Virus record (IMG/VR): IMGVR_UViG_3300010158_000005
Span: 1 to 45,564 of that record
Length of the DNA stretch: 45,564 nt
Strand: one strand, 5' to 3'
Source of the DNA: a virus
This document shows, piece after piece, positions 1-45,564 of the stretch. The notes beneath the pieces were generated by a model, which did not search any database, was not told the origin of the DNA, and saw only the letters and a program-made list of their open reading frames with translations. The position numbers and the translations under genes were made by a program. Position 1 is the first letter of the stretch. Each line of letters opens with the position of its first letter.

Positions 1-123
1 AAGTTAACCACTACTTTACGGCTGCTCATGCTTGGTTTATTCGGAATAGCATTCCTGGTAAAACTGGCATGAAACACTATGAGCGCGTTAGCATCATGTT
101 TGACCAAGACAATGACTTTGATA
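1..123. repeat. Terminal direct repeat (contig closure), left copy
   Basis: The first 123 bases are identical to 45442-45564. The capsid reading frame continues without interruption when the ends are joined at this overlap. The simplest reading is assembly overlap of a circular or circularly permuted genome of 45,441 bp. True short terminal repeats are possible but less likely, because the repeat lies inside the capsid gene. Confidence 0.95.
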
Positions 124-209
124 CCATGAACGCGAAAGCTAAAGGGTATGAGCGTTATTCGTTTGGTTGGAGTGATCCCCGTGCTATTTGGGGTGTCAAC
201 GGCCCGTAA
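1..209 (+). CDS. Major capsid protein, C-terminal part (gene starts at 44730)
   Basis: This is the 3' end of the capsid gene that begins at 44730 and crosses the contig junction. In-frame codons run from base 3 to a TAA at 207-209, ending in the residues GVNGP. The joined gene (44730-45564 followed by 124-209) encodes 306 residues. The sequence resembles HK97-fold capsid proteins of the kind often labelled Mu gpT-like; that assignment is from pattern memory. It follows the scaffold and a head-associated protein in the usual head-module order. A hairpin and a 12-bp palindrome follow the stop and probably set the high capsid message apart from downstream genes. Confidence 0.85.
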   Translation, partial: VNHYFTAAHAWFIRNSIPGKTGMKHYERVSIMFDQDNDFDTMNAKAKGYERYSFGWSDPRAIWGVNGP

Positions 210-218
210 CAGTGATTT

Positions 219-230
219 GTTACTAGTAAC
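219..230. repeat. 12-bp palindrome GTTACTAGTAAC, copy 1
   Basis: A perfect palindrome ten bases after the capsid stop, overlapping the foot of the hairpin at 229-258. It belongs to the dispersed GTTAYTARTAAC family. Confidence 0.8.
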
Positions 231-258
231 ACGGAGGGGGGTAAAACCCTCTTCGTGT
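229..258 (+). terminator. Hairpin after the capsid gene, possible terminator or attenuator
   Basis: ACACG-GAGGG (229-238) pairs with CCCTC-TT-CGTGT (247-258), leaving two bulged T residues and an eight-base loop. No long T tract follows. It may therefore act as an attenuator, RNA-processing or 3'-end stabilising structure rather than a strong intrinsic terminator. Confidence 0.45.
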
Positions 259-277
259 ATTACTTAAAGGAGCTACA

Positions 278-346
278 ATGAGTTTTGAACGTGAGAAAGA
301 AAAAGGAAAGCGTCCTACGCCTTCTGTTCCCAAATGCCCTAAATAG
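278..346 (+). CDS. Very small basic protein (22 aa), hypothetical
   Basis: An ATG lies eight bases after a strong ribosome-binding sequence (AAAGGAG at 265-271). It opens a 22-residue, lysine-, proline- and glutamate-rich peptide that starts MSFEREKEKG and stops at 344-346. The gene sits alone between the capsid hairpin and the next virion gene. Translation is likely from the signal. No function is recognised, and a leader-peptide role is possible. Confidence 0.5.
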   Translation: MSFEREKEKGKRPTPSVPKCPK

Positions 347-421
347 CACTACACTCTGTAAGTTACGCTGCACAGACACAGCGTTCTATACAACATAGAA
401 CGTAACTAAAGGAGTTTTACG

Positions 422-1126
422 ATGTCTACACCTACACGTTTTCCTGCTGGAGTATCAACCCAGAAAGTTAACCAAACTCTTGGTATGTTTGGTCAACCTG
501 ATCCTACTGATCCTATTGTTGACTTCCATGATTTTCAGCAATACGTTGCTGCTGACTGGACTGTTACCAACACTACTACACACGCTACCATTGGTCTTAC
601 TGCTGGTGCTGGTGGTCTAATTTCTCTTGCTGGTGGTGCCTCAAGTGTTACTGGTGACATTGCTGCAATCATTTCTAACCCGTTAGATTTTAACTTTACT
701 TCAGGCCAACAAGTTTGGTTCTACACTGGGTTTAAAGTTACTACGGCTGCTAACGATCAAATCCAACTTGGCATTACAGCAGCTAATAGCGCCCTGACTC
801 CTTCAGATGGAATCTATTTTAATAAAGCTGCTGGTGCTTCTACGATTGATTTTGTAGTTCGTAAGTCGTCTACGTCTACAACTCAGTCTGCTGTAGCCAC
901 TTTGGTCAATGCTACTTTTGTTCGTCTTGGCTTTTACTACAACGGTAAAGACGCAGTAGATGTGTTTGTAAACGACAACAAAGTTTACTCACAAACTGTT
1001 CTAACTAACTTGCCTACGTCAACTGCGCTGGCTCTTGCTGTTGGTCTTAAAGCTGCCGCTACTGCTCCTACGACAAGTGATCTTATTGTTGATTTCTTGA
1101 TGGCCTCCCAAGACCGTGCGTACTAA
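422..1126 (+). CDS. Putative beta-rich virion protein (234 aa)
   Basis: The start follows AAAGGAG at 410-416. The protein is rich in Thr, Ala, Ser and Gly, with alternating beta-like stretches. The pattern from about residue 35 to the end resembles a concanavalin/LamG-type jelly roll, with a phrase such as VRLGFYYNGKDAVDVFVND near residue 165-185. It lacks a signal peptide and membrane segments. Its place directly after the capsid gene, in the late operon, suggests a capsid decoration or head-fibre protein. That role is inferred from position and composition, because I do not recognise a named family. Confidence 0.7.
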   Translation: MSTPTRFPAGVSTQKVNQTLGMFGQPDPTDPIVDFHDFQQYVAADWTVTNTTTHATIGLTAGAGGLISLAGGASSVTGDIAAIISNPLDFNFTSGQQVWFYTGFKVTTAANDQIQLGITAANSALTPSDGIYFNKAAGASTIDFVVRKSSTSTTQSAVATLVNATFVRLGFYYNGKDAVDVFVNDNKVYSQTVLTNLPTSTALALAVGLKAAATAPTTSDLIVDFLMASQDRAY

Positions 1127-1147
1127 TTCTTAATAAGGATATATATC

Positions 1148-1858
1148 ATGCCCGTTAACGCAAATATTAATATTTCTGGTAGCCAGAAAGTAGCAAACGT
1201 TTGGAACAGTGACCACCTTCTTGCTGATGAAGGCAGTTACTTTACAGCTCAGAACGCTACTGTTGGTACTGCTATTGCCATGACCACCTCGGTTGTTGAC
1301 GATGCAGCTACTGCCTCTTCAACCCACGCTCAAGCTGCTCCGTACATCTACCTGTACAACAGGGGTGTTACTGGTGATAAAAGCGTGTACCTAAAGTACA
1401 TAAAGCTGTTCTCGCGTATTGGCGATCAAGCTTGGACTTCGGCTACGCAAGCCCTGTTCTCGCTTCGTGCTGATCCGACCAGCCGCTATACTTCGGGTGG
1501 CACTGCTTTGTCTGTCTACAATCAAAACACTAACACTGGCAATGCTTCACAGTTGCTGTCTTACGCTGGTGCTAACGTTGTGAGTCTTCCGACTGCTGCT
1601 CAACGTGTTCTTGCTCACGGTATGATTCAATCTTCTATTCCGTTGGCTGGTTCTACGTGGATCTGGACGTTTGGTGATGTAACTTCTCCAACTAACTTTG
1701 GCTATGCTTCAGCAATTAACTCGCTGACTATTCCGGTTGCTCCGGTTGTTATTGCTCCAGGTTGGTCGTTGCAGTTGGACATCTGGGCAACGGCTTTGGC
1801 TGCTGCTCCGACGTTTGAAGTTGAGATTGGTTACGCAGAGCGTTACGCTGGTCTGTAA
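1148..1858 (+). CDS. Putative virion structural protein (236 aa)
   Basis: The start at 1148 follows AATAAGGATATATATC. The protein is Ala-, Thr- and Ser-rich with many short beta-strand-like segments and ends in EVEIGYAERYAGL. It has no catalytic motif, signal peptide or membrane helix. It is spaced 21 bases from the gene before it and followed by a palindrome plus hairpin, so it is probably the last gene of the abundant head transcript. A surface or minor capsid role is inferred from its neighbours. Confidence 0.65.
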   Translation: MPVNANINISGSQKVANVWNSDHLLADEGSYFTAQNATVGTAIAMTTSVVDDAATASSTHAQAAPYIYLYNRGVTGDKSVYLKYIKLFSRIGDQAWTSATQALFSLRADPTSRYTSGGTALSVYNQNTNTGNASQLLSYAGANVVSLPTAAQRVLAHGMIQSSIPLAGSTWIWTFGDVTSPTNFGYASAINSLTIPVAPVVIAPGWSLQLDIWATALAAAPTFEVEIGYAERYAGL

Positions 1859-1861
1859 TAA

Positions 1862-1873
1862 GTTACTAGTAAC
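1862..1873. repeat. 12-bp palindrome GTTACTAGTAAC, copy 2
   Basis: Identical to copy 1, and again immediately after a virion gene stop and just before a hairpin (1879-1910). Confidence 0.8.
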
Positions 1874-1878
1874 ATCTT

Positions 1879-1910
1879 GAGTGGGGAGAGGTTAATACTT
1901 CTTCCTACTC
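1879..1910 (+). terminator. Hairpin between virion genes, possible attenuator
   Basis: GAGTGGGGAGA (1879-1889) pairs over eleven positions, including two G-U pairs, with TCTTCCTACTC (1900-1910) around a ten-base loop. No T tract follows. The arrangement stop, palindrome, hairpin repeats that seen after the capsid gene. Confidence 0.4.
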
Positions 1911-1934
1911 TCAGAACTCTTATTGGAGACCTAA

Positions 1935-2348
1935 ATGGCAAACGTACTTGACACACAAGTGCTAGAAGAAGGCCCACGTAACCTAGTAGTCAAGCTTACG
2001 GGTGTTTTGGATACTAGCGACATCTCTGAAACAGCCATTGATATTAGCGCGTACACTGCTAACAATGACGTTAATGGGATTCTATCTGGCTTTAGAGTAG
2101 ATCTTATTGAATACTCTATAGGCAAAGGACTGGAGATTCAATTAGCTTGGATGGGTAACAACCCAGAACAAATTACTCCTATTTCTGGTCGTGGTCGTAT
2201 TGTGGCTACTAACTATGGTGGCTTTATTCCTGACCAGACTCGTAACGGCTACAACGGCAGCATCAGTCTGATTACTACTGGATACCCAGCAGGTTCTATT
2301 CAGAACTTTACGGTCATAATGGAACTCATTAAGTTATACACGGTTTAG
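1935..2348 (+). CDS. Putative virion protein (137 aa), hypothetical
   Basis: It starts at an ATG after TTGGAGACC. The first 80 residues alternate charged and hydrophobic positions, as in a beta sandwich, and the rest is Gly-, Ser- and Thr-rich (NGYNGSISLITTGYPAG). I recognise no family motif. It lies between the head-surface genes and a zinc-ribbon protein in the late operon, so a minor virion or head-tail role is plausible but unproven. Confidence 0.65.
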   Translation: MANVLDTQVLEEGPRNLVVKLTGVLDTSDISETAIDISAYTANNDVNGILSGFRVDLIEYSIGKGLEIQLAWMGNNPEQITPISGRGRIVATNYGGFIPDQTRNGYNGSISLITTGYPAGSIQNFTVIMELIKLYTV

Positions 2349-2364
2349 TTAAAAGGTAGTAACC

Positions 2365-2772
2365 ATGTCTCTAAAAGAAATATATAGCAGCGGAGACTGG
2401 AACACTATCTGCGACGTTTGTGGAAGAAAGTATAAAAATACTGACTTACGCAAGCGTTGGGATGGTCTTATGGTTTGTTCCCAGGACTTTGAGGAACGTC
2501 AACCACAAGACTTTGTACGAGCCAGAGCTGACCAGATAGCTGTGCCTTGGTCTAGGCCAGAACCACAAGATCAATTTGTAGGTGTCTGTACTGTAGAAGG
2601 TGGTACAGCTATTGCTGGATTAGCTATAGGTGGTTGTGCTGTAGCTGGTATTTACAAAGCTTTTCCTGATGGCTACGCTTTCTGTACGTACGATACCCAC
2701 TTAGGACAAGCAGATTACGGAGAAGCTGATTGTGCTTACTCAGATAACTTTAACGGGGCATACGTATCATGA
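2365..2772 (+). CDS. Zinc-ribbon protein (135 aa), unknown role
   Basis: The first 50 residues hold a treble-clef/zinc-ribbon pattern: CDVCGRKYK near residues 17-25 and a further Cys at about 38 in MVCSQDFEERQPQDF. Similar segments are, from memory, widespread in uncultured phages next to tail genes. The C-terminal half is Gly/Ala-rich and contains four more Cys residues. The gene overlaps the fibre gene downstream by four bases (ATGA), so the two are translationally coupled. It may be a fibre-assembly or virion component. Confidence 0.65.
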   Translation: MSLKEIYSSGDWNTICDVCGRKYKNTDLRKRWDGLMVCSQDFEERQPQDFVRARADQIAVPWSRPEPQDQFVGVCTVEGGTAIAGLAIGGCAVAGIYKAFPDGYAFCTYDTHLGQADYGEADCAYSDNFNGAYVS

Positions 2773-3521
2773 GTGAAAGCAAAACATTTACTAGCGGCAC
2801 GTTGATTAACTCTGGGTGGCTTAACGCGGTTGATGCAACTACGTTTGAAGCTCTTGGAGACGGTAGTTTCAATCCTCCGACTACTGGAGCACAAATTGTA
2901 GCTAATTTAAGTTTAGCTACACAGACTACAGCACAAATACTAACTAATAAAACACTAACTAGTCCGGTTCTTGTAACTCCAACATTAGGCACCGTTGCCA
3001 GCGGCAACATTAGCGCGTGTACAAGCACTTCTATGGTGATGGTAACCCCAATATTGGGAACACCCACTAGTGGCAACTTATCAAATTGCACTAGCACTTC
3101 AATGGTATTGACCACACCTGTGATCGGCGTGGCAACTGGCACCAGCCTCAGCACCACGGGTAATCAAGTAATTAGTGGAACCGGAAAACATGGCTACTCT
3201 ACAGGTTCTGGTGGAACAGTTACCCAAGCCACTAACAAAACTACAGGCGTAACGCTAAACAAACCAACTGGTCAGATTACGTTGAATGCTGCTTTGCTTG
3301 CTTCTGATACCACAGTCAGTTTCACGTTGACCAACACGGTAATTGAAGCAGGTGATATTTTGATATTGAATCACATCAGTGGAGGCACTGCGGGTTCTTA
3401 CTTGCTTAATGCTCAGTCTGCTGCCGGTTTAGCTAGTATCAACGTGCGAAACATTACTGCTGGTTCTTTAAGCGAAGCTATTGTGATTGCATTTGCAATC
3501 TTAAAAGCAGTTGTAGCTTAA
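2769..3521 (+). CDS. Short tail fibre-like protein (250 aa)
   Basis: The first 20 residues (FTSGTLINSGWLNAVD) resemble the anchor of the small fibre gene at 20952, which shares the WLN-V core. Residues 55-115 carry tandem repeats of the form LGTP-SGN-S-CTSTSMV, typical of phage fibre shafts. The C-terminal part is a beta-rich Gly/Thr domain. The expected role is a virion-attached fibre, or a domain that docks onto one. It overlaps the zinc-ribbon gene by ATGA. Its position apart from the main fibre cassette suggests a second class of fibre. Confidence 0.7.
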   Translation: MSESKTFTSGTLINSGWLNAVDATTFEALGDGSFNPPTTGAQIVANLSLATQTTAQILTNKTLTSPVLVTPTLGTVASGNISACTSTSMVMVTPILGTPTSGNLSNCTSTSMVLTTPVIGVATGTSLSTTGNQVISGTGKHGYSTGSGGTVTQATNKTTGVTLNKPTGQITLNAALLASDTTVSFTLTNTVIEAGDILILNHISGGTAGSYLLNAQSAAGLASINVRNITAGSLSEAIVIAFAILKAVVA

Positions 3522-3567
3522 AGTTAATATTTTTACTGTGGTAATTATTTGCTAGGAAATAAATAAA

Positions 3568-3756
3568 ATGATTCTACAACTACTTAAATCTAAAACCGTT
3601 TGGTATGCAATCATTATTGCCGTACTGTCTATTGTTCAAGGTTACGTTGGTTTGTTACCAGTAACACCAGTAGTTCAGATGATGGTAGGTGTAGGTATAT
3701 CTGTAGGCATTGTGTTGCTACGCCTTGTTACAACGACTCCCATAGCAAACAAATAA
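3568..3756 (+). CDS. Small two-helix membrane protein (62 aa), holin candidate
   Basis: Two hydrophobic segments lie at about residues 11-30 and 34-53 with a short proline-containing turn, a Lys-rich N-terminus and a short C-terminal tail. This is the size and topology of a class II holin or antiholin. It begins a run of four overlapping small membrane genes that ends in the endolysin, so a role in timing host lysis is likely. The stop overlaps the next start (TAATG). Confidence 0.6.
   Translation: MILQLLKSKTVWYAIIIAVLSIVQGYVGLLPVTPVVQMMVGVGISVGIVLLRLVTTTPIANK
3654..3665. repeat. Variant palindrome GTTACCAGTAAC
   Basis: It has the same five-base arms GTTAC/GTAAC as the dispersed palindrome, with CA in place of TA at the centre. 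It lies inside the holin-candidate gene. Confidence 0.5.
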
Positions 3757-3977
3757 TGGAAGCACAGTCGTTAATTAATATAGCTGTTGGTGTTGCTGCA
3801 TTCTTTGGCGGCTGGACTATCAATTCTATTACTCGTTCTATTGAAAAGATTGAAGACAAATTAAACGCTGTGCCTGTGATTTACGTATCAAAAGACGATT
3901 ACAAAGAAGACCTAAAACGTATCTACGAAATGTTGGACAAGATCTTTGCCAAGCTAGACGATAAGGCTGATAAATAG
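3756..3977 (+). CDS. Small N-anchored coiled-coil protein (73 aa), lysis-associated
   Basis: I place the start at 3756 (ATG overlapping the previous stop in TAATG), not further upstream, because the upstream frame only shadows the holin-like gene. One membrane segment at about residues 7-22 (IAVGVAAFFGGW) is followed by a charged helix to the end, with repeated I/L spacing typical of a coiled coil. The shape recalls i-spanin or holin-partner proteins. No lipobox or partner pair is obvious, so the exact lysis role is open. Confidence 0.6.
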   Translation: MEAQSLINIAVGVAAFFGGWTINSITRSIEKIEDKLNAVPVIYVSKDDYKEDLKRIYEMLDKIFAKLDDKADK

Positions 3978-4132
3978 TGGACACCTTCGACCTGCTTACA
4001 AAAGCATGGCCGATACTTCTAGCCATAATTACTTTGATTATTGTTCTTAGTAAACTAGATTTACGTGTTGCAGTACTAGAAGAAAAAGTTAGAACGCTAT
4101 TTGAATTTTGGAACAAAAGGAATGAAAAATAA
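3977..4132 (+). CDS. Small membrane-anchored protein (51 aa), GTG start, lysis-associated
   Basis: A GTG at 3977 overlaps the preceding TAG, and the TAA at 4130-4132 overlaps the next ATG. The gene is therefore packed exactly between its neighbours. The peptide has a hydrophobic helix at residues 11-24 (WPILLAIITLIIVL) and a charged heptad-like tail (LDLRVAVLEEKVRTLFEFW). It is probably a second spanin- or holin-like partner. The overlaps and the coherent topology support it as a real gene despite its size. Confidence 0.6.
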   Translation: MDTFDLLTKAWPILLAIITLIIVLSKLDLRVAVLEEKVRTLFEFWNKRNEK

Positions 4133-4638
4133 TGTTTACTCTTCTTACTACAGTTATCTCTTTTCTGTCCGGCGGTGTGCCAAAGATACTAGATTTTTTT
4201 CAAGATCGTGCTGACAAACAACACGAAGTTACTTTAGCCCAGATGCAGACTGAACGGGAACTAGCACTCAAGAAAGCAGGACTAGAGGTTCAGGAACGTA
4301 TTGAGCACATTCAAACAGAACAGATTCAAATCAATGCTGATGTAACAAACAGTCAGACCGCTATGCAGGAGCGTCAGAGCCTCTACGCGCACGACATAGC
4401 TATTGGGCAGGGTGCTAGCACCTGGGTGGTTAACGCACGTGCTATGGTGCGTCCTGCTATTACCTACGGAATGTTTCTGATGTTTGCCTTCGTAGAGATC
4501 TTTGGATTCATCTATGCTTGGAAAACTGGGGTAGCTTTTGATGTTGCTCTTACTCAACTCTGGGATGATGACACCCAGACTATCTGGGCTTCTATTGTTT
4601 CGTTTTGGTTTGGAACTCAAGCTTTTAGTAAGAAATGA
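4132..4638 (+). CDS. 3TM-type holin (168 aa)
   Basis: An N-terminal amphipathic or hydrophobic stretch (residues 1-20) is followed by a long charged coiled coil (25-85). Two hydrophobic helices follow at about 106-128 (RPAITYGMFLMFAFVEIFGF) and 150-163. The late sequence WVVNARAMVRP...FWFGTQAFSKK matches my memory of the 'holin of 3TMs' family (PF11351). It should form the membrane lesion that releases the endolysin encoded immediately downstream, which overlaps it by four bases. Confidence 0.7.
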   Translation: MFTLLTTVISFLSGGVPKILDFFQDRADKQHEVTLAQMQTERELALKKAGLEVQERIEHIQTEQIQINADVTNSQTAMQERQSLYAHDIAIGQGASTWVVNARAMVRPAITYGMFLMFAFVEIFGFIYAWKTGVAFDVALTQLWDDDTQTIWASIVSFWFGTQAFSKK

Positions 4639-5093
4639 AAGTAAGTCAAAAAGCTTTGGAAATGCTTAGACACCACGAAGGTGTTAGACGTAAGCCCTAC
4701 CAAGATGCAATTGGGTTGTGGACAGTAGGGGTAGGACACCTTATTGAAGACGGTAAAACGCTTCCCGATAGCTGGAACAAGGTCTTTACGATGGAGGAAG
4801 TCGATGAGATTCTTAGGAAAGATCTGGCAAGATTTGAGGCAGGAGTGGAACGATTATGTCCTAGTGGGCTTACTAGCGGTCGTTTTGATGCACTTGTCTC
4901 GTTCTCTTTTAATGTGGGACTAGGGTGTTTGCAAAGATCCAGTATTCGTATGAAACACAATCGGGGTGATTTTGAGGGTGCTGCTGATGGGTTCTTGCTG
5001 TATACCAAAGCAGGGGGTAAAGTGTTTCAAGGGCTTGTTAACCGTCGAAAAGATGAGCGTGCTACATATTTAGGAGCAACAAATGGCTCGTAA
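4635..5093 (+). CDS. Endolysin, GH24 lysozyme (152 aa)
   Basis: This is a T4/P22-type muramidase that cleaves the N-acetylmuramic acid to N-acetylglucosamine bond of peptidoglycan. The catalytic triad is visible with family spacing: Glu15 in HHEG, Asp24 in YQDAIG and Thr30 in WTVGVGH. The later motif ALVSFSFNVGLG and the terminal RRKDERATYL helix are also typical. It has no signal peptide, so it depends on the holin upstream. It overlaps the holin by ATGA and the next gene by eleven bases. Confidence 0.92.
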   Translation: MKVSQKALEMLRHHEGVRRKPYQDAIGLWTVGVGHLIEDGKTLPDSWNKVFTMEEVDEILRKDLARFEAGVERLCPSGLTSGRFDALVSFSFNVGLGCLQRSSIRMKHNRGDFEGAADGFLLYTKAGGKVFQGLVNRRKDERATYLGATNGS

Positions 5094-5319
5094 GAAGTTT
5101 CCCAATTTGTCAGTAGGTCGTGGAGAAAAACTACCTGTTAGCAAAGGTGCTGGGCTTACTGCTAAAGGTAGAGCCAAAGCAAACAAAGCTACAGGAAGTA
5201 ATTTAAAAGCACCTAGCAAAGATGCCTCTAATCCTCGTCACAAATCATTCTGTGCTCGTAGCAGCAGTTGGTCTGGTGAAAGAGGAAAAGCTGCTAGAAA
5301 ACGTTGGGGTTGTAAATAA
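5083..5319 (+). CDS. Basic protein (78 aa), DUF6321-like
   Basis: The protein is very rich in Lys, Arg, Ser and Gly. Residues 20-60 contain KGAGLTAKGRAKANKATGSNLKAP and RHKSFCARS, a pattern I associate with DUF6321 proteins of phages. The C-terminus ends RKRWGCK. It starts inside the end of the endolysin and ends one base into the next start codon. A DNA-binding or head-packaged role would suit its charge, but none has been shown for the family as far as I know. Confidence 0.7.
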   Translation: MARKKFPNLSVGRGEKLPVSKGAGLTAKGRAKANKATGSNLKAPSKDASNPRHKSFCARSSSWSGERGKAARKRWGCK

Positions 5320-6059
5320 TGTCTACTTCTACATACTCAATTACCAGAGATGAGATTATTCTCACAGCTCTACGCAAACTAGGTGCTGTAGAGCCTGGTG
5401 ATACGGCAGCTACTATAGATTCAAACATAGTGACCAACTGTGCTCAGGCGCTTAACCTTATGGTCAAACAATGGATGACTGAAGGCATTAAGTTGTGGAC
5501 AGTCATTGAGTACACTATTACCCCAGTAACTAATCAAAGTGAGTACATTATTGGCCCCAGTGGGCCTGACTTAGTTGCTGATAGGCCGCTACGTCTTATC
5601 CAAGGTGTTATTAGAAACATTGCCGTAACACCCTACGTAGATACACCCCTACAGATCCTAAGCAAACAAGAGTACATGACTCTAGGTTCTAAGTTCTCTA
5701 CAGGTATAGCTAACTCTGTCTACCTTAATCCAGGTTCTACCTCTGCAAGTGTCAAATTATTTTTGACACCTGATGTGGCTACTTCAACCAACTACGTAAT
5801 CATTCTGACTTGTCAAAGACCAATCTACGACATTTCTACGGCTACTACTGTTCCTGACTTTCCTAATGAGTGGATGCAAGCTCTTGTTTGGGGACTAGCT
5901 GACCAGCTTTCTCTTGAGTTTGGTTTGCCTATTAACCACAGGCAAGAGGTAATGCTACGAGCTGAAAAATACAAAGATCAACTAACAAGCTGGGACGTTG
6001 AGAACGAGAGTACTTTCTTCCAGCCTGATTCTCGTAACTTTACCTCCTTTGGTAGGTAG
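5319..6059 (+). CDS. P22 gp4-like tail accessory/adaptor protein (246 aa)
   Basis: The N-terminus (ITRDEIILTALRKLGAVEPGDTAATIDSN) and the helical repeat ALNLMVKQWMTEGIKLWTV follow the head-to-tail adaptor pattern of P22 gp4 and related tail-tubular proteins. The later segment DFPNEWMQALVWGLADQLSLEFGLP is also characteristic. It should ring the portal and extend the DNA channel. The gp10-like gene starts two bases after its stop, matching the gene pair in P22-type tails. Confidence 0.75.
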   Translation: MSTSTYSITRDEIILTALRKLGAVEPGDTAATIDSNIVTNCAQALNLMVKQWMTEGIKLWTVIEYTITPVTNQSEYIIGPSGPDLVADRPLRLIQGVIRNIAVTPYVDTPLQILSKQEYMTLGSKFSTGIANSVYLNPGSTSASVKLFLTPDVATSTNYVIILTCQRPIYDISTATTVPDFPNEWMQALVWGLADQLSLEFGLPINHRQEVMLRAEKYKDQLTSWDVENESTFFQPDSRNFTSFGR

Positions 6060-6061
6060 CT

Positions 6062-7738
6062 ATGAGCACAGTACGTATACCGCTAACACAACCAATACGT
6101 TCTAGAACGGCTTTAACAGCCAAAGATTCTAGGAGTGTTAACTGTTATTTTGAAGCTGTAGATCAAAACAACAGAGACAACATTAAACGTCCAGGGCTAT
6201 TAGCAACAACAATAACTCCAGCTATGGCTGCTGGACAGGCTCAGGGGATGTACAAGTGTGACAGCGGAGACCTGTGGGTTGTTATTAATAACAAAGTCTA
6301 CATCATAGATCCTAACTTTACGTCTACAGATGGCGGCACCCTTACGGGTGACATACAGGATGTTTACTTTGCTGAGTCCGGTAACGATGCTTATTTGTTT
6401 ATGCACAACGGTACTAACGGTTATGTAGCCACTGAAAATAATCCGTTTGTCCTAATTCAACCTGGAATGCTTTACGAAGTAACTATTGACGTAGGTGGTA
6501 GCGGCTACGTAACTCCTACTTGTACTTTTAGTGCTCCTCCTTCTGGAGGCACTTTAGCTACAGGTACAGTCAACGTAGTTGGTGGTGTAGTAGTTTCTGT
6601 GACTATAACTAACTACGGAGCTGGGTATGTGACTGCCCCTACTTGCACCATTAACCCCGTAGGGGGTGGAGTAGGAGCTATTGCTTCAGTAGCCCTTAAT
6701 GGGTTTCCTTCTGGAGCAGGAGCACTAGCTGCTGGAGCAGTGTATCTAGATGGATACACTGTTGTAGCTACTAAGCTGGGTCAGATATTTAGTTCTGATC
6801 CTGAATACCCAATGCTTTGGAATCCACTAAATACAGTAGCTGTAGAGTCTGATCCAGACTACTTAGTAGCTATTGTAAAACACTTTAACTTTATAGTGGC
6901 CTTTGGAGAATGGAGTACTGAGTTCTTTTATGATGCTGCTAATGCTTCAGGTAGTCCTTTTCTCAGACAAGACTCTTACAAGAATGAAATTGGGTGCGCT
7001 GATGGAGATAGCGTAGTTCAGTTCCAGCAAAGTGTGATCTACGTAGGAAAATCTAAGACTCACGGTAAGTCTGTCTATATGCTTGATGGGTTTACCCCAA
7101 AGATTATTTCAGACCAATACATTGAAAAGTATCTCAATGCAGACACTAATACCAATATTCAGTCTTTTGCTTTTAGGATAGCTGGGCATACGTTTTACGT
7201 AATGACTCTACCTAATCTAGACAAAACCTTTGTACACGACGTAGATCAAAAGGTTTGGTATGAATGGACTTCTTATTACAGTGGTGCTGAACACGCCTTT
7301 AAGGTTTGGACGGCTACTGAGTTTGCTACTGGAGTATATGGAGTAGACCCTATTAGTGGTGCTTTGTACCAGATAGACACAGAAACCTATACGGATAACA
7401 CCCAGCACATCTACTGGCGGGTTGTTACTAATAACATTGATGCAGGTACTAGGCACAGGAAGTTCTTTGAGTCTGGGGAGATTATTGGGGACAAGGTAAG
7501 TGGTACAATGAGTATCAATTTCTCCAGTGATGACTACGTAAACTTCTCTGCGGTTAGAACGGTATTACTCGACAACCCAAGAAGCATCATTTGGCAGCTA
7601 GGACAGTCCCGATATAGGGCGTATCAGTTTCTAGTTACAGACGACATTCCTCTTCGTCTATCTTCTTTTGAGATGTCTGTGCAAGGTGGTGAACAAGCCT
7701 CTGACCCTCAACTACAAGCTGTAGCCCAACAAAATTAA
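6062..7738 (+). CDS. P22 gp10-like packaged-DNA stabilisation / tail hub protein (558 aa)
   Basis: The N-terminus (SRTALTAKDSRSVNCYFEAV...IKRPGL) is the hallmark of the phage stabilisation family of P22 gp10. The body is beta-propeller-like, with internal Gly-rich insertions at about residues 140-220 that contain two copies of a GSGYVTP/GAGYVTAP phrase. This looks like an inserted repeat domain. The protein should seal the head after packaging and carry fibres or spikes. It carries two copies of the dispersed palindrome within codons. Confidence 0.78.
   Translation: MSTVRIPLTQPIRSRTALTAKDSRSVNCYFEAVDQNNRDNIKRPGLLATTITPAMAAGQAQGMYKCDSGDLWVVINNKVYIIDPNFTSTDGGTLTGDIQDVYFAESGNDAYLFMHNGTNGYVATENNPFVLIQPGMLYEVTIDVGGSGYVTPTCTFSAPPSGGTLATGTVNVVGGVVVSVTITNYGAGYVTAPTCTINPVGGGVGAIASVALNGFPSGAGALAAGAVYLDGYTVVATKLGQIFSSDPEYPMLWNPLNTVAVESDPDYLVAIVKHFNFIVAFGEWSTEFFYDAANASGSPFLRQDSYKNEIGCADGDSVVQFQQSVIYVGKSKTHGKSVYMLDGFTPKIISDQYIEKYLNADTNTNIQSFAFRIAGHTFYVMTLPNLDKTFVHDVDQKVWYEWTSYYSGAEHAFKVWTATEFATGVYGVDPISGALYQIDTETYTDNTQHIYWRVVTNNIDAGTRHRKFFESGEIIGDKVSGTMSINFSSDDYVNFSAVRTVLLDNPRSIIWQLGQSRYRAYQFLVTDDIPLRLSSFEMSVQGGEQASDPQLQAVAQQN
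6281..6292. repeat. 12-bp palindrome GTTATTAATAAC, copy 3
   Basis: A perfect palindrome inside the gp10-like gene, encoding Val-Ile-Asn-Asn. Confidence 0.8.
7424..7435. repeat. 12-bp near-palindrome GTTACTAATAAC, copy 4
   Basis: It matches the GTTAYTARTAAC consensus inside the gp10-like gene, encoding Val-Thr-Asn-Asn. One arm position is mispaired. Confidence 0.75.
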
Positions 7739-7762
7739 CTATGACGTATAAAGGATTAGACC

Positions 7763-8968
7763 ATGAGTTGGTTAGAAAGATTTTTTAGTAATCCAGTACA
7801 AACTCTCAGTGACACTGCTAGTAATCTTACTAGTGATCCTGTAGGCACAGTTAATCGGGCTATTGATACCGGCACTAGAGGCATAGGAAACACCGTAGAA
7901 GAAGCGGCTCCATATGTACTTGCGGCGGTAGCTGCGTATTACGGTGGTGGAATGCTTGCGGCTGATGTAGGCGCTGCGGAAATAGCCGGTGCAGCGGAAG
8001 CGGGGGCAATTACCGCCGAACAAGTAGCAACAGCCAATGCTGCGATAGGTATGTCAGGTGAAGCTGCTAGTGGAGTAATGGCTACAGCAGGAGAAGTAGC
8101 TGCTGCTCAAGGAGGTGTTGCTGGGTTAGGAACAGCAGCAGGCATTGCTGACCAGTTTGTTCTTCCTGGTAATGCAATGAACATTGCTAGTTCTCAACCT
8201 GGAGTTTGGGATCAGTTTGTAAATTCTATGTCTACTCCTGCTGGTGTAGCTAGTGCTCTTAAGACTGGTGCTGGTCTTGGTGGTTTGTTTTCTGGAATTA
8301 GTTCTATTAGGAACCCTGGAATAAGCCCACAATCTGCTCAGACAATGGCAGATCCATTTGCTCCTTCTAGACAGCAATACATCAATCAACTTAACTCCGT
8401 AATGGCTAATCCTTCGTTGGCTATGTCTCAACCTGGATACCAGTTTCAGTTTCAACAAGGTCTACAAGGATTAAACAGAAATCTAGCTCAACGTGGTATG
8501 GGTACAGGTACTCCAGGACAACCTGGTACTCCTGCTTCTGGTGGTGCTGGTATGGCACAACAAAGGTATGGTCAACAGTTTGCTCAAACTTCCTACAACG
8601 ATTACGTCAAACAACTTTCTGGATTAGCTGGTGCGGGGCAAAATCCTTCTGTTGGTGCTACGGCAGCACTAAACGCACAGCAACAAGCTCAACAGGCAGC
8701 ACAAGCTGGATGGGGTGCTCTTGGTCAAGGTGCTGGAGCACTTAGTACTCTATTTGGTGGGCCACAAACAGGTGGAGTACAAACTACGGGTATGACTAGT
8801 CCTGTAGGTGGTTATTCAGGTTGGGGAACTGCTGACATGGGATCACAAAATATTCCTGCTTGGAATGCTCCAGTATCAGTTCCAGATATACCTGCTGCTC
8901 CTTCTGGTTGGCAAACTGCCGATATGGGATCACAAGATGTTTCTCCTTGGTGGTCAAGCTGGGATTAA
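7763..8968 (+). CDS. Putative ejection/internal virion protein (401 aa)
   Basis: The N-terminus (MSWLERFFSNPVQTLSDTASNL) is followed by an Ala-rich helical region with a hydrophobic run (APYVLAAVAAYYGGGML) near residue 50. The centre is Gln-, Gly- and Ala-rich. The C-terminus carries two copies of GW-TADMGSQ, about 25 residues apart. Three such proteins in a row behind the gp10-like gene match the DNA-ejection cluster of podoviruses (gp7, gp20 and gp16 in P22; gp14-gp16 in T7). Assignment is by position and composition. Confidence 0.6.
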   Translation: MSWLERFFSNPVQTLSDTASNLTSDPVGTVNRAIDTGTRGIGNTVEEAAPYVLAAVAAYYGGGMLAADVGAAEIAGAAEAGAITAEQVATANAAIGMSGEAASGVMATAGEVAAAQGGVAGLGTAAGIADQFVLPGNAMNIASSQPGVWDQFVNSMSTPAGVASALKTGAGLGGLFSGISSIRNPGISPQSAQTMADPFAPSRQQYINQLNSVMANPSLAMSQPGYQFQFQQGLQGLNRNLAQRGMGTGTPGQPGTPASGGAGMAQQRYGQQFAQTSYNDYVKQLSGLAGAGQNPSVGATAALNAQQQAQQAAQAGWGALGQGAGALSTLFGGPQTGGVQTTGMTSPVGGYSGWGTADMGSQNIPAWNAPVSVPDIPAAPSGWQTADMGSQDVSPWWSSWD

Positions 8969-8992
8969 AGAAATAATTAAGGAATTACCACT

Positions 8993-10192
8993 ATGCCACT
9001 AATGATGACAGACGTTGCAAAAGGCCAAGAAGCAGCCTTGCAACTAGAACTACAACCACTCCAAGCTCAAGCTGAAAAGGAACGCATCCCGCTTGAGACA
9101 CAGCGTATGCAACAGAATCTTGAGTCTAGCAAGATCAATCAGCAACAAGCTCAGATTCAAATGCAAGCCTTTGTAGAAGCACAGAAGGACGATGCTGCTG
9201 CTAAAGAACTTATTGGCAATCTAGCTAAAGACCCCAAATTTAAAGAGCTTCCTATTCCTGACCAGATGTTTAAAATTGCACAACATTTAGATGCAAGTGG
9301 TAAATTTAAACAAGGAGCAGAGTTTTACTCTCATGGTCAAACAGTTAAGCTCCAAGAAGCTCAGTCTCAAAAAGCTAGTTCTGAAATGCAACAACACAAG
9401 CTAGATAAAGCACACAACTATATGCTTATGCTTGATGACACTGGAAGTAACGTTGAACAAGTTATGATGGCTGCTCAAGCTGAAGGTGCTCTTTCGCCTC
9501 AAGAAGTAAAGCTTCTTGCTGACAAAGGAAGAGAAGCTGCTAGTACTGGTAAGTTTAAACAATTTAAAGACTTTGCTATTAAGAACATTGATTCAATCAA
9601 GGGCAAAGCTGAAGCAGCTAAAGAAGCAAAAGACCGCCAAGATCTTCGTTTACGGGAAGATCGTCTAGCTCTTGAGGCTAGAAAATTAGAAGCAACTAAC
9701 AATAGATTTATTGCTGCTTTGTCTAGTAAAGAAGACAGGGTTGTAGAACAAATAGCCCTTAAACAATATACTGATGCTTCAATAAAAGTACCTAGACTCA
9801 TGGATGAACTTCGTAAAGCTAAAAAAGATTTAGCTGCTTTACCTGCTACTCCCAAAGCTAAAGAAATATTAGGCATGGAGTTTGGTGGGGAAGATCCAAA
9901 CAAAGACCAACGAACAATACTTCAAGAAAGTGCTGATAGTATTCAAGCTGAAATTGATGAGGCTAAAAAGACTAGGGATACTTATGCTCAGTTTCTTCCT
10001 ACCTCAGTTAAGTCTAAAGTAGACAAAGGAGCTACACTTACTCCGGCTGCTACTGAACCACCCAAATCTTCTGGAACTAAAGAAGCTCCCCTTAGTTTTC
10101 CTGCTACTGAAAAAGAATTAGTTTCTGGAAAGTATTACAGCACTAGCAAGGGTGTAGCTAAGTGGGATGGCTCTAAGTTTATTAAGGAATAA
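8993..10192 (+). CDS. Putative ejection/internal virion protein, coiled coil (399 aa)
   Basis: The protein is almost wholly helical, with long heptad-like runs of Gln, Lys, Glu and Ala (LQLELQPLQAQAEKERIPLETQ at the start and an extended coiled coil at about 205-245). The C-terminal 40 residues are a low-complexity linker followed by a small domain (KYYSTSKGVAKWDGSKF). It is two bases from the large downstream gene. It is probably the second of three proteins ejected with the DNA. The function is inferred from context. Confidence 0.6.
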   Translation: MPLMMTDVAKGQEAALQLELQPLQAQAEKERIPLETQRMQQNLESSKINQQQAQIQMQAFVEAQKDDAAAKELIGNLAKDPKFKELPIPDQMFKIAQHLDASGKFKQGAEFYSHGQTVKLQEAQSQKASSEMQQHKLDKAHNYMLMLDDTGSNVEQVMMAAQAEGALSPQEVKLLADKGREAASTGKFKQFKDFAIKNIDSIKGKAEAAKEAKDRQDLRLREDRLALEARKLEATNNRFIAALSSKEDRVVEQIALKQYTDASIKVPRLMDELRKAKKDLAALPATPKAKEILGMEFGGEDPNKDQRTILQESADSIQAEIDEAKKTRDTYAQFLPTSVKSKVDKGATLTPAATEPPKSSGTKEAPLSFPATEKELVSGKYYSTSKGVAKWDGSKFIKE

Positions 10193-10194
10193 CG

Positions 10195-13100
10195 ATGGCT
10201 GAATCTTTTAGTTTTGAAGAAGCCAGTAAGCCAACTGCTACTGGCACTGAATCGTTTTCTTTTGAGGAAGCATCTAAACCAAGTGTTCCTAGTAACAAAC
10301 AAGAAGAAGCACCATTTCTTTCTAGGCAATTCTTTGAAGAAGGAATGGTTGGTCGTGTTGGCAAAGGTATTGGAGAACGTGCTGCTAGGTTTATGTTGCC
10401 TGAGTCAACTCGTGCTGCTATGGATGCTCAAGAAAAAGACGAGCTATCTAAAATGGGAGATGAAGCTAAAAAGGGATTGGGTAGGCTAGTTTCTGAACCA
10501 GGTAAGGTTGCTTCTGAAGTAGGAGCAAATGTACGTCAAATGGGTCGTCAGATGGTTGAACACCCAATAGACACTGCTGTGACTATGCTTAAAGGCATTG
10601 TCCAAGATCCTGAGTTTCTTCTTATTGGTGGGTTGGGTGCTGTTGCTAAGACGGGCGCTATTACTCAAAAACTAAATGCTGCTTCTCAAATAGCTGCTAA
10701 GACTCTTGCCAGTGGTGCTGAAGGTGCTGCCGTTATGGGTGGTGCTGAATTAGCTGCCCAGACTGCTGAACGCAAACCCTATGATCCTGCTGCTCTTGGA
10801 ACTCAAGCAACTATGGGTGGAGTATTTGGAGCAGGGCTACATGCCGGTAAAGAAGCCCTAGGAATGGCTAGACAGACTTTACAGCGACCTAAAGCTTCAG
10901 GTGAGGCTCCCGCACCTTCTGAGGCTCCTGGAGCTGCTACAGAGCCTTCTACACCCCCTAAGACAGAAGCTTCTACACGGGTAGACGCCAACCTACGTGA
11001 AGCAGAACTAGCCACTAGTGCAGGTAAGAAGCTTAAAGAAGCTGCTTTCATGGACACTGAGACTGGGGAATATATACCCCAAGGTAAGAGCCATGATGAG
11101 ATGCTTAAAACTGATCCTAAACTTATACAGGGTTTCCTTACTGAGGATAATTCTTTTGTTACTCGTAAAGAAGCTCAGATCATTGCTGAGAATCAACACG
11201 CTGACCTGTTAACCAAGAAGGTTGATCCTAAAGAAGGCTTGCACTCTACCGACTTTGGCCCTGAGCGTATGGACGCTCTCAAACCCAAAGAAGAAATTAA
11301 ATCTATTGAACCAAATACTAGGGAAGAATATTTAACTAGTATTGAAAATATAGATAAAAGGATGCTTGAACTATTAGGTAAAACTGAAACTAAAGTAGAA
11401 GATTTAATTGCTCTTAACAATGAACGTCAGTCGCTAATAGATAAAACTCCTGATCCTGAACCAATATCTAAAGCCACATCAGACCGTATTAATGAAGCTC
11501 TCAATGAGTGGGAACTGGTAGGTCAAAAGAATCGCTCTTCAGAGATGTCTAAAATTACTTCTACTGAAGACTTAGTTAACTACGTTCAATCAACTTTGGG
11601 TAAAGAACACTTTGTAAGCATTCTCTTAGACAAAATGAAAGAGAGAATGAAGGGGTGGAAGGTTGAACACATATCTGAAAAAGATTGGGTTAACCAAGGA
11701 TTTAAATCTAGTTGGAGTGCTGGTTCTGATCCTGAAAAAAGTCGATTAGCTTTTAAAGGATCTGTTGGTTACAAAATAGAAACTGCTGCACATGAAGTAG
11801 TACACGAAGGAACTCAATTAGAGTTAGAGGTTAATCCTGCCTTTAAGTCTGAAATACGCAGCATAATGGATGCTGTTAAAAGCGATTTTAAATCTGCTAC
11901 AGACAAACTTCTTCTTAATCAGGGAGAAGATGGGCAGATGCGCCCAACTACGCTTGTAGACAAACAAAAAATAAAAGACCTTAGGTATGCTTTTGATAGT
12001 GAAGCAGAGTTTATTTCTATGGGTACAACTAGCCCAACAGTAATACGACTTCTTAAAGACATTAAATACAAAGGAAAAGAAACAGGCTTTACAAAGTTTG
12101 TAAGTGCTATTTCTGAAGCTCTTGGATTTTCTGCTAAAGAAAAATCTGCTTTTCAGCATTTGCTCGAAGCAACTGAACGAGGAATGAAATCTTCTCCTGA
12201 TGCAATTCCTACAGCAACTACTACCCACACAGTTAAGGGGTTGCGTACAGGTGCTCCTGAATCAATTACTCCTGAAGTAGATCCCACTCGTTATGACCCA
12301 CGTAAAGTAACTGACGAAGCAGATTTAAAAGCAAAAGGTAAAGAACTTTACGCCTCTAAAGGTGCTGATGCTGCTCGTGAATTCTTTACTGGCTATGAAA
12401 AATACAAAGAGACTTGGGCTAATCCAGTCAAAGAGGTTGAAGACTTTGTAGAGATTAACATCAACAACAAGATGGCTAACGAGAGGATTGTTACTAATAA
12501 CAGTAACGACCTTAAGACTCTGGTGCCCGATGCTGCCCTTAGAGAACAAGTTGCTATAGCGATTGACGCCAAGAAAGCAGACACCCTTACAGGTGCTGCT
12601 AAAGAAGCTGCTGACAAATACAATGGGCTAATGAAAGATGTTGGTGAACGTGCTTTAAAAGAAGGTGTTGTTAAAGGTCTTCTTGAGAACTACGTAACTC
12701 ACATAGTCAACTGGGCAGATATGCCTAAGGGTGCTCTTGAAACCTTTTTGGGTGAAACTTTTGGTACAGGTAGCTCACGTGGTGAGCCTGGTAAAGGCAT
12801 GTCTCCTGAGAGTCGTTTTGGTAAAGAACGTAAGGTTGAAACTTTTGCTCAATTAGATCGTGTCTTAGCTGACATTAATGACCGCATAGCATTGGCGGGT
12901 AAAGACTTTAAACTAGAAGTTAAAACAAAAGACATTGCTGAGATCTACAAAGAATATGCCCTCTCAATGGAGAAGGCTATTGAAAACAAGAAGCTTGTAG
13001 ACAGTGTTATTAGTATCAGAAACCCTGCCGGTGAGTCTATAGTTCGTAGGGTGACTGCTGAAGAGCCTTTGCCTTTTGGTTGGGAGATGATTAAAGACAG

Positions 13101-14703
13101 ACAGTTTGCTGGCTATGCTGTGCATCCTGATCTTGCTCCTGCTCTTAAATTTGCTTTTGAAGCTAAAGGCAATGCTGCTGTAAATGCTCTTTATACTGTT
13201 TCTCAAGCTACTAAACGCCTTAACGTTATTGGTTCGTTCTTTCACGCTAAAAGTCTTCTGGAAGTACTGTCTAGTACTGGCATACCGATAGTCACTCCTA
13301 TTAAAGAAGTAGCTTTGGGTCTTGTAGATAAGGCTCTAGGAACCCAATACTCAGGCATTAGGAAGGCCGTAGAGCAATTTAAAGCGGGTGGGCTAGGGGA
13401 TAGTGTAGACAAGTGGCAAAGAGATGGCTTGGTTCTTGAGATGCCTAGTGACGTTACTAAGGGATTGTTGGGCAGCACAGGCAAGTTTGCTGACAGTTTG
13501 ATCGGTAAGTTTGGCCCCAAGACTCGTATTCTTGAGTCTACTCTTTCTGCTACTGAGAAATACACCCTAGGTGTCTTTGACAAGATTACTTGGGACTATC
13601 TTCACACTGGAGGCAAACTGTACGTAGCAGACAAGTATCTTGAGAAGGCTCGTATAGACCACGCTAAAGCTGAAGCAAAAAGAATTGAAAAGGTTAAAAA
13701 AGTTATTAAAAATATTAAAGAAATTTCAGATGAATCTTTAAGAATTAAAGCTACATTTGATACTCGGCATGGTCGCACTCCAGAAGAAAGGCAGATAGCT
13801 TTTGAAGAATATTATAAAGAACTAAAGGATAGACAAAAAAGTTCTTTAAAAGAACAACAGGGTTTTTTAAAAGAACAACCTTTTGATGAAGCTGCTTCTC
13901 GTAAGGAGATCACTAGCTTTGTTAACAAATCCTTTGGTGGTTTGAACTGGTTTCAAGAAGCTCGTTCTGCTCAGACAGAGTTTGGCAAACGTATGGCTAT
14001 GGCTGCTTATTCCCCACAAGGGCGTAAAGCTCTACAGATTATGCTGTTTGCTCCTGACTGGACTATTTCTACAATCAAAGCCTTTACTTCAGCTCTTCCA
14101 AAAGGACTTAATCCTACTAAGTGGCACCCCGTAGAGGGTATCAAGGGCATGGCTACTCCCAGTACTAAGGCTGACTACGCTAGGTTGTACCAGTTTAAAA
14201 CTGCTTTGACCTATCTGACCTTGCTTAACGGCATCAATATGCTGACTGCCAACCGTCCTATCTGGGAGAACAAAGACCCAACTCGTATTGAGTGGCCTGA
14301 TGGAACCAGTATGCAAGCTATGAAACACGCTATGGAACCCTACCACTGGATTTCTGATCCCGATAAAACCCTTACAAACAAGCTTGGATTTATTCCTAAG
14401 GCTGCTATTATTGCTGCTACGGGGCTTGAATACGCTAGTCCTACTGCTCCTAAGCTGGTTGATCCTTCTATTGCTAACCGTGCTAAAGCTATTGCTAGTA
14501 TGGCTTTACCGTTCCAAGCTTCTGCTGGTTTGTCTGCTCCTGAAGGTGAGGGCGGTAAGAGAGCGTTATTAGGAACATTAGGTTTCCCTGTTTATGGTAA
14601 AACTAAAGCTGAACGTAAAGCTTCTAATTCTGAACGAGCTAAACAGCTTCGAGAAGCCCGTAAACGTTACAAAGAAAAAGCCAGAGAAAAGGGTTGGGAA
14701 TGA
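10195..14703 (+). CDS. Giant internal virion protein with zincin motif (1502 aa)
   Basis: This is the largest gene of the window. Two short repeats of ESFSFEEASKP open the protein (residues 2-34). Ala-rich helical stretches follow, with a possible membrane-active segment at 135-190. Residues 533-537 read HEVVH in AAHEVVHEG, and the segment SEAEFISMG near 602-610 supplies a plausible third zinc ligand. The protein therefore carries a zincin-like peptidase domain of the sort found in phage polyvalent proteins. The C-terminal third is helical. It probably enters the cell with the DNA. It overlaps the ATP-grasp gene by ATGA, so the two are coupled. The peptidase target is unknown. Confidence 0.72.
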   Translation: MAESFSFEEASKPTATGTESFSFEEASKPSVPSNKQEEAPFLSRQFFEEGMVGRVGKGIGERAARFMLPESTRAAMDAQEKDELSKMGDEAKKGLGRLVSEPGKVASEVGANVRQMGRQMVEHPIDTAVTMLKGIVQDPEFLLIGGLGAVAKTGAITQKLNAASQIAAKTLASGAEGAAVMGGAELAAQTAERKPYDPAALGTQATMGGVFGAGLHAGKEALGMARQTLQRPKASGEAPAPSEAPGAATEPSTPPKTEASTRVDANLREAELATSAGKKLKEAAFMDTETGEYIPQGKSHDEMLKTDPKLIQGFLTEDNSFVTRKEAQIIAENQHADLLTKKVDPKEGLHSTDFGPERMDALKPKEEIKSIEPNTREEYLTSIENIDKRMLELLGKTETKVEDLIALNNERQSLIDKTPDPEPISKATSDRINEALNEWELVGQKNRSSEMSKITSTEDLVNYVQSTLGKEHFVSILLDKMKERMKGWKVEHISEKDWVNQGFKSSWSAGSDPEKSRLAFKGSVGYKIETAAHEVVHEGTQLELEVNPAFKSEIRSIMDAVKSDFKSATDKLLLNQGEDGQMRPTTLVDKQKIKDLRYAFDSEAEFISMGTTSPTVIRLLKDIKYKGKETGFTKFVSAISEALGFSAKEKSAFQHLLEATERGMKSSPDAIPTATTTHTVKGLRTGAPESITPEVDPTRYDPRKVTDEADLKAKGKELYASKGADAAREFFTGYEKYKETWANPVKEVEDFVEININNKMANERIVTNNSNDLKTLVPDAALREQVAIAIDAKKADTLTGAAKEAADKYNGLMKDVGERALKEGVVKGLLENYVTHIVNWADMPKGALETFLGETFGTGSSRGEPGKGMSPESRFGKERKVETFAQLDRVLADINDRIALAGKDFKLEVKTKDIAEIYKEYALSMEKAIENKKLVDSVISIRNPAGESIVRRVTAEEPLPFGWEMIKDRQFAGYAVHPDLAPALKFAFEAKGNAAVNALYTVSQATKRLNVIGSFFHAKSLLEVLSSTGIPIVTPIKEVALGLVDKALGTQYSGIRKAVEQFKAGGLGDSVDKWQRDGLVLEMPSDVTKGLLGSTGKFADSLIGKFGPKTRILESTLSATEKYTLGVFDKITWDYLHTGGKLYVADKYLEKARIDHAKAEAKRIEKVKKVIKNIKEISDESLRIKATFDTRHGRTPEERQIAFEEYYKELKDRQKSSLKEQQGFLKEQPFDEAASRKEITSFVNKSFGGLNWFQEARSAQTEFGKRMAMAAYSPQGRKALQIMLFAPDWTISTIKAFTSALPKGLNPTKWHPVEGIKGMATPSTKADYARLYQFKTALTYLTLLNGINMLTANRPIWENKDPTRIEWPDGTSMQAMKHAMEPYHWISDPDKTLTNKLGFIPKAAIIAATGLEYASPTAPKLVDPSIANRAKAIASMALPFQASAGLSAPEGEGGKRALLGTLGFPVYGKTKAERKASNSERAKQLREARKRYKEKAREKGWE
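12490..12501. repeat. 12-bp near-palindrome GTTACTAATAAC, copy 5
   Basis: Inside the giant virion gene, followed by another GTAAC half-site two bases downstream. Confidence 0.75.
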
Positions 14704-16022
14704 AGCTCCTTATAATTGATACGGGCGGTATGTGCCTTGACTTGGCTATACGCAGCAAAGCTCACGGACATCAAGTACGTTGTTACGTACGAAACAACAA
14801 GGATGGTTCTAGGTCTGAAGTAGGTGACGGTATGATTGACCGTGTGCCGCACTGGGAAGCTCACATGAACTGGGCTGACCTAATCTTTTGTACAGACAAC
14901 AATATGTACGTACACGCTCTTGAGCGTTACAGAGACCAGGGATACCCTATCTTTGGGCCTTCTATAGACACTACACGCTGGGAACAAGACCGTGAGGTGG
15001 GGGCTGATGCCCATTGCCGCTGTGACGTGCCTACAATCCCTATGGAGAAGTTTAAAAGCTACGATGACGCCATAGCCCATGTTATTAATAACCCCGTTAG
15101 ATACGTTTCTAAGCCTCTTGGAGATGGTGAAAAAGCACTTAGCTACGTCTCTAAAGACGCTGCTGATATGGTCTACATGCTGCAATATTGGAAGAAAAAG
15201 AACTCCTATAAAGGTGAGTTTGTTCTTCAGCAGTTTGTTAAGGGTCTTGAGTTTGGGGTTGGTGGTTGGTTTGGTCGTAACGGTTTCTCTAAGTGGTGGT
15301 GTGAGTCCTGGGAACACAAGAAACTAATGAACGACGATCTTGGGGTTAACACAGGTGAACAAGGCACCATTGTTCGCTATACCGAGAAGTCTAAATTGGC
15401 TGAGGATGTTCTTAAACCCGCTGAAGACATGCTGATGGGGCTAGGTTACACTGGCTACGTTGATGTAAATTGCATGATAGACAAGTCTGGTACAGCTTGG
15501 CCCCTTGAGTGGACAATGAGACCTGGTTGGCCTTTGTTTAACATTCAACAATCCCTACACAAAGGTGATCCTATTGAATGGATGCTTGACCTTATCGACG
15601 GTAAAGATACTCTTAAGTGCAGTACTGACGTTGCTTGTGGTGTTGTTATTAGTATTCCCGATTATCCTTATAGTCGTCTTACTAAGAAAGAGTGCTCTGG
15701 TTATCCTCTCTTTGGTCTTACCGAAGAAGATGTCTTAAAGGATATTCACTTGTCTGAAGTTCAGATGGGTAAAGCTCCTTGTATGGTTGATGGTAAACTC
15801 AAGATGAACGTACCGATGTACGTGACTGCTGGGGACTACGTTTGCATTGTTACGGGGTCTGGTAGTACAGTTACAGAGGCTCGTGACCACTGCTACGGTG
15901 TTATTAAGAACAAAATACAGATCCCAAACAGCGTTGCTTACCGTACTGACATAGGCAAAAAGCTTGAACACGATGTTCCAGAACTTAAAAAGCACGGCTT
16001 TGCTACTGGCGTAAGGTATTAA
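14700..16022 (+). CDS. PurD-like ATP-grasp enzyme (440 aa)
   Basis: I start the gene at the ATG at 14700, which overlaps the upstream stop (ATGA). The N-terminus KLLIIDTGGMCLDLAIRSKAHGH parallels the Rossmann-like start of phosphoribosylamine-glycine ligase (PurD, GGREHAL region). The ATP-grasp core is recognisable: FVLQQFVKGLEFGVGG, H206-K-K, N217-T-G-E, then YTGYVDVNC and the metal/nucleotide motif E270-x3-R274 in LEWTMRPG. A C-terminal domain with GSTVTEARDHCY follows. It should join an amine to a carboxylate using ATP. The substrate is unclear, because the loops around GG and EWTMRPGWP differ from housekeeping PurD. Its place among virion genes is unusual. Confidence 0.78.
   Translation: MKLLIIDTGGMCLDLAIRSKAHGHQVRCYVRNNKDGSRSEVGDGMIDRVPHWEAHMNWADLIFCTDNNMYVHALERYRDQGYPIFGPSIDTTRWEQDREVGADAHCRCDVPTIPMEKFKSYDDAIAHVINNPVRYVSKPLGDGEKALSYVSKDAADMVYMLQYWKKKNSYKGEFVLQQFVKGLEFGVGGWFGRNGFSKWWCESWEHKKLMNDDLGVNTGEQGTIVRYTEKSKLAEDVLKPAEDMLMGLGYTGYVDVNCMIDKSGTAWPLEWTMRPGWPLFNIQQSLHKGDPIEWMLDLIDGKDTLKCSTDVACGVVISIPDYPYSRLTKKECSGYPLFGLTEEDVLKDIHLSEVQMGKAPCMVDGKLKMNVPMYVTAGDYVCIVTGSGSTVTEARDHCYGVIKNKIQIPNSVAYRTDIGKKLEHDVPELKKHGFATGVRY
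15081..15092. repeat. 12-bp palindrome GTTATTAATAAC, copy 6
   Basis: A perfect palindrome inside the ATP-grasp gene, encoding Val-Ile-Asn-Asn as in copy 3. Confidence 0.8.
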
Positions 16023-16024
16023 TA

Positions 16025-18826
16025 GTGGCTCAACTACTCCCTCCGATACCTAAAGAACCTATCGAACCAGAGAGTCATGTCTGGAGAGAGTGGTTTAACA
16101 AGGTTAGGAATGTCATTGTTGGTGCAGCTCAAGGAGTTATTTCTTGGGCTTCCCTTAATTTTGACGGTAGCAACATTACGGATATTGTTACTAGGAACCA
16201 CAACGATTTACAGACTATCCAGGGAGGTACTAGCGGTCAGTATTATCACCTTACGGCTACCCAGCTTACAAACCTAGGTACCGTTACAACGGTCTCTGTA
16301 GCCACTTCTAACGGCTTTGCTGGTACTGTGGCTACTGCCACTACTACACCTGTCATAACCCTTAAAACAAGCGTTACAGGGCTTCTGAAGGGTAACGGTA
16401 CAGCTATCAGTGCTGCTACTTCTGGTACTGATTACGCTCCAGCTACTAGTGGAACATCTATTCTGTACGGTAATGGCTCTGGAGGGTTCTCTAACGTCAC
16501 AATCGGTACAGGGGTTTCTTTTGCTGCTGGTACCCTGTCTGCTACAGGATCTGGGGGTACTGTAACCAGTGTTACTGGTACTGCTCCAGTAGCATCGTCA
16601 GGCGGTGCAACCCCTGCTATTAGTCTTAATGCTGGTTATGGCGACACACTAAATCCGTATGCGTCTAAAACTGCTAATTATGTTTTGGCAGCACCTAACG
16701 GCAGTGCAGGTGTTCCTACTTTTAGGGCTTTAGTTGCTGCTGACATACCAACATTAAGTTACGTTCCATACACAGGGGCAGCAAGTGCAGTTGATCTCAA
16801 CGCCCAAAGTTTAACTAACATTAGCCATCTTGGGGTAAACACAACAACTGTTCCTACAATTTTGGCAAGGTTCTTTGGGGACAACAACTCGTCCTCAAGA
16901 ATTGCTGTTAGAGGTTACTCAAGTGATGCAAATAGCTCGTCTATGCGAGTCACTAAATTCAGAGGAGCTTATGCAACGCCCCAAGCGCCTCAAAGTGGAG
17001 ACAGTTTAGGTAAGTTTGAACTTGCAGGATATGGCACAACTTCTTCAGACGGTTATCCACAAGTTTCTTTTGAAGGTGTTGCAACAGAAAACTGGAGTGC
17101 TATAGCTAGAGGAGCAAAAACTTTAATTAAAGTTACTCCCAACACAACAACTGCTCAAGTTACAGCAGTCACAATAGATCAGGACAAGAGTGTTACTTTT
17201 GCAACCACTGCAACAGCAACTACTTTTATAGGAGCATTAACTGGTACCGCATCTGGCAACGTAACCTCGGTTACAGGTACAGCACCAGTAGTGTCGTCTG
17301 GAGGAACTACTCCAGCAATTTCAATGGCTGCTGCTACGACTAGTGTTAATGGCTATCTAACTAGTACTGATTGGAATACGTTTAACAGTAAAGGCAGCGG
17401 GTCAGTTACCAGCGTAGGACAATCCTTTACTGGCGGTTTGATCTCGGTTGCTGGCTCACCGATCACTACATCTGGCACACTAGCCTTAACGGTTGCTGGC
17501 ACCTCTGGTGGTATCCCTTACTTTTCTAGTGCCTCTACTTGGGCAACATCTGCTGCGCTTGCTGCTAGTTCTATTGTAATAGGCGGTGGTGCAGGAGCAG
17601 CTCCTTCTACAACAACCACAGGTACAGGGGTAGTTACAGCTTTAGGAGTTAATACAGGCTCTGCTGGTGCGTTTGTGGTCAATGGCGGTGTTCTTGGTAC
17701 ACCGTCTAGCGGCACTGTTACAAACCTGACCGGCACTGCCAGCATCAACATTAACGGAACGGTGGGAGCCACAACTCGAAATACTGGGTTGTTTACAACA
17801 CTCGGCGCAAACGGTGCGGTAACACTAGGAGGTGCGGCAGCAAGTGTTCACACTTTTGGAACATCGGCAACCACTGGCACCGTGACTATCGGCGGTACCG
17901 CAATGACGGGAACGCTGACTTTTGGTCAATCTACTACGACAAACGCCGTCAACATTAACACGGGCGTAACTGCAAGTGGAAACACAAAGTCAACTTACAT
18001 AGGCACAAACGGTGCTGCGGGTAGCATCAATGCGGTAGAAATGGGTTCTACGTTAGTAACAAGCACAGTTTTGGCTAACGGCAGATTGATTGCATATAGA
18101 ACTACTGCTGCGAGTCTTCCAGGCTTTAGATGTTACGGAACATCAACTGATCAAAACTATATTCAGATTGATAGCACTGGTGGTGGTCAAACCGCTTTAG
18201 GCGTTAACGGTAGTGTTGGCGCAGAACTAGGAACGGGAACAACGGCGTATGCAACTGTTTTAGGTTCTTACGTTAATGTGCCGGTCGAGATAGTTGTAAA
18301 TAATGCTAAGGTTGCGTCATTCGCCTCCACCGGCCTAGCAGTTACGGGAACGCTGAGTGCAACCACAACGGGGAAAGTCGGTACTACATTAGGTGTTGGT
18401 GGTGTAACACCTTCTGCTTCCGGTGCTGGTATATCATTTCCCGCCACACAGTCCGCATCGTCAGACGCGAATACGCTGGATGATTATGAGGAGGGAACGT
18501 GGACGCCAACAGACGCTAGTGGTGCCAGCCTGTCTTTTACAACCGGTAATTGCAGATATACAAAAATAGGTCGCGTAGTTGTTATTCAGGGCAATATTAC
18601 TTATCCTGTAACTGTTAGTGGTGCAGTTGCTCAATTTGCAAATTTTCCTTTTGCATCCGCTGATTCAATATATTTATCCGTCATCTATAGCGACGCTTCT
18701 GTTGCTAGTTTTACTTATTTATCTGGAAACACAACAAACGTATTTTTGTTGATACCTGGCGTAAACGTAACCAATGCAACAATGAGTGGAAAATTTTTAA
18801 CATTTTCCGGAACGTATGCCGTTTAA
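16025..18826 (+). CDS. Large tail fibre (933 aa), GTG start
   Basis: A GTG starts two bases after the ATP-grasp stop. Residues 1-60 form a helical/tryptophan-rich anchor ([14 protein letters not shown], then [22 protein letters not shown]). The rest is Gly/Thr/Ser shaft sequence with two kinds of repeat: [19 protein letters not shown], seen at about 180 and 415, and [16 protein letters not shown] near 560. Around residue 815 a [13 protein letters not shown] segment introduces a C-terminal beta domain common at phage fibre tips. It is probably the main receptor-binding fibre. From roughly 17.7 kb, codon choice shifts towards GCG, GGC and AAC, which suggests a swapped distal part. Confidence 0.8.
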
Positions 18827-18837
18827 AGGATTCAATA

Positions 18838-19086
18838 ATGGCAATCACCAAAGAAACCGCAATTGACCAAATTACCGTTACTGAAAACGGTATTGTCCTC
18901 TATCGTGAAGCCACACGCATCATTGAAGATGGAATTGAATTGACCAAGACCTACCACCGCAGTAGCCTGACACCAGCGCAAGACCTGACGGATGTGCCGG
19001 ATAAGGTTGTGGCGATCTGCAATACGGTATGGACACAGGAAGTGATTGCAGCGTATCAGAATTCAATTAAGGAACCGCAAATATGA
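18838..19086 (+). CDS. Small fibre-associated protein (82 aa)
   Basis: Charged alpha/beta protein with the phrases NGIVLYREATRIIEDG, YHRSSLTPAQDL and WTQEVIAAYQ. I recall similar short proteins behind fibre genes of proteobacterial phages and prophages, without a defined function. Codon use is more GC-rich than in the core late genes. It overlaps the next (frameshifted) frame by ATGA. A fibre chaperone or attachment role is possible. Confidence 0.65.
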   Translation: MAITKETAIDQITVTENGIVLYREATRIIEDGIELTKTYHRSSLTPAQDLTDVPDKVVAICNTVWTQEVIAAYQNSIKEPQI

Positions 19087-19171
19087 GCGTAACTCTTTCG
19101 CCGTTGGCCAAAAAGCATTGGCGGCTATTGAATTATTGATTGTTAGAATTGCAACGCTGGAAAATAAATAA
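19083..19171 (+). pseudogene. Tiny ORF with -1 frameshift at an A5 run (about 29 aa)
   Basis: An ATG overlapping the previous stop opens MSVTLSPLAKK and then hits TGA after 18 codons. Shifting by -1 at the AAAAA run (19110-19114) gives a coherent continuation, ALAAIELLIVRIATLENK, ending at TAA 19169-19171. The local sequence C-AAA-AAG is a possible slippery site. It may be a programmed frameshift, a recent indel or a sequencing error. The restored peptide is a small helical protein. Confidence 0.5.
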
Positions 19172-19218
19172 ACCTGCTACTTCGTTTAATTAAACCGTAG
19201 TATGTCTAAGGATTAAAA

Positions 19219-20925
19219 ATGTCGCTTACAAAAGTTTCTTATTCAATGATTACTGGTGCGCCAGTTAACGTGCTTGACTACGGCGCTGATCCAACTGGCG
19301 TTTCAAACAGCACCGCAGCTTTTGTTGCGGCGGCGGCATACATTAATGCGAAGTCTGGCGGCAAATTAATTGTGCCTGCCGGAACGTATTTGGTCGGCAG
19401 TCAGGTTTTTGCAGGCGCTACTGGTATAGGTTATTCGTATCAAGGCACCAACGTCTTGTATATCAACGGCTGTACAAAGCCGGTGGTTATTGAGTTTCAA
19501 GGCGCAGTGATGAAGTTGGTGGCCGGATTAAAGATTGGGTCGTTTAACCCTGTGACAGGTGCCTCGTATACGCCAAGTTCATTGCCTTTCACCAATGCAG
19601 ATTATCAAGCTAATCCTGGGTGTTTAATCTCTCTTAGCAACAACGCAAACGTCACTATTTGTGGTTCGGTAGAACTTGACGGTAACAGCAGCAACTTGGT
19701 TGTCGGCGGTCAGTGGGGCGATACTGGGTATCAATGCGTTGCATATGGCATTTTGTCTTATGGCTGCGATATTTTGAACATATCCAATGTCTATTCGCAT
19801 CATCAAGGATTGGATGGTGTGGCTATCGGATACACTGGATTGACCGAAACTTCGCCCTTAAAGCCAACTACGCTGACCAACGTAGTGTGTGAATACAATT
19901 CACGTCAAGGTCTTTCGGTTGTTGGCGCAAACGGGCTTACTGCAATTGGCTGTAAATTTAATAACACGGGTAAAGGCGCGTTTTCTTCGTCACCTAACTC
20001 TGGTGTTGATTTAGAAGCCGAAAGCTCAGTCATTCGACAAGTCAGTTTTGTTGACTGCGAAATGGTAAATAATGCTGGTGTTGGAATGGTTGCTGACTCA
20101 GGCGACACTTCTGGCGTAACTTTCATTCGTTGTAAATTTATCGGAACAACAAACTGGGCTATTTGGCCGCGTAAGCCAAAAATAGCGTTTTACGATTGTT
20201 TGATGGTTGGCAGCTCTGTAAACGTGTATTCAAGTGCTACCAATCCAGACGACGCAACCAAGTTTTTTAACTGCAAATTTACCGATCAAAACTCGTTAAG
20301 TCCAACGGGTGCAACTTATGACAGTGGTTTTGTTGTGCAGTTTGATACGGTTCCAAATGTATTGTTAGAAAATTGCACAATTATCGCAACCAAGCAACAG
20401 GCGTGTCTTATTTCTGGCGGTGCGTATGTAAAAAACACCAGTCTCATTATCAGCGCAGGAACTACTTATATTGCCAATCAAGGACAAGCTGCCAGCTTTC
20501 AATCTTCAACAATTGAAAATCTTTTGGTATACGATCAAATTGTTACCAACATACCGACTGATGCAGTATTTATTTATTTGGCAAACACTAAGTTTTTTGG
20601 CACAAACTATCTTAGCAGCGCGTCAGGCAAAATTAAATGGTGGTCATGGTCTGCTGGTGCTGGCGGTGCGAGTGGGTATCTCGGCCAAAACAGCCCAACA
20701 GACAGACCGTTTACTGCAATCTCTTTGGCAAAAGGATTGGGCGCAGACATAATTGGTTATTACGGAACGATCTTGATTGTTGCTGGCACTGCTGCACCGA
20801 CTACCGGCACATGGGCGGTAGGTGATCGCTGCGTTAACTCGACGCCCGTTGTTGGGCAGCCCAAAGCATGGGCGTGTACTGTTGCGGGCACACCTGGGAC
20901 ATGGGTGTCCGAAGGTAATTTGTAA
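19219..20925 (+). CDS. Tailspike, right-handed beta-helix (568 aa)
   Basis: Residues 12-60 (GAPVNVLDYGADPTGVSNSTAAFVAAAAYI...GKLIVPAGTYLVG) are the signature entry of the pectate-lyase-3 type beta-helix used by phage tailspikes. The following 400 residues show repeated beta-helix turns with Asn and Cys ladders. The C-terminus (residues 520-568) is a small GTAAPTTGTWAVGDRC...GTWVSEGNL domain often seen at spike ends. It should bind and perhaps cleave a surface polysaccharide. I cannot point to catalytic residues. Confidence 0.85.
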   Translation: MSLTKVSYSMITGAPVNVLDYGADPTGVSNSTAAFVAAAAYINAKSGGKLIVPAGTYLVGSQVFAGATGIGYSYQGTNVLYINGCTKPVVIEFQGAVMKLVAGLKIGSFNPVTGASYTPSSLPFTNADYQANPGCLISLSNNANVTICGSVELDGNSSNLVVGGQWGDTGYQCVAYGILSYGCDILNISNVYSHHQGLDGVAIGYTGLTETSPLKPTTLTNVVCEYNSRQGLSVVGANGLTAIGCKFNNTGKGAFSSSPNSGVDLEAESSVIRQVSFVDCEMVNNAGVGMVADSGDTSGVTFIRCKFIGTTNWAIWPRKPKIAFYDCLMVGSSVNVYSSATNPDDATKFFNCKFTDQNSLSPTGATYDSGFVVQFDTVPNVLLENCTIIATKQQACLISGGAYVKNTSLIISAGTTYIANQGQAASFQSSTIENLLVYDQIVTNIPTDAVFIYLANTKFFGTNYLSSASGKIKWWSWSAGAGGASGYLGQNSPTDRPFTAISLAKGLGADIIGYYGTILIVAGTAAPTTGTWAVGDRCVNSTPVVGQPKAWACTVAGTPGTWVSEGNL

Positions 20926-20951
20926 CAAATAAAATACTGGAGATACTCTAA

Positions 20952-21233
20952 ATGACTAGTACCGTTTTTGTGGACAAAGTTACTGTTATACAGGCTGATT
21001 GGCTTAATGATGTTAATAGTGTTGTATATAATTTAGTCTCTGGCAAGACCACACAGACTGCTACAGCAGGTCAGACGGTCTTTACTGTACCTGCCTATAC
21101 TCTGGGTGGCACTATGAGCGTGTGGATTAACGGCATACTGCAACAATACAACGTTGCTTATACTGAGACTAATACAACTACTATTACCTTCTCAGAAGGT
21201 TTAACTGTAGGTCTAAAAGTAACTACGGATTAA
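20952..21233 (+). CDS. Short fibre/adaptor protein (93 aa)
   Basis: The N-terminus (FVDKVTVIQADWLNDVN) is related to that of the 250-residue fibre at 2769 (FTSGTLINSGWLNAVD). The C-terminal half is a small beta domain (QTVFTVPAYTLGGTMSVWINGILQQ-NVAYTET) resembling fibre-tip modules. It may be a stand-alone virion-docking piece or trimerisation partner for the tailspike. It closes the fibre cassette. Confidence 0.65.
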   Translation: MTSTVFVDKVTVIQADWLNDVNSVVYNLVSGKTTQTATAGQTVFTVPAYTLGGTMSVWINGILQQYNVAYTETNTTTITFSEGLTVGLKVTTD

Positions 21234-21239
21234 TTCTAT

Positions 21240-21635
21240 ATGCAAATAGACATTAAACGATTTGAATACAGTAACAAGTATGTTGTGTCTAAGATGTATT
21301 TGAATGGTCAATACCAGTGTTACGTTATTGAGAAGAACGGCATTGTTCCTAAGAACACTTACGACCTTAGGGTTGAATACGCAAAAGACTTTCAAAGAGA
21401 TTTGCCAAAGATCCTAGATGTCCCTGAGATTAAAGAGACAGTCATACATGCAGGTAACACCAAGAATAATCCTCCTGGAGCTTTGTTGCTAGGAACAGTG
21501 TGGGCTGGTAACGATTACGTAGGTGACAACGCTAAAGCCTACGTACGGTTCTTTATGAAATTAGACTCAGCTCTTAAGGCTGGAGACACAGCTACCATCA
21601 AGTTTGGTGACGCTGTTGATGACTTTGACGATTAA
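21240..21635 (+). CDS. DUF5675-like protein (131 aa)
   Basis: An ATG at 21240 opens a beta-rich protein whose core ETVIHAGNTKNNPPGALLLGT matches the IHxGN...G..LLG pattern that I associate with DUF5675, a family common in phages. The usual Cys in GCILLG is Ala here. The C-terminus is acidic (DAVDDFDD). It is the last rightward gene, only eight bases before a structured region. No biochemical function is established to my knowledge. Confidence 0.7.
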   Translation: MQIDIKRFEYSNKYVVSKMYLNGQYQCYVIEKNGIVPKNTYDLRVEYAKDFQRDLPKILDVPEIKETVIHAGNTKNNPPGALLLGTVWAGNDYVGDNAKAYVRFFMKLDSALKAGDTATIKFGDAVDDFDD

Positions 21636-21642
21636 AAAAAAA

Positions 21643-21721
21643 CCAGCGTGTAAAAAAGGTAAACTAGGATGAAAACCCTTTACGCCCGTAAGGGAGGGAT
21701 TACGGGACTATCACACGCTGG
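21643..21721. terminator. Structured element between convergent gene arms
   Basis: The closing stem CCAGCGTGT (21643-21651) pairs perfectly with ACACGCTGG (21713-21721). Inside, CCCGTAA (21685-21691) pairs with TTACGGG (21700-21706) around GGGAGGGA. A competing hairpin, CCCTTTAC/GTAAGGG (21676-21683/21688-21694), shares its bases, and CCCT can also pair with AGGG in the loop to form a pseudoknot. An A8 run precedes the stem and would read as a U tract for leftward transcripts. A bidirectional terminator is the simplest role. A processed small RNA is an alternative. Confidence 0.55.
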
Positions 21722-21743
21722 CACAAACATTATACCGTGTTTC

Positions 21744-22178
21744 TTACGAAGGCTCTGGCCTTCCTAACGCTTCCTGGATAAACCCAAGTATCCTTTCGGG
21801 CTGCTTGAAGTCACACCATTCGATACCTTCTTTGTCGCACCACTGAGAATAGGTTGTTTTTGAGGTTTTGTAGATCTTGTTTTGGTGTCGTTGGAAGACA
21901 ACAAGTATCCTAGCCATTGGATGCTGCTGTCGGATGAAAACGAGTTTTTTTCTTCCGGCTGCATCAAGGCGACCTTTGGTCTCAATGTACCACCCTTCTT
22001 TAATTGTCCAGTCTGGGTAGTACCTTCTTTTTTCGGGCGGTGTAACAAAAGGCAGGACACTTGTCTCATAACCGAGGGTATACCCATTCACAATACAGAG
22101 GTTGTTAAAACTGGTTTCAAACTTGGATCGGTGCTTCTTGTTGGGGTATTTCTTTTTTGCTCTCTTCTTTTTTAGCAT
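21744..22178 (-). CDS. Endonuclease I, Holliday junction resolvase (144 aa)
   Basis: This is a T7 gp3-type nuclease that cuts branched DNA during replication and packaging and can help degrade host DNA. With the start at MLKKKRAKKK (22178), the four active-site residues are Glu21, Asp56, Glu66 and Lys68. The spacing 35, 10 and 2 equals that of T7 Glu20, Asp55, Glu65 and Lys67. Matching text includes YYPDWTIKEGWYIETKG and IRQQHP. The frame is open further upstream, but the longer start would overlap the exonuclease far more. The chosen start overlaps it by 62 bases. Confidence 0.88.
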   Translation of the reverse strand: MLKKKRAKKKYPNKKHRSKFETSFNNLCIVNGYTLGYETSVLPFVTPPEKRRYYPDWTIKEGWYIETKGRLDAAGRKKLVFIRQQHPMARILVVFQRHQNKIYKTSKTTYSQWCDKEGIEWCDFKQPERILGFIQEALGRPEPS

Positions 22179-22842
22179 AGTCTTTTGGTGGCTCCCAAAT
22201 CTGGTTAGCTTCTCTCCAAACCCACAGTAACTTGCAGTTTTTGTGGAGCCTCTCATCGTCGTTGTAAGCGGCTCTACAGGCATCATAGTACTCTTCTGGT
22301 AGGAGACCCTCAAGAAGCTTGCCAGCCTTCACTGGGCCTATCCCAGACAAGCCAAAGACGTTATCTGTACGGTCTCCGGTAAGCACTTGAAGGTAGAACC
22401 GCTTAAAACCCTCATCTTGGGTAATTTTGACCATCTCTTTCTTGACAAAGTTGTAGTGCCAACCTGGTACTTGAAGCAGATCTTTGTCTATGGAGCAGAT
22501 AACTGTGCCTTCAAACTTCTGTTCCATGCCTAGACCATCGTCAGCTTCGTAGCCTTTGCAAACTTGAGCTTGCCAATTTGTTACTAAGAACTCTTTGGTG
22601 GCATCTAAGTGTTGTGGACGTATGGTGTCCTTTCGGTTGGCTTTGTACTCAGGATCTACCTTCATCCTGAAGTTGTCTTCCCTGCCTCCAGACAAAAAGA
22701 CCTTGTGACCAGTAGCGTTAACTTCATCCAGGATGTCCCTCATCATCACCCTAGTACGTATAAACGCTATATCCCTATCCTCGTTCTCCGCTGACGCTGC
22801 ACAGCGGTAAGCAACGATGTCGCCATCTATTAGAGCCAACAT
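22117..22842 (-). CDS. 5'-3' exonuclease, FEN/T5-type (241 aa)
   Basis: It carries the acidic motifs of the 5' nuclease family: Asp6-Gly-Asp8, YKANRK at 66-71, EADD at 99-102, SIDKD at 117-121 and TGDRTDN at 155-161, followed by the helix-hairpin-helix GIGPVKAGK at 167-175. It should remove RNA primers and resect DNA ends, the job of T7 gp6. The C-terminal 20 residues are a Lys/Glu/Gln-rich tail. The start is preceded by the early-gene box AACTAGGAGAAA and by two GC-rich hairpins. Confidence 0.9.
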   Translation of the reverse strand: MLALIDGDIVAYRCAASAENEDRDIAFIRTRVMMRDILDEVNATGHKVFLSGGREDNFRMKVDPEYKANRKDTIRPQHLDATKEFLVTNWQAQVCKGYEADDGLGMEQKFEGTVICSIDKDLLQVPGWHYNFVKKEMVKITQDEGFKRFYLQVLTGDRTDNVFGLSGIGPVKAGKLLEGLLPEEYYDACRAAYNDDERLHKNCKLLWVWREANQIWEPPKDYAKKEESKKEIPQQEAPIQV

Positions 22843-22880
22843 TGTTTTCTCCTAGTTGTTTGTCTTTGATCCCCCAAAAG

Positions 22881-22929
22881 GGTTGCCGTGGGGCAACCTT
22901 TCGGGGTTGTTGCCCCGCTTTACGCGGGG
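22881..22929 (-). promoter_or_regulatory. Two GC-rich hairpins in the exonuclease leader
   Basis: GGTTGCC (22881-22887) pairs with GGCAACC (22892-22898), and CCCCGC (22913-22918) pairs with GCGGGG (22924-22929). Both lie in the 99-base gap between the OB-fold gene and the exonuclease, upstream of its AACTAGGAGAAA box on the minus strand. They may attenuate transcription, block processing or shape translation. Confidence 0.55.
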
Positions 22930-22941
22930 TTGTTGTTGTTG

Positions 22942-23478
22942 CTAGGCTGCTTCTTTGGGTACTTCTTCAGCTTCGCTTTCTTTCTTTGCTGCTGCTAGAT
23001 CTAAGTCACCTGCTGTGTAAGCTTCAAACTGCCTTGCCATACGGATTACAAGCGTTGAGGTTGAGTCATCTAAATCAAATGGCTTACCACCCCTAGCTCC
23101 AATGTACAGTTCTGTGGCACGAGCTAAAGCGTTTTGACGAACAATAGAACGATCCCCATGAAGAGCAGGAATAGGAAACACCTTAGCTGAATAGCTGCTA
23201 CCACCACCACTAGAAGCGGGTTTGATACTAGTAACACTAGCTACAGGAGCTGTTCCAGGCGCTCCTTTAGCTGTAACGGTAATGCCTTTAGCCTCTACGC
23301 CGTAGGTTCCTGTCTCACCATCAAAAGCAATGGTATCTCCAACGTTGCAAGGGGGCTTCTTAAAGCCGTGTTTAACCCAGTTACCATCCACTTTCAGTGA
23401 ATAGGTCGGCTTAACTCCAAACCGCGTGGTGACATCTTTGGTGGTGATTGACTCTACAACTCCAGACATTGCACTCAT
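22942..23478 (-). CDS. Putative ssDNA-binding OB-fold protein (178 aa)
   Basis: The first 75 residues look like an OB barrel (VVESITTKDV...TYSLKVDGNWVKHG...VGDTIAFDGE...GITVTA), followed by a Gly/Ser linker. A helical module follows at 100-155 with RQNALARATELYIGA. The C-terminus is acidic with a short Lys break (EAEEVPKEAA), as in replication SSBs. It sits between polymerase and exonuclease and overlaps the polymerase stop by ATGA, the slot of gp2.5 in T7-like modules. I rate the SSB role likely but not proven. Confidence 0.65.
   Translation of the reverse strand: MSAMSGVVESITTKDVTTRFGVKPTYSLKVDGNWVKHGFKKPPCNVGDTIAFDGETGTYGVEAKGITVTAKGAPGTAPVASVTSIKPASSGGGSSYSAKVFPIPALHGDRSIVRQNALARATELYIGARGGKPFDLDDSTSTLVIRMARQFEAYTAGDLDLAAAKKESEAEEVPKEAA
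23224..23235. repeat. One-mismatch copy GATACTAGTAAC of the dispersed palindrome
   Basis: It differs from GTTACTAGTAAC at position 2 only. The same variant occurs at 26732, inside the helicase gene. Confidence 0.5.
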
Positions 23479-25481
23479 ACTGTTCTCTCTTTCATTTCAA
23501 ACCAATTTTTACCCACTGAGCACCCTGCACTTAGCTTCAGGGCTAGTGGGAATCCGAAAGTCTTCTCAAAATACACGTGCGTGTTTGTCAATACATTGAA
23601 CACCTCCTTTATTGTTTCCTCTAGTTGACCATCAAGTACATCGAATAGTATGGAGTCATGTACTGTGTTTACAAGCCTCACACCCATGTGGTCTTTAAAT
23701 TTACGGTAAAGAATGCCAAGCATCATTGGAACAATGTCGCCTGTTGCTAGTCCTTGCACGGGGTAGTTCTTTAGTTCTGTGGGGCTAAACGTGTACTCTT
23801 TCTTGGTTGCCCAAACTGAGTCAGCGTATTTATTTTTGTATTGCTTGAACACGTAGATTCTACCAGTCTCACTCTTGAATCTCCAGGTTTTACTAAACTC
23901 ATAGCCATCAATTACGCTGTCGTGTAGACCTTCTTCTTCAGCTCTTTCAGCCATGTCTGTGTGCCACAGTTTGACACTTGGATACCTAGCGTAGAACGTC
24001 TCTATAAACTTCTTAGAAATGTCTATGTCGCATCCAGCGTTGTCAGCTAATGTCTTAGCACCAGCACCATAGATCAAACCAAATGTAAGCCGTTTAAACC
24101 ACTTACGTTCATCTTTGGTAGGTTCCACGTGGAACATATCCTTGTACAGCTCTGTGTGAATGTCCTTGCCTGTACTGATATCTGTGATGAGTTGTCTGTC
24201 TTTTGTTACGTGAGCTAGTACAGCAACCTCAAGCTGAGAAAAATCAAACTCAACTAAGCTGCCATCTTTTATTCCATACCTAGAACAAAAGATCTTTTTG
24301 ATAGGATTGTTGCTGATGTTTTGTAAGTTAGGACTGCTAGAACTAAGTCTACCAGTTGATGTAGATACGTGAGTCAGTCTACCGTGAATAAAATACTGTC
24401 CTTCTTTTTTTTCGTCGTGGTCTATTACGTGTTTGCTTAAACCCTGTACATAAGTACTTAGTTGTTTTGTTAGGTCTCTATGTTGTAGTAGTTTGTCTGT
24501 TATTTCTTTTACTGTTGTTTCTTTAGTACTAGTATTTATATATGTAAGTACTTTCTCGTCTACTGAGACCTTGCCAGTCTTCTCACTTTTCCACTCATCA
24601 AGAGCAGCAACGTCAGAAAAAGGCGGTGTAGCAAACAAAGCAGTTACTTTCTTAGTTTTTGGTTTACCATTCTTGTACAACCCAACAACTTCTTTTGAGT
24701 CAACTTTTTTGATGCCACCAAAGAAAAACTTACTCCACTGAAGAGAACTGTTGATGTCTTCTATTGGGTAAAAATCACTACCAATGAATGTACCCAAATA
24801 GTCTTTAAGGATTGTTTCGTTGTCAGCAAATTTGATAGCTACTTCAGCAGCGTAGGTCTTGTAGTAATCCATATCTACAGCTAAACCGTTGTACATCATT
24901 TCAGTAGTAGCGTGTATGGCTTCCATCTGACTGATAATAAGATTTAACATGCCTTTCTCAGTAGCTTCTGCCATCTGCTTTTCAGCTATCTGGTGAGTAT
25001 TAAAGACATCCCTGTTTAGATAGTCTTCCAGAAGCTCAAAAGGAACCTTGTCAGCACCAAGACCTTTGTTGAAATAATCAGTAACAGCAGAGTCTTTGAC
25101 AGGTAGCCCATACTTTACAGCCATACTATCCAGGGAAGGAAACTTAAGCTGTTGCCCTGACAGCAAATACTCAGCAAGTTGTATATCCCAAAGACGATTT
25201 TTTTGTAGTTCAAGTTTACAGGCATAGTCTTTGTACAGGTACTGCAAGTCAAACGAAATGTTGCTACCAACTATAAAATCGTACTCATGAGACTTTAGCC
25301 AGTGAGTAAAATTACTAATAGAAGGTTCTGGGTACGCCCTATAGAATAAACCAGACCCCTCATTACACAATGTTCCTAGTAACACAACCTTATTCCCAGG
25401 ATACATTGGATGAGCTTTGTCTAGCTCTCCAGGTGCATCCATTGTTGTTTCTACATCAAGTGTGAGCAATCTCACTTTCAT
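23475..25481 (-). CDS. DNA polymerase I family replicase (668 aa)
   Basis: This is a T7-type family A polymerase. The N-terminal 3'-5' exonuclease domain opens with the ExoI motif (LTLDVETT, Asp9 and Glu11). Polymerase motif A is DFSQLEV with Asp413, motif B is KRLTFGLIYG with Phe467 and Tyr471, and motif C is HDS at 608-610. RLSSSSPNLQNIS precedes motif A. The residue equivalent to E. coli Phe762 is Phe467; T7 has Tyr at this place. There is no 5' nuclease domain, which is supplied by the separate exonuclease gene. The start follows AACTAGGAGAAA directly. Confidence 0.93.
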   Translation of the reverse strand: MKVRLLTLDVETTMDAPGELDKAHPMYPGNKVVLLGTLCNEGSGLFYRAYPEPSISNFTHWLKSHEYDFIVGSNISFDLQYLYKDYACKLELQKNRLWDIQLAEYLLSGQQLKFPSLDSMAVKYGLPVKDSAVTDYFNKGLGADKVPFELLEDYLNRDVFNTHQIAEKQMAEATEKGMLNLIISQMEAIHATTEMMYNGLAVDMDYYKTYAAEVAIKFADNETILKDYLGTFIGSDFYPIEDINSSLQWSKFFFGGIKKVDSKEVVGLYKNGKPKTKKVTALFATPPFSDVAALDEWKSEKTGKVSVDEKVLTYINTSTKETTVKEITDKLLQHRDLTKQLSTYVQGLSKHVIDHDEKKEGQYFIHGRLTHVSTSTGRLSSSSPNLQNISNNPIKKIFCSRYGIKDGSLVEFDFSQLEVAVLAHVTKDRQLITDISTGKDIHTELYKDMFHVEPTKDERKWFKRLTFGLIYGAGAKTLADNAGCDIDISKKFIETFYARYPSVKLWHTDMAERAEEEGLHDSVIDGYEFSKTWRFKSETGRIYVFKQYKNKYADSVWATKKEYTFSPTELKNYPVQGLATGDIVPMMLGILYRKFKDHMGVRLVNTVHDSILFDVLDGQLEETIKEVFNVLTNTHVYFEKTFGFPLALKLSAGCSVGKNWFEMKERTV

Positions 25482-25629
25482 TTTCTCCTAGTTGGTCTTC
25501 GTCTATGTGTTCTAGAGCTTCTTCTTGCTCTTTGATCCACTCTTCTTCAAGTTGCTGTTTGTGTCTTATTGTTGTTTTCTTTTTTGCTTTAGCAAGATCT
25601 TCGTCATACCACCGTTTATGGCTATTCAT
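25456..25629 (-). CDS. Small charged protein bridging helicase and polymerase (57 aa)
   Basis: An ATG eight bases inside the helicase end opens a 57-residue frame that stops 26 bases inside the polymerase gene. It fills an otherwise empty gap of 140 bases. The peptide is helical and strongly charged (LAKAKKKTTIRHKQQLEEEWIKEQEEALEHI), probably a coiled coil with an acidic tail. The ribosome-binding site is weak, so translational coupling to the helicase is likely. Function unknown. Confidence 0.55.
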   Translation of the reverse strand: MNSHKRWYDEDLAKAKKKTTIRHKQQLEEEWIKEQEEALEHIDEDQLGENESEIAHT

Positions 25630-26887
25630 AACGTGCTCTTAACGGATCAATTTTAACCATGTACTGACCATGCCGTTCTCCTTCTACTTGGTACCTACCA
25701 CCACCAGGGAGTTTATTCTTTGGAATATTGATTGTTCTTAGTAACGATTCTTCTGGGGTGCTTGGTGCTTGATATTTACCGATAGTAATGATTGCATCAG
25801 CTTCGCCTGGTTTGTCTGTCTTAGAACCACGCAAGGCGTCCATGCCAATAAACGGAGGATCTTTCATGGTATCTACATTACCGTTTAGTTGGCTAGCAGC
25901 AATCACAGGGCCGTATTCACGAGCACACTCTCGACCCCACTTGTAGATACGACCCAACCTAAGATCCTCACGTTCTTCTTTGTGGAACCCTGAGATCTTA
26001 TCCAAGGTATCAAAGATAATCATGCCTGGATTAACGTCTTTAAACAGAGCTGTGAGAGTCTTTACGTCGTTGGTGTCACCCTTAGTGATGATTACTTTCT
26101 TGGCGTTACCGCCCATGTAAGTAACGTAGTCTGCCATCATTTTGTCTTTGTCTTCGACAAGTTCTTTAGTTGTCTTTCCAAGAGCTGCTTGAACAACCCT
26201 GAAGAACACAGCTTCGCTTTCTTCTTCGTTGTTTACCCAGACAATTGGACGGTCTTTAGGCAGTTGTGGAGCTATGTAGCTAGCTTCACTGGCTAGAAAC
26301 GTTGTCTTACCAACCTCTACACGAGCAGCAACAATAACAAAGTTACCCGTACGAAGAAGACCAAGACTACGATTAAGAGCCATAAGACGCCACTCGTAAC
26401 CAGTAGAAACAATACGATCAACAATAACGCCGATGTCAGGTATGACAAACATTTCGTCCTTGTCCACATACCGTTCAACATTGCGTAGTGCTTCTACTGT
26501 GAGAGAGTTAATAGCTTCTATGTTAGAAGATCCATCTCGAACCTTACCGCATTCATCAGCAATTCGAGCAACGTAATCCATCTCAATAAGAGTTTTAATA
26601 ACTTCATCGTAGGCTAGCGTTGGTGTAAACGTTTCCATCTTTTTGATTATATTACGAACTATGGAGATCTTGTCAGCAGTTAATCGCATTGCGTACGTAG
26701 CAAACAAATAACTGCTAAACGGCTCCCAGTTGATACTAGTAACAGCAGGAAAAACCTTGTAAAACTCTCCCATTGTTTCAAGAATTGTTACAGTTTCAGA
26801 CTGTATTACGTGGTTCTTTATGTACGGTCTGTACTTGTCGTAGTTGTGCTTTGATTCAGCACATAAGAACAGTATGTCAAAGTCCAA
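25622..26887 (-). CDS. Replicative DNA helicase, DnaB/T7 gp4 type (421 aa)
   Basis: A RecA-fold motor occupies the C-terminal half. Walker A reads ARVEVGKTT (188-196), with Ala replacing the first Gly. Walker B is GMIIFDTLD with Asp293. Later motifs include AASQLNG and a glycine-rich loop near PGGGRY. The N-terminal 150 residues are helical, as in DnaB-like helicases. It lacks the zinc and TOPRIM domains of T7 gp4, which are encoded by the overlapping upstream gene (overlap eleven bases). It should unwind the fork as a hexamer. Confidence 0.85.
   Translation of the reverse strand: MDFDILFLCAESKHNYDKYRPYIKNHVIQSETVTILETMGEFYKVFPAVTSINWEPFSSYLFATYAMRLTADKISIVRNIIKKMETFTPTLAYDEVIKTLIEMDYVARIADECGKVRDGSSNIEAINSLTVEALRNVERYVDKDEMFVIPDIGVIVDRIVSTGYEWRLMALNRSLGLLRTGNFVIVAARVEVGKTTFLASEASYIAPQLPKDRPIVWVNNEEESEAVFFRVVQAALGKTTKELVEDKDKMMADYVTYMGGNAKKVIITKGDTNDVKTLTALFKDVNPGMIIFDTLDKISGFHKEEREDLRLGRIYKWGRECAREYGPVIAASQLNGNVDTMKDPPFIGMDALRGSKTDKPGEADAIITIGKYQAPSTPEESLLRTINIPKNKLPGGGRYQVEGERHGQYMVKIDPLRARYE
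26732..26743. repeat. One-mismatch copy GATACTAGTAAC of the dispersed palindrome
   Basis: Identical to the variant at 23224. It lies within the helicase gene. Confidence 0.5.
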
Positions 26888-27701
26888 AATATTTCCTCAA
26901 GTTGTCTGGAGTTAAGTTCTTAGGTTCAGGAACAAGGCTACTTGTCATGTTCTTGATTTTTATTTTGCTTGGCAAACAAACCATCAGTCTTTGTAGTATT
27001 TTTAATGAAGCTTTTTGTCCTGGTTCATCTGGATCTAGCCAAATAATTACTTTTTTATAGTGAACTAGTAGGTTTATTGTTTCGTCGGGTATAGATGTTT
27101 TTAATAACGCTACTGAAGCATGGTGTGTATCTCTACACACACGATAAGCACTCGTGTAGTCTTCAGTTATTACTATAACCTCTGTATCTTTATTAAACCA
27201 AGATACTCCTGTGCTTAGTTTTTTGTAATATGTTGTTTTGTATTTTGATTTTGTTGGGTCAAAGCTTCTTAGTTGATACCCGTATTGTTCATTAGCATAA
27301 TTACTTATTGGAAGATAAAGTTCTTTACAAAACTCTTTAAAGTTACGTCTATCTTGATCATCAGTAGTAGGAAACACATGGTGTTTAGCTAACCAATTGA
27401 CAATATCAGCACTGTGTACATTTCCAGGTCTAAGATTAAACCCATCAGTACGTCCTACTCTTGGCATATCATCTGTTTCGCTAAACAACCATTTCCTAAG
27501 TACTGTACCATCAGTAGAAAGCTCTCTCCAAAACCCATGATCGGAGCAATGGTGACAGTAAGCTACCACTCCTCCAACTACATGTTTGATATAGAGTCTT
27601 TTCTTACGGTCTACACCAGCATCACAGCCTTCGTGATCTATGTTTATCTGCTCCCCTATAGCCAATACGCTATAAGGTTGCAGTAGTTTTCTGTCGATCA
27701 T
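26877..27701 (-). CDS. DNA primase, TOPRIM type with zinc finger (274 aa)
   Basis: The N-terminal zinc-binding region includes Cys26 and the CHHC cluster at 49-52. The TOPRIM catalytic elements are VIVITED with Glu180, and IIWLDPDEPGQ with Asp223 and Asp225. The size and domain order equal the primase half of T7 gp4, here as an independent protein. It overlaps the helicase gene downstream by eleven bases and the AAA+ gene upstream by one base, so the three are co-translated. It should make primers for lagging-strand synthesis. Confidence 0.85.
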   Translation of the reverse strand: MIDRKLLQPYSVLAIGEQINIDHEGCDAGVDRKKRLYIKHVVGGVVAYCHHCSDHGFWRELSTDGTVLRKWLFSETDDMPRVGRTDGFNLRPGNVHSADIVNWLAKHHVFPTTDDQDRRNFKEFCKELYLPISNYANEQYGYQLRSFDPTKSKYKTTYYKKLSTGVSWFNKDTEVIVITEDYTSAYRVCRDTHHASVALLKTSIPDETINLLVHYKKVIIWLDPDEPGQKASLKILQRLMVCLPSKIKIKNMTSSLVPEPKNLTPDNLRKYFGL

Positions 27702-28834
27702 TAGGATGTTTTAGTACCGTAGATTTTACGGAAAAGTTCTTTAGAAACTTTTTGTTGTGTTTCGGTAAGCTTGTTTGTGTAAGAAAGATCAATAGCAGTA
27801 ACTAAAGCATACCCATATACGTGTTTCTTACAGATTGCTTGAAGTGCTCTAGGAGACATCGTGAGCGTAAGCTGTCCAGAAGAATACCCTTGACGAATCA
27901 GATTGGCAAACTTAACCAAGTTCTTGATCCAGTCTGCGGGGATACCAGGAAACTTACCGTTAAGCATCTTACACTCAACTGCTTCAGCCATGTAGCCCAT
28001 TCTTACTGTAGTTCCAAAACGATCTAACGTAGCTGTATTCTGTACGTTTGTACCGCTATGAGCACCTGTGTCATCGCCTTGGCCTTGTGTGTTACCAAGA
28101 GCAACAATACGAAACCTGTCTTCAGGCGTAATAAATTTATCAGCAGATGTTCCAGGCATCTCTTTGAGAAACAACTTGCCGTTCTCTTCCAGAAGCCACT
28201 GGAGACCCATGCTGATCTCAGAAGGGGTAACGTCCCACTCATCCCAAGCAAACACGGCTCCGTAACGTACAGCCTCTGTCAGGGTGCCATCTGTCCAGTA
28301 AGTAGAACCATCTTTGGCTTGTTGCTGACCAAAGATCATTGAGCTGTCCATGTCGCCTGTACAATTCAACCGAAAGAATGGACGACACGTATGAGCACAA
28401 AGCTGTTCAATGCAAGAACTTTTACCTGCTGCTGTTGGGCCATACACCAACACTTTCTCGTTGTTCTCCCAAGCCAGCAAGATGTCCTTGGTGACTGTTG
28501 CATCAAGAACATAATCAGGATCTACAACTGGAATGAAAGCTCGAATGCGTTCATCCCAATCTTCCGGTCTATAAACAGCAACTGGAAAGCTAGAATCAAA
28601 AGCAAGTAACGGAAACAACTTTTTTGCATCCATGTGTTTCTCACTAGTACGAAACTCAGGTGTTACTGTAGTAACTTTTTTAGTCGTTACTTCTACGTGT
28701 GGAAACAAATCAAGCGGATCAACATCAAATCCAGGGATAGTGGCTTTCTCTGCTGATACGCGCTTAGTCAAAGCATCTTTGATTGCGTCTTTAACCAAGT
28801 CTTCAACAGGCTTAACTACTGCGGGGCTAGTCAT
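27701..28834 (-). CDS. MoxR/CobS-like AAA+ ATPase (377 aa)
   Basis: After an N-terminal extension of about 70 residues comes a full AAA+ module: Walker A GPTAAGKSS (132-140), Walker B VFAWDE (Asp198, Glu199), sensor 1 with Asn248 in ALGNTQ, and an arginine finger Arg272 in LDRFG. The sequence around FGQQ..TYWTDGTLTEAVR is characteristic of the CobS/MoxR branch. It overlaps the VWA gene upstream by eight bases. Such pairs act as chaperone-like remodelling motors, in which the VWA protein selects the target (cobaltochelatase CobS-CobT, NorQ-NorD, RavA-ViaA). No chelatase partner CobN or cobalamin gene is present, so a different target is likely. Confidence 0.85.
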   Translation of the reverse strand: MTSPAVVKPVEDLVKDAIKDALTKRVSAEKATIPGFDVDPLDLFPHVEVTTKKVTTVTPEFRTSEKHMDAKKLFPLLAFDSSFPVAVYRPEDWDERIRAFIPVVDPDYVLDATVTKDILLAWENNEKVLVYGPTAAGKSSCIEQLCAHTCRPFFRLNCTGDMDSSMIFGQQQAKDGSTYWTDGTLTEAVRYGAVFAWDEWDVTPSEISMGLQWLLEENGKLFLKEMPGTSADKFITPEDRFRIVALGNTQGQGDDTGAHSGTNVQNTATLDRFGTTVRMGYMAEAVECKMLNGKFPGIPADWIKNLVKFANLIRQGYSSGQLTLTMSPRALQAICKKHVYGYALVTAIDLSYTNKLTETQQKVSKELFRKIYGTKTS

Positions 28835-30749
28835 TTAGCAATTTCCTCTCTATAAGTTCAAGCAATTTGGTGGGTATTTCTTCTGGCTCATTTACTGTAG
28901 AACAGTGTTTGTAGTACTTAAATACTGACTCATCACATAAACCTAAACCATATATCTCAACTCGTTTGTTACTTTCTATCTCTTGTATTACTTGTTTTGT
29001 AAAAGCTGATAAGTCATAACTGCTAAAGCTTGCAGCAGGTTGACCGTCAGACATTACAATTAACAACCGTTTCTTTTCTTTGCGTTTAATTAACCTGTCA
29101 TACGCCCAAAGAATTGAGTCACCATCTGGATTACCTGTCATGTGGTCTGAGCTGCAAGCTATGTTTTGAACCAAAGCTTCTTCAGACAATTTGAGTGCTG
29201 CAAAAGACTTGTAAATATAGTTAACTGGTGTGTTTATGCTGTGTGAATTATCAGTAAAACCAAGAATCTCAACCGGTACTTTAAGAACACCAAACACTTC
29301 ATTAAGAAGTACAGCAGCTTCACAAGCAAAAAACACTTTATCGCCAGACATACTTCCTGACATATCAATTAATACAGTTACAGCAGCATCAAGAACGGTA
29401 TTAGTAACTTTCTTCTTAAAGATACGTTCAGAGAATCCAGGTGTCTTAAGAGCTAACCTAGCCAACCTTGCGTAGTCCATCTTGCCTTGCTTAGTGCCAT
29501 ATTCGTACTGAGTCTTTGCTCGTATCTGTATCAAACGACGTACTTGTTGAGCAAAGTTATCAATGCGAGTTACTTTACTTTCTACTCTTTTGTAGAAATT
29601 CTTTATAAAAAAGTGAGAAGCTGCACTATCTCGGTTTAAAAGATAATCAAACCCATCTGAAGCTGTGTTTTTTATGTAATCTACTGTGATGTAGTCATCA
29701 ATTGAAGCAGCAAGCCAGGTGTAGTCTCTATCACCAACTTCTATCTTGTAGAGCAACCCAGTCTTGTTCATACGATCTTTTTCTTTTGTGTCGTGTGTAG
29801 ATACAAGCTTAGTGTCTATGTCTGCAAGCTCTACACGAACAACTTGCCACTGATCTTTAGTGATTTTCTTAGATTCATCATCTGATTCAGCATTTCCAGC
29901 AGCTCCAGACTCACCTAAACCTTCTATTTCTTCGCCTTTATCGGCTACTTTTTCTTCTTTTGGGGCTTTTTCGTCAGTTAATGGTGGTTTTTCTTCTGGT
30001 TTGGAATCTTTTTTTGTTGCTTCGGTTGGTTCTCCCTTCGGGGATTCTTTTTCTTCCTTACCGCCATCTTTAGCTGGTTTAGGAGGTTCTTTGACTCGTT
30101 TCTCTTCAGCGTCAGGATCACCCCCTAGAGCTTTAAAGATGTCTCTGGCTAGGTCATAGGTCATTGCTGATCCTAGCTTCTTTCCTGGCTCTTCCTGAGC
30201 GTCCAGGAGCCTATTTGAGAAGGGTTCCAGAGTCTTATCCATCTCCCCATCGGTTTTAAACCGACTTCCAGACAACTCACACTGAGGAAACAGCCTAGAA
30301 CTGACCTTGGTATCCCACTTAATGAGGGATTTGATGATTTTGTTTAAAGGACTAGCTTCTTCTTTTGTTTTTTCTCGTATTTGGTCAAGCAAAAGAGGAC
30401 AAGATTTATCCCAAAGCTCTCTAAACCCCTCATATTCGGTTGCTTCCAGGGCATTAACCCTAGAGTCTTCCAGAACGTTCCAGATAAACCCAAGAGGACT
30501 TGTTTGAGCACTGATTTTCTTTTCTCGAAGAATACCGAAGTCTGAATACAGATCGTGGGCTACTTCGTGATCTGTACTAGCCATAATGCTGTCAAGTTGC
30601 TCTTGAGTTGTGTGTCTGGTAATTCTGGGCAGGTAGATTGTTTCTCCGTCGTGCCTTGGTTGGCATTCGTCTTCAAATACAACACGGAGATTTGCTCTAC
30701 CTGCTGAAGCTTTTACGTACCTAGCTACGTCTAAGCCTTTAATCAACAT
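28827..30749 (-). CDS. CobT-like protein: N-terminal zincin motif plus C-terminal VWA (640 aa)
   Basis: Residues 61-65 read HEVAH, and a second motif NVLEDSRVN (91-99, Glu94) follows 29 residues later, so the N-terminal domain looks like a metallopeptidase. A charged, Lys/Glu/Pro-rich linker runs from about 215 to 300. The C-terminal VWA domain has a complete MIDAS start, Asp462-x-Ser464-x-Ser466 in DMSGSMSG, and the later motifs MTGNPDGDS and VMSDGQP. Its partner is the overlapping AAA+ gene. CobS/CobT-like pairs are known from some phages (for example Caulobacter phiCbK). The biological target is unknown. Confidence 0.82.
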   Translation of the reverse strand: MLIKGLDVARYVKASAGRANLRVVFEDECQPRHDGETIYLPRITRHTTQEQLDSIMASTDHEVAHDLYSDFGILREKKISAQTSPLGFIWNVLEDSRVNALEATEYEGFRELWDKSCPLLLDQIREKTKEEASPLNKIIKSLIKWDTKVSSRLFPQCELSGSRFKTDGEMDKTLEPFSNRLLDAQEEPGKKLGSAMTYDLARDIFKALGGDPDAEEKRVKEPPKPAKDGGKEEKESPKGEPTEATKKDSKPEEKPPLTDEKAPKEEKVADKGEEIEGLGESGAAGNAESDDESKKITKDQWQVVRVELADIDTKLVSTHDTKEKDRMNKTGLLYKIEVGDRDYTWLAASIDDYITVDYIKNTASDGFDYLLNRDSAASHFFIKNFYKRVESKVTRIDNFAQQVRRLIQIRAKTQYEYGTKQGKMDYARLARLALKTPGFSERIFKKKVTNTVLDAAVTVLIDMSGSMSGDKVFFACEAAVLLNEVFGVLKVPVEILGFTDNSHSINTPVNYIYKSFAALKLSEEALVQNIACSSDHMTGNPDGDSILWAYDRLIKRKEKKRLLIVMSDGQPAASFSSYDLSAFTKQVIQEIESNKRVEIYGLGLCDESVFKYYKHCSTVNEPEEIPTKLLELIERKLLND

Positions 30750-30763
30750 AATTTAAATTCTCC

Positions 30764-31228
30764 CTAAGATGAACACGACTTAAGTTCGTCACTCATAACT
30801 GCTAAATGAGCTTGCACAGTTTCACGTTCTGCTGGAGTTAGTTTTTTAATGTTATTAATAACAACTAAGCAACATGCCTGAACTTTTTTAAACAAATTAA
30901 TATCTGCTGTAGTTTTAAGGTGTTTGAGTTTTATTTGAATGTGGCTTTTACCTAGTATTTCACCATTGATACCAGTTAAAGAAACGCTTTCTTTTAAAGC
31001 AGAAAGCACAATACTTTTAGCTGATCTCCAGGGACTTGGCATTGAGCTAATTTTGTATTCACTTTTGATGAGTTTCTCAACTTCTTTAAGTTCTTTAGCA
31101 AAAGCGTGGTGTTCAGAGTTAGCAAAGCTGGCTGTAACCATTTTTGTCCAGCAGTTATCGCTGCTAGCATCTGAAGCAAGACTGTTTGTTGCTGCGTCAT
31201 ACAACAAAGACTCGTGTAGTACACTCAT
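30764..31228 (-). CDS. Hypothetical protein upstream of the AAA+/VWA pair (154 aa)
   Basis: Mostly helical protein, Ser-rich at the start (SLASDASSDN) and Lys-rich in the middle, with no motif I recognise. The phrase MPSPWRSAKSIVLSALKESVSL and the C-terminal helix LTPAERETVQAHLAVM suggest a compact helical bundle. It precedes the VWA gene by 14 bases, so it may be the third component of the ATPase system. That link rests on position only. A perfect dispersed palindrome lies in its coding sequence. Confidence 0.6.
   Translation of the reverse strand: MSVLHESLLYDAATNSLASDASSDNCWTKMVTASFANSEHHAFAKELKEVEKLIKSEYKISSMPSPWRSAKSIVLSALKESVSLTGINGEILGKSHIQIKLKHLKTTADINLFKKVQACCLVVINNIKKLTPAERETVQAHLAVMSDELKSCSS
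30851..30862. repeat. 12-bp palindrome GTTATTAATAAC, copy 7
   Basis: A perfect palindrome inside the 154-residue gene. Read on the minus strand it again encodes Val-Ile-Asn-Asn. Confidence 0.8.
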
Positions 31229-31230
31229 GA

Positions 31231-31416
31231 TTAATGCCCTTTAAAGTGGTGAGTAAGACCTAAGACACTCGCTAAAAACAGAGCATCGTGCTGTGTACCC
31301 ATTCCGTGGGATATACGAACAAGACACTCTAAACAACGTTGTTCTAGTTCTTGTTGATCCTGGTGTTGTTGTTGCTTTTCGTAGTCGTCAGGCTCAGGTA
31401 AATTGCTTTCATTCAC
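31231..31416 (-). CDS. Hypothetical protein (61 aa)
   Basis: Glu/Gln/His-rich N-terminal third (DDYEKQQQHQDQQELEQRC), then a helix with CLECLVRISHGMGTQHDALFLASVLGL. It lies two bases before the next gene and is preceded by ATGGAGAACC as a ribosome-binding region. No family is recognised. A palindrome and a strong hairpin lie in its leader. Confidence 0.55.
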   Translation of the reverse strand: MNESNLPEPDDYEKQQQHQDQQELEQRCLECLVRISHGMGTQHDALFLASVLGLTHHFKGH

Positions 31417-31431
31417 TTTGGTTCTCCATTT

Positions 31432-31443
31432 GTTATTAATAAC
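31432..31443. repeat. 12-bp palindrome GTTATTAATAAC, copy 8
   Basis: Intergenic, in the leader of the 61-residue gene, between the hairpin at 31450-31500 and the ribosome-binding site. Confidence 0.8.
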
Positions 31444-31449
31444 AACAAC

Positions 31450-31500
31450 GGGTTTTTGACAGACGCCCCGCGCCCTTAGTGGGGCGGCTGTCGGAAACCC
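31450..31500 (-). promoter_or_regulatory. Long GC-rich hairpin in an early-gene leader
   Basis: Nested complementary blocks GGGTTT/AAACCC (31450-31455/31495-31500), GACAG/CTGTC (31458-31462/31488-31492) and CGCCCC/GGGGCG (31464-31469/31481-31486) surround an eleven-base loop. It could act as an attenuator or RNA-processing site between the 104-residue and 61-residue genes. Confidence 0.55.
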
Positions 31501-31507
31501 ACTATTA

Positions 31508-31822
31508 CTAGCTCATCTGGTGAGCTAGCAAGCCGAAGGCCAGAGCCGTACCCTGGCCTAGGCTTGCAATGTTATTGTTTCTTTTTTTAAGGTCTTCATA
31601 ATCTTTTTCTGAAATAACCAAAGCTTTTTCAAGCAACTTGACGTAAGTTTTTAATTCTTTAGTAATTATTATGTGTAGCTCTTGGTATTTTCTTGCCCAG
31701 TCATCACGGTCTTTGGATACCTCCTCTAGCTTCTCCTCCAATTCAGCGACCCGCTTCTCAAGCCAGATGATCTGCGACGATGCCGGTGTCCCACCTTCTG
31801 GGTAGTTTGATCCTCTACTCAT
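31508..31822 (-). CDS. Coiled-coil hypothetical protein (104 aa)
   Basis: Residues 18-80 form a strong coiled coil (IIWLEKRVAELEEKLEEVSKD and further heptads). The last 18 residues (ASLGQGTALAFGLLAHQMS) are a distinct hydrophobic tail whose DNA is duplicated at 34853-34892. It is spaced three bases from the gene upstream. Function unknown; its coding DNA at the 3' end also forms a two-stem hairpin. Confidence 0.6.
   Translation of the reverse strand: MSRGSNYPEGGTPASSQIIWLEKRVAELEEKLEEVSKDRDDWARKYQELHIIITKELKTYVKLLEKALVISEKDYEDLKKRNNNIASLGQGTALAFGLLAHQMS
31528..31567 (-). repeat. Duplicated two-stem element, copy A
   Basis: GCAAGCC/GGCTTGC (31528-31534/31561-31567) encloses GGCCAG/CTGGCC (31538-31543/31553-31558). 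A second copy at 34853-34892 shares the first fifteen bases, and its inner stem has changed on both sides (GGCCAC/GTGGCC). The element also encodes the C-terminus of the 104-residue protein. Confidence 0.6.
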
Positions 31823-31825
31823 CTT

Positions 31826-32017
31826 TCACTCCTTTATCATTGCGTTTGCTATCGTTTTCGCATCTTCGCACCGACGTTTAAACTCATCCTTTGTTTCATC
31901 TGGATAACGGATCATAAATAGCTTTGTCGGTTTCAACGCGGTTAACTTCTGCCCCTCTTCCACTATCTTTTTTATTTCAATCACGGCTTGTTCAAGTGAC
32001 TCTTTGGTCAGGTTCAT
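31826..32017 (-). CDS. Small helical hypothetical protein (63 aa)
   Basis: Helical, charged protein (LEQAVIEIKKIVEEGQKL at the start, DEFKRRCEDAKTIANAMIKE at the end). Its start overlaps the previous stop (ATGA), and it is spaced three bases before the 104-residue gene. No family is recognised. It begins the block of genes with GC-richer codons at 31.8-34.0 kb. Confidence 0.55.
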   Translation of the reverse strand: MNLTKESLEQAVIEIKKIVEEGQKLTALKPTKLFMIRYPDETKDEFKRRCEDAKTIANAMIKE

Positions 32018-32193
32018 AAATCTGCTTCCGTTGGGAACACATCACGCAATTTAATTATTGATTCCTTCAGCCCAAAAAACAATTGAAACAGAGGATGATC
32101 TGGCGGCGTCATCAGCGGTATTAATTGAGTCTTAACCATCACCTGTTCAGCCTCGTCTATTGCTGCTCTCCAACCACGCTCAAAGTCATTCAT
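32014..32193 (-). CDS. Small hypothetical protein (59 aa)
   Basis: A 59-residue frame starting MNDFERGWRAAIDEAEQVM, overlapping the upstream gene by eight bases and the downstream gene by ATGA. The body contains LIPLMTPPDHPLFQLFFGLKESIIKL. The tight overlaps on both sides make it a credible gene. No function is recognised. Confidence 0.55.
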   Translation of the reverse strand: MNDFERGWRAAIDEAEQVMVKTQLIPLMTPPDHPLFQLFFGLKESIIKLRDVFPTEADL

Positions 32194-32566
32194 CTTCCAT
32201 CCCTATCCCATGTGCGCGTTCAACAGCCTTGACCACTTTCCTATTCCACTCCTGCGCTTCGTCATCCCCGCCAACAAACAACCTAATCTCATAATCCGTC
32301 AGCGGCTTCCTGACTTTATCCCGCGCTTCCTGCGCTAGTGCTTCCTGCCGGTTTATCTTAGTCATGTGTTCTCCTTGTATGCTTTTAGCAAGAGGCACCA
32401 CCATATACCCCACAGGTTCTGGGCTTACGATGAACCCTTTCTGGATAAAGAGTGCATGAACCTCGGCATCTCCAACGATGTCGTTAGCCAATGTTATGGC
32501 TTCTTCCCGACTCGCCTTGATGAAAGTCACGGCTTCTTGTATTTTTTTATAAGGCAGTTTAGCCAC
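32186..32566 (-). CDS. Hypothetical protein (126 aa, GTG start) with internal start at 32365
   Basis: A GTG at 32566 is preceded by GGGAGAAGAACT and overlaps the upstream gene's stop. It opens VAKLPYKKIQEAVTFIKASREEA and runs 126 residues. In the same frame an ATG at 32365 has a much better site (AAGGAGAACAC) and would give a 59-residue product, TKINRQEALAQEARDKVRKPL onward. The gene may therefore make two nested products, or the upstream half may be a fused neighbour. No family is recognised. Confidence 0.55.
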   Translation of the reverse strand: MAKLPYKKIQEAVTFIKASREEAITLANDIVGDAEVHALFIQKGFIVSPEPVGYMVVPLAKSIQGEHMTKINRQEALAQEARDKVRKPLTDYEIRLFVGGDDEAQEWNRKVVKAVERAHGIGMEDE

Positions 32567-32846
32567 AGTTCTTCTCCCGTAACTTTCGTTCTGTTGCGTA
32601 TATAGCTTCGTCTGTTGTTTGTGCATTGTCTCTGATTTTTTTAATTTCTGTGCCCAACAAGCCCCGCCAATCATTCTTTTCTACTTTTGAATTTAATCTT
32701 TCAACTTCGTCTGACATATCCTGCCTGTTGATTTGCATTACCCTCATCGTCTCAATCATTTGAGAGATATACCGATTGAGAGTTCTAATTTCGTTCGTTA
32801 AAAATTCTTCCCTCGTGCCAAACTGACCAAATTTTTTGGTACTCAC
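32559..32846 (-). CDS. Coiled-coil hypothetical protein (95 aa), GTG start
   Basis: A GTG at 32846 follows AAAGGAGAAGAACAC, a strong ribosome-binding region. The protein is helical with heptad-like spacing (LTNEIRTLNRYISQMIETM, then VERLNSKVEK). It overlaps its neighbours by 4 and 8 bases. Function unknown. Confidence 0.55.
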   Translation of the reverse strand: MSTKKFGQFGTREEFLTNEIRTLNRYISQMIETMRVMQINRQDMSDEVERLNSKVEKNDWRGLLGTEIKKIRDNAQTTDEAIYATERKLREKNCG

Positions 32847-33412
32847 GTGTTCTTCTCCTTTAGTTTGGCTTCGATGGCGCGGGCAAAATCAGCGTGATAG
32901 GTATTGCTCCAGCGACACGAATTTGCAATGTCTGCAATTTCCTCATCCGTCAGCCCAACCCACTCCCTGCGCGGCGGGGCGGTGTAGAGAGGATAATTTC
33001 TAAATGACGTTCTGTATCTTGAAACGCCAACAGTAGTATCTGGGGTATGGCTACTAAATTTTAGCGATCCTAAATCTACAAACGCCACAGGTTTCTGTTC
33101 CGCAACTGTTAAGGATTCCTTTTCACCCTTTCTGATTGCGGCGTCCTTACGCAGCGCCACAATTATTTCAACGTAGTCACCCTTAAGCCCATCAAGGGCT
33201 TGCTCAACTGCGTAACAAAACTTCCTCTTGTCGTTCAGTTCCTCCTGTGCCTCGGCAAGTTTAGCGGCGGTTGTAAACTGGTCAACATTGCATAACCGCA
33301 ATTGCTCTCTTGCTTCAACAAGTTTGCGCTCAAGTTTACGGGCAAAGTTAAACGCTTCATCAATCGTTTCGCTGCCATCCTGCTCTGCATCCGTTCTTGG
33401 TGTGTCGCTCAT
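32843..33412 (-). CDS. Hypothetical early protein with C-terminal REWVGLTDEEI module (189 aa)
   Basis: I choose the ATG at 33412, within TGATGAGC, overlapping the upstream stop; an ATG one codon earlier is also possible. Residues 1-60 are a charged helix sharing EQLRLCNVDQFTTAAKLA with the gene upstream. The middle holds KPVAFVDLGSLKF. The C-terminus EWVGLTDEEIADIANSCRWS is a phrase common in small early proteins of proteobacterial temperate phages. The codon use and the segment suggest acquisition from such a phage. Confidence 0.6.
   Translation of the reverse strand: MSDTPRTDAEQDGSETIDEAFNFARKLERKLVEAREQLRLCNVDQFTTAAKLAEAQEELNDKRKFCYAVEQALDGLKGDYVEIIVALRKDAAIRKGEKESLTVAEQKPVAFVDLGSLKFSSHTPDTTVGVSRYRTSFRNYPLYTAPPRREWVGLTDEEIADIANSCRWSNTYHADFARAIEAKLKEKNT
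33251..33334. repeat. Direct repeat A shared by two adjacent genes
   Basis: About 84 bases similar to 33532-33615. Both encode the shared EQL-LCN-DQFTTAA-LA segment, which points to local duplication. Confidence 0.65.
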
Positions 33413-33666
33413 CACTCCCCCTTTCTGATTGCTGCCGCTGCGCCAGTTAAGATGTGATGCGCGTACACCGAATTAAAACTACCACGTTCCTCACACACCC
33501 TCGCGCACCGCTCACGCTCTTTCGCTACCGCATCGGCAAGTTCAGCGGCAGTCGTAAACTGGTCAATATTACATAAATGTAATTGCTCTTTTTCCTCGGC
33601 AAGTTCGCGCTCAAGCTGTTCAATCCGCAAAACCTGTTCTATGTACGTCGGTATAAGTTTGCTCAT
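33412..33666 (-). CDS. Small coiled-coil early protein (84 aa)
   Basis: Helical protein with EEKEQLHLCNIDQFTTAAELA (residues 25-45), then KERERCARVCEERG, a phrase frequent in small phage early proteins. It ends IRKGE, the same as the middle of the next gene (RKDAAIRKGE). It is linked to its neighbours by ATGA or TGATG overlaps. The similarity to the downstream gene suggests it arose by duplication of a segment. Function unknown. Confidence 0.6.
   Translation of the reverse strand: MSKLIPTYIEQVLRIEQLERELAEEKEQLHLCNIDQFTTAAELADAVAKERERCARVCEERGSFNSVYAHHILTGAAAAIRKGE
33532..33615. repeat. Direct repeat B shared by two adjacent genes
   Basis: Partner of 33251-33334. It lies in the upstream gene in the same orientation. 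Confidence 0.65.
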
Positions 33667-33782
33667 TTCTTCTCCTTTGCGTCCATCTCTCTCAAATCAT
33701 TGGCGGCGTCTGACACGCCATGCCAATCTTCTTGGCGCACCTTCATTAGCAGATATTGAATTAATATTTCACGGTTGATCAT
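33663..33782 (-). CDS. Very small hypothetical protein (39 aa)
   Basis: ATG at 33782 overlaps the upstream stop (ATGA), and its own TGA overlaps the next start. The peptide is MINREILIQYLLMKVRQEDW followed by a charged tail with DAANDLREMDAKEKK. The exact overlaps on both sides and a ribosome-binding sequence for its neighbour within its end support it. Confidence 0.5.
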   Translation of the reverse strand: MINREILIQYLLMKVRQEDWHGVSDAANDLREMDAKEKK

Positions 33783-33940
33783 TGCATCACCAAACTAATA
33801 GCCACAATTACACACATTAAAATAAGTATTCCACCGATACCAGCATCAAAGAATCCTTCCTTGTAGCCTGCATCGTGACAGTGGCTACAGTGTTCTTTGT
33901 CTGGGTAAACGCCTTCCCAGATGTCTTGTTTCTTGCTCAT
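33779..33940 (-). CDS. Small cysteine-rich membrane protein (53 aa)
   Basis: Cys/His-rich N-terminal half (EHCSHCHDAGYKEG), then a single hydrophobic helix (GIGGILILMCVIVAISLVM). GGAG lies 8-10 bases before the start. It overlaps both neighbours by ATGA. A metal-binding, membrane-anchored early protein is suggested; no family is recognised. Confidence 0.55.
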   Translation of the reverse strand: MSKKQDIWEGVYPDKEHCSHCHDAGYKEGFFDAGIGGILILMCVIVAISLVMQ

Positions 33941-34095
33941 TTATGTATTCTCCGATCTTTAACTGAGATAAATGAAACACTTTTGCGGTCAATACAAGAT
34001 TGACATTTCCAGATTCGTTTCTTACCGTTAGCAGAAAGAACCTGTTTGATTCCTGCTTCTCTGCGACAAGACTGACAACTAGGATTTAGAGCCAT
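33937..34095 (-). CDS. Small zinc-ribbon protein (52 aa)
   Basis: Two CxxC pairs, CQSC near residues 7-10 and CQSC near 31-34, form a clear four-Cys zinc site around a basic loop. The tail is basic. The start follows AAGGAGACT. It is probably a small nucleic-acid- or protein-binding early factor. Confidence 0.6.
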   Translation of the reverse strand: MALNPSCQSCRREAGIKQVLSANGKKRIWKCQSCIDRKSVSFISVKDRRIHK

Positions 34096-34258
34096 TTTTT
34101 TTAGTCTCCTTGAGATACATCATGTATTCAGCAACCATTTGTAGTTCGGATGCTTTCCAAGTTTTCCACGTAGGCTGTGTTTCTTCTTTAAAGAATGTGC
34201 GACGAGCTTGAATGTATTCTTCAAGCTTTGTCCACACTCGTTGTTCTTGTCGGTTCAT
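34079..34258 (-). CDS. Small hypothetical protein (59 aa)
   Basis: Starts MNRQEQRVWTKLEEYIQARR and continues as a Trp/Lys-rich helical peptide (PTWKTWKASELQMVAEYMMYLK). It overlaps the gene upstream by ATGA and the zinc-ribbon gene by 17 bases, and it contains that gene's ribosome-binding site. No family is recognised. Confidence 0.55.
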   Translation of the reverse strand: MNRQEQRVWTKLEEYIQARRTFFKEETQPTWKTWKASELQMVAEYMMYLKETKKNGSKS

Positions 34259-34404
34259 TTTTTAACCTTTTTAACTTTCTCTTTTGCTTTCTTTTCTGCT
34301 AACACTTTAGCTTCATAGTCTTTCATACGACGTTTAAAACTATCAGCACTGTTGTGTGTGTCAGCACCACGATATTTGTGTGTCATATCAATCTTTTTAT
34401 TCAT
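34255..34404 (-). CDS. Small basic protein (49 aa)
   Basis: ATG at 34404 after AAGGAGAAACACACAC. Lys-rich peptide ending KKAKEKVKKVKK, with a central FKRRMKDYEAKV. A nucleic-acid-binding role would fit the charge but is not shown. Confidence 0.5.
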   Translation of the reverse strand: MNKKIDMTHKYRGADTHNSADSFKRRMKDYEAKVLAEKKAKEKVKKVKK

Positions 34405-34517
34405 GTGTGTGTTTCTCCTTGTAGTCTTTGTAACGTACTAGATTAAAAGTGAGCAACTACTACAACGCAATTGGATCTCAACTGCACCCTAGTTACCCAA
34501 GGTGCAATTAAAAGTAA

Positions 34518-34745
34518 TTACTTACTTTCTTTGGTGGAGTAGTAATCCAGAAACCTGTGATACACGTTGTTAAACGCGAGCTGGACATCAACTGGAGTTT
34601 CAAAAGCCATGTGAGGCTCTTCCATCTCGTTGGTTAAAGCAACCATTTCATCGTTAGCAGCAATCTCATCGTCCTCAACGATGATTGTTTCCATCACATC
34701 ATCAAACTCTTGAGATACTATGAAGTCATACTTGCTACGAGTCAT
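34518..34745 (-). CDS. Small acidic early protein (75 aa)
   Basis: Strongly acidic (about one in four residues Asp or Glu), with VEDDEIAANDEMVALTNEMEEP in the middle and an aromatic C-terminus (FNNVYHRFLDYY). Small acidic early proteins often inhibit host or defence enzymes by mimicking DNA; here that is only a possibility. The start follows the AACTAGGAGAAA box, and a GC-rich hairpin lies in the leader. Confidence 0.6.
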   Translation of the reverse strand: MTRSKYDFIVSQEFDDVMETIIVEDDEIAANDEMVALTNEMEEPHMAFETPVDVQLAFNNVYHRFLDYYSTKESK

Positions 34746-34778
34746 TTTATTTCTCCTAGTTATTTAAAATAAAAGAGA

Positions 34779-34820
34779 GCAGCGAGCCGCCTCTCACCCC
34801 CGAAGGGGGCGGCGAGCTGC
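34779..34820 (-). promoter_or_regulatory. GC-rich hairpin in the leader of the acidic protein gene
   Basis: Nested GCAGC/GCTGC (34779-34783/34816-34820), GCCG/CGGC (34786-34789/34810-34813) and CCCCC/GGGGG (34797-34801/34805-34809) with a GAA loop. It lies just upstream of the AACTAGGAGAAA ribosome-binding box. Confidence 0.55.
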
Positions 34821-34838
34821 ACTCGATTAATTGTTTTT

Positions 34839-34850
34839 GTTATTAGTAAC
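34839..34850. repeat. 12-bp near-palindrome GTTATTAGTAAC, copy 9
   Basis: Intergenic, directly abutting the duplicated two-stem element at 34853-34892. One arm position is mispaired. Confidence 0.75.
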
Positions 34851-34852
34851 GA

Positions 34853-34892
34853 GCAAGCCGAAGGCCACAGCTTTATCGTGGCCGAGGGTTGC
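34853..34892 (-). repeat. Duplicated two-stem element, copy B (non-coding context)
   Basis: It shares GCAAGCCGAAGGCCA with copy A at 31528. The inner stem GGCCAC (34863-34868) pairs with GTGGCC (34878-34883), a compensated change relative to copy A. The minus strand could still read TLGHDKAVAFGLLV, like the tail of the 104-residue protein, but no start codon precedes that frame. Confidence 0.6.
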
Positions 34893-34924
34893 CTGTATGA
34901 AAGTACTTGTTTCCTGTAGATGAT

Positions 34925-35005
34925 TTAACCAAGACTTAAAACAAGAATAAGAAAACCATAAATACAAATAAAAGAAGTTATTACTAATAAAGAATCTTTA
35001 AGCAT
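34925..35005 (-). CDS. Very small membrane peptide (26 aa)
   Basis: ATG at 35005, two bases after the preceding gene, with AAAGGA at a suitable distance. The peptide is one hydrophobic helix (LLVITSFICIYGFLILVL). It is plausible as a membrane-active early peptide, but the size limits certainty. Confidence 0.4.
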   Translation of the reverse strand: MLKDSLLVITSFICIYGFLILVLSLG

Positions 35006-35007
35006 AA

Positions 35008-35253
35008 TTACTTTTCCTTTCTTTGTTTACCACTTACTTCTTGAAGAACTGTTATTTGTTTATTTCTTCTTGATATAAATCTTTTCTTTCCTTTTTGTGT
35101 TATTTCTGTTTTATAAAAAGTGTTTCTAAGATTCCAAAGACTATCTCCTTCAGCTATTGTTTCAAACGTTTTACCGTCTCTAGTACTTATTTGAACTTCA
35201 TATGTTTCTTTGTTGCAATATTTTAATTGTTCAGCTATTCCCATTAGACTCAT
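35008..35253 (-). CDS. Hypothetical early protein (81 aa)
   Basis: Small basic alpha/beta protein (YEVQISTRDGKTFETIAEGDSLWNL) with a Lys/Arg-rich end. It overlaps the gene upstream by ATGA. No family is recognised. Confidence 0.55.
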   Translation of the reverse strand: MSLMGIAEQLKYCNKETYEVQISTRDGKTFETIAEGDSLWNLRNTFYKTEITQKGKKRFISRRNKQITVLQEVSGKQRKEK

Positions 35254-35456
35254 AATAGACCTGCTATTAGTGCATCAAACAGTTTTGCATGATCAACAGT
35301 TACAGTTAAGTGTTTGGTTTTGTTCCATTCTTTCCAACTGATACAAGTAAAACATTCCTTATCAAAGTCTAAACAATTATCCATTACATAATGAATCATT
35401 TGTTTTTTTGTAAGCCGCATCTTTATTTTAATGTGGTGGTATTTCTTAGTTGTCAT
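35250..35456 (-). CDS. Hypothetical early protein (68 aa)
   Basis: Basic protein with His/Lys-rich N-terminus (TTKKYHHIKIKMRLTKKQ), two Cys in KECFTCISW, and a helical end. It overlaps both neighbours by four bases. No function is recognised. Confidence 0.55.
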   Translation of the reverse strand: MTTKKYHHIKIKMRLTKKQMIHYVMDNCLDFDKECFTCISWKEWNKTKHLTVTVDHAKLFDALIAGLL

Positions 35457-35659
35457 TTAACTAAACCTCCTTTGTTGTTTATTCCTTTAAGATCATCTCG
35501 ATTAGTTATGAGTGTGTAATTACTTTTGTGTAGTGGTGCTATACACCAGGACTCTCTAACCTTCTTAGCATCTATATCTCCACAATAGATACAGCTCTTA
35601 TATCCAAGAGCTTGTCTATCTGGATTAACTTCTAAACCACAGTGAATACAATCAATCAT
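35453..35659 (-). CDS. Small zinc-ribbon protein (68 aa)
   Basis: Two knuckles, CIHCG and CIYCG, spaced about 20 residues apart, make a four-Cys zinc ribbon, followed by a basic/polar tail. I start at the ATG at 35659; a GTG at 35671 would add four residues. It overlaps the small membrane gene upstream by eight bases. It is probably a regulatory or nucleic-acid-binding early protein. Confidence 0.6.
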   Translation of the reverse strand: MIDCIHCGLEVNPDRQALGYKSCIYCGDIDAKKVRESWCIAPLHKSNYTLITNRDDLKGINNKGGLVK

Positions 35660-35783
35660 CTTGTTGTTCACATTCTGTATCAGTCATACAACCTAAATCA
35701 AATTGTGTTTTATATATGTGGTAAGTAATAAAAGCTGTATTAAATAAAGCAAGAATAAAAATAGCAACAGTAATGTTTTTCAT
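35652..35783 (-). CDS. Small membrane protein (43 aa)
   Basis: N-terminal hydrophobic helix (ITVAIFILALFNTAFITYHIY) followed by an acidic, Cys-containing tail (GCMTDTECEQQDD). It overlaps the zinc-ribbon gene. It may be secreted or membrane-anchored; function unknown. Confidence 0.5.
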   Translation of the reverse strand: MKNITVAIFILALFNTAFITYHIYKTQFDLGCMTDTECEQQDD

Positions 35784-35811
35784 TAGTATTAGCCTCTAAA
35801 TTTAATTTGAG

Positions 35812-36123
35812 TTAAGTGGTGGGATATTTGGGATCAAGTTTGTTATCCCAGGGATTACTGTAGCGTCCCTTCCAAGCTCTACTGGGTTCTTGATCGTGGT
35901 TGGTGTTATTAGTAACACGTTCAACCATTTCGTTGTATTCAACGTGATCAAACGAGATGTCGTGAGACTGAATAAAGCCTCTAACTTCTTCACGAGTAAG
36001 AGCTGGTGCCAGGATACGAACTCCATTATTGAAAAGGAAGTCTGATAACCCCTGTGGGGCTATGTTGACTGCCATGAGCATCCCTTCGTTGGGATCTTTG
36101 TAGCTGAGGATGTTGTAGAGCAT
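35812..36123 (-). CDS. Hypothetical early protein (103 aa)
   Basis: I start at MLYNILSYKDPNEG (36123), which has TTGGAGACC upstream, rather than at longer frames. It is alpha/beta with MAVNIAPQGLSDFLFNNGVRILAPALTREEVRGFI and a Trp/Pro-rich end (AWKGRYSNPWDNKLDPKY). No family is recognised. It carries palindrome copy 10. Confidence 0.6.
   Translation of the reverse strand: MLYNILSYKDPNEGMLMAVNIAPQGLSDFLFNNGVRILAPALTREEVRGFIQSHDISFDHVEYNEMVERVTNNTNHDQEPSRAWKGRYSNPWDNKLDPKYPTT
35905..35916. repeat. 12-bp near-palindrome GTTATTAGTAAC, copy 10
   Basis: Inside the 103-residue early gene. One arm position is mispaired. Read on the minus strand it encodes Val-Thr-Asn-Asn. Confidence 0.75.
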
Positions 36124-36180
36124 TGTTGGTCTCCAATAAACAAAAAGAAAGGGAGCCGAAGCTCCCATCCTAGGACTGTC

Positions 36181-36414
36181 TTACTCAACCCGCTTAGCAC
36201 GCTCCGCAGCTTGAGCTTTGCCTTTCTCTTTGATCTCCACCAGACCGTTAATAACGCCTTTGAGATCCATGCCGAGGGGGTTGTCGTAACGATACATCAC
36301 GTAGTCAACATCCTTCAGTAACCCAAGAGCCAAGTGGAGCTTCAACCCTGAACCAGCTTCCCGAACCATTGCGTTGAATGCTTTGAAGTCGAAGGTGTTT
36401 TGATTTTGAGCCAT
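36181..36414 (-). CDS. First leftward early protein (77 aa), hypothetical
   Basis: ATG at 36414 follows AACTAGGAGAAACAAA. The peptide opens AQNQNTFDFKAFNAMVREAG, then a helical region with LHLALGLLKDVDYVMYRYDNP, and ends in a Lys/Ala/Glu helix. Its ribosome-binding box and first codons are repeated in inverted form at 36761-36791, which suggests that the upstream leader was duplicated. Being the first gene after the divergent region, it is probably strongly expressed early. No family is recognised. Confidence 0.65.
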   Translation of the reverse strand: MAQNQNTFDFKAFNAMVREAGSGLKLHLALGLLKDVDYVMYRYDNPLGMDLKGVINGLVEIKEKGKAQAAERAKRVE

Positions 36415-36468
36415 TTTGTTTCTCCTAGTTTGTGTGTCGAGGGAAGCCCCCTCGAAGAAAGCCCCCCA
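36394..36468. repeat. Inverted repeat, left arm (about 75 bp)
   Basis: Read on the minus strand it runs GGGGGGCT, GGGGGCTTCC, TAGGAGAAACAAA, then the ATG region of the early gene. The right arm at 36721-36791 has the same order on the plus strand, with roughly 85-90% identity over the aligned part and two short gaps. Confidence 0.85.
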
Positions 36469-36720
36469 ACACCCGTCACCGAAGCCACGGGAAAGATGCC
36501 CTTGGAACGGCGGCAAGCATGACAGCCAGGAATTCGAGACCGAGCATTACCGGAGACTGGACACGTAGCGCAGCGAAGTGCCTGTCGAGGATAAGGCGGA
36601 GGGCGAGCTGGCTGGCAAAGGGAGCATAGCGACCTGGTGCTTGATCGCAAGGAGGAGCGCAGCGACGACTGGTGTGACCCCCGCAGGAGGCGTTACGGAG
36701 TAACGCGGTATCAAGTTATC
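36469..36720. ncRNA. GC-rich structured block between inverted repeats, candidate ncRNA or leader
   Basis: About 250 bases at roughly 60% GC inside a genome near 42%, without a convincing reading frame. Flanking arms pair over 36442-36451/732-741 (ten pairs) and 36460-36467/722-729 (eight pairs). Internal helices include CCCGT/ACGGG (36472-36476/36487-36491), CAGCCAG/CTGGCTG (36523-36529/36608-36614) and GCGTTAC/GTAACGC (36690-36696/36700-36706). The motif AGCG-AGCGA recurs three times (near 36567, 36628 and 36657). GC islands of this kind in AT-richer genomes often mark structured RNA. The transcribed strand is unknown. Confidence 0.55.
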
Positions 36721-36791
36721 TGGGGGGCTGCGGGGGCTTCCATCAACACAGAAACTTGAATAGGAGAAACAAAGTGGATCGAAATTAAAAC
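36721..36791. repeat. Inverted repeat, right arm (about 71 bp)
   Basis: Plus-strand copy of the left arm. It includes GGGGGGCT (36722-36729), GGGGGCTTCC (36732-36741), TAGGAGAAACAAA (36761-36773) and GTGG in place of ATGG at the start-codon position. Confidence 0.85.
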
Positions 36792-36963
36792 GGTTACCGA
36801 AGACTACGAAGCAAATGATGACCAATGGTTGCTGGATCGGGAATTGAAAAGCGCAACGACTGTTGGGTTACACCAAGAAGGTGTTGGTGGAGTGGTGTGT
36901 TGTTACGACTCCGTAGGACTTGGATCACTCACAGGCGTTTTAAGGGGCTGGAGGAATCAATAG
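36772..36963 (+). pseudogene. Coding-like frame (about 62 codons) without a usable start
   Basis: From 36775 the frame reads WIEIKTVTEDYEANDDQWLLDRELKSAT and ends GVLRGWRNQ at the TAG at 36961-36963. Its composition looks protein-like. TAGGAGAAACAAA stands directly before it, but the GTG at the expected spacing (36774) is in another frame and stops after four codons (VDRN). A small deletion at the start codon, or a non-canonical start, would explain this. It is the only possible rightward gene expressed from the right inverted-repeat arm. Confidence 0.4.
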
Positions 36964-37137
36964 GCAACAGGTCTACCAGGAGCAGTGCTTGCGGTTGACT
37001 GAGGCTGTCCTGGTGGGTTCTGGAGGCATGTCTGTATGGGGTAGTGGAGTGGTAGTTAGTGGGAGTGATGGATGAGGTAAGTCATTGAATTAACAGTGTG
37101 TTGCAATAACATCAATAAGAACAAAGACTTAAGTTAG
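36964..37137. other. Non-coding spacer, G-rich plus strand
   Basis: No convincing gene. A 28-codon TTG-start frame at 36989-37075 follows AGGAG but is too weak to call. The plus strand is strikingly G/T-rich (repeated GTGG and AGTGG). Confidence 0.4.
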
Positions 37138-37405
37138 TTATCCACAGAGTTATCCACAGGTTAGTCCTTGTTGTGGTCTGTGTAGTATCAACAACCCTGT
37201 GTTATCCAGGTCAAGAGTCGGGGGTGGGGAGGGAAAAGAATGCTTAGTTAATTATTATATATAGCAACTTATAACAATTCTTATAGTTTATAAACTAGGG
37301 GAGGTATAGTAGTACTTCTTAATACTACATATAGTACTTAGTACTACTATTACTATAAAAACACTACTATATATACTATATATAACTACTATATATATTA
37401 CTGTC
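37138..37405. other. Candidate replication origin: DnaA boxes plus AT-rich stretch
   Basis: Two perfect DnaA boxes, TTATCCACA at 37138-37146 and 37150-37158, lie three bases apart, with a partial third (TTATCCAGG, 37203-37211). A G-rich stretch (about 37219-37233) and then roughly 155 bases of AT-rich sequence with ATATAT and AGTACT repeats (37245-37400) follow, as in a DNA-unwinding element. The location between divergent early and late arms is typical for an origin. Confidence 0.55.
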
Positions 37406-37410
37406 TCCTA

Positions 37411-37433
37411 GAGTCCTCAGTCCGTTAGGACTC
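37411..37433. other. Hairpin GAGTCCT/AGGACTC
   Basis: Perfect seven-base arms (37411-37417 and 37427-37433) around a nine-base loop, between the AT-rich stretch and the late promoter-like site. It may end transcripts leaving the origin region or bind a protein. There is no T tract. Confidence 0.45.
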
Positions 37434-37495
37434 AAAGTGAAGAAGATCCGAACCTTACACCAACCTTACAGTTGGCTTACACGAAACTTACAACC

Positions 37496-37525
37496 TTAAG
37501 AAAAGACTCTTACCTTTTTTATAAT
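37496..37525 (+). promoter_or_regulatory. Sigma70-like promoter for late genes
   Basis: A perfect -10 TATAAT (37520-37525) with TTAAGA (37496-37501) 18 bases upstream. It is about 95 bases before the small terminase start. A hairpin GAAGAC/GTCTTC (37536-37541/37546-37551) falls just where the transcript would begin. With no phage RNA polymerase gene seen, host-type promoters are expected. Confidence 0.45.
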
Positions 37526-37621
37526 TTTTTTTTACGAAGACCCTCGTCTTCTTAGAAAATTTGCTTGTTCCCCCAAAACTGTGGTTTACTCCGAACCTTA
37601 CCTAGCTGGGGGTTTGTAGTA

Positions 37622-38197
37622 ATGCGTAGAGGAACATCAAAGTGGAATCCACATAAGAAGGCTCGGTGGACGGAGCAACAGAAGCTACAAGCCGTAGCAA
37701 CCTACGTCATGCTAGGCAATCTCACTGAGACAGCTTTAGCCACAGAGATCCCCCGATACACTCTTAGAGAATGGAAGGTAAAGGACTGGTGGAAGGATTT
37801 AGTCAATCAGATCCGTGAAGAGGATGTTCAGCAACTGGACAGTAACCTCCAAAGGGTTATCCAGAAGGCTCTAAAGGCTACAGAAGACCGTCTGGATGCT
37901 GGTGAATACCAGTACGACCCAAAGACCGGCAAGGTCATCAGAATCCCCATCAAGGCCAATATAGCTCTGAAGATCACCACAGAGCTACTTACCAAACAAG
38001 AACACATGAGAGACAAGCCAGAGCGTATGGAGGTTGAAAAGACCATTGACGCTAGGCTAGCTAAGTTGGCTGATGAGTTCGTTAAGTTCTCCTCTGCGAG
38101 GACAATTAGCGGCAAGGCTTCAACCGTAGTTGAAGATGTATTACCCATAGCTGTTACTAGTAACACCAACTTAAAAGAGGAAGTTAAACATGGCTAA
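37622..38197 (+). CDS. Terminase small subunit (191 aa)
   Basis: I start at the ATG at 37622 (RRGTSKWNPHKKARWTEQQ); the frame is open upstream but lacks support. Residues 15-60 form a helix-turn-helix (KLQAVATYVMLGNLTETALATEIPRYTLREWK), followed by helices for oligomerisation and a polar tail. It should recognise the packaging site and load the large subunit encoded 140 bases downstream. It is the first gene of the late operon and overlaps the tiny basic gene. Confidence 0.75.
   Translation: MRRGTSKWNPHKKARWTEQQKLQAVATYVMLGNLTETALATEIPRYTLREWKVKDWWKDLVNQIREEDVQQLDSNLQRVIQKALKATEDRLDAGEYQYDPKTGKVIRIPIKANIALKITTELLTKQEHMRDKPERMEVEKTIDARLAKLADEFVKFSSARTISGKASTVVEDVLPIAVTSNTNLKEEVKHG
38153..38164. 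repeat. 12-bp palindrome GTTACTAGTAAC, copy 11
   Basis: A perfect palindrome near the 3' end of the small terminase gene, encoding Val-Thr-Ser-Asn. Confidence 0.8.
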
Positions 38198-38327
38198 GAT
38201 GAAAATGACCAAAGCGAAGATGATGCCGAAAGAATTGGCTTCTGCTGTTTCTCCGATGTCTAGCAAGAAATCGAAGAAACCGATGGCTGCTAAAGCAAAG
38301 TCTAAGACAGCTAAGAAGGGCTACTAA
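38190..38327 (+). CDS. Tiny Lys/Met/Ala-rich basic protein (45 aa)
   Basis: ATG at 38190 after AAGAGGAAG, overlapping the small terminase stop by eight bases. The peptide opens MAKMKMTKAKMM and ends KAKSKTAKKGY, with about a third Lys. It resembles histone-H1-like tails and may bind DNA at packaging, or it may be a head-packaged peptide. It sits between the two terminase subunits. Confidence 0.6.
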   Translation: MAKMKMTKAKMMPKELASAVSPMSSKKSKKPMAAKAKSKTAKKGY

Positions 38328-38336
38328 GCCTTCTCT

Positions 38337-39863
38337 ATGGCTGAAAGCCGTTTATCCGCAGAGGTTCTCGAAGGGTTTATCTGTAGCGTCCTGAGAAGGA
38401 ACTTTGATGACCCTGCGGATAACGCTGACTTTCACAAAGAGATCTGGCAATACGTTTGTTCTCCAGACTCCAAGGTAGCCATTGCAGCACCGCGTAACCA
38501 CGCCAAGAGCACCGTAGTAACTCACGCTTATACCCTAGCATCTGTCTTATTCAGAGAACAGACTTACGTAATTATTGTCTCTGATACTGTTGGTCAATCC
38601 GTACAGTTCCTCGGAGACATCAAAAAGGAACTTGTAGAGAATGAAGATCTTAGAAATTTATTTGGTGTTAGAGAGTTTGTTAAAGACACTGAAGACGACC
38701 TTATTTGCAGTATGGATGACGGCCACTTGTTTCGTATTCAAGCTAAGGGATCTGAACAAAAACTGAGGGGTTTAAAGTGGAAGAACCGTAGGCCAGGTCT
38801 TATCGTTGGGGACGATATGGAGAACGATGAGATCGTAATGAACCGAGACAGACGGTTAAAGTTCAAACGATGGTTCTATGGAGCCTTGCTTCCAGCTCTG
38901 TCTGACAAAGGCAAGATTAGGTTAGTAGGTACTATCCTTCACCTTGACAGCCTTCTTGAGAACCTAATGCCTAGCAGCCTTCTCAAGACTATTGCAGGAG
39001 GCCACAAGAGCCTTATTCGGGAAGACCTACGAGAATACACAGACGTAAGACTGTCTTGGAAATCTATCAAGTACCGAGCACATACGGAAGACTACAGTAA
39101 GCTTCTCTGGCCCCAAAAGAAGTCTGCCAAAGAGTTTAAGGCTATGAAGGAAGACTACGCTAGACAAGGACTGTCTGATGTCTACAGTCAGGAAATGTTT
39201 AACGTTCCTGTTGATGAGACAGATACCTTTTTTAAGAAACACGATTTCATAGCTATGACTGGGGACAACAAAAAGAAAAAACTTTTGTATTACATTACCT
39301 GCGATCTAGCGGTATCTCAGTCCCAAAAGGCTGACTATTCGGCTTTCTGTGTAGCTGGCATGGATGACGAGAACAAGCTTCACTTAGTCCATGTTTTAAA
39401 GGAGAGACTTGACTCTTTACAAATAGTGGATACTATGCTTGCCTTACAGAGGATCTATAAGCCGGTACTCTTTGGAATCGAAAAGGGTGTTATTCAGAAG
39501 TCGATAGGCCCGTATCTTAATGAGGCGATGCAAGAGCGCAACGAGTACATCAGCACAGCTTTACTGGCTCCGTCTGCTGATAAACTTACCCGCGCTAGAA
39601 GCATACAAGCCAGAATGAGAGCTGGGGCTGTAAGATTTGACAAAGACTCTGATTGGTACCAGTCTTTCGAGGATGAGTTGATTAGGTTTCCGCGTGATAG
39701 GCACGATGACCAGGTAGATGCGTGGGCATACATGGGATTGATGCTTGATAAAATGTGGGAAACCCCCTCCGAGAAAGAGGACGAGGACGAAGAGTACCGC
39801 CTTATGGTTCGTAAGTTTCAGTCTGACGATATGGTGGGCAGAAGCCCCGTTACCGGATACTAG
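38337..39863 (+). CDS. Terminase large subunit (508 aa)
   Basis: ATPase-nuclease that drives DNA into the prohead. The Walker A variant APRNHAKST is at 51-59 and Walker B LIVGDDME at about 155-162 (Asp159, Asp160, catalytic Glu162). The RNase H-like nuclease has Asp323 in ITCDLA, an acidic GIEKG motif near 383, and HDDQVDAW at 456-463 with Asp457 and Asp461. The length is usual. It lies nine bases after the tiny basic gene and sixteen before the portal. Confidence 0.92.
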   Translation: MAESRLSAEVLEGFICSVLRRNFDDPADNADFHKEIWQYVCSPDSKVAIAAPRNHAKSTVVTHAYTLASVLFREQTYVIIVSDTVGQSVQFLGDIKKELVENEDLRNLFGVREFVKDTEDDLICSMDDGHLFRIQAKGSEQKLRGLKWKNRRPGLIVGDDMENDEIVMNRDRRLKFKRWFYGALLPALSDKGKIRLVGTILHLDSLLENLMPSSLLKTIAGGHKSLIREDLREYTDVRLSWKSIKYRAHTEDYSKLLWPQKKSAKEFKAMKEDYARQGLSDVYSQEMFNVPVDETDTFFKKHDFIAMTGDNKKKKLLYYITCDLAVSQSQKADYSAFCVAGMDDENKLHLVHVLKERLDSLQIVDTMLALQRIYKPVLFGIEKGVIQKSIGPYLNEAMQERNEYISTALLAPSADKLTRARSIQARMRAGAVRFDKDSDWYQSFEDELIRFPRDRHDDQVDAWAYMGLMLDKMWETPSEKEDEDEEYRLMVRKFQSDDMVGRSPVTGY

Positions 39864-39878
39864 CCGAAAGAGAGAGAT

Positions 39879-41984
39879 ATGGAATACACCTACAATTTAA
39901 AAACAGATGATCTGATCTACGAACCAAACATTGCAGATCTTCTGACTGATGACCAACTACAAAGTATTGGCAATCAAATAGTTTCAGATTTTGACGCAGA
40001 CCTTCAAAGTCGTTCCGTCTGGGAAAAAAAGATGGAAGCCAGTATGAAGCTGGCCTTGCAAGTAACAGAAACAAAAAACTTCCCTTGGCCTAACGCCAGC
40101 AACATTAAATTCCCCCTAGTCACTATTGCAGCTCTTCAGTATCACGCTAGAGCCTATCCGACCCTTATCAATGGAGATACTCCCGTTAAGTGTCGTGTAA
40201 TTGGGGAAGACTCTGACGGAGAGAAGACCAAACGGGCAGAGCGCATTGAAACCCACATGAGTTATCAGATCATGGAAGAGGATGAGGCGTGGGAATCTGA
40301 GATGGACAAAGCTCTCATAACACAGCCGATTATTGGCTGTGCTTTTAAGAAGAGCATGTTTGATCCCATACGCGGTAAGAACATTAGCGAAAACATCCTT
40401 GCTAAAGATCTGGTAGTCAACTATTGGACTAAGACTCTAGAGACAGCTCCGAGGATTACCCACATACTGTTTTACAGTAAGAACGACATCTATGAACGGG
40501 TGGTACGGGGTCTTTGGAAAGACGTAGGCGTTGAGCGTCCTACAGAGTCTGGTAGTCTTGGAGAGAACCGAACTCTCAATGCAGCCAGTATTAAAGCTCA
40601 AGGACTAACACCTCCCCAACCAACTGACCACAGTACCCCATACGAGATTCTTGAACAGCACCGTTACTTTGACTTTGACGGTGATGGTTACGAAGAACCT
40701 TATATCATCTATGTACGTAGGGATACCCGTAAGGTAGCTCGTATTGTGGCTCGTTACTTTGAGAGCAGTATTCAACGTAACGACAAGGGTGTAATCCTTC
40801 GTATCATGCCTGAGCACTGTTTTACTAAGTATCCCTTTATTCCCAGTCCAGATGGGGGCTTCTATGACCTTGGCTTTGGTGTCCTTCTTGGGCCTCTTAA
40901 CGAGTCTATTAACACCCTTATCAACCAGCTTGTCGATGCTGGAACCATGTCTGTCACAGCCGGTGGTTTCCTTAGTCGAGGAATCAAGGTACGAGGCGGC
41001 AATTATTCCTTTACGCCTTTGGAGTGGAAACACGTAGATACCACAGGCGATGACCTTAAGAAGGGGATTATGCCTCTTCCGGTTCGTGAACCTAGCCAAG
41101 TATTGTTTACCCTTCTCAGTCTCCTGATTAACTACGGAGAGCGTACTGGTGGGGCTGTAGACATCCTTGTAGGCCAGAGTCCAGGCCAGAATACTCCTGC
41201 TGAGACTAGTCGTACGGTTGCTGAAGAAGGAAAAAAGGTCTTCAACGGAATCTTTAAACGTACTTACCGATCTCTTAAGAACGAGTTCCGTAAGCTTTAC
41301 CGACTTAACCAGTTGCACATTACCGAGAACATGACCTTCATTTCTGAAGCTACGGATAGGGGCGTAATTCTGGTTAAGGACTATGAGGGGGATTCTAGTG
41401 ACGTACGTCCGTCAGCAGACCCGAGTATTACCTCCGATGCTTTGCGTCTTCAGCAAGCTCTTGCAATGCAAGCGTCAGTAAAAGAAGCACCTGGCCTTTA
41501 CAACCGTTACGAGGTTGAAAAACGCTTTCTCAAAGCTCTTCGTATACAGGATGTTGATCTGTTGTTGCCTGATCCTAAAGGCCCGAACAAGATTGAACCG
41601 CCCGTCAATCCTAAGATACAGATTGAACAAATTAAAGCCAAGACTAAAGAGGCTGAGTTGGATTTGCACATGAAGCTTGGTCTCCTCAAGCTCATGAAAG
41701 AAGCAGAAATAGCTCAAGCAAAGATCCACAAGATGGAAGCAGAAGCCAAGTTAATTGAAGCAGAAGTAGGTACGGTTCAAAGTAAACAGAAGGTAAACGA
41801 GATCAACACTGCCATAGCGATGCAACGTGAACGGCGTGAAGGAATCCTTGGCAGCATCGAGACTATGACTAAAGCATTTGGAATGATGAAGGGCGACGAT
41901 AGTTTCGGTGGGCAAGGTGGTGATACTCCGCAGATGCCCCAACAAGGAATGATGCCGCAACAGTCTGTGGGTCAACCTGTATGA
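39879..41984 (+). CDS. Portal protein, P22 type (701 aa)
   Basis: The length and the N-terminal segments (DADLQSRSVWEKKMEASMKLALQV, NFPWPNASNIKFPLVTIAALQYHARAYPTLI) match large P22-like portals. The middle has the wing/stem pattern with PDGGFYDLGFGVLLGPLNESINTLINQL. Residues 575-660 are a long charged helix, the expected barrel or coiled-coil extension. The C-terminus is Met/Gln/Gly-rich. It should form the dodecameric channel at the packaging vertex. Confidence 0.85.
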   Translation: MEYTYNLKTDDLIYEPNIADLLTDDQLQSIGNQIVSDFDADLQSRSVWEKKMEASMKLALQVTETKNFPWPNASNIKFPLVTIAALQYHARAYPTLINGDTPVKCRVIGEDSDGEKTKRAERIETHMSYQIMEEDEAWESEMDKALITQPIIGCAFKKSMFDPIRGKNISENILAKDLVVNYWTKTLETAPRITHILFYSKNDIYERVVRGLWKDVGVERPTESGSLGENRTLNAASIKAQGLTPPQPTDHSTPYEILEQHRYFDFDGDGYEEPYIIYVRRDTRKVARIVARYFESSIQRNDKGVILRIMPEHCFTKYPFIPSPDGGFYDLGFGVLLGPLNESINTLINQLVDAGTMSVTAGGFLSRGIKVRGGNYSFTPLEWKHVDTTGDDLKKGIMPLPVREPSQVLFTLLSLLINYGERTGGAVDILVGQSPGQNTPAETSRTVAEEGKKVFNGIFKRTYRSLKNEFRKLYRLNQLHITENMTFISEATDRGVILVKDYEGDSSDVRPSADPSITSDALRLQQALAMQASVKEAPGLYNRYEVEKRFLKALRIQDVDLLLPDPKGPNKIEPPVNPKIQIEQIKAKTKEAELDLHMKLGLLKLMKEAEIAQAKIHKMEAEAKLIEAEVGTVQSKQKVNEINTAIAMQRERREGILGSIETMTKAFGMMKGDDSFGGQGGDTPQMPQQGMMPQQSVGQPV

Positions 41985-42286
41985 GTATTGGTTTTATTCA
42001 AGACAAAGATAGGACTAAGTATATGAGTATTGCTGTCACTACGCAGGACTACGAAGAATGGATGACTAGTCCTTGCACTTTAAAGTTTATGAAGAAGCTG
42101 AAGGAAGAACGTGAGCAAATGAAGGAAGGGTTAGTAAATGACATTTACGAACACCCTGAAGTAGTAAAAGGAATGTGCAAATCAATTGCACTTATTTTAA
42201 CTCTTGAGTATGAGGACTTACATGAGCCAAAGTATGACAACCAGCGGAATCAATCCAGTGGGACACAGGATTCTGATCCTGCCTAG
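41981..42286 (+). CDS. Small hypothetical protein between portal and co-chaperonin (101 aa)
   Basis: Overlaps the portal stop by ATGA. A later ATG (42023, SIAVTTQDYEEW) could be the true start. Residues 18-50 contain TQDYEEWMTSPCTLKFMKKLKEEREQMKEGLV, a helical motif I have seen in small head-module proteins of uncultured phages. It overlaps the GroES-like gene by 65 bases. A head-assembly role is inferred from position. Confidence 0.55.
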   Translation: MSIGFIQDKDRTKYMSIAVTTQDYEEWMTSPCTLKFMKKLKEEREQMKEGLVNDIYEHPEVVKGMCKSIALILTLEYEDLHEPKYDNQRNQSSGTQDSDPA

Positions 42287-42590
42287 AGACATAGCAGAAA
42301 AAACAGCAAGCGGTATTATCCTCGCCACAGAACAAGGACGAGAGCGAGAACAGATGTCAAACACTACTGGCGTAGTTATGTCGATGGGCGAAAGCTGCTA
42401 CGAAGAAGCAGACAAACCTTGGTGTGCAGTTGGAGACAAAATAGCCTTTGCCAAGTACGCAGGACTTCTCTACGTAGGCAAAGACGGTAAGAAGTATCGG
42501 ATCATTAACGACACCGACGTTACGGCTGTATTAGATTCTGACGTTGAGCTAGTTGATCCCTATCTTGTTACTAAGAACATGACGAGCTAG
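42222..42590 (+). CDS. GroES-like co-chaperonin (122 aa)
   Basis: I choose the ATG at 42222, six bases after GAGG. From residue 7 the sequence follows the Cpn10 fold: INPVGHRILILPRDIAEKTASGIILATEQGRER, with the mobile-loop region around SGIIL, then GVVMSMG, VGDKIAFAKYAGL, and a C-terminal strand DTDVTAVLD. It should cap the host GroEL and may help fold the phage capsid protein, as T4 gp31 does. The place next to scaffold and capsid supports this. A C-terminal extension of about 18 residues is unusual. Confidence 0.8.
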   Translation: MSQSMTTSGINPVGHRILILPRDIAEKTASGIILATEQGREREQMSNTTGVVMSMGESCYEEADKPWCAVGDKIAFAKYAGLLYVGKDGKKYRIINDTDVTAVLDSDVELVDPYLVTKNMTS

Positions 42591-42619
42591 TTGACCGAGA
42601 TATTTAAAAGGAGTATATG

Positions 42620-43480
42620 ATGGCTGAAAATGAAGCTAGCACCCAAGAAGCTTCTGAGACAGAGGGTTCTGAAGTAGACGCAAGTGTCATTCAGGAAGCT
42701 GTGTCGCAGGGTTGGGTCTCTAAGGAGAAGTACCGTGGTGATGAAAAAGACTGGGTTGACGCCGAGACTTTCGTTAAGCGAGGTAGAGAGATTCTTCCTA
42801 TCCTTAGGAAGAACAATGAAAACCTTCTTAAAGAACTTAACCAAACCAAAGAGAACCTTAAAGAATTCAAACAAGCAGCAGACGAATTCAAAAAGTTTCA
42901 AAAGGAAGCGTACGACCGTAAAGCCAAAGATCTAGAGGCACAGGTTGAGCAGTTGCGTGAAGCACGTGCTCAAGCTATTTCTGATGGCGACGGTAAGCGA
43001 GTAAACGCTCTTGACGATGCCATTGACACCGTTAAAGAGGAAGCCAAGCAAGCTAAGGACGACAGTGTTAAGGCGGCAGAGGTTAAACCAACGCCCAATA
43101 TAACTAGCACCATTGATCCTGCGCTTCAGTCTTGGTTAGATAGTAATGACTGGTTCGGTAAAGATAAGAGGCAGACTTCAATAGCTAACGCTATTGGCGA
43201 GACAATCAGACAGGATATGCCTCACCTTACGGGTAAAGCGTTCCTTCAAAAGCTAGATGAAGTTCTGGAAGAAGAGATGCCACAGCGGTTCGGTAAGACT
43301 CAACGAACCCCCAACTTTACTGCGGAGTCAGGCAGCAATCGGCCTAGACCTAACCAAGGAAGTGGTAAACATGGCTATAACGATCTTCCCCCAGAAGCCA
43401 AACAAGCTTGCGATAGATTTGTTAAGCAGAAGTTAATGACCAAAGAACAGTACGTACAAGAGTACGACTGGTCTTCTTAA
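42620..43480 (+). CDS. Scaffolding protein (286 aa)
   Basis: The start at 42620 has AAAGGAG seven bases away; an ATG one codon earlier is less well spaced. The protein is acidic at the N-terminus, then a long coiled coil (residues 65-150, LRKNNENLLKELNQTKENLKEF onward), then a Pro-rich linker and a C-terminal helix-rich end (DLPPEAKQACDRFVKQKLMT). The composition and the position two genes before the capsid are typical of prohead scaffolds. Confidence 0.78.
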   Translation: MAENEASTQEASETEGSEVDASVIQEAVSQGWVSKEKYRGDEKDWVDAETFVKRGREILPILRKNNENLLKELNQTKENLKEFKQAADEFKKFQKEAYDRKAKDLEAQVEQLREARAQAISDGDGKRVNALDDAIDTVKEEAKQAKDDSVKAAEVKPTPNITSTIDPALQSWLDSNDWFGKDKRQTSIANAIGETIRQDMPHLTGKAFLQKLDEVLEEEMPQRFGKTQRTPNFTAESGSNRPRPNQGSGKHGYNDLPPEAKQACDRFVKQKLMTKEQYVQEYDWSS

Positions 43481-43499
43481 CCAGAAAGGGATTACTATC

Positions 43500-44015
43500 A
43501 TGCCTCGCGCTAAAACTATTGAAGAGAAACGGAACGAAGCTTTGGCAGAAATTGCCCAACGTCGTCAGCCAGCCAGTGAGCCTACCCCAGCCAGTAATGG
43601 TGCTACTCGCCGTAAACGTGGCGTGTTTAACGGAACTAAGGGTAAATTGTCTGTTGATGCAAACATTCCAGGTTATCATTTGCACATAATGAATGATGAC
43701 AAGACAAGGATTCAGGATGCACTGGATAACGGCTACTTGTTCGTTAAACCAGAAGAAGTTGAGGGACTCTCGGATAACGTGGTTGCCAGAAATGGTGACT
43801 TAGGAGATAGCAGGATACGTTTCTTGGTTGGCGCTAGGGATAAAGGCGAACCAATGTACGGGTACCTGATGAAGATTCAGCAAGAATGGTTTGAGGAAGA
43901 TCAAGCTGAACTTCAAGCAAAAAACGATAAGATTGATTCTGCCATCAGGAAAGGCAACATTACGGGAGTTGATCCCATGTTGTACGTTCCCAAAGACGGT
44001 ATCAAGCTTTCTTAA
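43500..44015 (+). CDS. Head-module protein (171 aa), hypothetical
   Basis: Basic N-terminal 45 residues (TIEEKRNEALAEIAQRRQ, then TRRKRGVFNGTKGKL), then an alpha/beta domain with IPGYHLHIMNDDKTRIQDALDNGYLFV, and a helical C-terminus. Proteins with the phrase GYHLHIMND are familiar from head modules of uncultured podoviruses, without assigned function. It may be a minor capsid or internal head protein. Confidence 0.6.
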   Translation: MPRAKTIEEKRNEALAEIAQRRQPASEPTPASNGATRRKRGVFNGTKGKLSVDANIPGYHLHIMNDDKTRIQDALDNGYLFVKPEEVEGLSDNVVARNGDLGDSRIRFLVGARDKGEPMYGYLMKIQQEWFEEDQAELQAKNDKIDSAIRKGNITGVDPMLYVPKDGIKLS

Positions 44016-44039
44016 ACTTTATCTTTGGAGTAATTTAAT

Positions 44040-44717
44040 ATGGCTAATACCAACAAGATTAACGGGTTTAACCCCGTTGGCTACTTGAATGGTGCCGCCT
44101 ACTCTGGTCAAGCTCGTATGTACGCAGTCCCTACTGGGGATACTACTGCTTCCTACGCCATCGGTGACGTTGTTCAGTCGGCTGGTGGTTCAGATGCAAA
44201 TGGTATTCCCTACATCATCAAAGTACCCGTCGCTTCTGCGTCGAGCTTTGTTGCTCTTGGGGTTGTTGTGGGTGTGAGTGTGGCTGATGCGGGTGTGTCA
44301 CTGGTCGGTACTTCTCTCAGTCTAGAAAATACGTACATCTTGTCTGGCACTCGTACTGCTGTTCGGTATGTGTATGTTGCAGATGATCCCAATCTGTTGT
44401 TTGAAGTTAGTGCCGGTACAACTGCTACGAATATTACGCTTGCTAAAATGCGCTACAACGTTGGCATTGCGTCAAACTATTCGGGTGCAGACCAAACCTA
44501 CGCTATCAGTCAAAACACGTATTTGGCTCCATCTTCGCCGTACTCAAACATTATTTTGTCAAGTGCTACCGTGAATACGACCAACACGTTGCCGATTCAA
44601 ATGCTGGGTCTGTCTCAAAAGCCCGACAATGCAATTGGAGCTTATGCTCGAATTCTTTGCCGGTTCAATAACCACGAGTTTGGTGTTGCCACTGGCACGA
44701 ACTTTACTGGTCTGTAA
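44040..44717 (+). CDS. Putative capsid decoration/head protein (225 aa)
   Basis: Beta-rich, Ser/Thr/Ala-rich protein starting NKINGFNPVGYLNGAAYSGQARMYAVPTGD, followed by GDVVQSAGGSD...GVVVGV, a pattern of small beta-barrel decoration proteins. It lies twelve bases before the capsid start, the usual site of a decoration gene. The C-terminal FNNHEFG-ATGTNFTGL resembles ends of virion surface proteins. Confidence 0.65.
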   Translation: MANTNKINGFNPVGYLNGAAYSGQARMYAVPTGDTTASYAIGDVVQSAGGSDANGIPYIIKVPVASASSFVALGVVVGVSVADAGVSLVGTSLSLENTYILSGTRTAVRYVYVADDPNLLFEVSAGTTATNITLAKMRYNVGIASNYSGADQTYAISQNTYLAPSSPYSNIILSSATVNTTNTLPIQMLGLSQKPDNAIGAYARILCRFNNHEFGVATGTNFTGL

Positions 44718-44729
44718 GGGGAAACTATT

Positions 44730-45564
44730 ATGGCTGGAATTATCACAACCGGTAGTCACCCTAAAGCACTTTGGCCTGGAGTCAAAGCGTGGTGGGGTCA
44801 GGTCTATGACGAACACAAAACTGAATACACTGATCTGTTTGATACTGACAACTCGCATCAAAACTACGAGGAAGATGTTCAACTGACCAGTTTTGGTTTG
44901 GTTCCGATTAAGAACCAAGGCCAAGCGGTTACGTACGACTCAGAAGTTCAAGGCTTTGTTACCCGTTACACGCACATTGCGTATGCTATGGGTTACATTG
45001 TTACGAAAGAAGAGTTGGACGATAACCTGTACGAGGCGATTTCTCGCAAACGTGCATCAGCTTTGGCTATGTCTTTCCGTCAAACGAAAGAAAACGTTGC
45101 AGCTAACATCTACAATCGTGCCTTTAACAGCACGTACAAAGGTGGCGATGCGGTTGAGCTTTGCTCGACTAGCCACCCGAATACGACTGGCGGTACGTGG
45201 GCTAATAAACCTTCCGTAGATGCTGACCTGAGCGAAGCAGCTCTTGAAGACGCAATGATTGCAATTATGGGTTTCCAGAATGACCGTGGTCTTTTGATCT
45301 CGGTTATGCCGCAAACCTTGCACATTGCTCGGAACGAGGTGTTTAACGCACAGCGTATTCTTCATAGCTCGTATCAGCCTGGTACTGCTAACAACGACAT
45401 CAACGTGCTGAAATCTGGGAATTACATTCCTGGTGGCTTTAAAGTTAACCACTACTTTACGGCTGCTCATGCTTGGTTTATTCGGAATAGCATTCCTGGT
45501 AAAACTGGCATGAAACACTATGAGCGCGTTAGCATCATGTTTGACCAAGACAATGACTTTGATA
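44730..45564 (+). CDS. Major capsid protein, N-terminal part (continues at base 124)
   Basis: ATG at 44730 follows AAGGGGAAAC. The frame is open to the contig end and continues at base 124 to the stop at 207-209 (total 306 residues). The N-terminus is AGIITTGSHPKALWPGVKAW. The segment ITKEELDDN-like (YIVTKEELDDNLYEAISRKRA, near residue 90) and the central LEDAMIAIMGFQNDRGLLISVMP are typical of HK97-fold capsid proteins. The neighbouring scaffold and GroES-like genes support the assignment. Confidence 0.85.
   Translation, partial: MAGIITTGSHPKALWPGVKAWWGQVYDEHKTEYTDLFDTDNSHQNYEEDVQLTSFGLVPIKNQGQAVTYDSEVQGFVTRYTHIAYAMGYIVTKEELDDNLYEAISRKRASALAMSFRQTKENVAANIYNRAFNSTYKGGDAVELCSTSHPNTTGGTWANKPSVDADLSEAALEDAMIAIMGFQNDRGLLISVMPQTLHIARNEVFNAQRILHSSYQPGTANNDINVLKSGNYIPGGFKVNHYFTAAHAWFIRNSIPGKTGMKHYERVSIMFDQDNDFD
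45442..45564. repeat. Terminal direct repeat (contig closure), right copy
   Basis: Identical to bases 1-123. Its features should be counted once. Confidence 0.95.

Follow-up and report, generated by a model that had tools for sequence, protein, structure and literature searches.

A MoxR-type AAA+ ATPase and a zincin-like VWA protein in a phage replication operon: anatomy, distribution and a proposed remodelling role

Gene content and domain anatomy

The DNA analysed here, referred to as the window, is the complete 45,564-nt virus record IMGVR_UViG_3300010158_000005 from IMG/VR. On its minus strand, the range 27701-31228 encodes a 154-aa protein, a zincin-VWA protein and an AAA+ protein (Table 1), and all three open reading frames lie where they had originally been placed and carry their Walker, HEVAH and MIDAS motifs. 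The sequence reads ATGACTAG at the 8-nt overlap of the VWA and AAA+ genes and TAATG at the 1-nt overlap of the AAA+ stop and the primase start. The range makes sense only jointly with the downstream primase, helicase and PolA genes (23475-27701). No tRNA or Rfam matches were found in the window, and a promoter scan was uninformative, with fewer promoter-like sites than in shuffled sequence.

Table 1. Coordinates of the three-gene set, its motifs and the neighbouring replication genes
Feature	Coordinates	Strand	Basis
Conserved all-helical 154-aa protein, first gene of the set	30764..31228	-	relatives in 25 loci
Zincin-linker-VWA protein, 640 aa	28827..30749	-	Pfam CobT_C 8.1e-25; CobT N 2e-5; phrog_1576 7.1e-57
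N-terminal zincin-like domain, residues 1-214	30108..30749	-	AlphaFold2 model; VIA-align; dN/dS 0.118
HEVAH zinc-binding/catalytic motif, residues 61-65	30555..30569	-	HExxH in phage homologues
NVLED, residues 91-95; E94 presumed third zinc ligand	30465..30479	-	E94 in 84/91
Charged low-complexity linker, residues ~215-380	29610..30107	-	variable; dN/dS 0.549 vs L014
VWA domain, residues ~381-640	28830..29609	-	MIDAS DMSGS, D542, D568
MIDAS DMSGS, residues 462-466	29352-29366	-	within VWA domain
MoxR/CobS-like AAA+ ATPase, 377 aa	27701..28834	-	Pfam AAA_5 9.6e-15; phrog_249 9.9e-65
Walker A GPTAAGKS	28418-28441	-	invariant motif of AAA+ protein
Walker B DE	28238-28243	-	invariant motif of AAA+ protein
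TOPRIM primase	26877..27701	-	Toprim_4 1.1e-8
DnaB-like helicase	25622..26887	-	DnaB_C 5.3e-12
Family A DNA polymerase (PolA)	23475..25481	-	DNA_pol_A 4.5e-60
Conserved 178-aa replication-operon protein	22942..23478	-	phrog_18140 2e-9; 28 loci
5'-3' exonuclease	22117..22842	-	5_3_exonuc_N 1.1e-12

The AAA+ profile matches midasin, CobS (6e-75), CbbQ and NorQ. Besides its Walker motifs, the protein carries the sensor residue N248 and the arginines R272 and R329, as is typical of the MoxR/CobS type. Its partner is likewise that of a MoxR-clade ATPase, namely the product of an adjacent, co-directional VWA gene whose MIDAS comprises DxSxS and further Asp residues.

The N-terminal part of the VWA protein matches CobT weakly (residues 8-111 in Pfam). 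Its AlphaFold2 model (pLDDT 95.5, pTM 0.91) places HEVAH in helix 49-68 and E94 in helix 85-105, so that HExxH is joined by a presumed third ligand on a following predicted helix, as in zincin metallopeptidases. In VIA-align, the top rows are mostly zincin peptidases, the best including BepA, selecase, ArdC and M48, M1 and M61 peptidases; the match is weak, since the best Z of 7.0 is at a level where the tool warns that a common arrangement may be the cause. Foldseek returned no match with E below 1, and canonical CobT chains are absent among the listed fold-search rows, which is no evidence either way. The domain looks like a zincin, in keeping with the original prediction, and peptidase activity is predicted.

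For the remaining member of the set, the 154-aa protein, relatives were found in 25 loci, every one of them in the window's clade. It evolves under purifying selection (dN/dS 0.096), and its model (pLDDT 87.7, pTM 0.66) gave no match at E<=0.001 in a PDB fold search; against PHROGs, only chance-level matches were obtained at E<=0.1. A PDB profile match to AcrIIA26 (4e-4) was treated as due to chance because tblastn of the matched fragment found nothing in phages and because AcrIIA26 is described as a Cas9 inhibitor (PMC13089141). Its probable role is that of an accessory factor or substrate adaptor particular to this clade.

Conservation and genomic setting

Conservation was assessed in 91 non-redundant homologues, obtained by reducing 133 loci and the window at 80% identity after setting aside repeat-contig loci (L094, L117, L126, L127, L148, L149, L159, L160 and L166), the window's own loci (L001, L012 and L013), the loci with a split gene (n=11), ORFs that were incomplete or shorter than 500 aa, and matches below 150 bits. 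HExxH is intact in 80 of the 91, the MIDAS residues D462, S464, S466, N540 and D542 in all 91 and D568 in 90, and Walker A is kept in 86/86; such retention means that the motifs are not chance occurrences. Both the N-domain and the AAA+ protein are under purifying selection, with dN/dS of about 0.12, compared with 0.55 for the linker. HExxH also persists in six of six further proteins, from five T4-like phages and one Acinetobacter plasmid, and 10 of the 11 split-gene loci have a free-standing zincin ORF still carrying HExxH and an ED helix. Two individual loci deviate in detail: L055 has an oddly spaced HExxxH, and HELSH in L051 is shifted by the alignment.

On the tree, which was built without L031 and L157, with every second canonical CobT (15/29) and with motif columns retained, the zinc site changes seven times, one of the changes being that of canonical CobT. 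For HExxH and E94, informative pairs were too few for an independent-pairs test. The site was lost in about six phage lineages; proteolysis is therefore not always needed, and the losses show that the putative remodelling function can outlive the predicted proteolytic one. They also speak for a reading in which the zinc site has a structural role or is a vestige and the pair is a pure ATP-driven remodeller, its N-domain serving only to dock the VWA protein onto the ring. Several lineages without the site keep everything else, and canonical CobT has the domain but not the site. PDB 21vu combines a CobT fragment of 206 aa from the N-terminal end with a CobS fragment of 104 aa to which the C-terminal part of the AAA+ profile corresponds, a pairing whose chain names and lengths suggest a docking surface. 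Nevertheless, the retention of HExxH in those 80 homologues over long divergence, and in 10/10 free-standing zincin ORFs, speaks against this reading, which we consider decidedly improbable.

The two genes travel together. They always lie on the same strand and within 1 kb of each other, in the order VWA-AAA in 82/90 representatives and AAA-VWA in 8/90. VWA and AAA distances are correlated (r=0.946 over 86 loci), as any vertically co-inherited pair would be expected to show. In 74/90 representatives, DnaE lies within 5 kb or a primase within 3 kb downstream on the same strand; 16/90 lack this arrangement, and in 10/90 the flank shows no replication gene of those tested for, with helicase counts based on the window's helicase query. 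Primase, helicase and polymerase genes lie next to the pair in the window and its relatives, and replication genes adjoin it in unrelated replisomes, namely those of PolA podoviruses, DnaE phage-plasmids and T4-like cyanophages. The pair is broadly retained in the last of these, and one relative is an Escherichia phage. In five T4-like genomes, gp46/47 occupy one side and a clamp or clamp loader the other. More widely, the pair lies next to the polymerase, primase or clamp genes that a given phage has. The tie to replication originally proposed holds in this broad form, but the 1-nt coupling with the primase gene is found in the closest relatives only. Adjacency is not function, and the early modules of phages also hold defence and metabolism genes.

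These neighbourhoods speak against a role in virion assembly, one of the possibilities first put forward, in which the MoxR-vWA pair would be a tail or head assembly chaperone and the peptidase would trim structural proteins during maturation. Such a role has been proposed for the same architecture in jumbo phages of group 2.2, on the model of Acidianus two-tailed virus (PMC7824862), whose p618/p892 provide the precedent (PMC7824862, PMC7911831). In the window, however, the pair adjoins the replication genes while the structural genes lie on the other strand, and in T4-like genomes it sits between recombination and clamp genes. No structural family occurred among the 25 commonest of 82 families from 135 neighbours in other clades, a scan covering 135 of 355 collected neighbours and leaving out DnaE-sized proteins. 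The pair is probably not a virion-assembly factor, and we regard this explanation as distinctly unlikely.

Counter-defence is another option. Here the zincin would act like ArdC, giving protection from restriction and other defence factors of the host, or clearing them, upon entry or in early replication. The anti-restriction protein ArdC is among the better fold matches (Z 4.9), and ct2os315, the nearest named terminase relative, lacks an annotated pair and encodes an ArdC protein upstream of a primase-like gene, although this is one genome only. None of the three proteins has a PADLOC match, which counts only weakly against the idea because PADLOC holds defence rather than counter-defence proteins. 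Wide retention in T4-like cyanophages and the core status of cobS (PMC3037559) are more core-like than accessory-like. Counter-defence is unlikely; it and the remodelling or proteolysis of a host complex were guesses when first suggested.

The cobaltochelatase annotation

The pair belongs to a widespread phage family labelled cobaltochelatase CobS/CobT, "porphyrin biosynthesis" or "peptidase". The cobaltochelatase reading is widely used in annotation, and cobS, which marine T4-like cyanophages carry as a core gene (PMC3037559), is routinely classed among the auxiliary metabolic genes for vitamin B12. For archaeal tailed viruses, cobalamin synthesis by viral CobST has been proposed (PMC8651126). 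Phage CobST would then join host CobN and raise cobalamin levels, for example for class II ribonucleotide reductase (RNR). Homology to CobS/CobT and RNR-like matches in 40/51 virus records are consistent with this proposal. However, CobN (PF02514) was found in none of the 51 records, including the window, whereas CobT_C was found in all of them; it is also absent from the E. coli control, though one relative is an Escherichia phage. The AAA+ protein scores 114.8 bits against TIGR01650 CobS (cut-off 558.55) and the zincin-VWA protein 114.5 bits against TIGR01651 (cut-off 759.05). HExxH occurs in 0/29 canonical CobT proteins, whereas the window has HEVAH and E94. Canonical CobT shares the N-domain with the phage homologues and forms a separate clade on a long stem.

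A B12-dependent RNR is not a general rationale either: the B12-independent class I small subunit is present in 26/51 records, and the window has no RNR match. Records with an RNR-like match that lack a small subunit (those of L099 and L102, for example) may nonetheless encode class II enzymes. On account of CobN absence from the virus records, the CobS and CobT cut-offs and the zinc site, the cobaltochelatase reading was rejected as highly improbable, in agreement with the initial view of the window. Of 120 genomes sampled from the phylum to which G001 belongs, 28 score above the CobT cut-off, and four of these (G014, G022, G081 and G121) show no CobN; the Caulobacter control likewise has CobT without CobN. 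Because the missing genes may be draft gaps, this hints only weakly that CobST may function in cells, too, in the absence of CobN.

Proposed function and comparison with known systems

The pair is most probably not a cobaltochelatase. The explanation we favour, which in our judgement has about an even chance of being right, is an ATP-powered MoxR AAA+/VWA substrate-remodelling machine with a zinc peptidase that acts at the replication stage. By homology to CobS, NorQ, CbbQ and midasin, the AAA+ protein would form a ring. The VWA domain would capture a substrate peptide through the MIDAS metal site and couple it to the ring, and the zincin domain, held nearby, may cleave or nick the presented substrate. 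Such a machine would be produced together with the replication proteins and act at the same stage. Its most likely target would be a protein complex on or close to DNA; candidates are a roadblock of host origin, a complex for defence or repair, or an intermediate of phage replication.

A bolder version, which we offer tentatively and consider rather doubtful, is that a dedicated AAA+/VWA zinc protease is common to phages whose replisomes are unrelated, and that it removes or processes proteins obstructing the phage replication fork. It would be, in its logic, a viral analogue of Cdc48-SPRTN-type machines, concealed in hundreds of genomes of phages and phage-plasmids by annotations as cobaltochelatase or porphyrin genes, with cobaltochelatase CobT as a zinc-dead branch of the same family. 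If the pair is a replication-stage AAA+/VWA zinc protease, its ecological interpretation in terms of B12 is mistaken for most phages, and a core step of host takeover or replication has gone unnoticed. The presence or absence of HExxH...NxxED separates the phage type from canonical CobT, and the laboratory relatives ICP2 and SSU5-type phage-plasmids make the question directly testable. New here are the conservation of HExxH in phages as opposed to canonical CobT, an N-domain model that retrieves mostly zincin peptidases, if weakly, the absence of CobN from 51 virus records and the adjacency to replication genes across unrelated replisomes.

RavA-ViaA, NorQ-NorD, CbbQ-CbbO and midasin resemble the pair in combining a MoxR-clade ATPase with a VWA/MIDAS substrate adaptor; no zincin domain is known in the VWA partners of these systems. 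ArdC, BepA/M48, selecase and other zincins show a weak fold likeness to the N-domain, and no AAA+/VWA machine is known to work with any of them. PMC7159879 covers RavA-ViaA and the VWA proteins that accompany MoxR ATPases. Cobaltochelatase CobS/CobT (TIGR01650/TIGR01651; PDB 9uka and 21vu) shares the AAA+ partner, a homologous N-domain and a MIDAS VWA domain, but CobT has no zinc site, works with CobN and belongs to its own long-stemmed clade. The viral CobST cluster (phrog_249, phrog_1576, phrog_17276 and phrog_459) consists of adjacent genes homologous to the window pair and includes the cyanophage core pair of cobS plus "peptidase", a label called mistaken in PMC8651126; contrary to that view, the HExxH...E site is intact in most of the phage forms examined here. 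The closest published architecture, as far as descriptions can be compared, is that of group 2.2 jumbo phages, in which a MoxR AAA+ protein accompanies a protein that joins a metallopeptidase domain at its N terminus to a vWA domain (Iyer et al., 2021, PMC7824862). The window differs in being a 45.6-kb record with a PolA/primase/helicase operon, and whereas that paper assigns the pair to virion assembly, the evidence presented here points to the replication stage.

Gene layout and family assignment

The window is a virus record of 45,564 bases. As the original prediction had it, the AAA+ and zincin-VWA genes are preceded by a gene for a 154-aa protein, and all three were found as minus-strand ORFs, which confirms the observation; the terminase, portal and head closure genes lie on the plus strand. 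The VWA and AAA+ genes share the overlap ATGACTAG, and the predicted overlap of AAA+ stop and primase start reads TAATG in the window. Because both junctions overlap, translational coupling across them is plausible.

Genes of the window and of two related virus loci
Feature	Record	Position	Strand	Remark
154-aa protein	window	30764-31228	minus	first in transcription order
640-aa zincin-VWA protein	window	28827-30749	minus	second in transcription order
377-aa AAA+ protein	window	27701-28834	minus	third in transcription order
TOPRIM primase	window	26877-27701	minus	directly after AAA+ gene
DnaB-like helicase	window	25622-26887	minus	after primase
Family A DNA polymerase (PolA)	window	23475-25481	minus	after helicase
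178-aa protein, then 5'-3' exonuclease	window		minus	last two after PolA
442-aa protein	window	14694-16022	plus	among late genes; phosphoribosylglycinamide synthetase/ATP-grasp-like (GARS_C 4.1e-7, under cut-off)
1502-aa protein	window	10195-14703		structural half, very large; no Pfam match
933-aa protein	window	16025-18826		structural half, very large; no Pfam or PHROG match
154-aa protein, two divergent copies	locus L042	3428-4006 and 5791-6261
ArdC-type anti-restriction zincin	phage ct2os315 (L218)	15863-16711		upstream of primase-like gene

The AAA+ protein matched Pfam AAA_5 (9.6e-15) and PHROG 249 'porphyrin biosynthesis' (9.9e-65), and its profile matched CobS, NorQ, CbbQ and midasin among known structures. 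The zincin-VWA protein matched CobT_C (8.1e-25), PHROGs 1576, 17276 and 5298 and, weakly, the CobT N-terminal family. With tblastn, relatives of the VWA protein were found in 39 phage records, of the AAA+ protein in 532 and of the 'peptidase' of cyanophage S-CRM01 in 463. A Rhizobium phage member has relatives in 1013 plasmid records, canonical CobT and other VWA proteins counted in; phage-plasmid size is common among those listed.

The VWA and AAA+ genes lie on the same strand less than 1 kb apart in 90/90 representatives, VWA first in 82, and their protein distance matrices correlate at 0.946 (86 loci), a value that co-inheritance of the two would lead one to expect. Between the window and the related locus L014, dN/dS was 0.118 for residues 1-214 of the zincin-VWA protein, 0.549 for its linker and 0.158 for its VWA end; the AAA+ protein gave 0.123, the 154-aa protein 0.096.

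The predicted zinc site and its loss

AlphaFold2 modelled residues 1-214 from 74 sequences with pLDDT 95.5 and pTM 0.91, placing HEVAH (residues 61-65) in one helix and E94, the presumed third zinc ligand (NxxED), in the next. Searching the PDB with this model, Foldseek gave no significant match. VIA-align, run on Foldseek candidates, ranked highest (Z 7.0) a Mycobacterium regulator that presumably carries an IrrE-type domain; the other high ranks are mostly zincin peptidases: BepA (5.4), selecase (5.2), ArdC (4.9), an M48-like peptidase (4.5), M1 aminopeptidases (4.6 and 4.1) and M61 (4.1), a NOT1 domain (4.6) being the clear non-zincin. These Z values are low, and their consistency alone is telling. 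On the HExxH motif and the consistency of these matches, the domain is accepted as zincin-like and as a putative peptidase. By sequence, the N-domain profile matched CobT of known structure (9uka, 2.3e-5, and 21vu). Entry 21vu contains an N-terminal CobT fragment along with a piece of CobS to which the C-terminal end of the AAA+ profile aligns, and its chain names and lengths suggest that the N-domain may dock on the ring.

Among 91 non-redundant full-length virus homologues, including the window, HExxH is intact in 80, its Glu is present in 90 and the third-ligand Glu in 84, and each MIDAS residue (D462, S464, S466, N540, D542) is found in all 91. HExxH also occurs in 6/6 further proteins, from five T4-like phages and one Acinetobacter plasmid. 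Canonical CobT (n=29; 28 above the TIGR01651 cut-off plus one annotated Cereibacter protein) aligns across the same N-domain and keeps E94 and MIDAS in 29/29, with HExxH in 0/29. In a tree of 109 rows, made by a quick method and midpoint-rooted so that it gives no direction of change, 15 canonical CobT form one side of a fully supported branch with a long stem, and five Kyanoviridae are set apart on another; HExxH changes state seven times, canonical CobT being one. In 10 of 11 split-gene loci (L057, L074, L083, L093, L113, L114, L118, L119, L121 and L155), a free-standing zincin ORF with HExxH and the ED helix neighbours the VWA ORF; in the eleventh, neither ORF has HExxH and the split falls elsewhere. 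HExxH conservation, the seven changes and the free-standing ORFs mark the zincin, as far as sequences tell, as a modular, conserved part lost by several lineages.

The zinc-less members L005, L006, L060, L073, L103-L105 and L129 keep the Glu of HExxH and lack both His (xExxK or similar), which suggests that this Glu may have a role beyond catalysis. A non-catalytic zinc site in the pair is, in our estimate, unlikely.

Replication neighbourhood and possible role

The three-gene set, sought in other phages, recurs in the window's clade in the full order of 154-aa protein, VWA, AAA+, primase, helicase, PolA, 178-aa protein and exonuclease. Homologues were found in 50 loci for primase, 50 for helicase, 39 for PolA and 25 for the 154-aa protein, fragments and a few loci on one contig being counted. 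Of the 90 representatives, 51 have a same-strand DnaE gene that begins no more than 5 kb downstream, 23 have a primase within 3 kb downstream, and 74 have one or the other so placed; at least one tested replication gene flanks the pair in 80, and none in 10. In the T4-like phages S-SM2, ACG-2014f, MED4-213, vB_OspM_OC and S-CREM1, the pair is flanked on one side by the genes of the gp46/gp47 recombination nuclease and on the other by sliding clamp or clamp-loader genes; in a sixth, S-CRM01, neither set was present in the flank examined. Most named records fit this picture: polymerase, primase or ligase genes lie near the pair in ICP2, SSU5, nickie, BUCTxx99, Cyrano, RHph_X66 and T5S1, and were not found there in CRP-810.

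We give about even chances to the proposal that the pair would be a MoxR-type machine powered by ATP, in which the VWA adaptor would present a protein substrate to the zinc peptidase fused to it, at the replication stage. A role in virion assembly, assigned by analogy to a jumbo-phage pair (PMC7824862), appears unlikely; among 135 of 355 neighbours scanned, all outside the window's clade, the 25 most frequent PHROG families include no structural family, the commonest being one without a name, followed by sigma factors, regulators, ligase, integrase and primase. In the same scan, PHROGs 3616 (24/135) and 3741 (11/135), neither with an assigned function, and sigma factors of PHROG 351 (13/135) recur. 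Counter-defence, also unlikely, finds a single-genome hint in phage ct2os315, the nearest named terminase relative (45% identical), which carries an ArdC zincin and no annotated pair.

Cobalamin and known systems

CobN (PF02514) was found in 0/51 virus records, the window included, against CobT_C in 51/51, and scores fell far short of the cobaltochelatase cut-offs (114.8 vs 558.55 bits for CobS, 114.5 vs 759.05 for CobT). With the zinc site also differing from canonical CobT, the early doubt about a cobaltochelatase role is borne out, and such a function is highly improbable. An E. coli control genome gave no CobN match, although a relative is an Escherichia phage. Cobalamin supply for RNR does not hold as a general rationale: none of the RNR-like matches in 40/51 records exceeds the class II cut-off, and 26/51 carry a class I small subunit; both are absent from the window. 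Because of the CobN-less records, the E. coli control and the RNR results, hijack of host CobN, an idea put forward in PMC8651126, is unlikely as a general explanation. Among cellular genomes, G014, G022, G081, G121 and the Caulobacter vibrioides control have canonical CobT above cut-off and no CobN match; thus, unless CobN is missing through draft gaps, CobST in cells, too, may have a role other than making cobalamin.

In the literature, cobS is among the cyanophage core genes (PMC3037559), the cyanophage AAA+ protein is taken to be a MoxR ATPase whose function is left open (PMC9964418), and the viral cobST cluster is called widespread and the cyanophage peptidase label a mistake (PMC8651126). 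Neither the zinc-site contrast between phage and canonical CobT nor a replication-stage assignment of the pair appears in titles or abstracts of the papers listed by searches of open-licence literature. For group 2.2 jumbo phages, PMC7824862 reports a MoxR-vWA pair that carries a metallopeptidase domain at the N-terminus of its vWA protein; it has the same architecture as the window's pair and was there assigned to virion assembly. The architecture is therefore already known, and what is new is a sharper test of what this kind of pair is: the N-domain, E94 and MIDAS are common to the window and canonical CobT, whereas HExxH is intact in the window and most of its virus homologues and in none of the canonical CobT compared.

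Follow-up and report, generated by a model that had tools for sequence, protein, structure and literature searches.

A small phage gene and its non-coding mirror flank a GC-rich, folded block in a group of uncultured phages: a candidate plus-strand RNA hairpin

Introduction

What is the role of two inverted arms around a GC-rich block, placed where the early and the structural genes of a phage diverge? The question is raised by the phage genome in IMG/VR record IMGVR_UViG_3300010158_000005, which was analysed over its whole length of 45,564 nucleotides (hereafter the window). An initial annotation had offered three explanations: a large structured RNA closed by the arms, a duplicated early leader driving divergent genes, or an invertible segment.

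Results

Genome setting of the locus

A terminal direct repeat of 123 bp shows that the window is a complete phage genome. Leftward genes encode replication functions (DNA polymerase A, a CobS/CobT-like pair), and rightward genes the terminase and structural proteins. The locus is the point of divergence between the two sets, and the GC skew switches sign there. Terminase identity to the nearest named relatives was below 51%. The features of the locus and its surroundings are the following, in window coordinates:

36131 to 36468, plus strand: left arm, which in a plus-strand RNA would be antisense to the small gene, with limits from local alignment and the plus-strand fold
36151 to 36166, minus strand: terminator-like hairpin of the small gene, approximately where the mirrored unit ends; the mirrors of relatives L005 and L006 include the terminator
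36181 to 36414, minus strand: gene for a small protein of 77 aa (MAQNQNTFDFKAFNAMVREAG...), which forms the template side ("L") for the mirror, recognized by HMM homologues and codon-position pattern
36415 to 36468, minus strand: leader of the small gene (GGGGGGCT..GGGGGCTTCC..TAGGAG..ATG), the proximal left arm, pairing with 36721 to 36775 in the window genome
36469 to 36720, plus strand: GC-rich, U-poor block forming the loop region, with a folded, covarying RNA core in relatives
36721 to 37049, plus strand: mirror arm ("R"), in which leader, gene and terminator are copied in degenerate, non-coding form, most firmly over 36732 to 36960
37138 to 37158, plus strand: two DnaA-box consensus sites (TTATCCACA) in tandem, 12 bp apart, directly right of the mirror
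37230 to 37400, no strand assigned: AT-rich, TAG-rich stretch (26-31% GC), a candidate unwinding element common to relatives
38337 to 39863, plus strand: terminase large subunit (phrog_38, E 4e-80; Terminase_6C), the first firm gene of the rightward structural module

Many relatives had twin DnaA boxes in the corresponding region, usually as two copies of TGTGGATAA 11 bp apart, and the AT-rich stretch had blastn matches in L004, L005, L006, L009, L010, L011, L013 and other relatives. Together, the boxes and this stretch may represent a phage origin dependent on host DnaA. Between positions 36990 and 37230 of the window, and over the 300 nt past the mirror in relatives, the DNA is non-coding and has a strongly positive GC skew of ~0.3-0.5 with a C-poor plus strand, properties that would favour R-loops if the region were transcribed rightward. 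Nearly half of the related contigs start between the mirror and the terminase gene, within ~2 kb of the latter on its upstream side, reflecting either an assembly break in this region or a physical genome end.

The small gene and its distribution

The small gene is real: homologues were detected by HMM in 41 of 42 related loci, and it is the third codon position that varies most (summed differences of 41/27/112 for the three positions). Its protein had no match in Pfam or PHROG. Used as sole query, it retrieved no relatives among viral contigs and none among named phages; the group was then opened by a terminase query, through which ~137 related contigs were found in IMG/VR.

The order of gene, block and mirror was constant in all relatives seen. 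By blastn alone, the same layout was recovered in seven other genomes, with a spacer of 150-330 nt and a mirror 69-79% identical. Sensitive alignment revealed a clear mirror (Z >6) in at least 18 of the 41 gene-bearing loci and Z values of 4-6 in about 10 more. In about a dozen relatives (L013, L026, L049, L059, L065, L075, L081 and others), the distal mirror was faint or escaped detection. Two phages outside the group, the nearest named ones (Alcaligenes phage vB_Af_QDWS535, MW202796), carry no mirror. A search for near DNA matches in phages gave nothing, nor did one with the core DNA in named phages, and none of the cellular genomes searched carries the terminase. Across IMG/VR, those matches to the core pattern that lay near the small gene belonged to this group, and the remainder were chance-like.

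A non-coding mirror of the whole gene

Inverted arms had been proposed in the initial annotation, and a repeat search recovered them at 36397-36427/36761-36791 (31 nt, 87%) and 36427-36451/36732-36756 (25 nt, 88%). The block between them is indeed GC-rich (GC 0.61-0.65). The similarity runs well beyond these repeats: self-comparison aligned 36230-36451 (minus) with 36732-36960 (plus) at 68.7% over 243 nt (E 1e-12), and gapped local alignment stretched the match, at lower quality, to ~36131-36468/36721-37049 (Z 23 versus shuffles). The 18-bp arm pairing described initially is present, as merely the tip of arms ~300 nt long. Likewise, the two leader arms are a duplication, but one of the entire small gene, which from leader to terminator is inversely copied into a non-coding mirror beyond the block. 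Folding of the plus strand over 36141-36998 gave z = -11.1; the minus strand of the locus also folds better than shuffles (z -8.6).

There is no open frame in the right arm. The right frame of the window stops four codons after its GTG, and the mirrors of relatives have indels relative to the gene; a divergent early gene pair is not supported. The idea of an early leader driving divergent genes therefore keeps its duplication, but the whole gene is copied and no right-hand gene was found in the relatives examined. A chimera of amplification or assembly was rejected as well: its arms would be identical, whereas the observed arms have an identity of 73-87% and were found again in dozens of independent samples.

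Coevolution of gene and mirror

In a cross-score matrix, strong mirrors scored best with the gene of their own genome, often with twice the score of any other genome's gene (own versus best other: L005 337 vs 130, L024 347 vs 78, L055 240 vs 82, L009 282 vs 90, window 228 vs 94). The L009 gene scored higher with its own mirror (282) than with the gene of its nearest relative (138). Such scores arise either when the mirror is remade often or when both sides change together. A mirror insertion of 3-6 nt before the Shine-Dalgarno copy is common to 20 of 26 genomes, and the mirror must therefore be old. Joint change of both sides is favoured by this common insertion and by the leader arms of 16 genomes, which differ in sequence yet match (e.g., GGGGGCTAATT, GGGGGCTAGTT, GGGGGCTAAAT, GGGGGCGGTT).

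The proximal arms of the 16 genomes were 93.2% paired, a value that is favoured by the choice of arm segments by similarity, an effect bounded by slid controls (41-60% paired) and shuffles (65%). Ten of the 11 pairs had changed on both sides, and covariation was 0.752, compared with 0.195 in shuffled arms and reached by none of 500 shuffles. From L038 to L045, nine of 16 gene changes were matched in the mirror and two more were accommodated via wobble. Between the closely related L010 and L011, the gene has changed at few positions, and at none of them was an identical mirror base restored. These two comparisons are the informative ones, as such compensation counts over many genome pairs are noisy where the pairs are distant.

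Strand polarity and a limit to perfect pairing

C>T (106) and A>G (88) made up most of the changes from gene to mirror, versus 6 T>C and 20 G>A (194 vs 26). Both of the frequent changes keep a G.U pair in plus-strand RNA and break the minus-strand pair. The plus-strand fold was more stable than the minus-strand fold in 39 of 41 genomes (e.g., -480 vs -280 kcal/mol for L040). Among the 15 genomes with strong mirrors, plus-strand pairing was 0.869 (sd 0.020), minus-strand pairing 0.825 (sd 0.045) and identity 0.809 (sd 0.040). Gene-mirror identity spans 73-87% while plus-strand pairing stays near 87%, and transversion mismatches are steady at 0.116 (sd 0.016) while wobble changes vary from 0.02 to 0.16. 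In our reading, the conserved quantity would be plus-strand pairing. The plus strand has little C in the mirror and in the DNA that follows, and the transversions show polarity as well; mutational bias contributes to the strand polarity and may explain part of it.

The longest identical run between the arms was 8-13 nt in all 15 genomes and never exceeded 13 nt, a length that the gap-friendly alignment may have shortened somewhat. The breaks were spaced more evenly than random (mean squared run, P ≤ 0.004 in 12 of 15 genomes). This cap is evidence against both tract copying and site-specific inversion. With runs so short and the layout of the locus constant, an invertible segment is not supported. 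The cap fits avoidance of double-strand RNA cleavage, of palindrome instability or of recombination. A mirror that matches its own gene, never over more than ~13 bases, would imply a specific enzyme or competitor setting the limit.

The folded core

When MAFFT alignments of the block were folded with plain alifold, the structures were poor for either strand because the spacer hairpins vary, and the helices were therefore tested on anchored segments and with a covariance model. On anchored segments, pairing in the core helices was 97.6%, and both sides had changed in 7 of 15 pairs. A 20-sequence core alignment was fitted to the covariance model; its helices P3 and P4 were 95.6% paired, with 8 of 18 pairs changed on both sides (0 of 500 shuffles). 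In relatives, P3 occurs as GCACUAA/UUAGUGC, GCAGAAA/UUUCUGC, GCACAAA/UUUGUGC, GCAGGUA/UACCUGC and others, and P4 as CCAUGCCA/UGGCGUGG or CCGUGCCA/UGGCGCGG, with an invariant U.G. This pair is unchanged in 20 of 20 core rows and would be A.C on the minus strand.

A covariance model built from 10 sequences found the core in the blocks of L005, L006, L019, L024 and L055, all outside the model-building set, with E values of 1e-3 to 1e-5. Its matches were confined to the plus strand and to the block, and there were none elsewhere in 805 kb. The model did not match the blocks of the window, L009, L010 and L011. These form a subtype in which 11 of 41 predicted pairs were double-sided, with a covariation term of ~0 over the four sequences. 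For the window itself, the core, whose fold rests on these four sequences, is weaker than the arms.

In one subtype (L023-like, L052-like), the loop CAAAGG..CGACGAC is replaced by GGTTC..GGTTC within the same outer helix, as if the two internal loop modules of the core were interchangeable.

The covariance search against Rfam that the initial annotation had suggested, performed for the window and eight relatives, gave no family at the gathering threshold, and a permissive search only chance-level matches. Helix conservation in related phages, the absence of which was to speak against a structured RNA, was looked for and found. The covariation in arms and block of these phages supports a large structured RNA closed by stems, and the relatives' arms and cores (each 0 of 500 shuffles) would place the locus in the general class of structured RNAs.

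Exchange as a cassette

The window and L009 are ~73-96% identical outside the locus and diverged inside it (roughly 36135-36990). L023 and L024 are likewise diverged inside, with the right boundary at the mirror end. Judging by these boundaries, gene, block and mirror are swapped together, as one cassette, between close relatives.

Discussion

Our main reading of the locus, to which we assign a probability of about 0.5, is a conserved plus-strand RNA, 0.6-0.9 kb long, that forms a hairpin around a folded core and is probably a cis-antisense switch. Structure and coevolution are well supported by the genome comparisons. The mirror, its coevolution with the gene, the compensatory changes in arms and core, the plus-strand polarity, the run limit and the cassette behaviour were all read from genome sequences; from these we infer plus-strand transcription and a function of the RNA.

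In the proposed switch, the 5' arm of the RNA would be the antisense of the small early gene (leader, ORF, terminator), the centre the folded GC-rich core, and the 3' arm the non-coding mirror, pairing back onto the antisense arm. Selection would hold the arms at ~87% pairing, tolerate the accumulation of G.U and limit perfect helices to ≤~13 bp. The imperfect mirror would hold the antisense arm until the mRNA of the small gene, its perfect complement, displaced the mirror. The RNA would then refold and report early transcription downstream, where possible outputs are the candidate origin (DnaA boxes/AT-rich region) and/or the terminase/structural operon. Under this mechanism, the mirror must follow the gene because it holds the antisense arm, and it must be worse than the gene's mRNA because the mRNA has to displace it. 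A cis-antisense switch would also explain why cassettes move whole. Taken by itself, the mechanism is tentative and rather doubtful. Its main weakness is the lack of a conserved rightward promoter: none was found left of the small gene, where a terminator abuts the next leftward gene.

The mirror could instead be maintained at the DNA level, without any RNA function, if template switching at a long quasi-palindrome beside an origin re-copied the gene into the mirror, and if selection against long palindromes and strand-biased deamination broke the symmetry. Homogenisation of inverted-repeat arms by template switching is known (PMC7202029, PMC8604942). Such upkeep accounts for a mirror that tracks its gene, for polarised changes in a C-poor region and for loss in some lineages; however, it should leave long identical tracts, and the runs are ≤13 nt and spaced more evenly than random. 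The Shine-Dalgarno-proximal insertion in 20 of 26 genomes indicates that the arms were not just copied anew, mismatches by transversion hold at about 12% against a spread of 2 to 16% for G.U-type changes, and the core has covariation of its own. We regard this explanation as unlikely. A quite improbable one is leader regulation on the minus strand, by a leftward transcript from right of the mirror whose 5' UTR, consisting of the mirror complement and the block, masks the small gene's Shine-Dalgarno and start in the manner of a riboswitch or attenuator. The polarity of G.U and mismatches and the pairing variance favour the plus strand, the invariant U.G of the core would be lost as A.C, and the mirror covers the whole gene, beyond the leader, even if most mirrors retain a Shine-Dalgarno copy and the minus strand of the window folds better than shuffles.

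A further explanation, in which the gene was duplicated in inverted orientation and the right copy is decaying as a pseudogene without a role, would fit the missing open frame and the similarity gone in some relatives. An old neutral duplicate should resemble all orthologues about equally, whereas each mirror fits its own gene best; compensatory changes are abundant, and a non-coding stretch of this size is kept across strongly diverged phages. The pseudogene is thus largely refuted and very unlikely.

To our knowledge, a gene-length hairpin with compensatory evolution in a dsDNA phage, one side of which is a conserved protein gene, is undescribed. Like ColE1 RNA I/RNA II and pMV158 RNAII, the proposed switch would involve overlapping sense and antisense RNAs near an origin, and a structured RNA whose fold depends on antisense pairing. 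The pairing specificity of plasmid counter-transcribed RNAs can also diversify, but here the antisense partner would be a protein-coding mRNA, the RNA would have a gene-length mirror, and replication control is only a candidate. GOLLD and ROOL, which are often phage-borne, and OLE are likewise long structured non-coding RNAs; the present locus differs in having no Rfam match and in being mostly one rod, one side of which is a protein gene read backwards. Hepatitis delta virus and Obelisks form long imperfect rods with evenly spaced interruptions and coding sequence along one flank. The locus resembles them in these respects, but it belongs to a dsDNA phage genome, its ORF is on the strand opposite to the putative rod, and no ribozyme family was found. 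In plant MIR genes and animal hpRNAs, an inverted copy of a target gene folds into a hairpin that contains mismatches and G.U pairs and tracks its target, much as the mirror follows the small gene. Such RNA interference machinery is not known from bacteria. P1 c4 and P4 CI, phage antisense immunity RNAs, also pair near an early control region, but they are short and mirror no whole gene. Structures of large ornate RNAs are the subject of PMC12286853. The resemblances to these and to the counter-transcribed RNAs are leads, not membership.

If the hairpin is transcribed, abundant uncultured phages would contain a large RNA that has escaped recognition, and the locus would be a model for an inverted gene duplication becoming a regulator. 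It is conceivable, though we remain sceptical, that the locus represents a genetic element of a new class: a single cassette, exchangeable as such, made up of a gene and a non-coding mirror of the gene's entire transcript. Selection would keep the mirror complementary to the antisense, though never perfectly, and the gene's own mRNA would trigger an RNA switch. Cassettes of different sequence would then not cross-react, which could create phage compatibility groups.

Additional observations

At 27701-30749 of the window, a CobS-like AAA ATPase is found beside a CobT-like VWA protein, a pair also known from cobaviruses. The neighbouring minus-strand ORFs at 32843-33415 and 33412-33666 have alike N-termini (EQLRLCNVDQFTTAAKLA / EQLHLCNIDQFTTAAELA) and possibly stem from a recent partial gene duplication. 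In two relatives (L011:6540-6620, L013:9320-9400), a tRNA-like sequence with a CCA end lies directly ahead of the small terminase gene.
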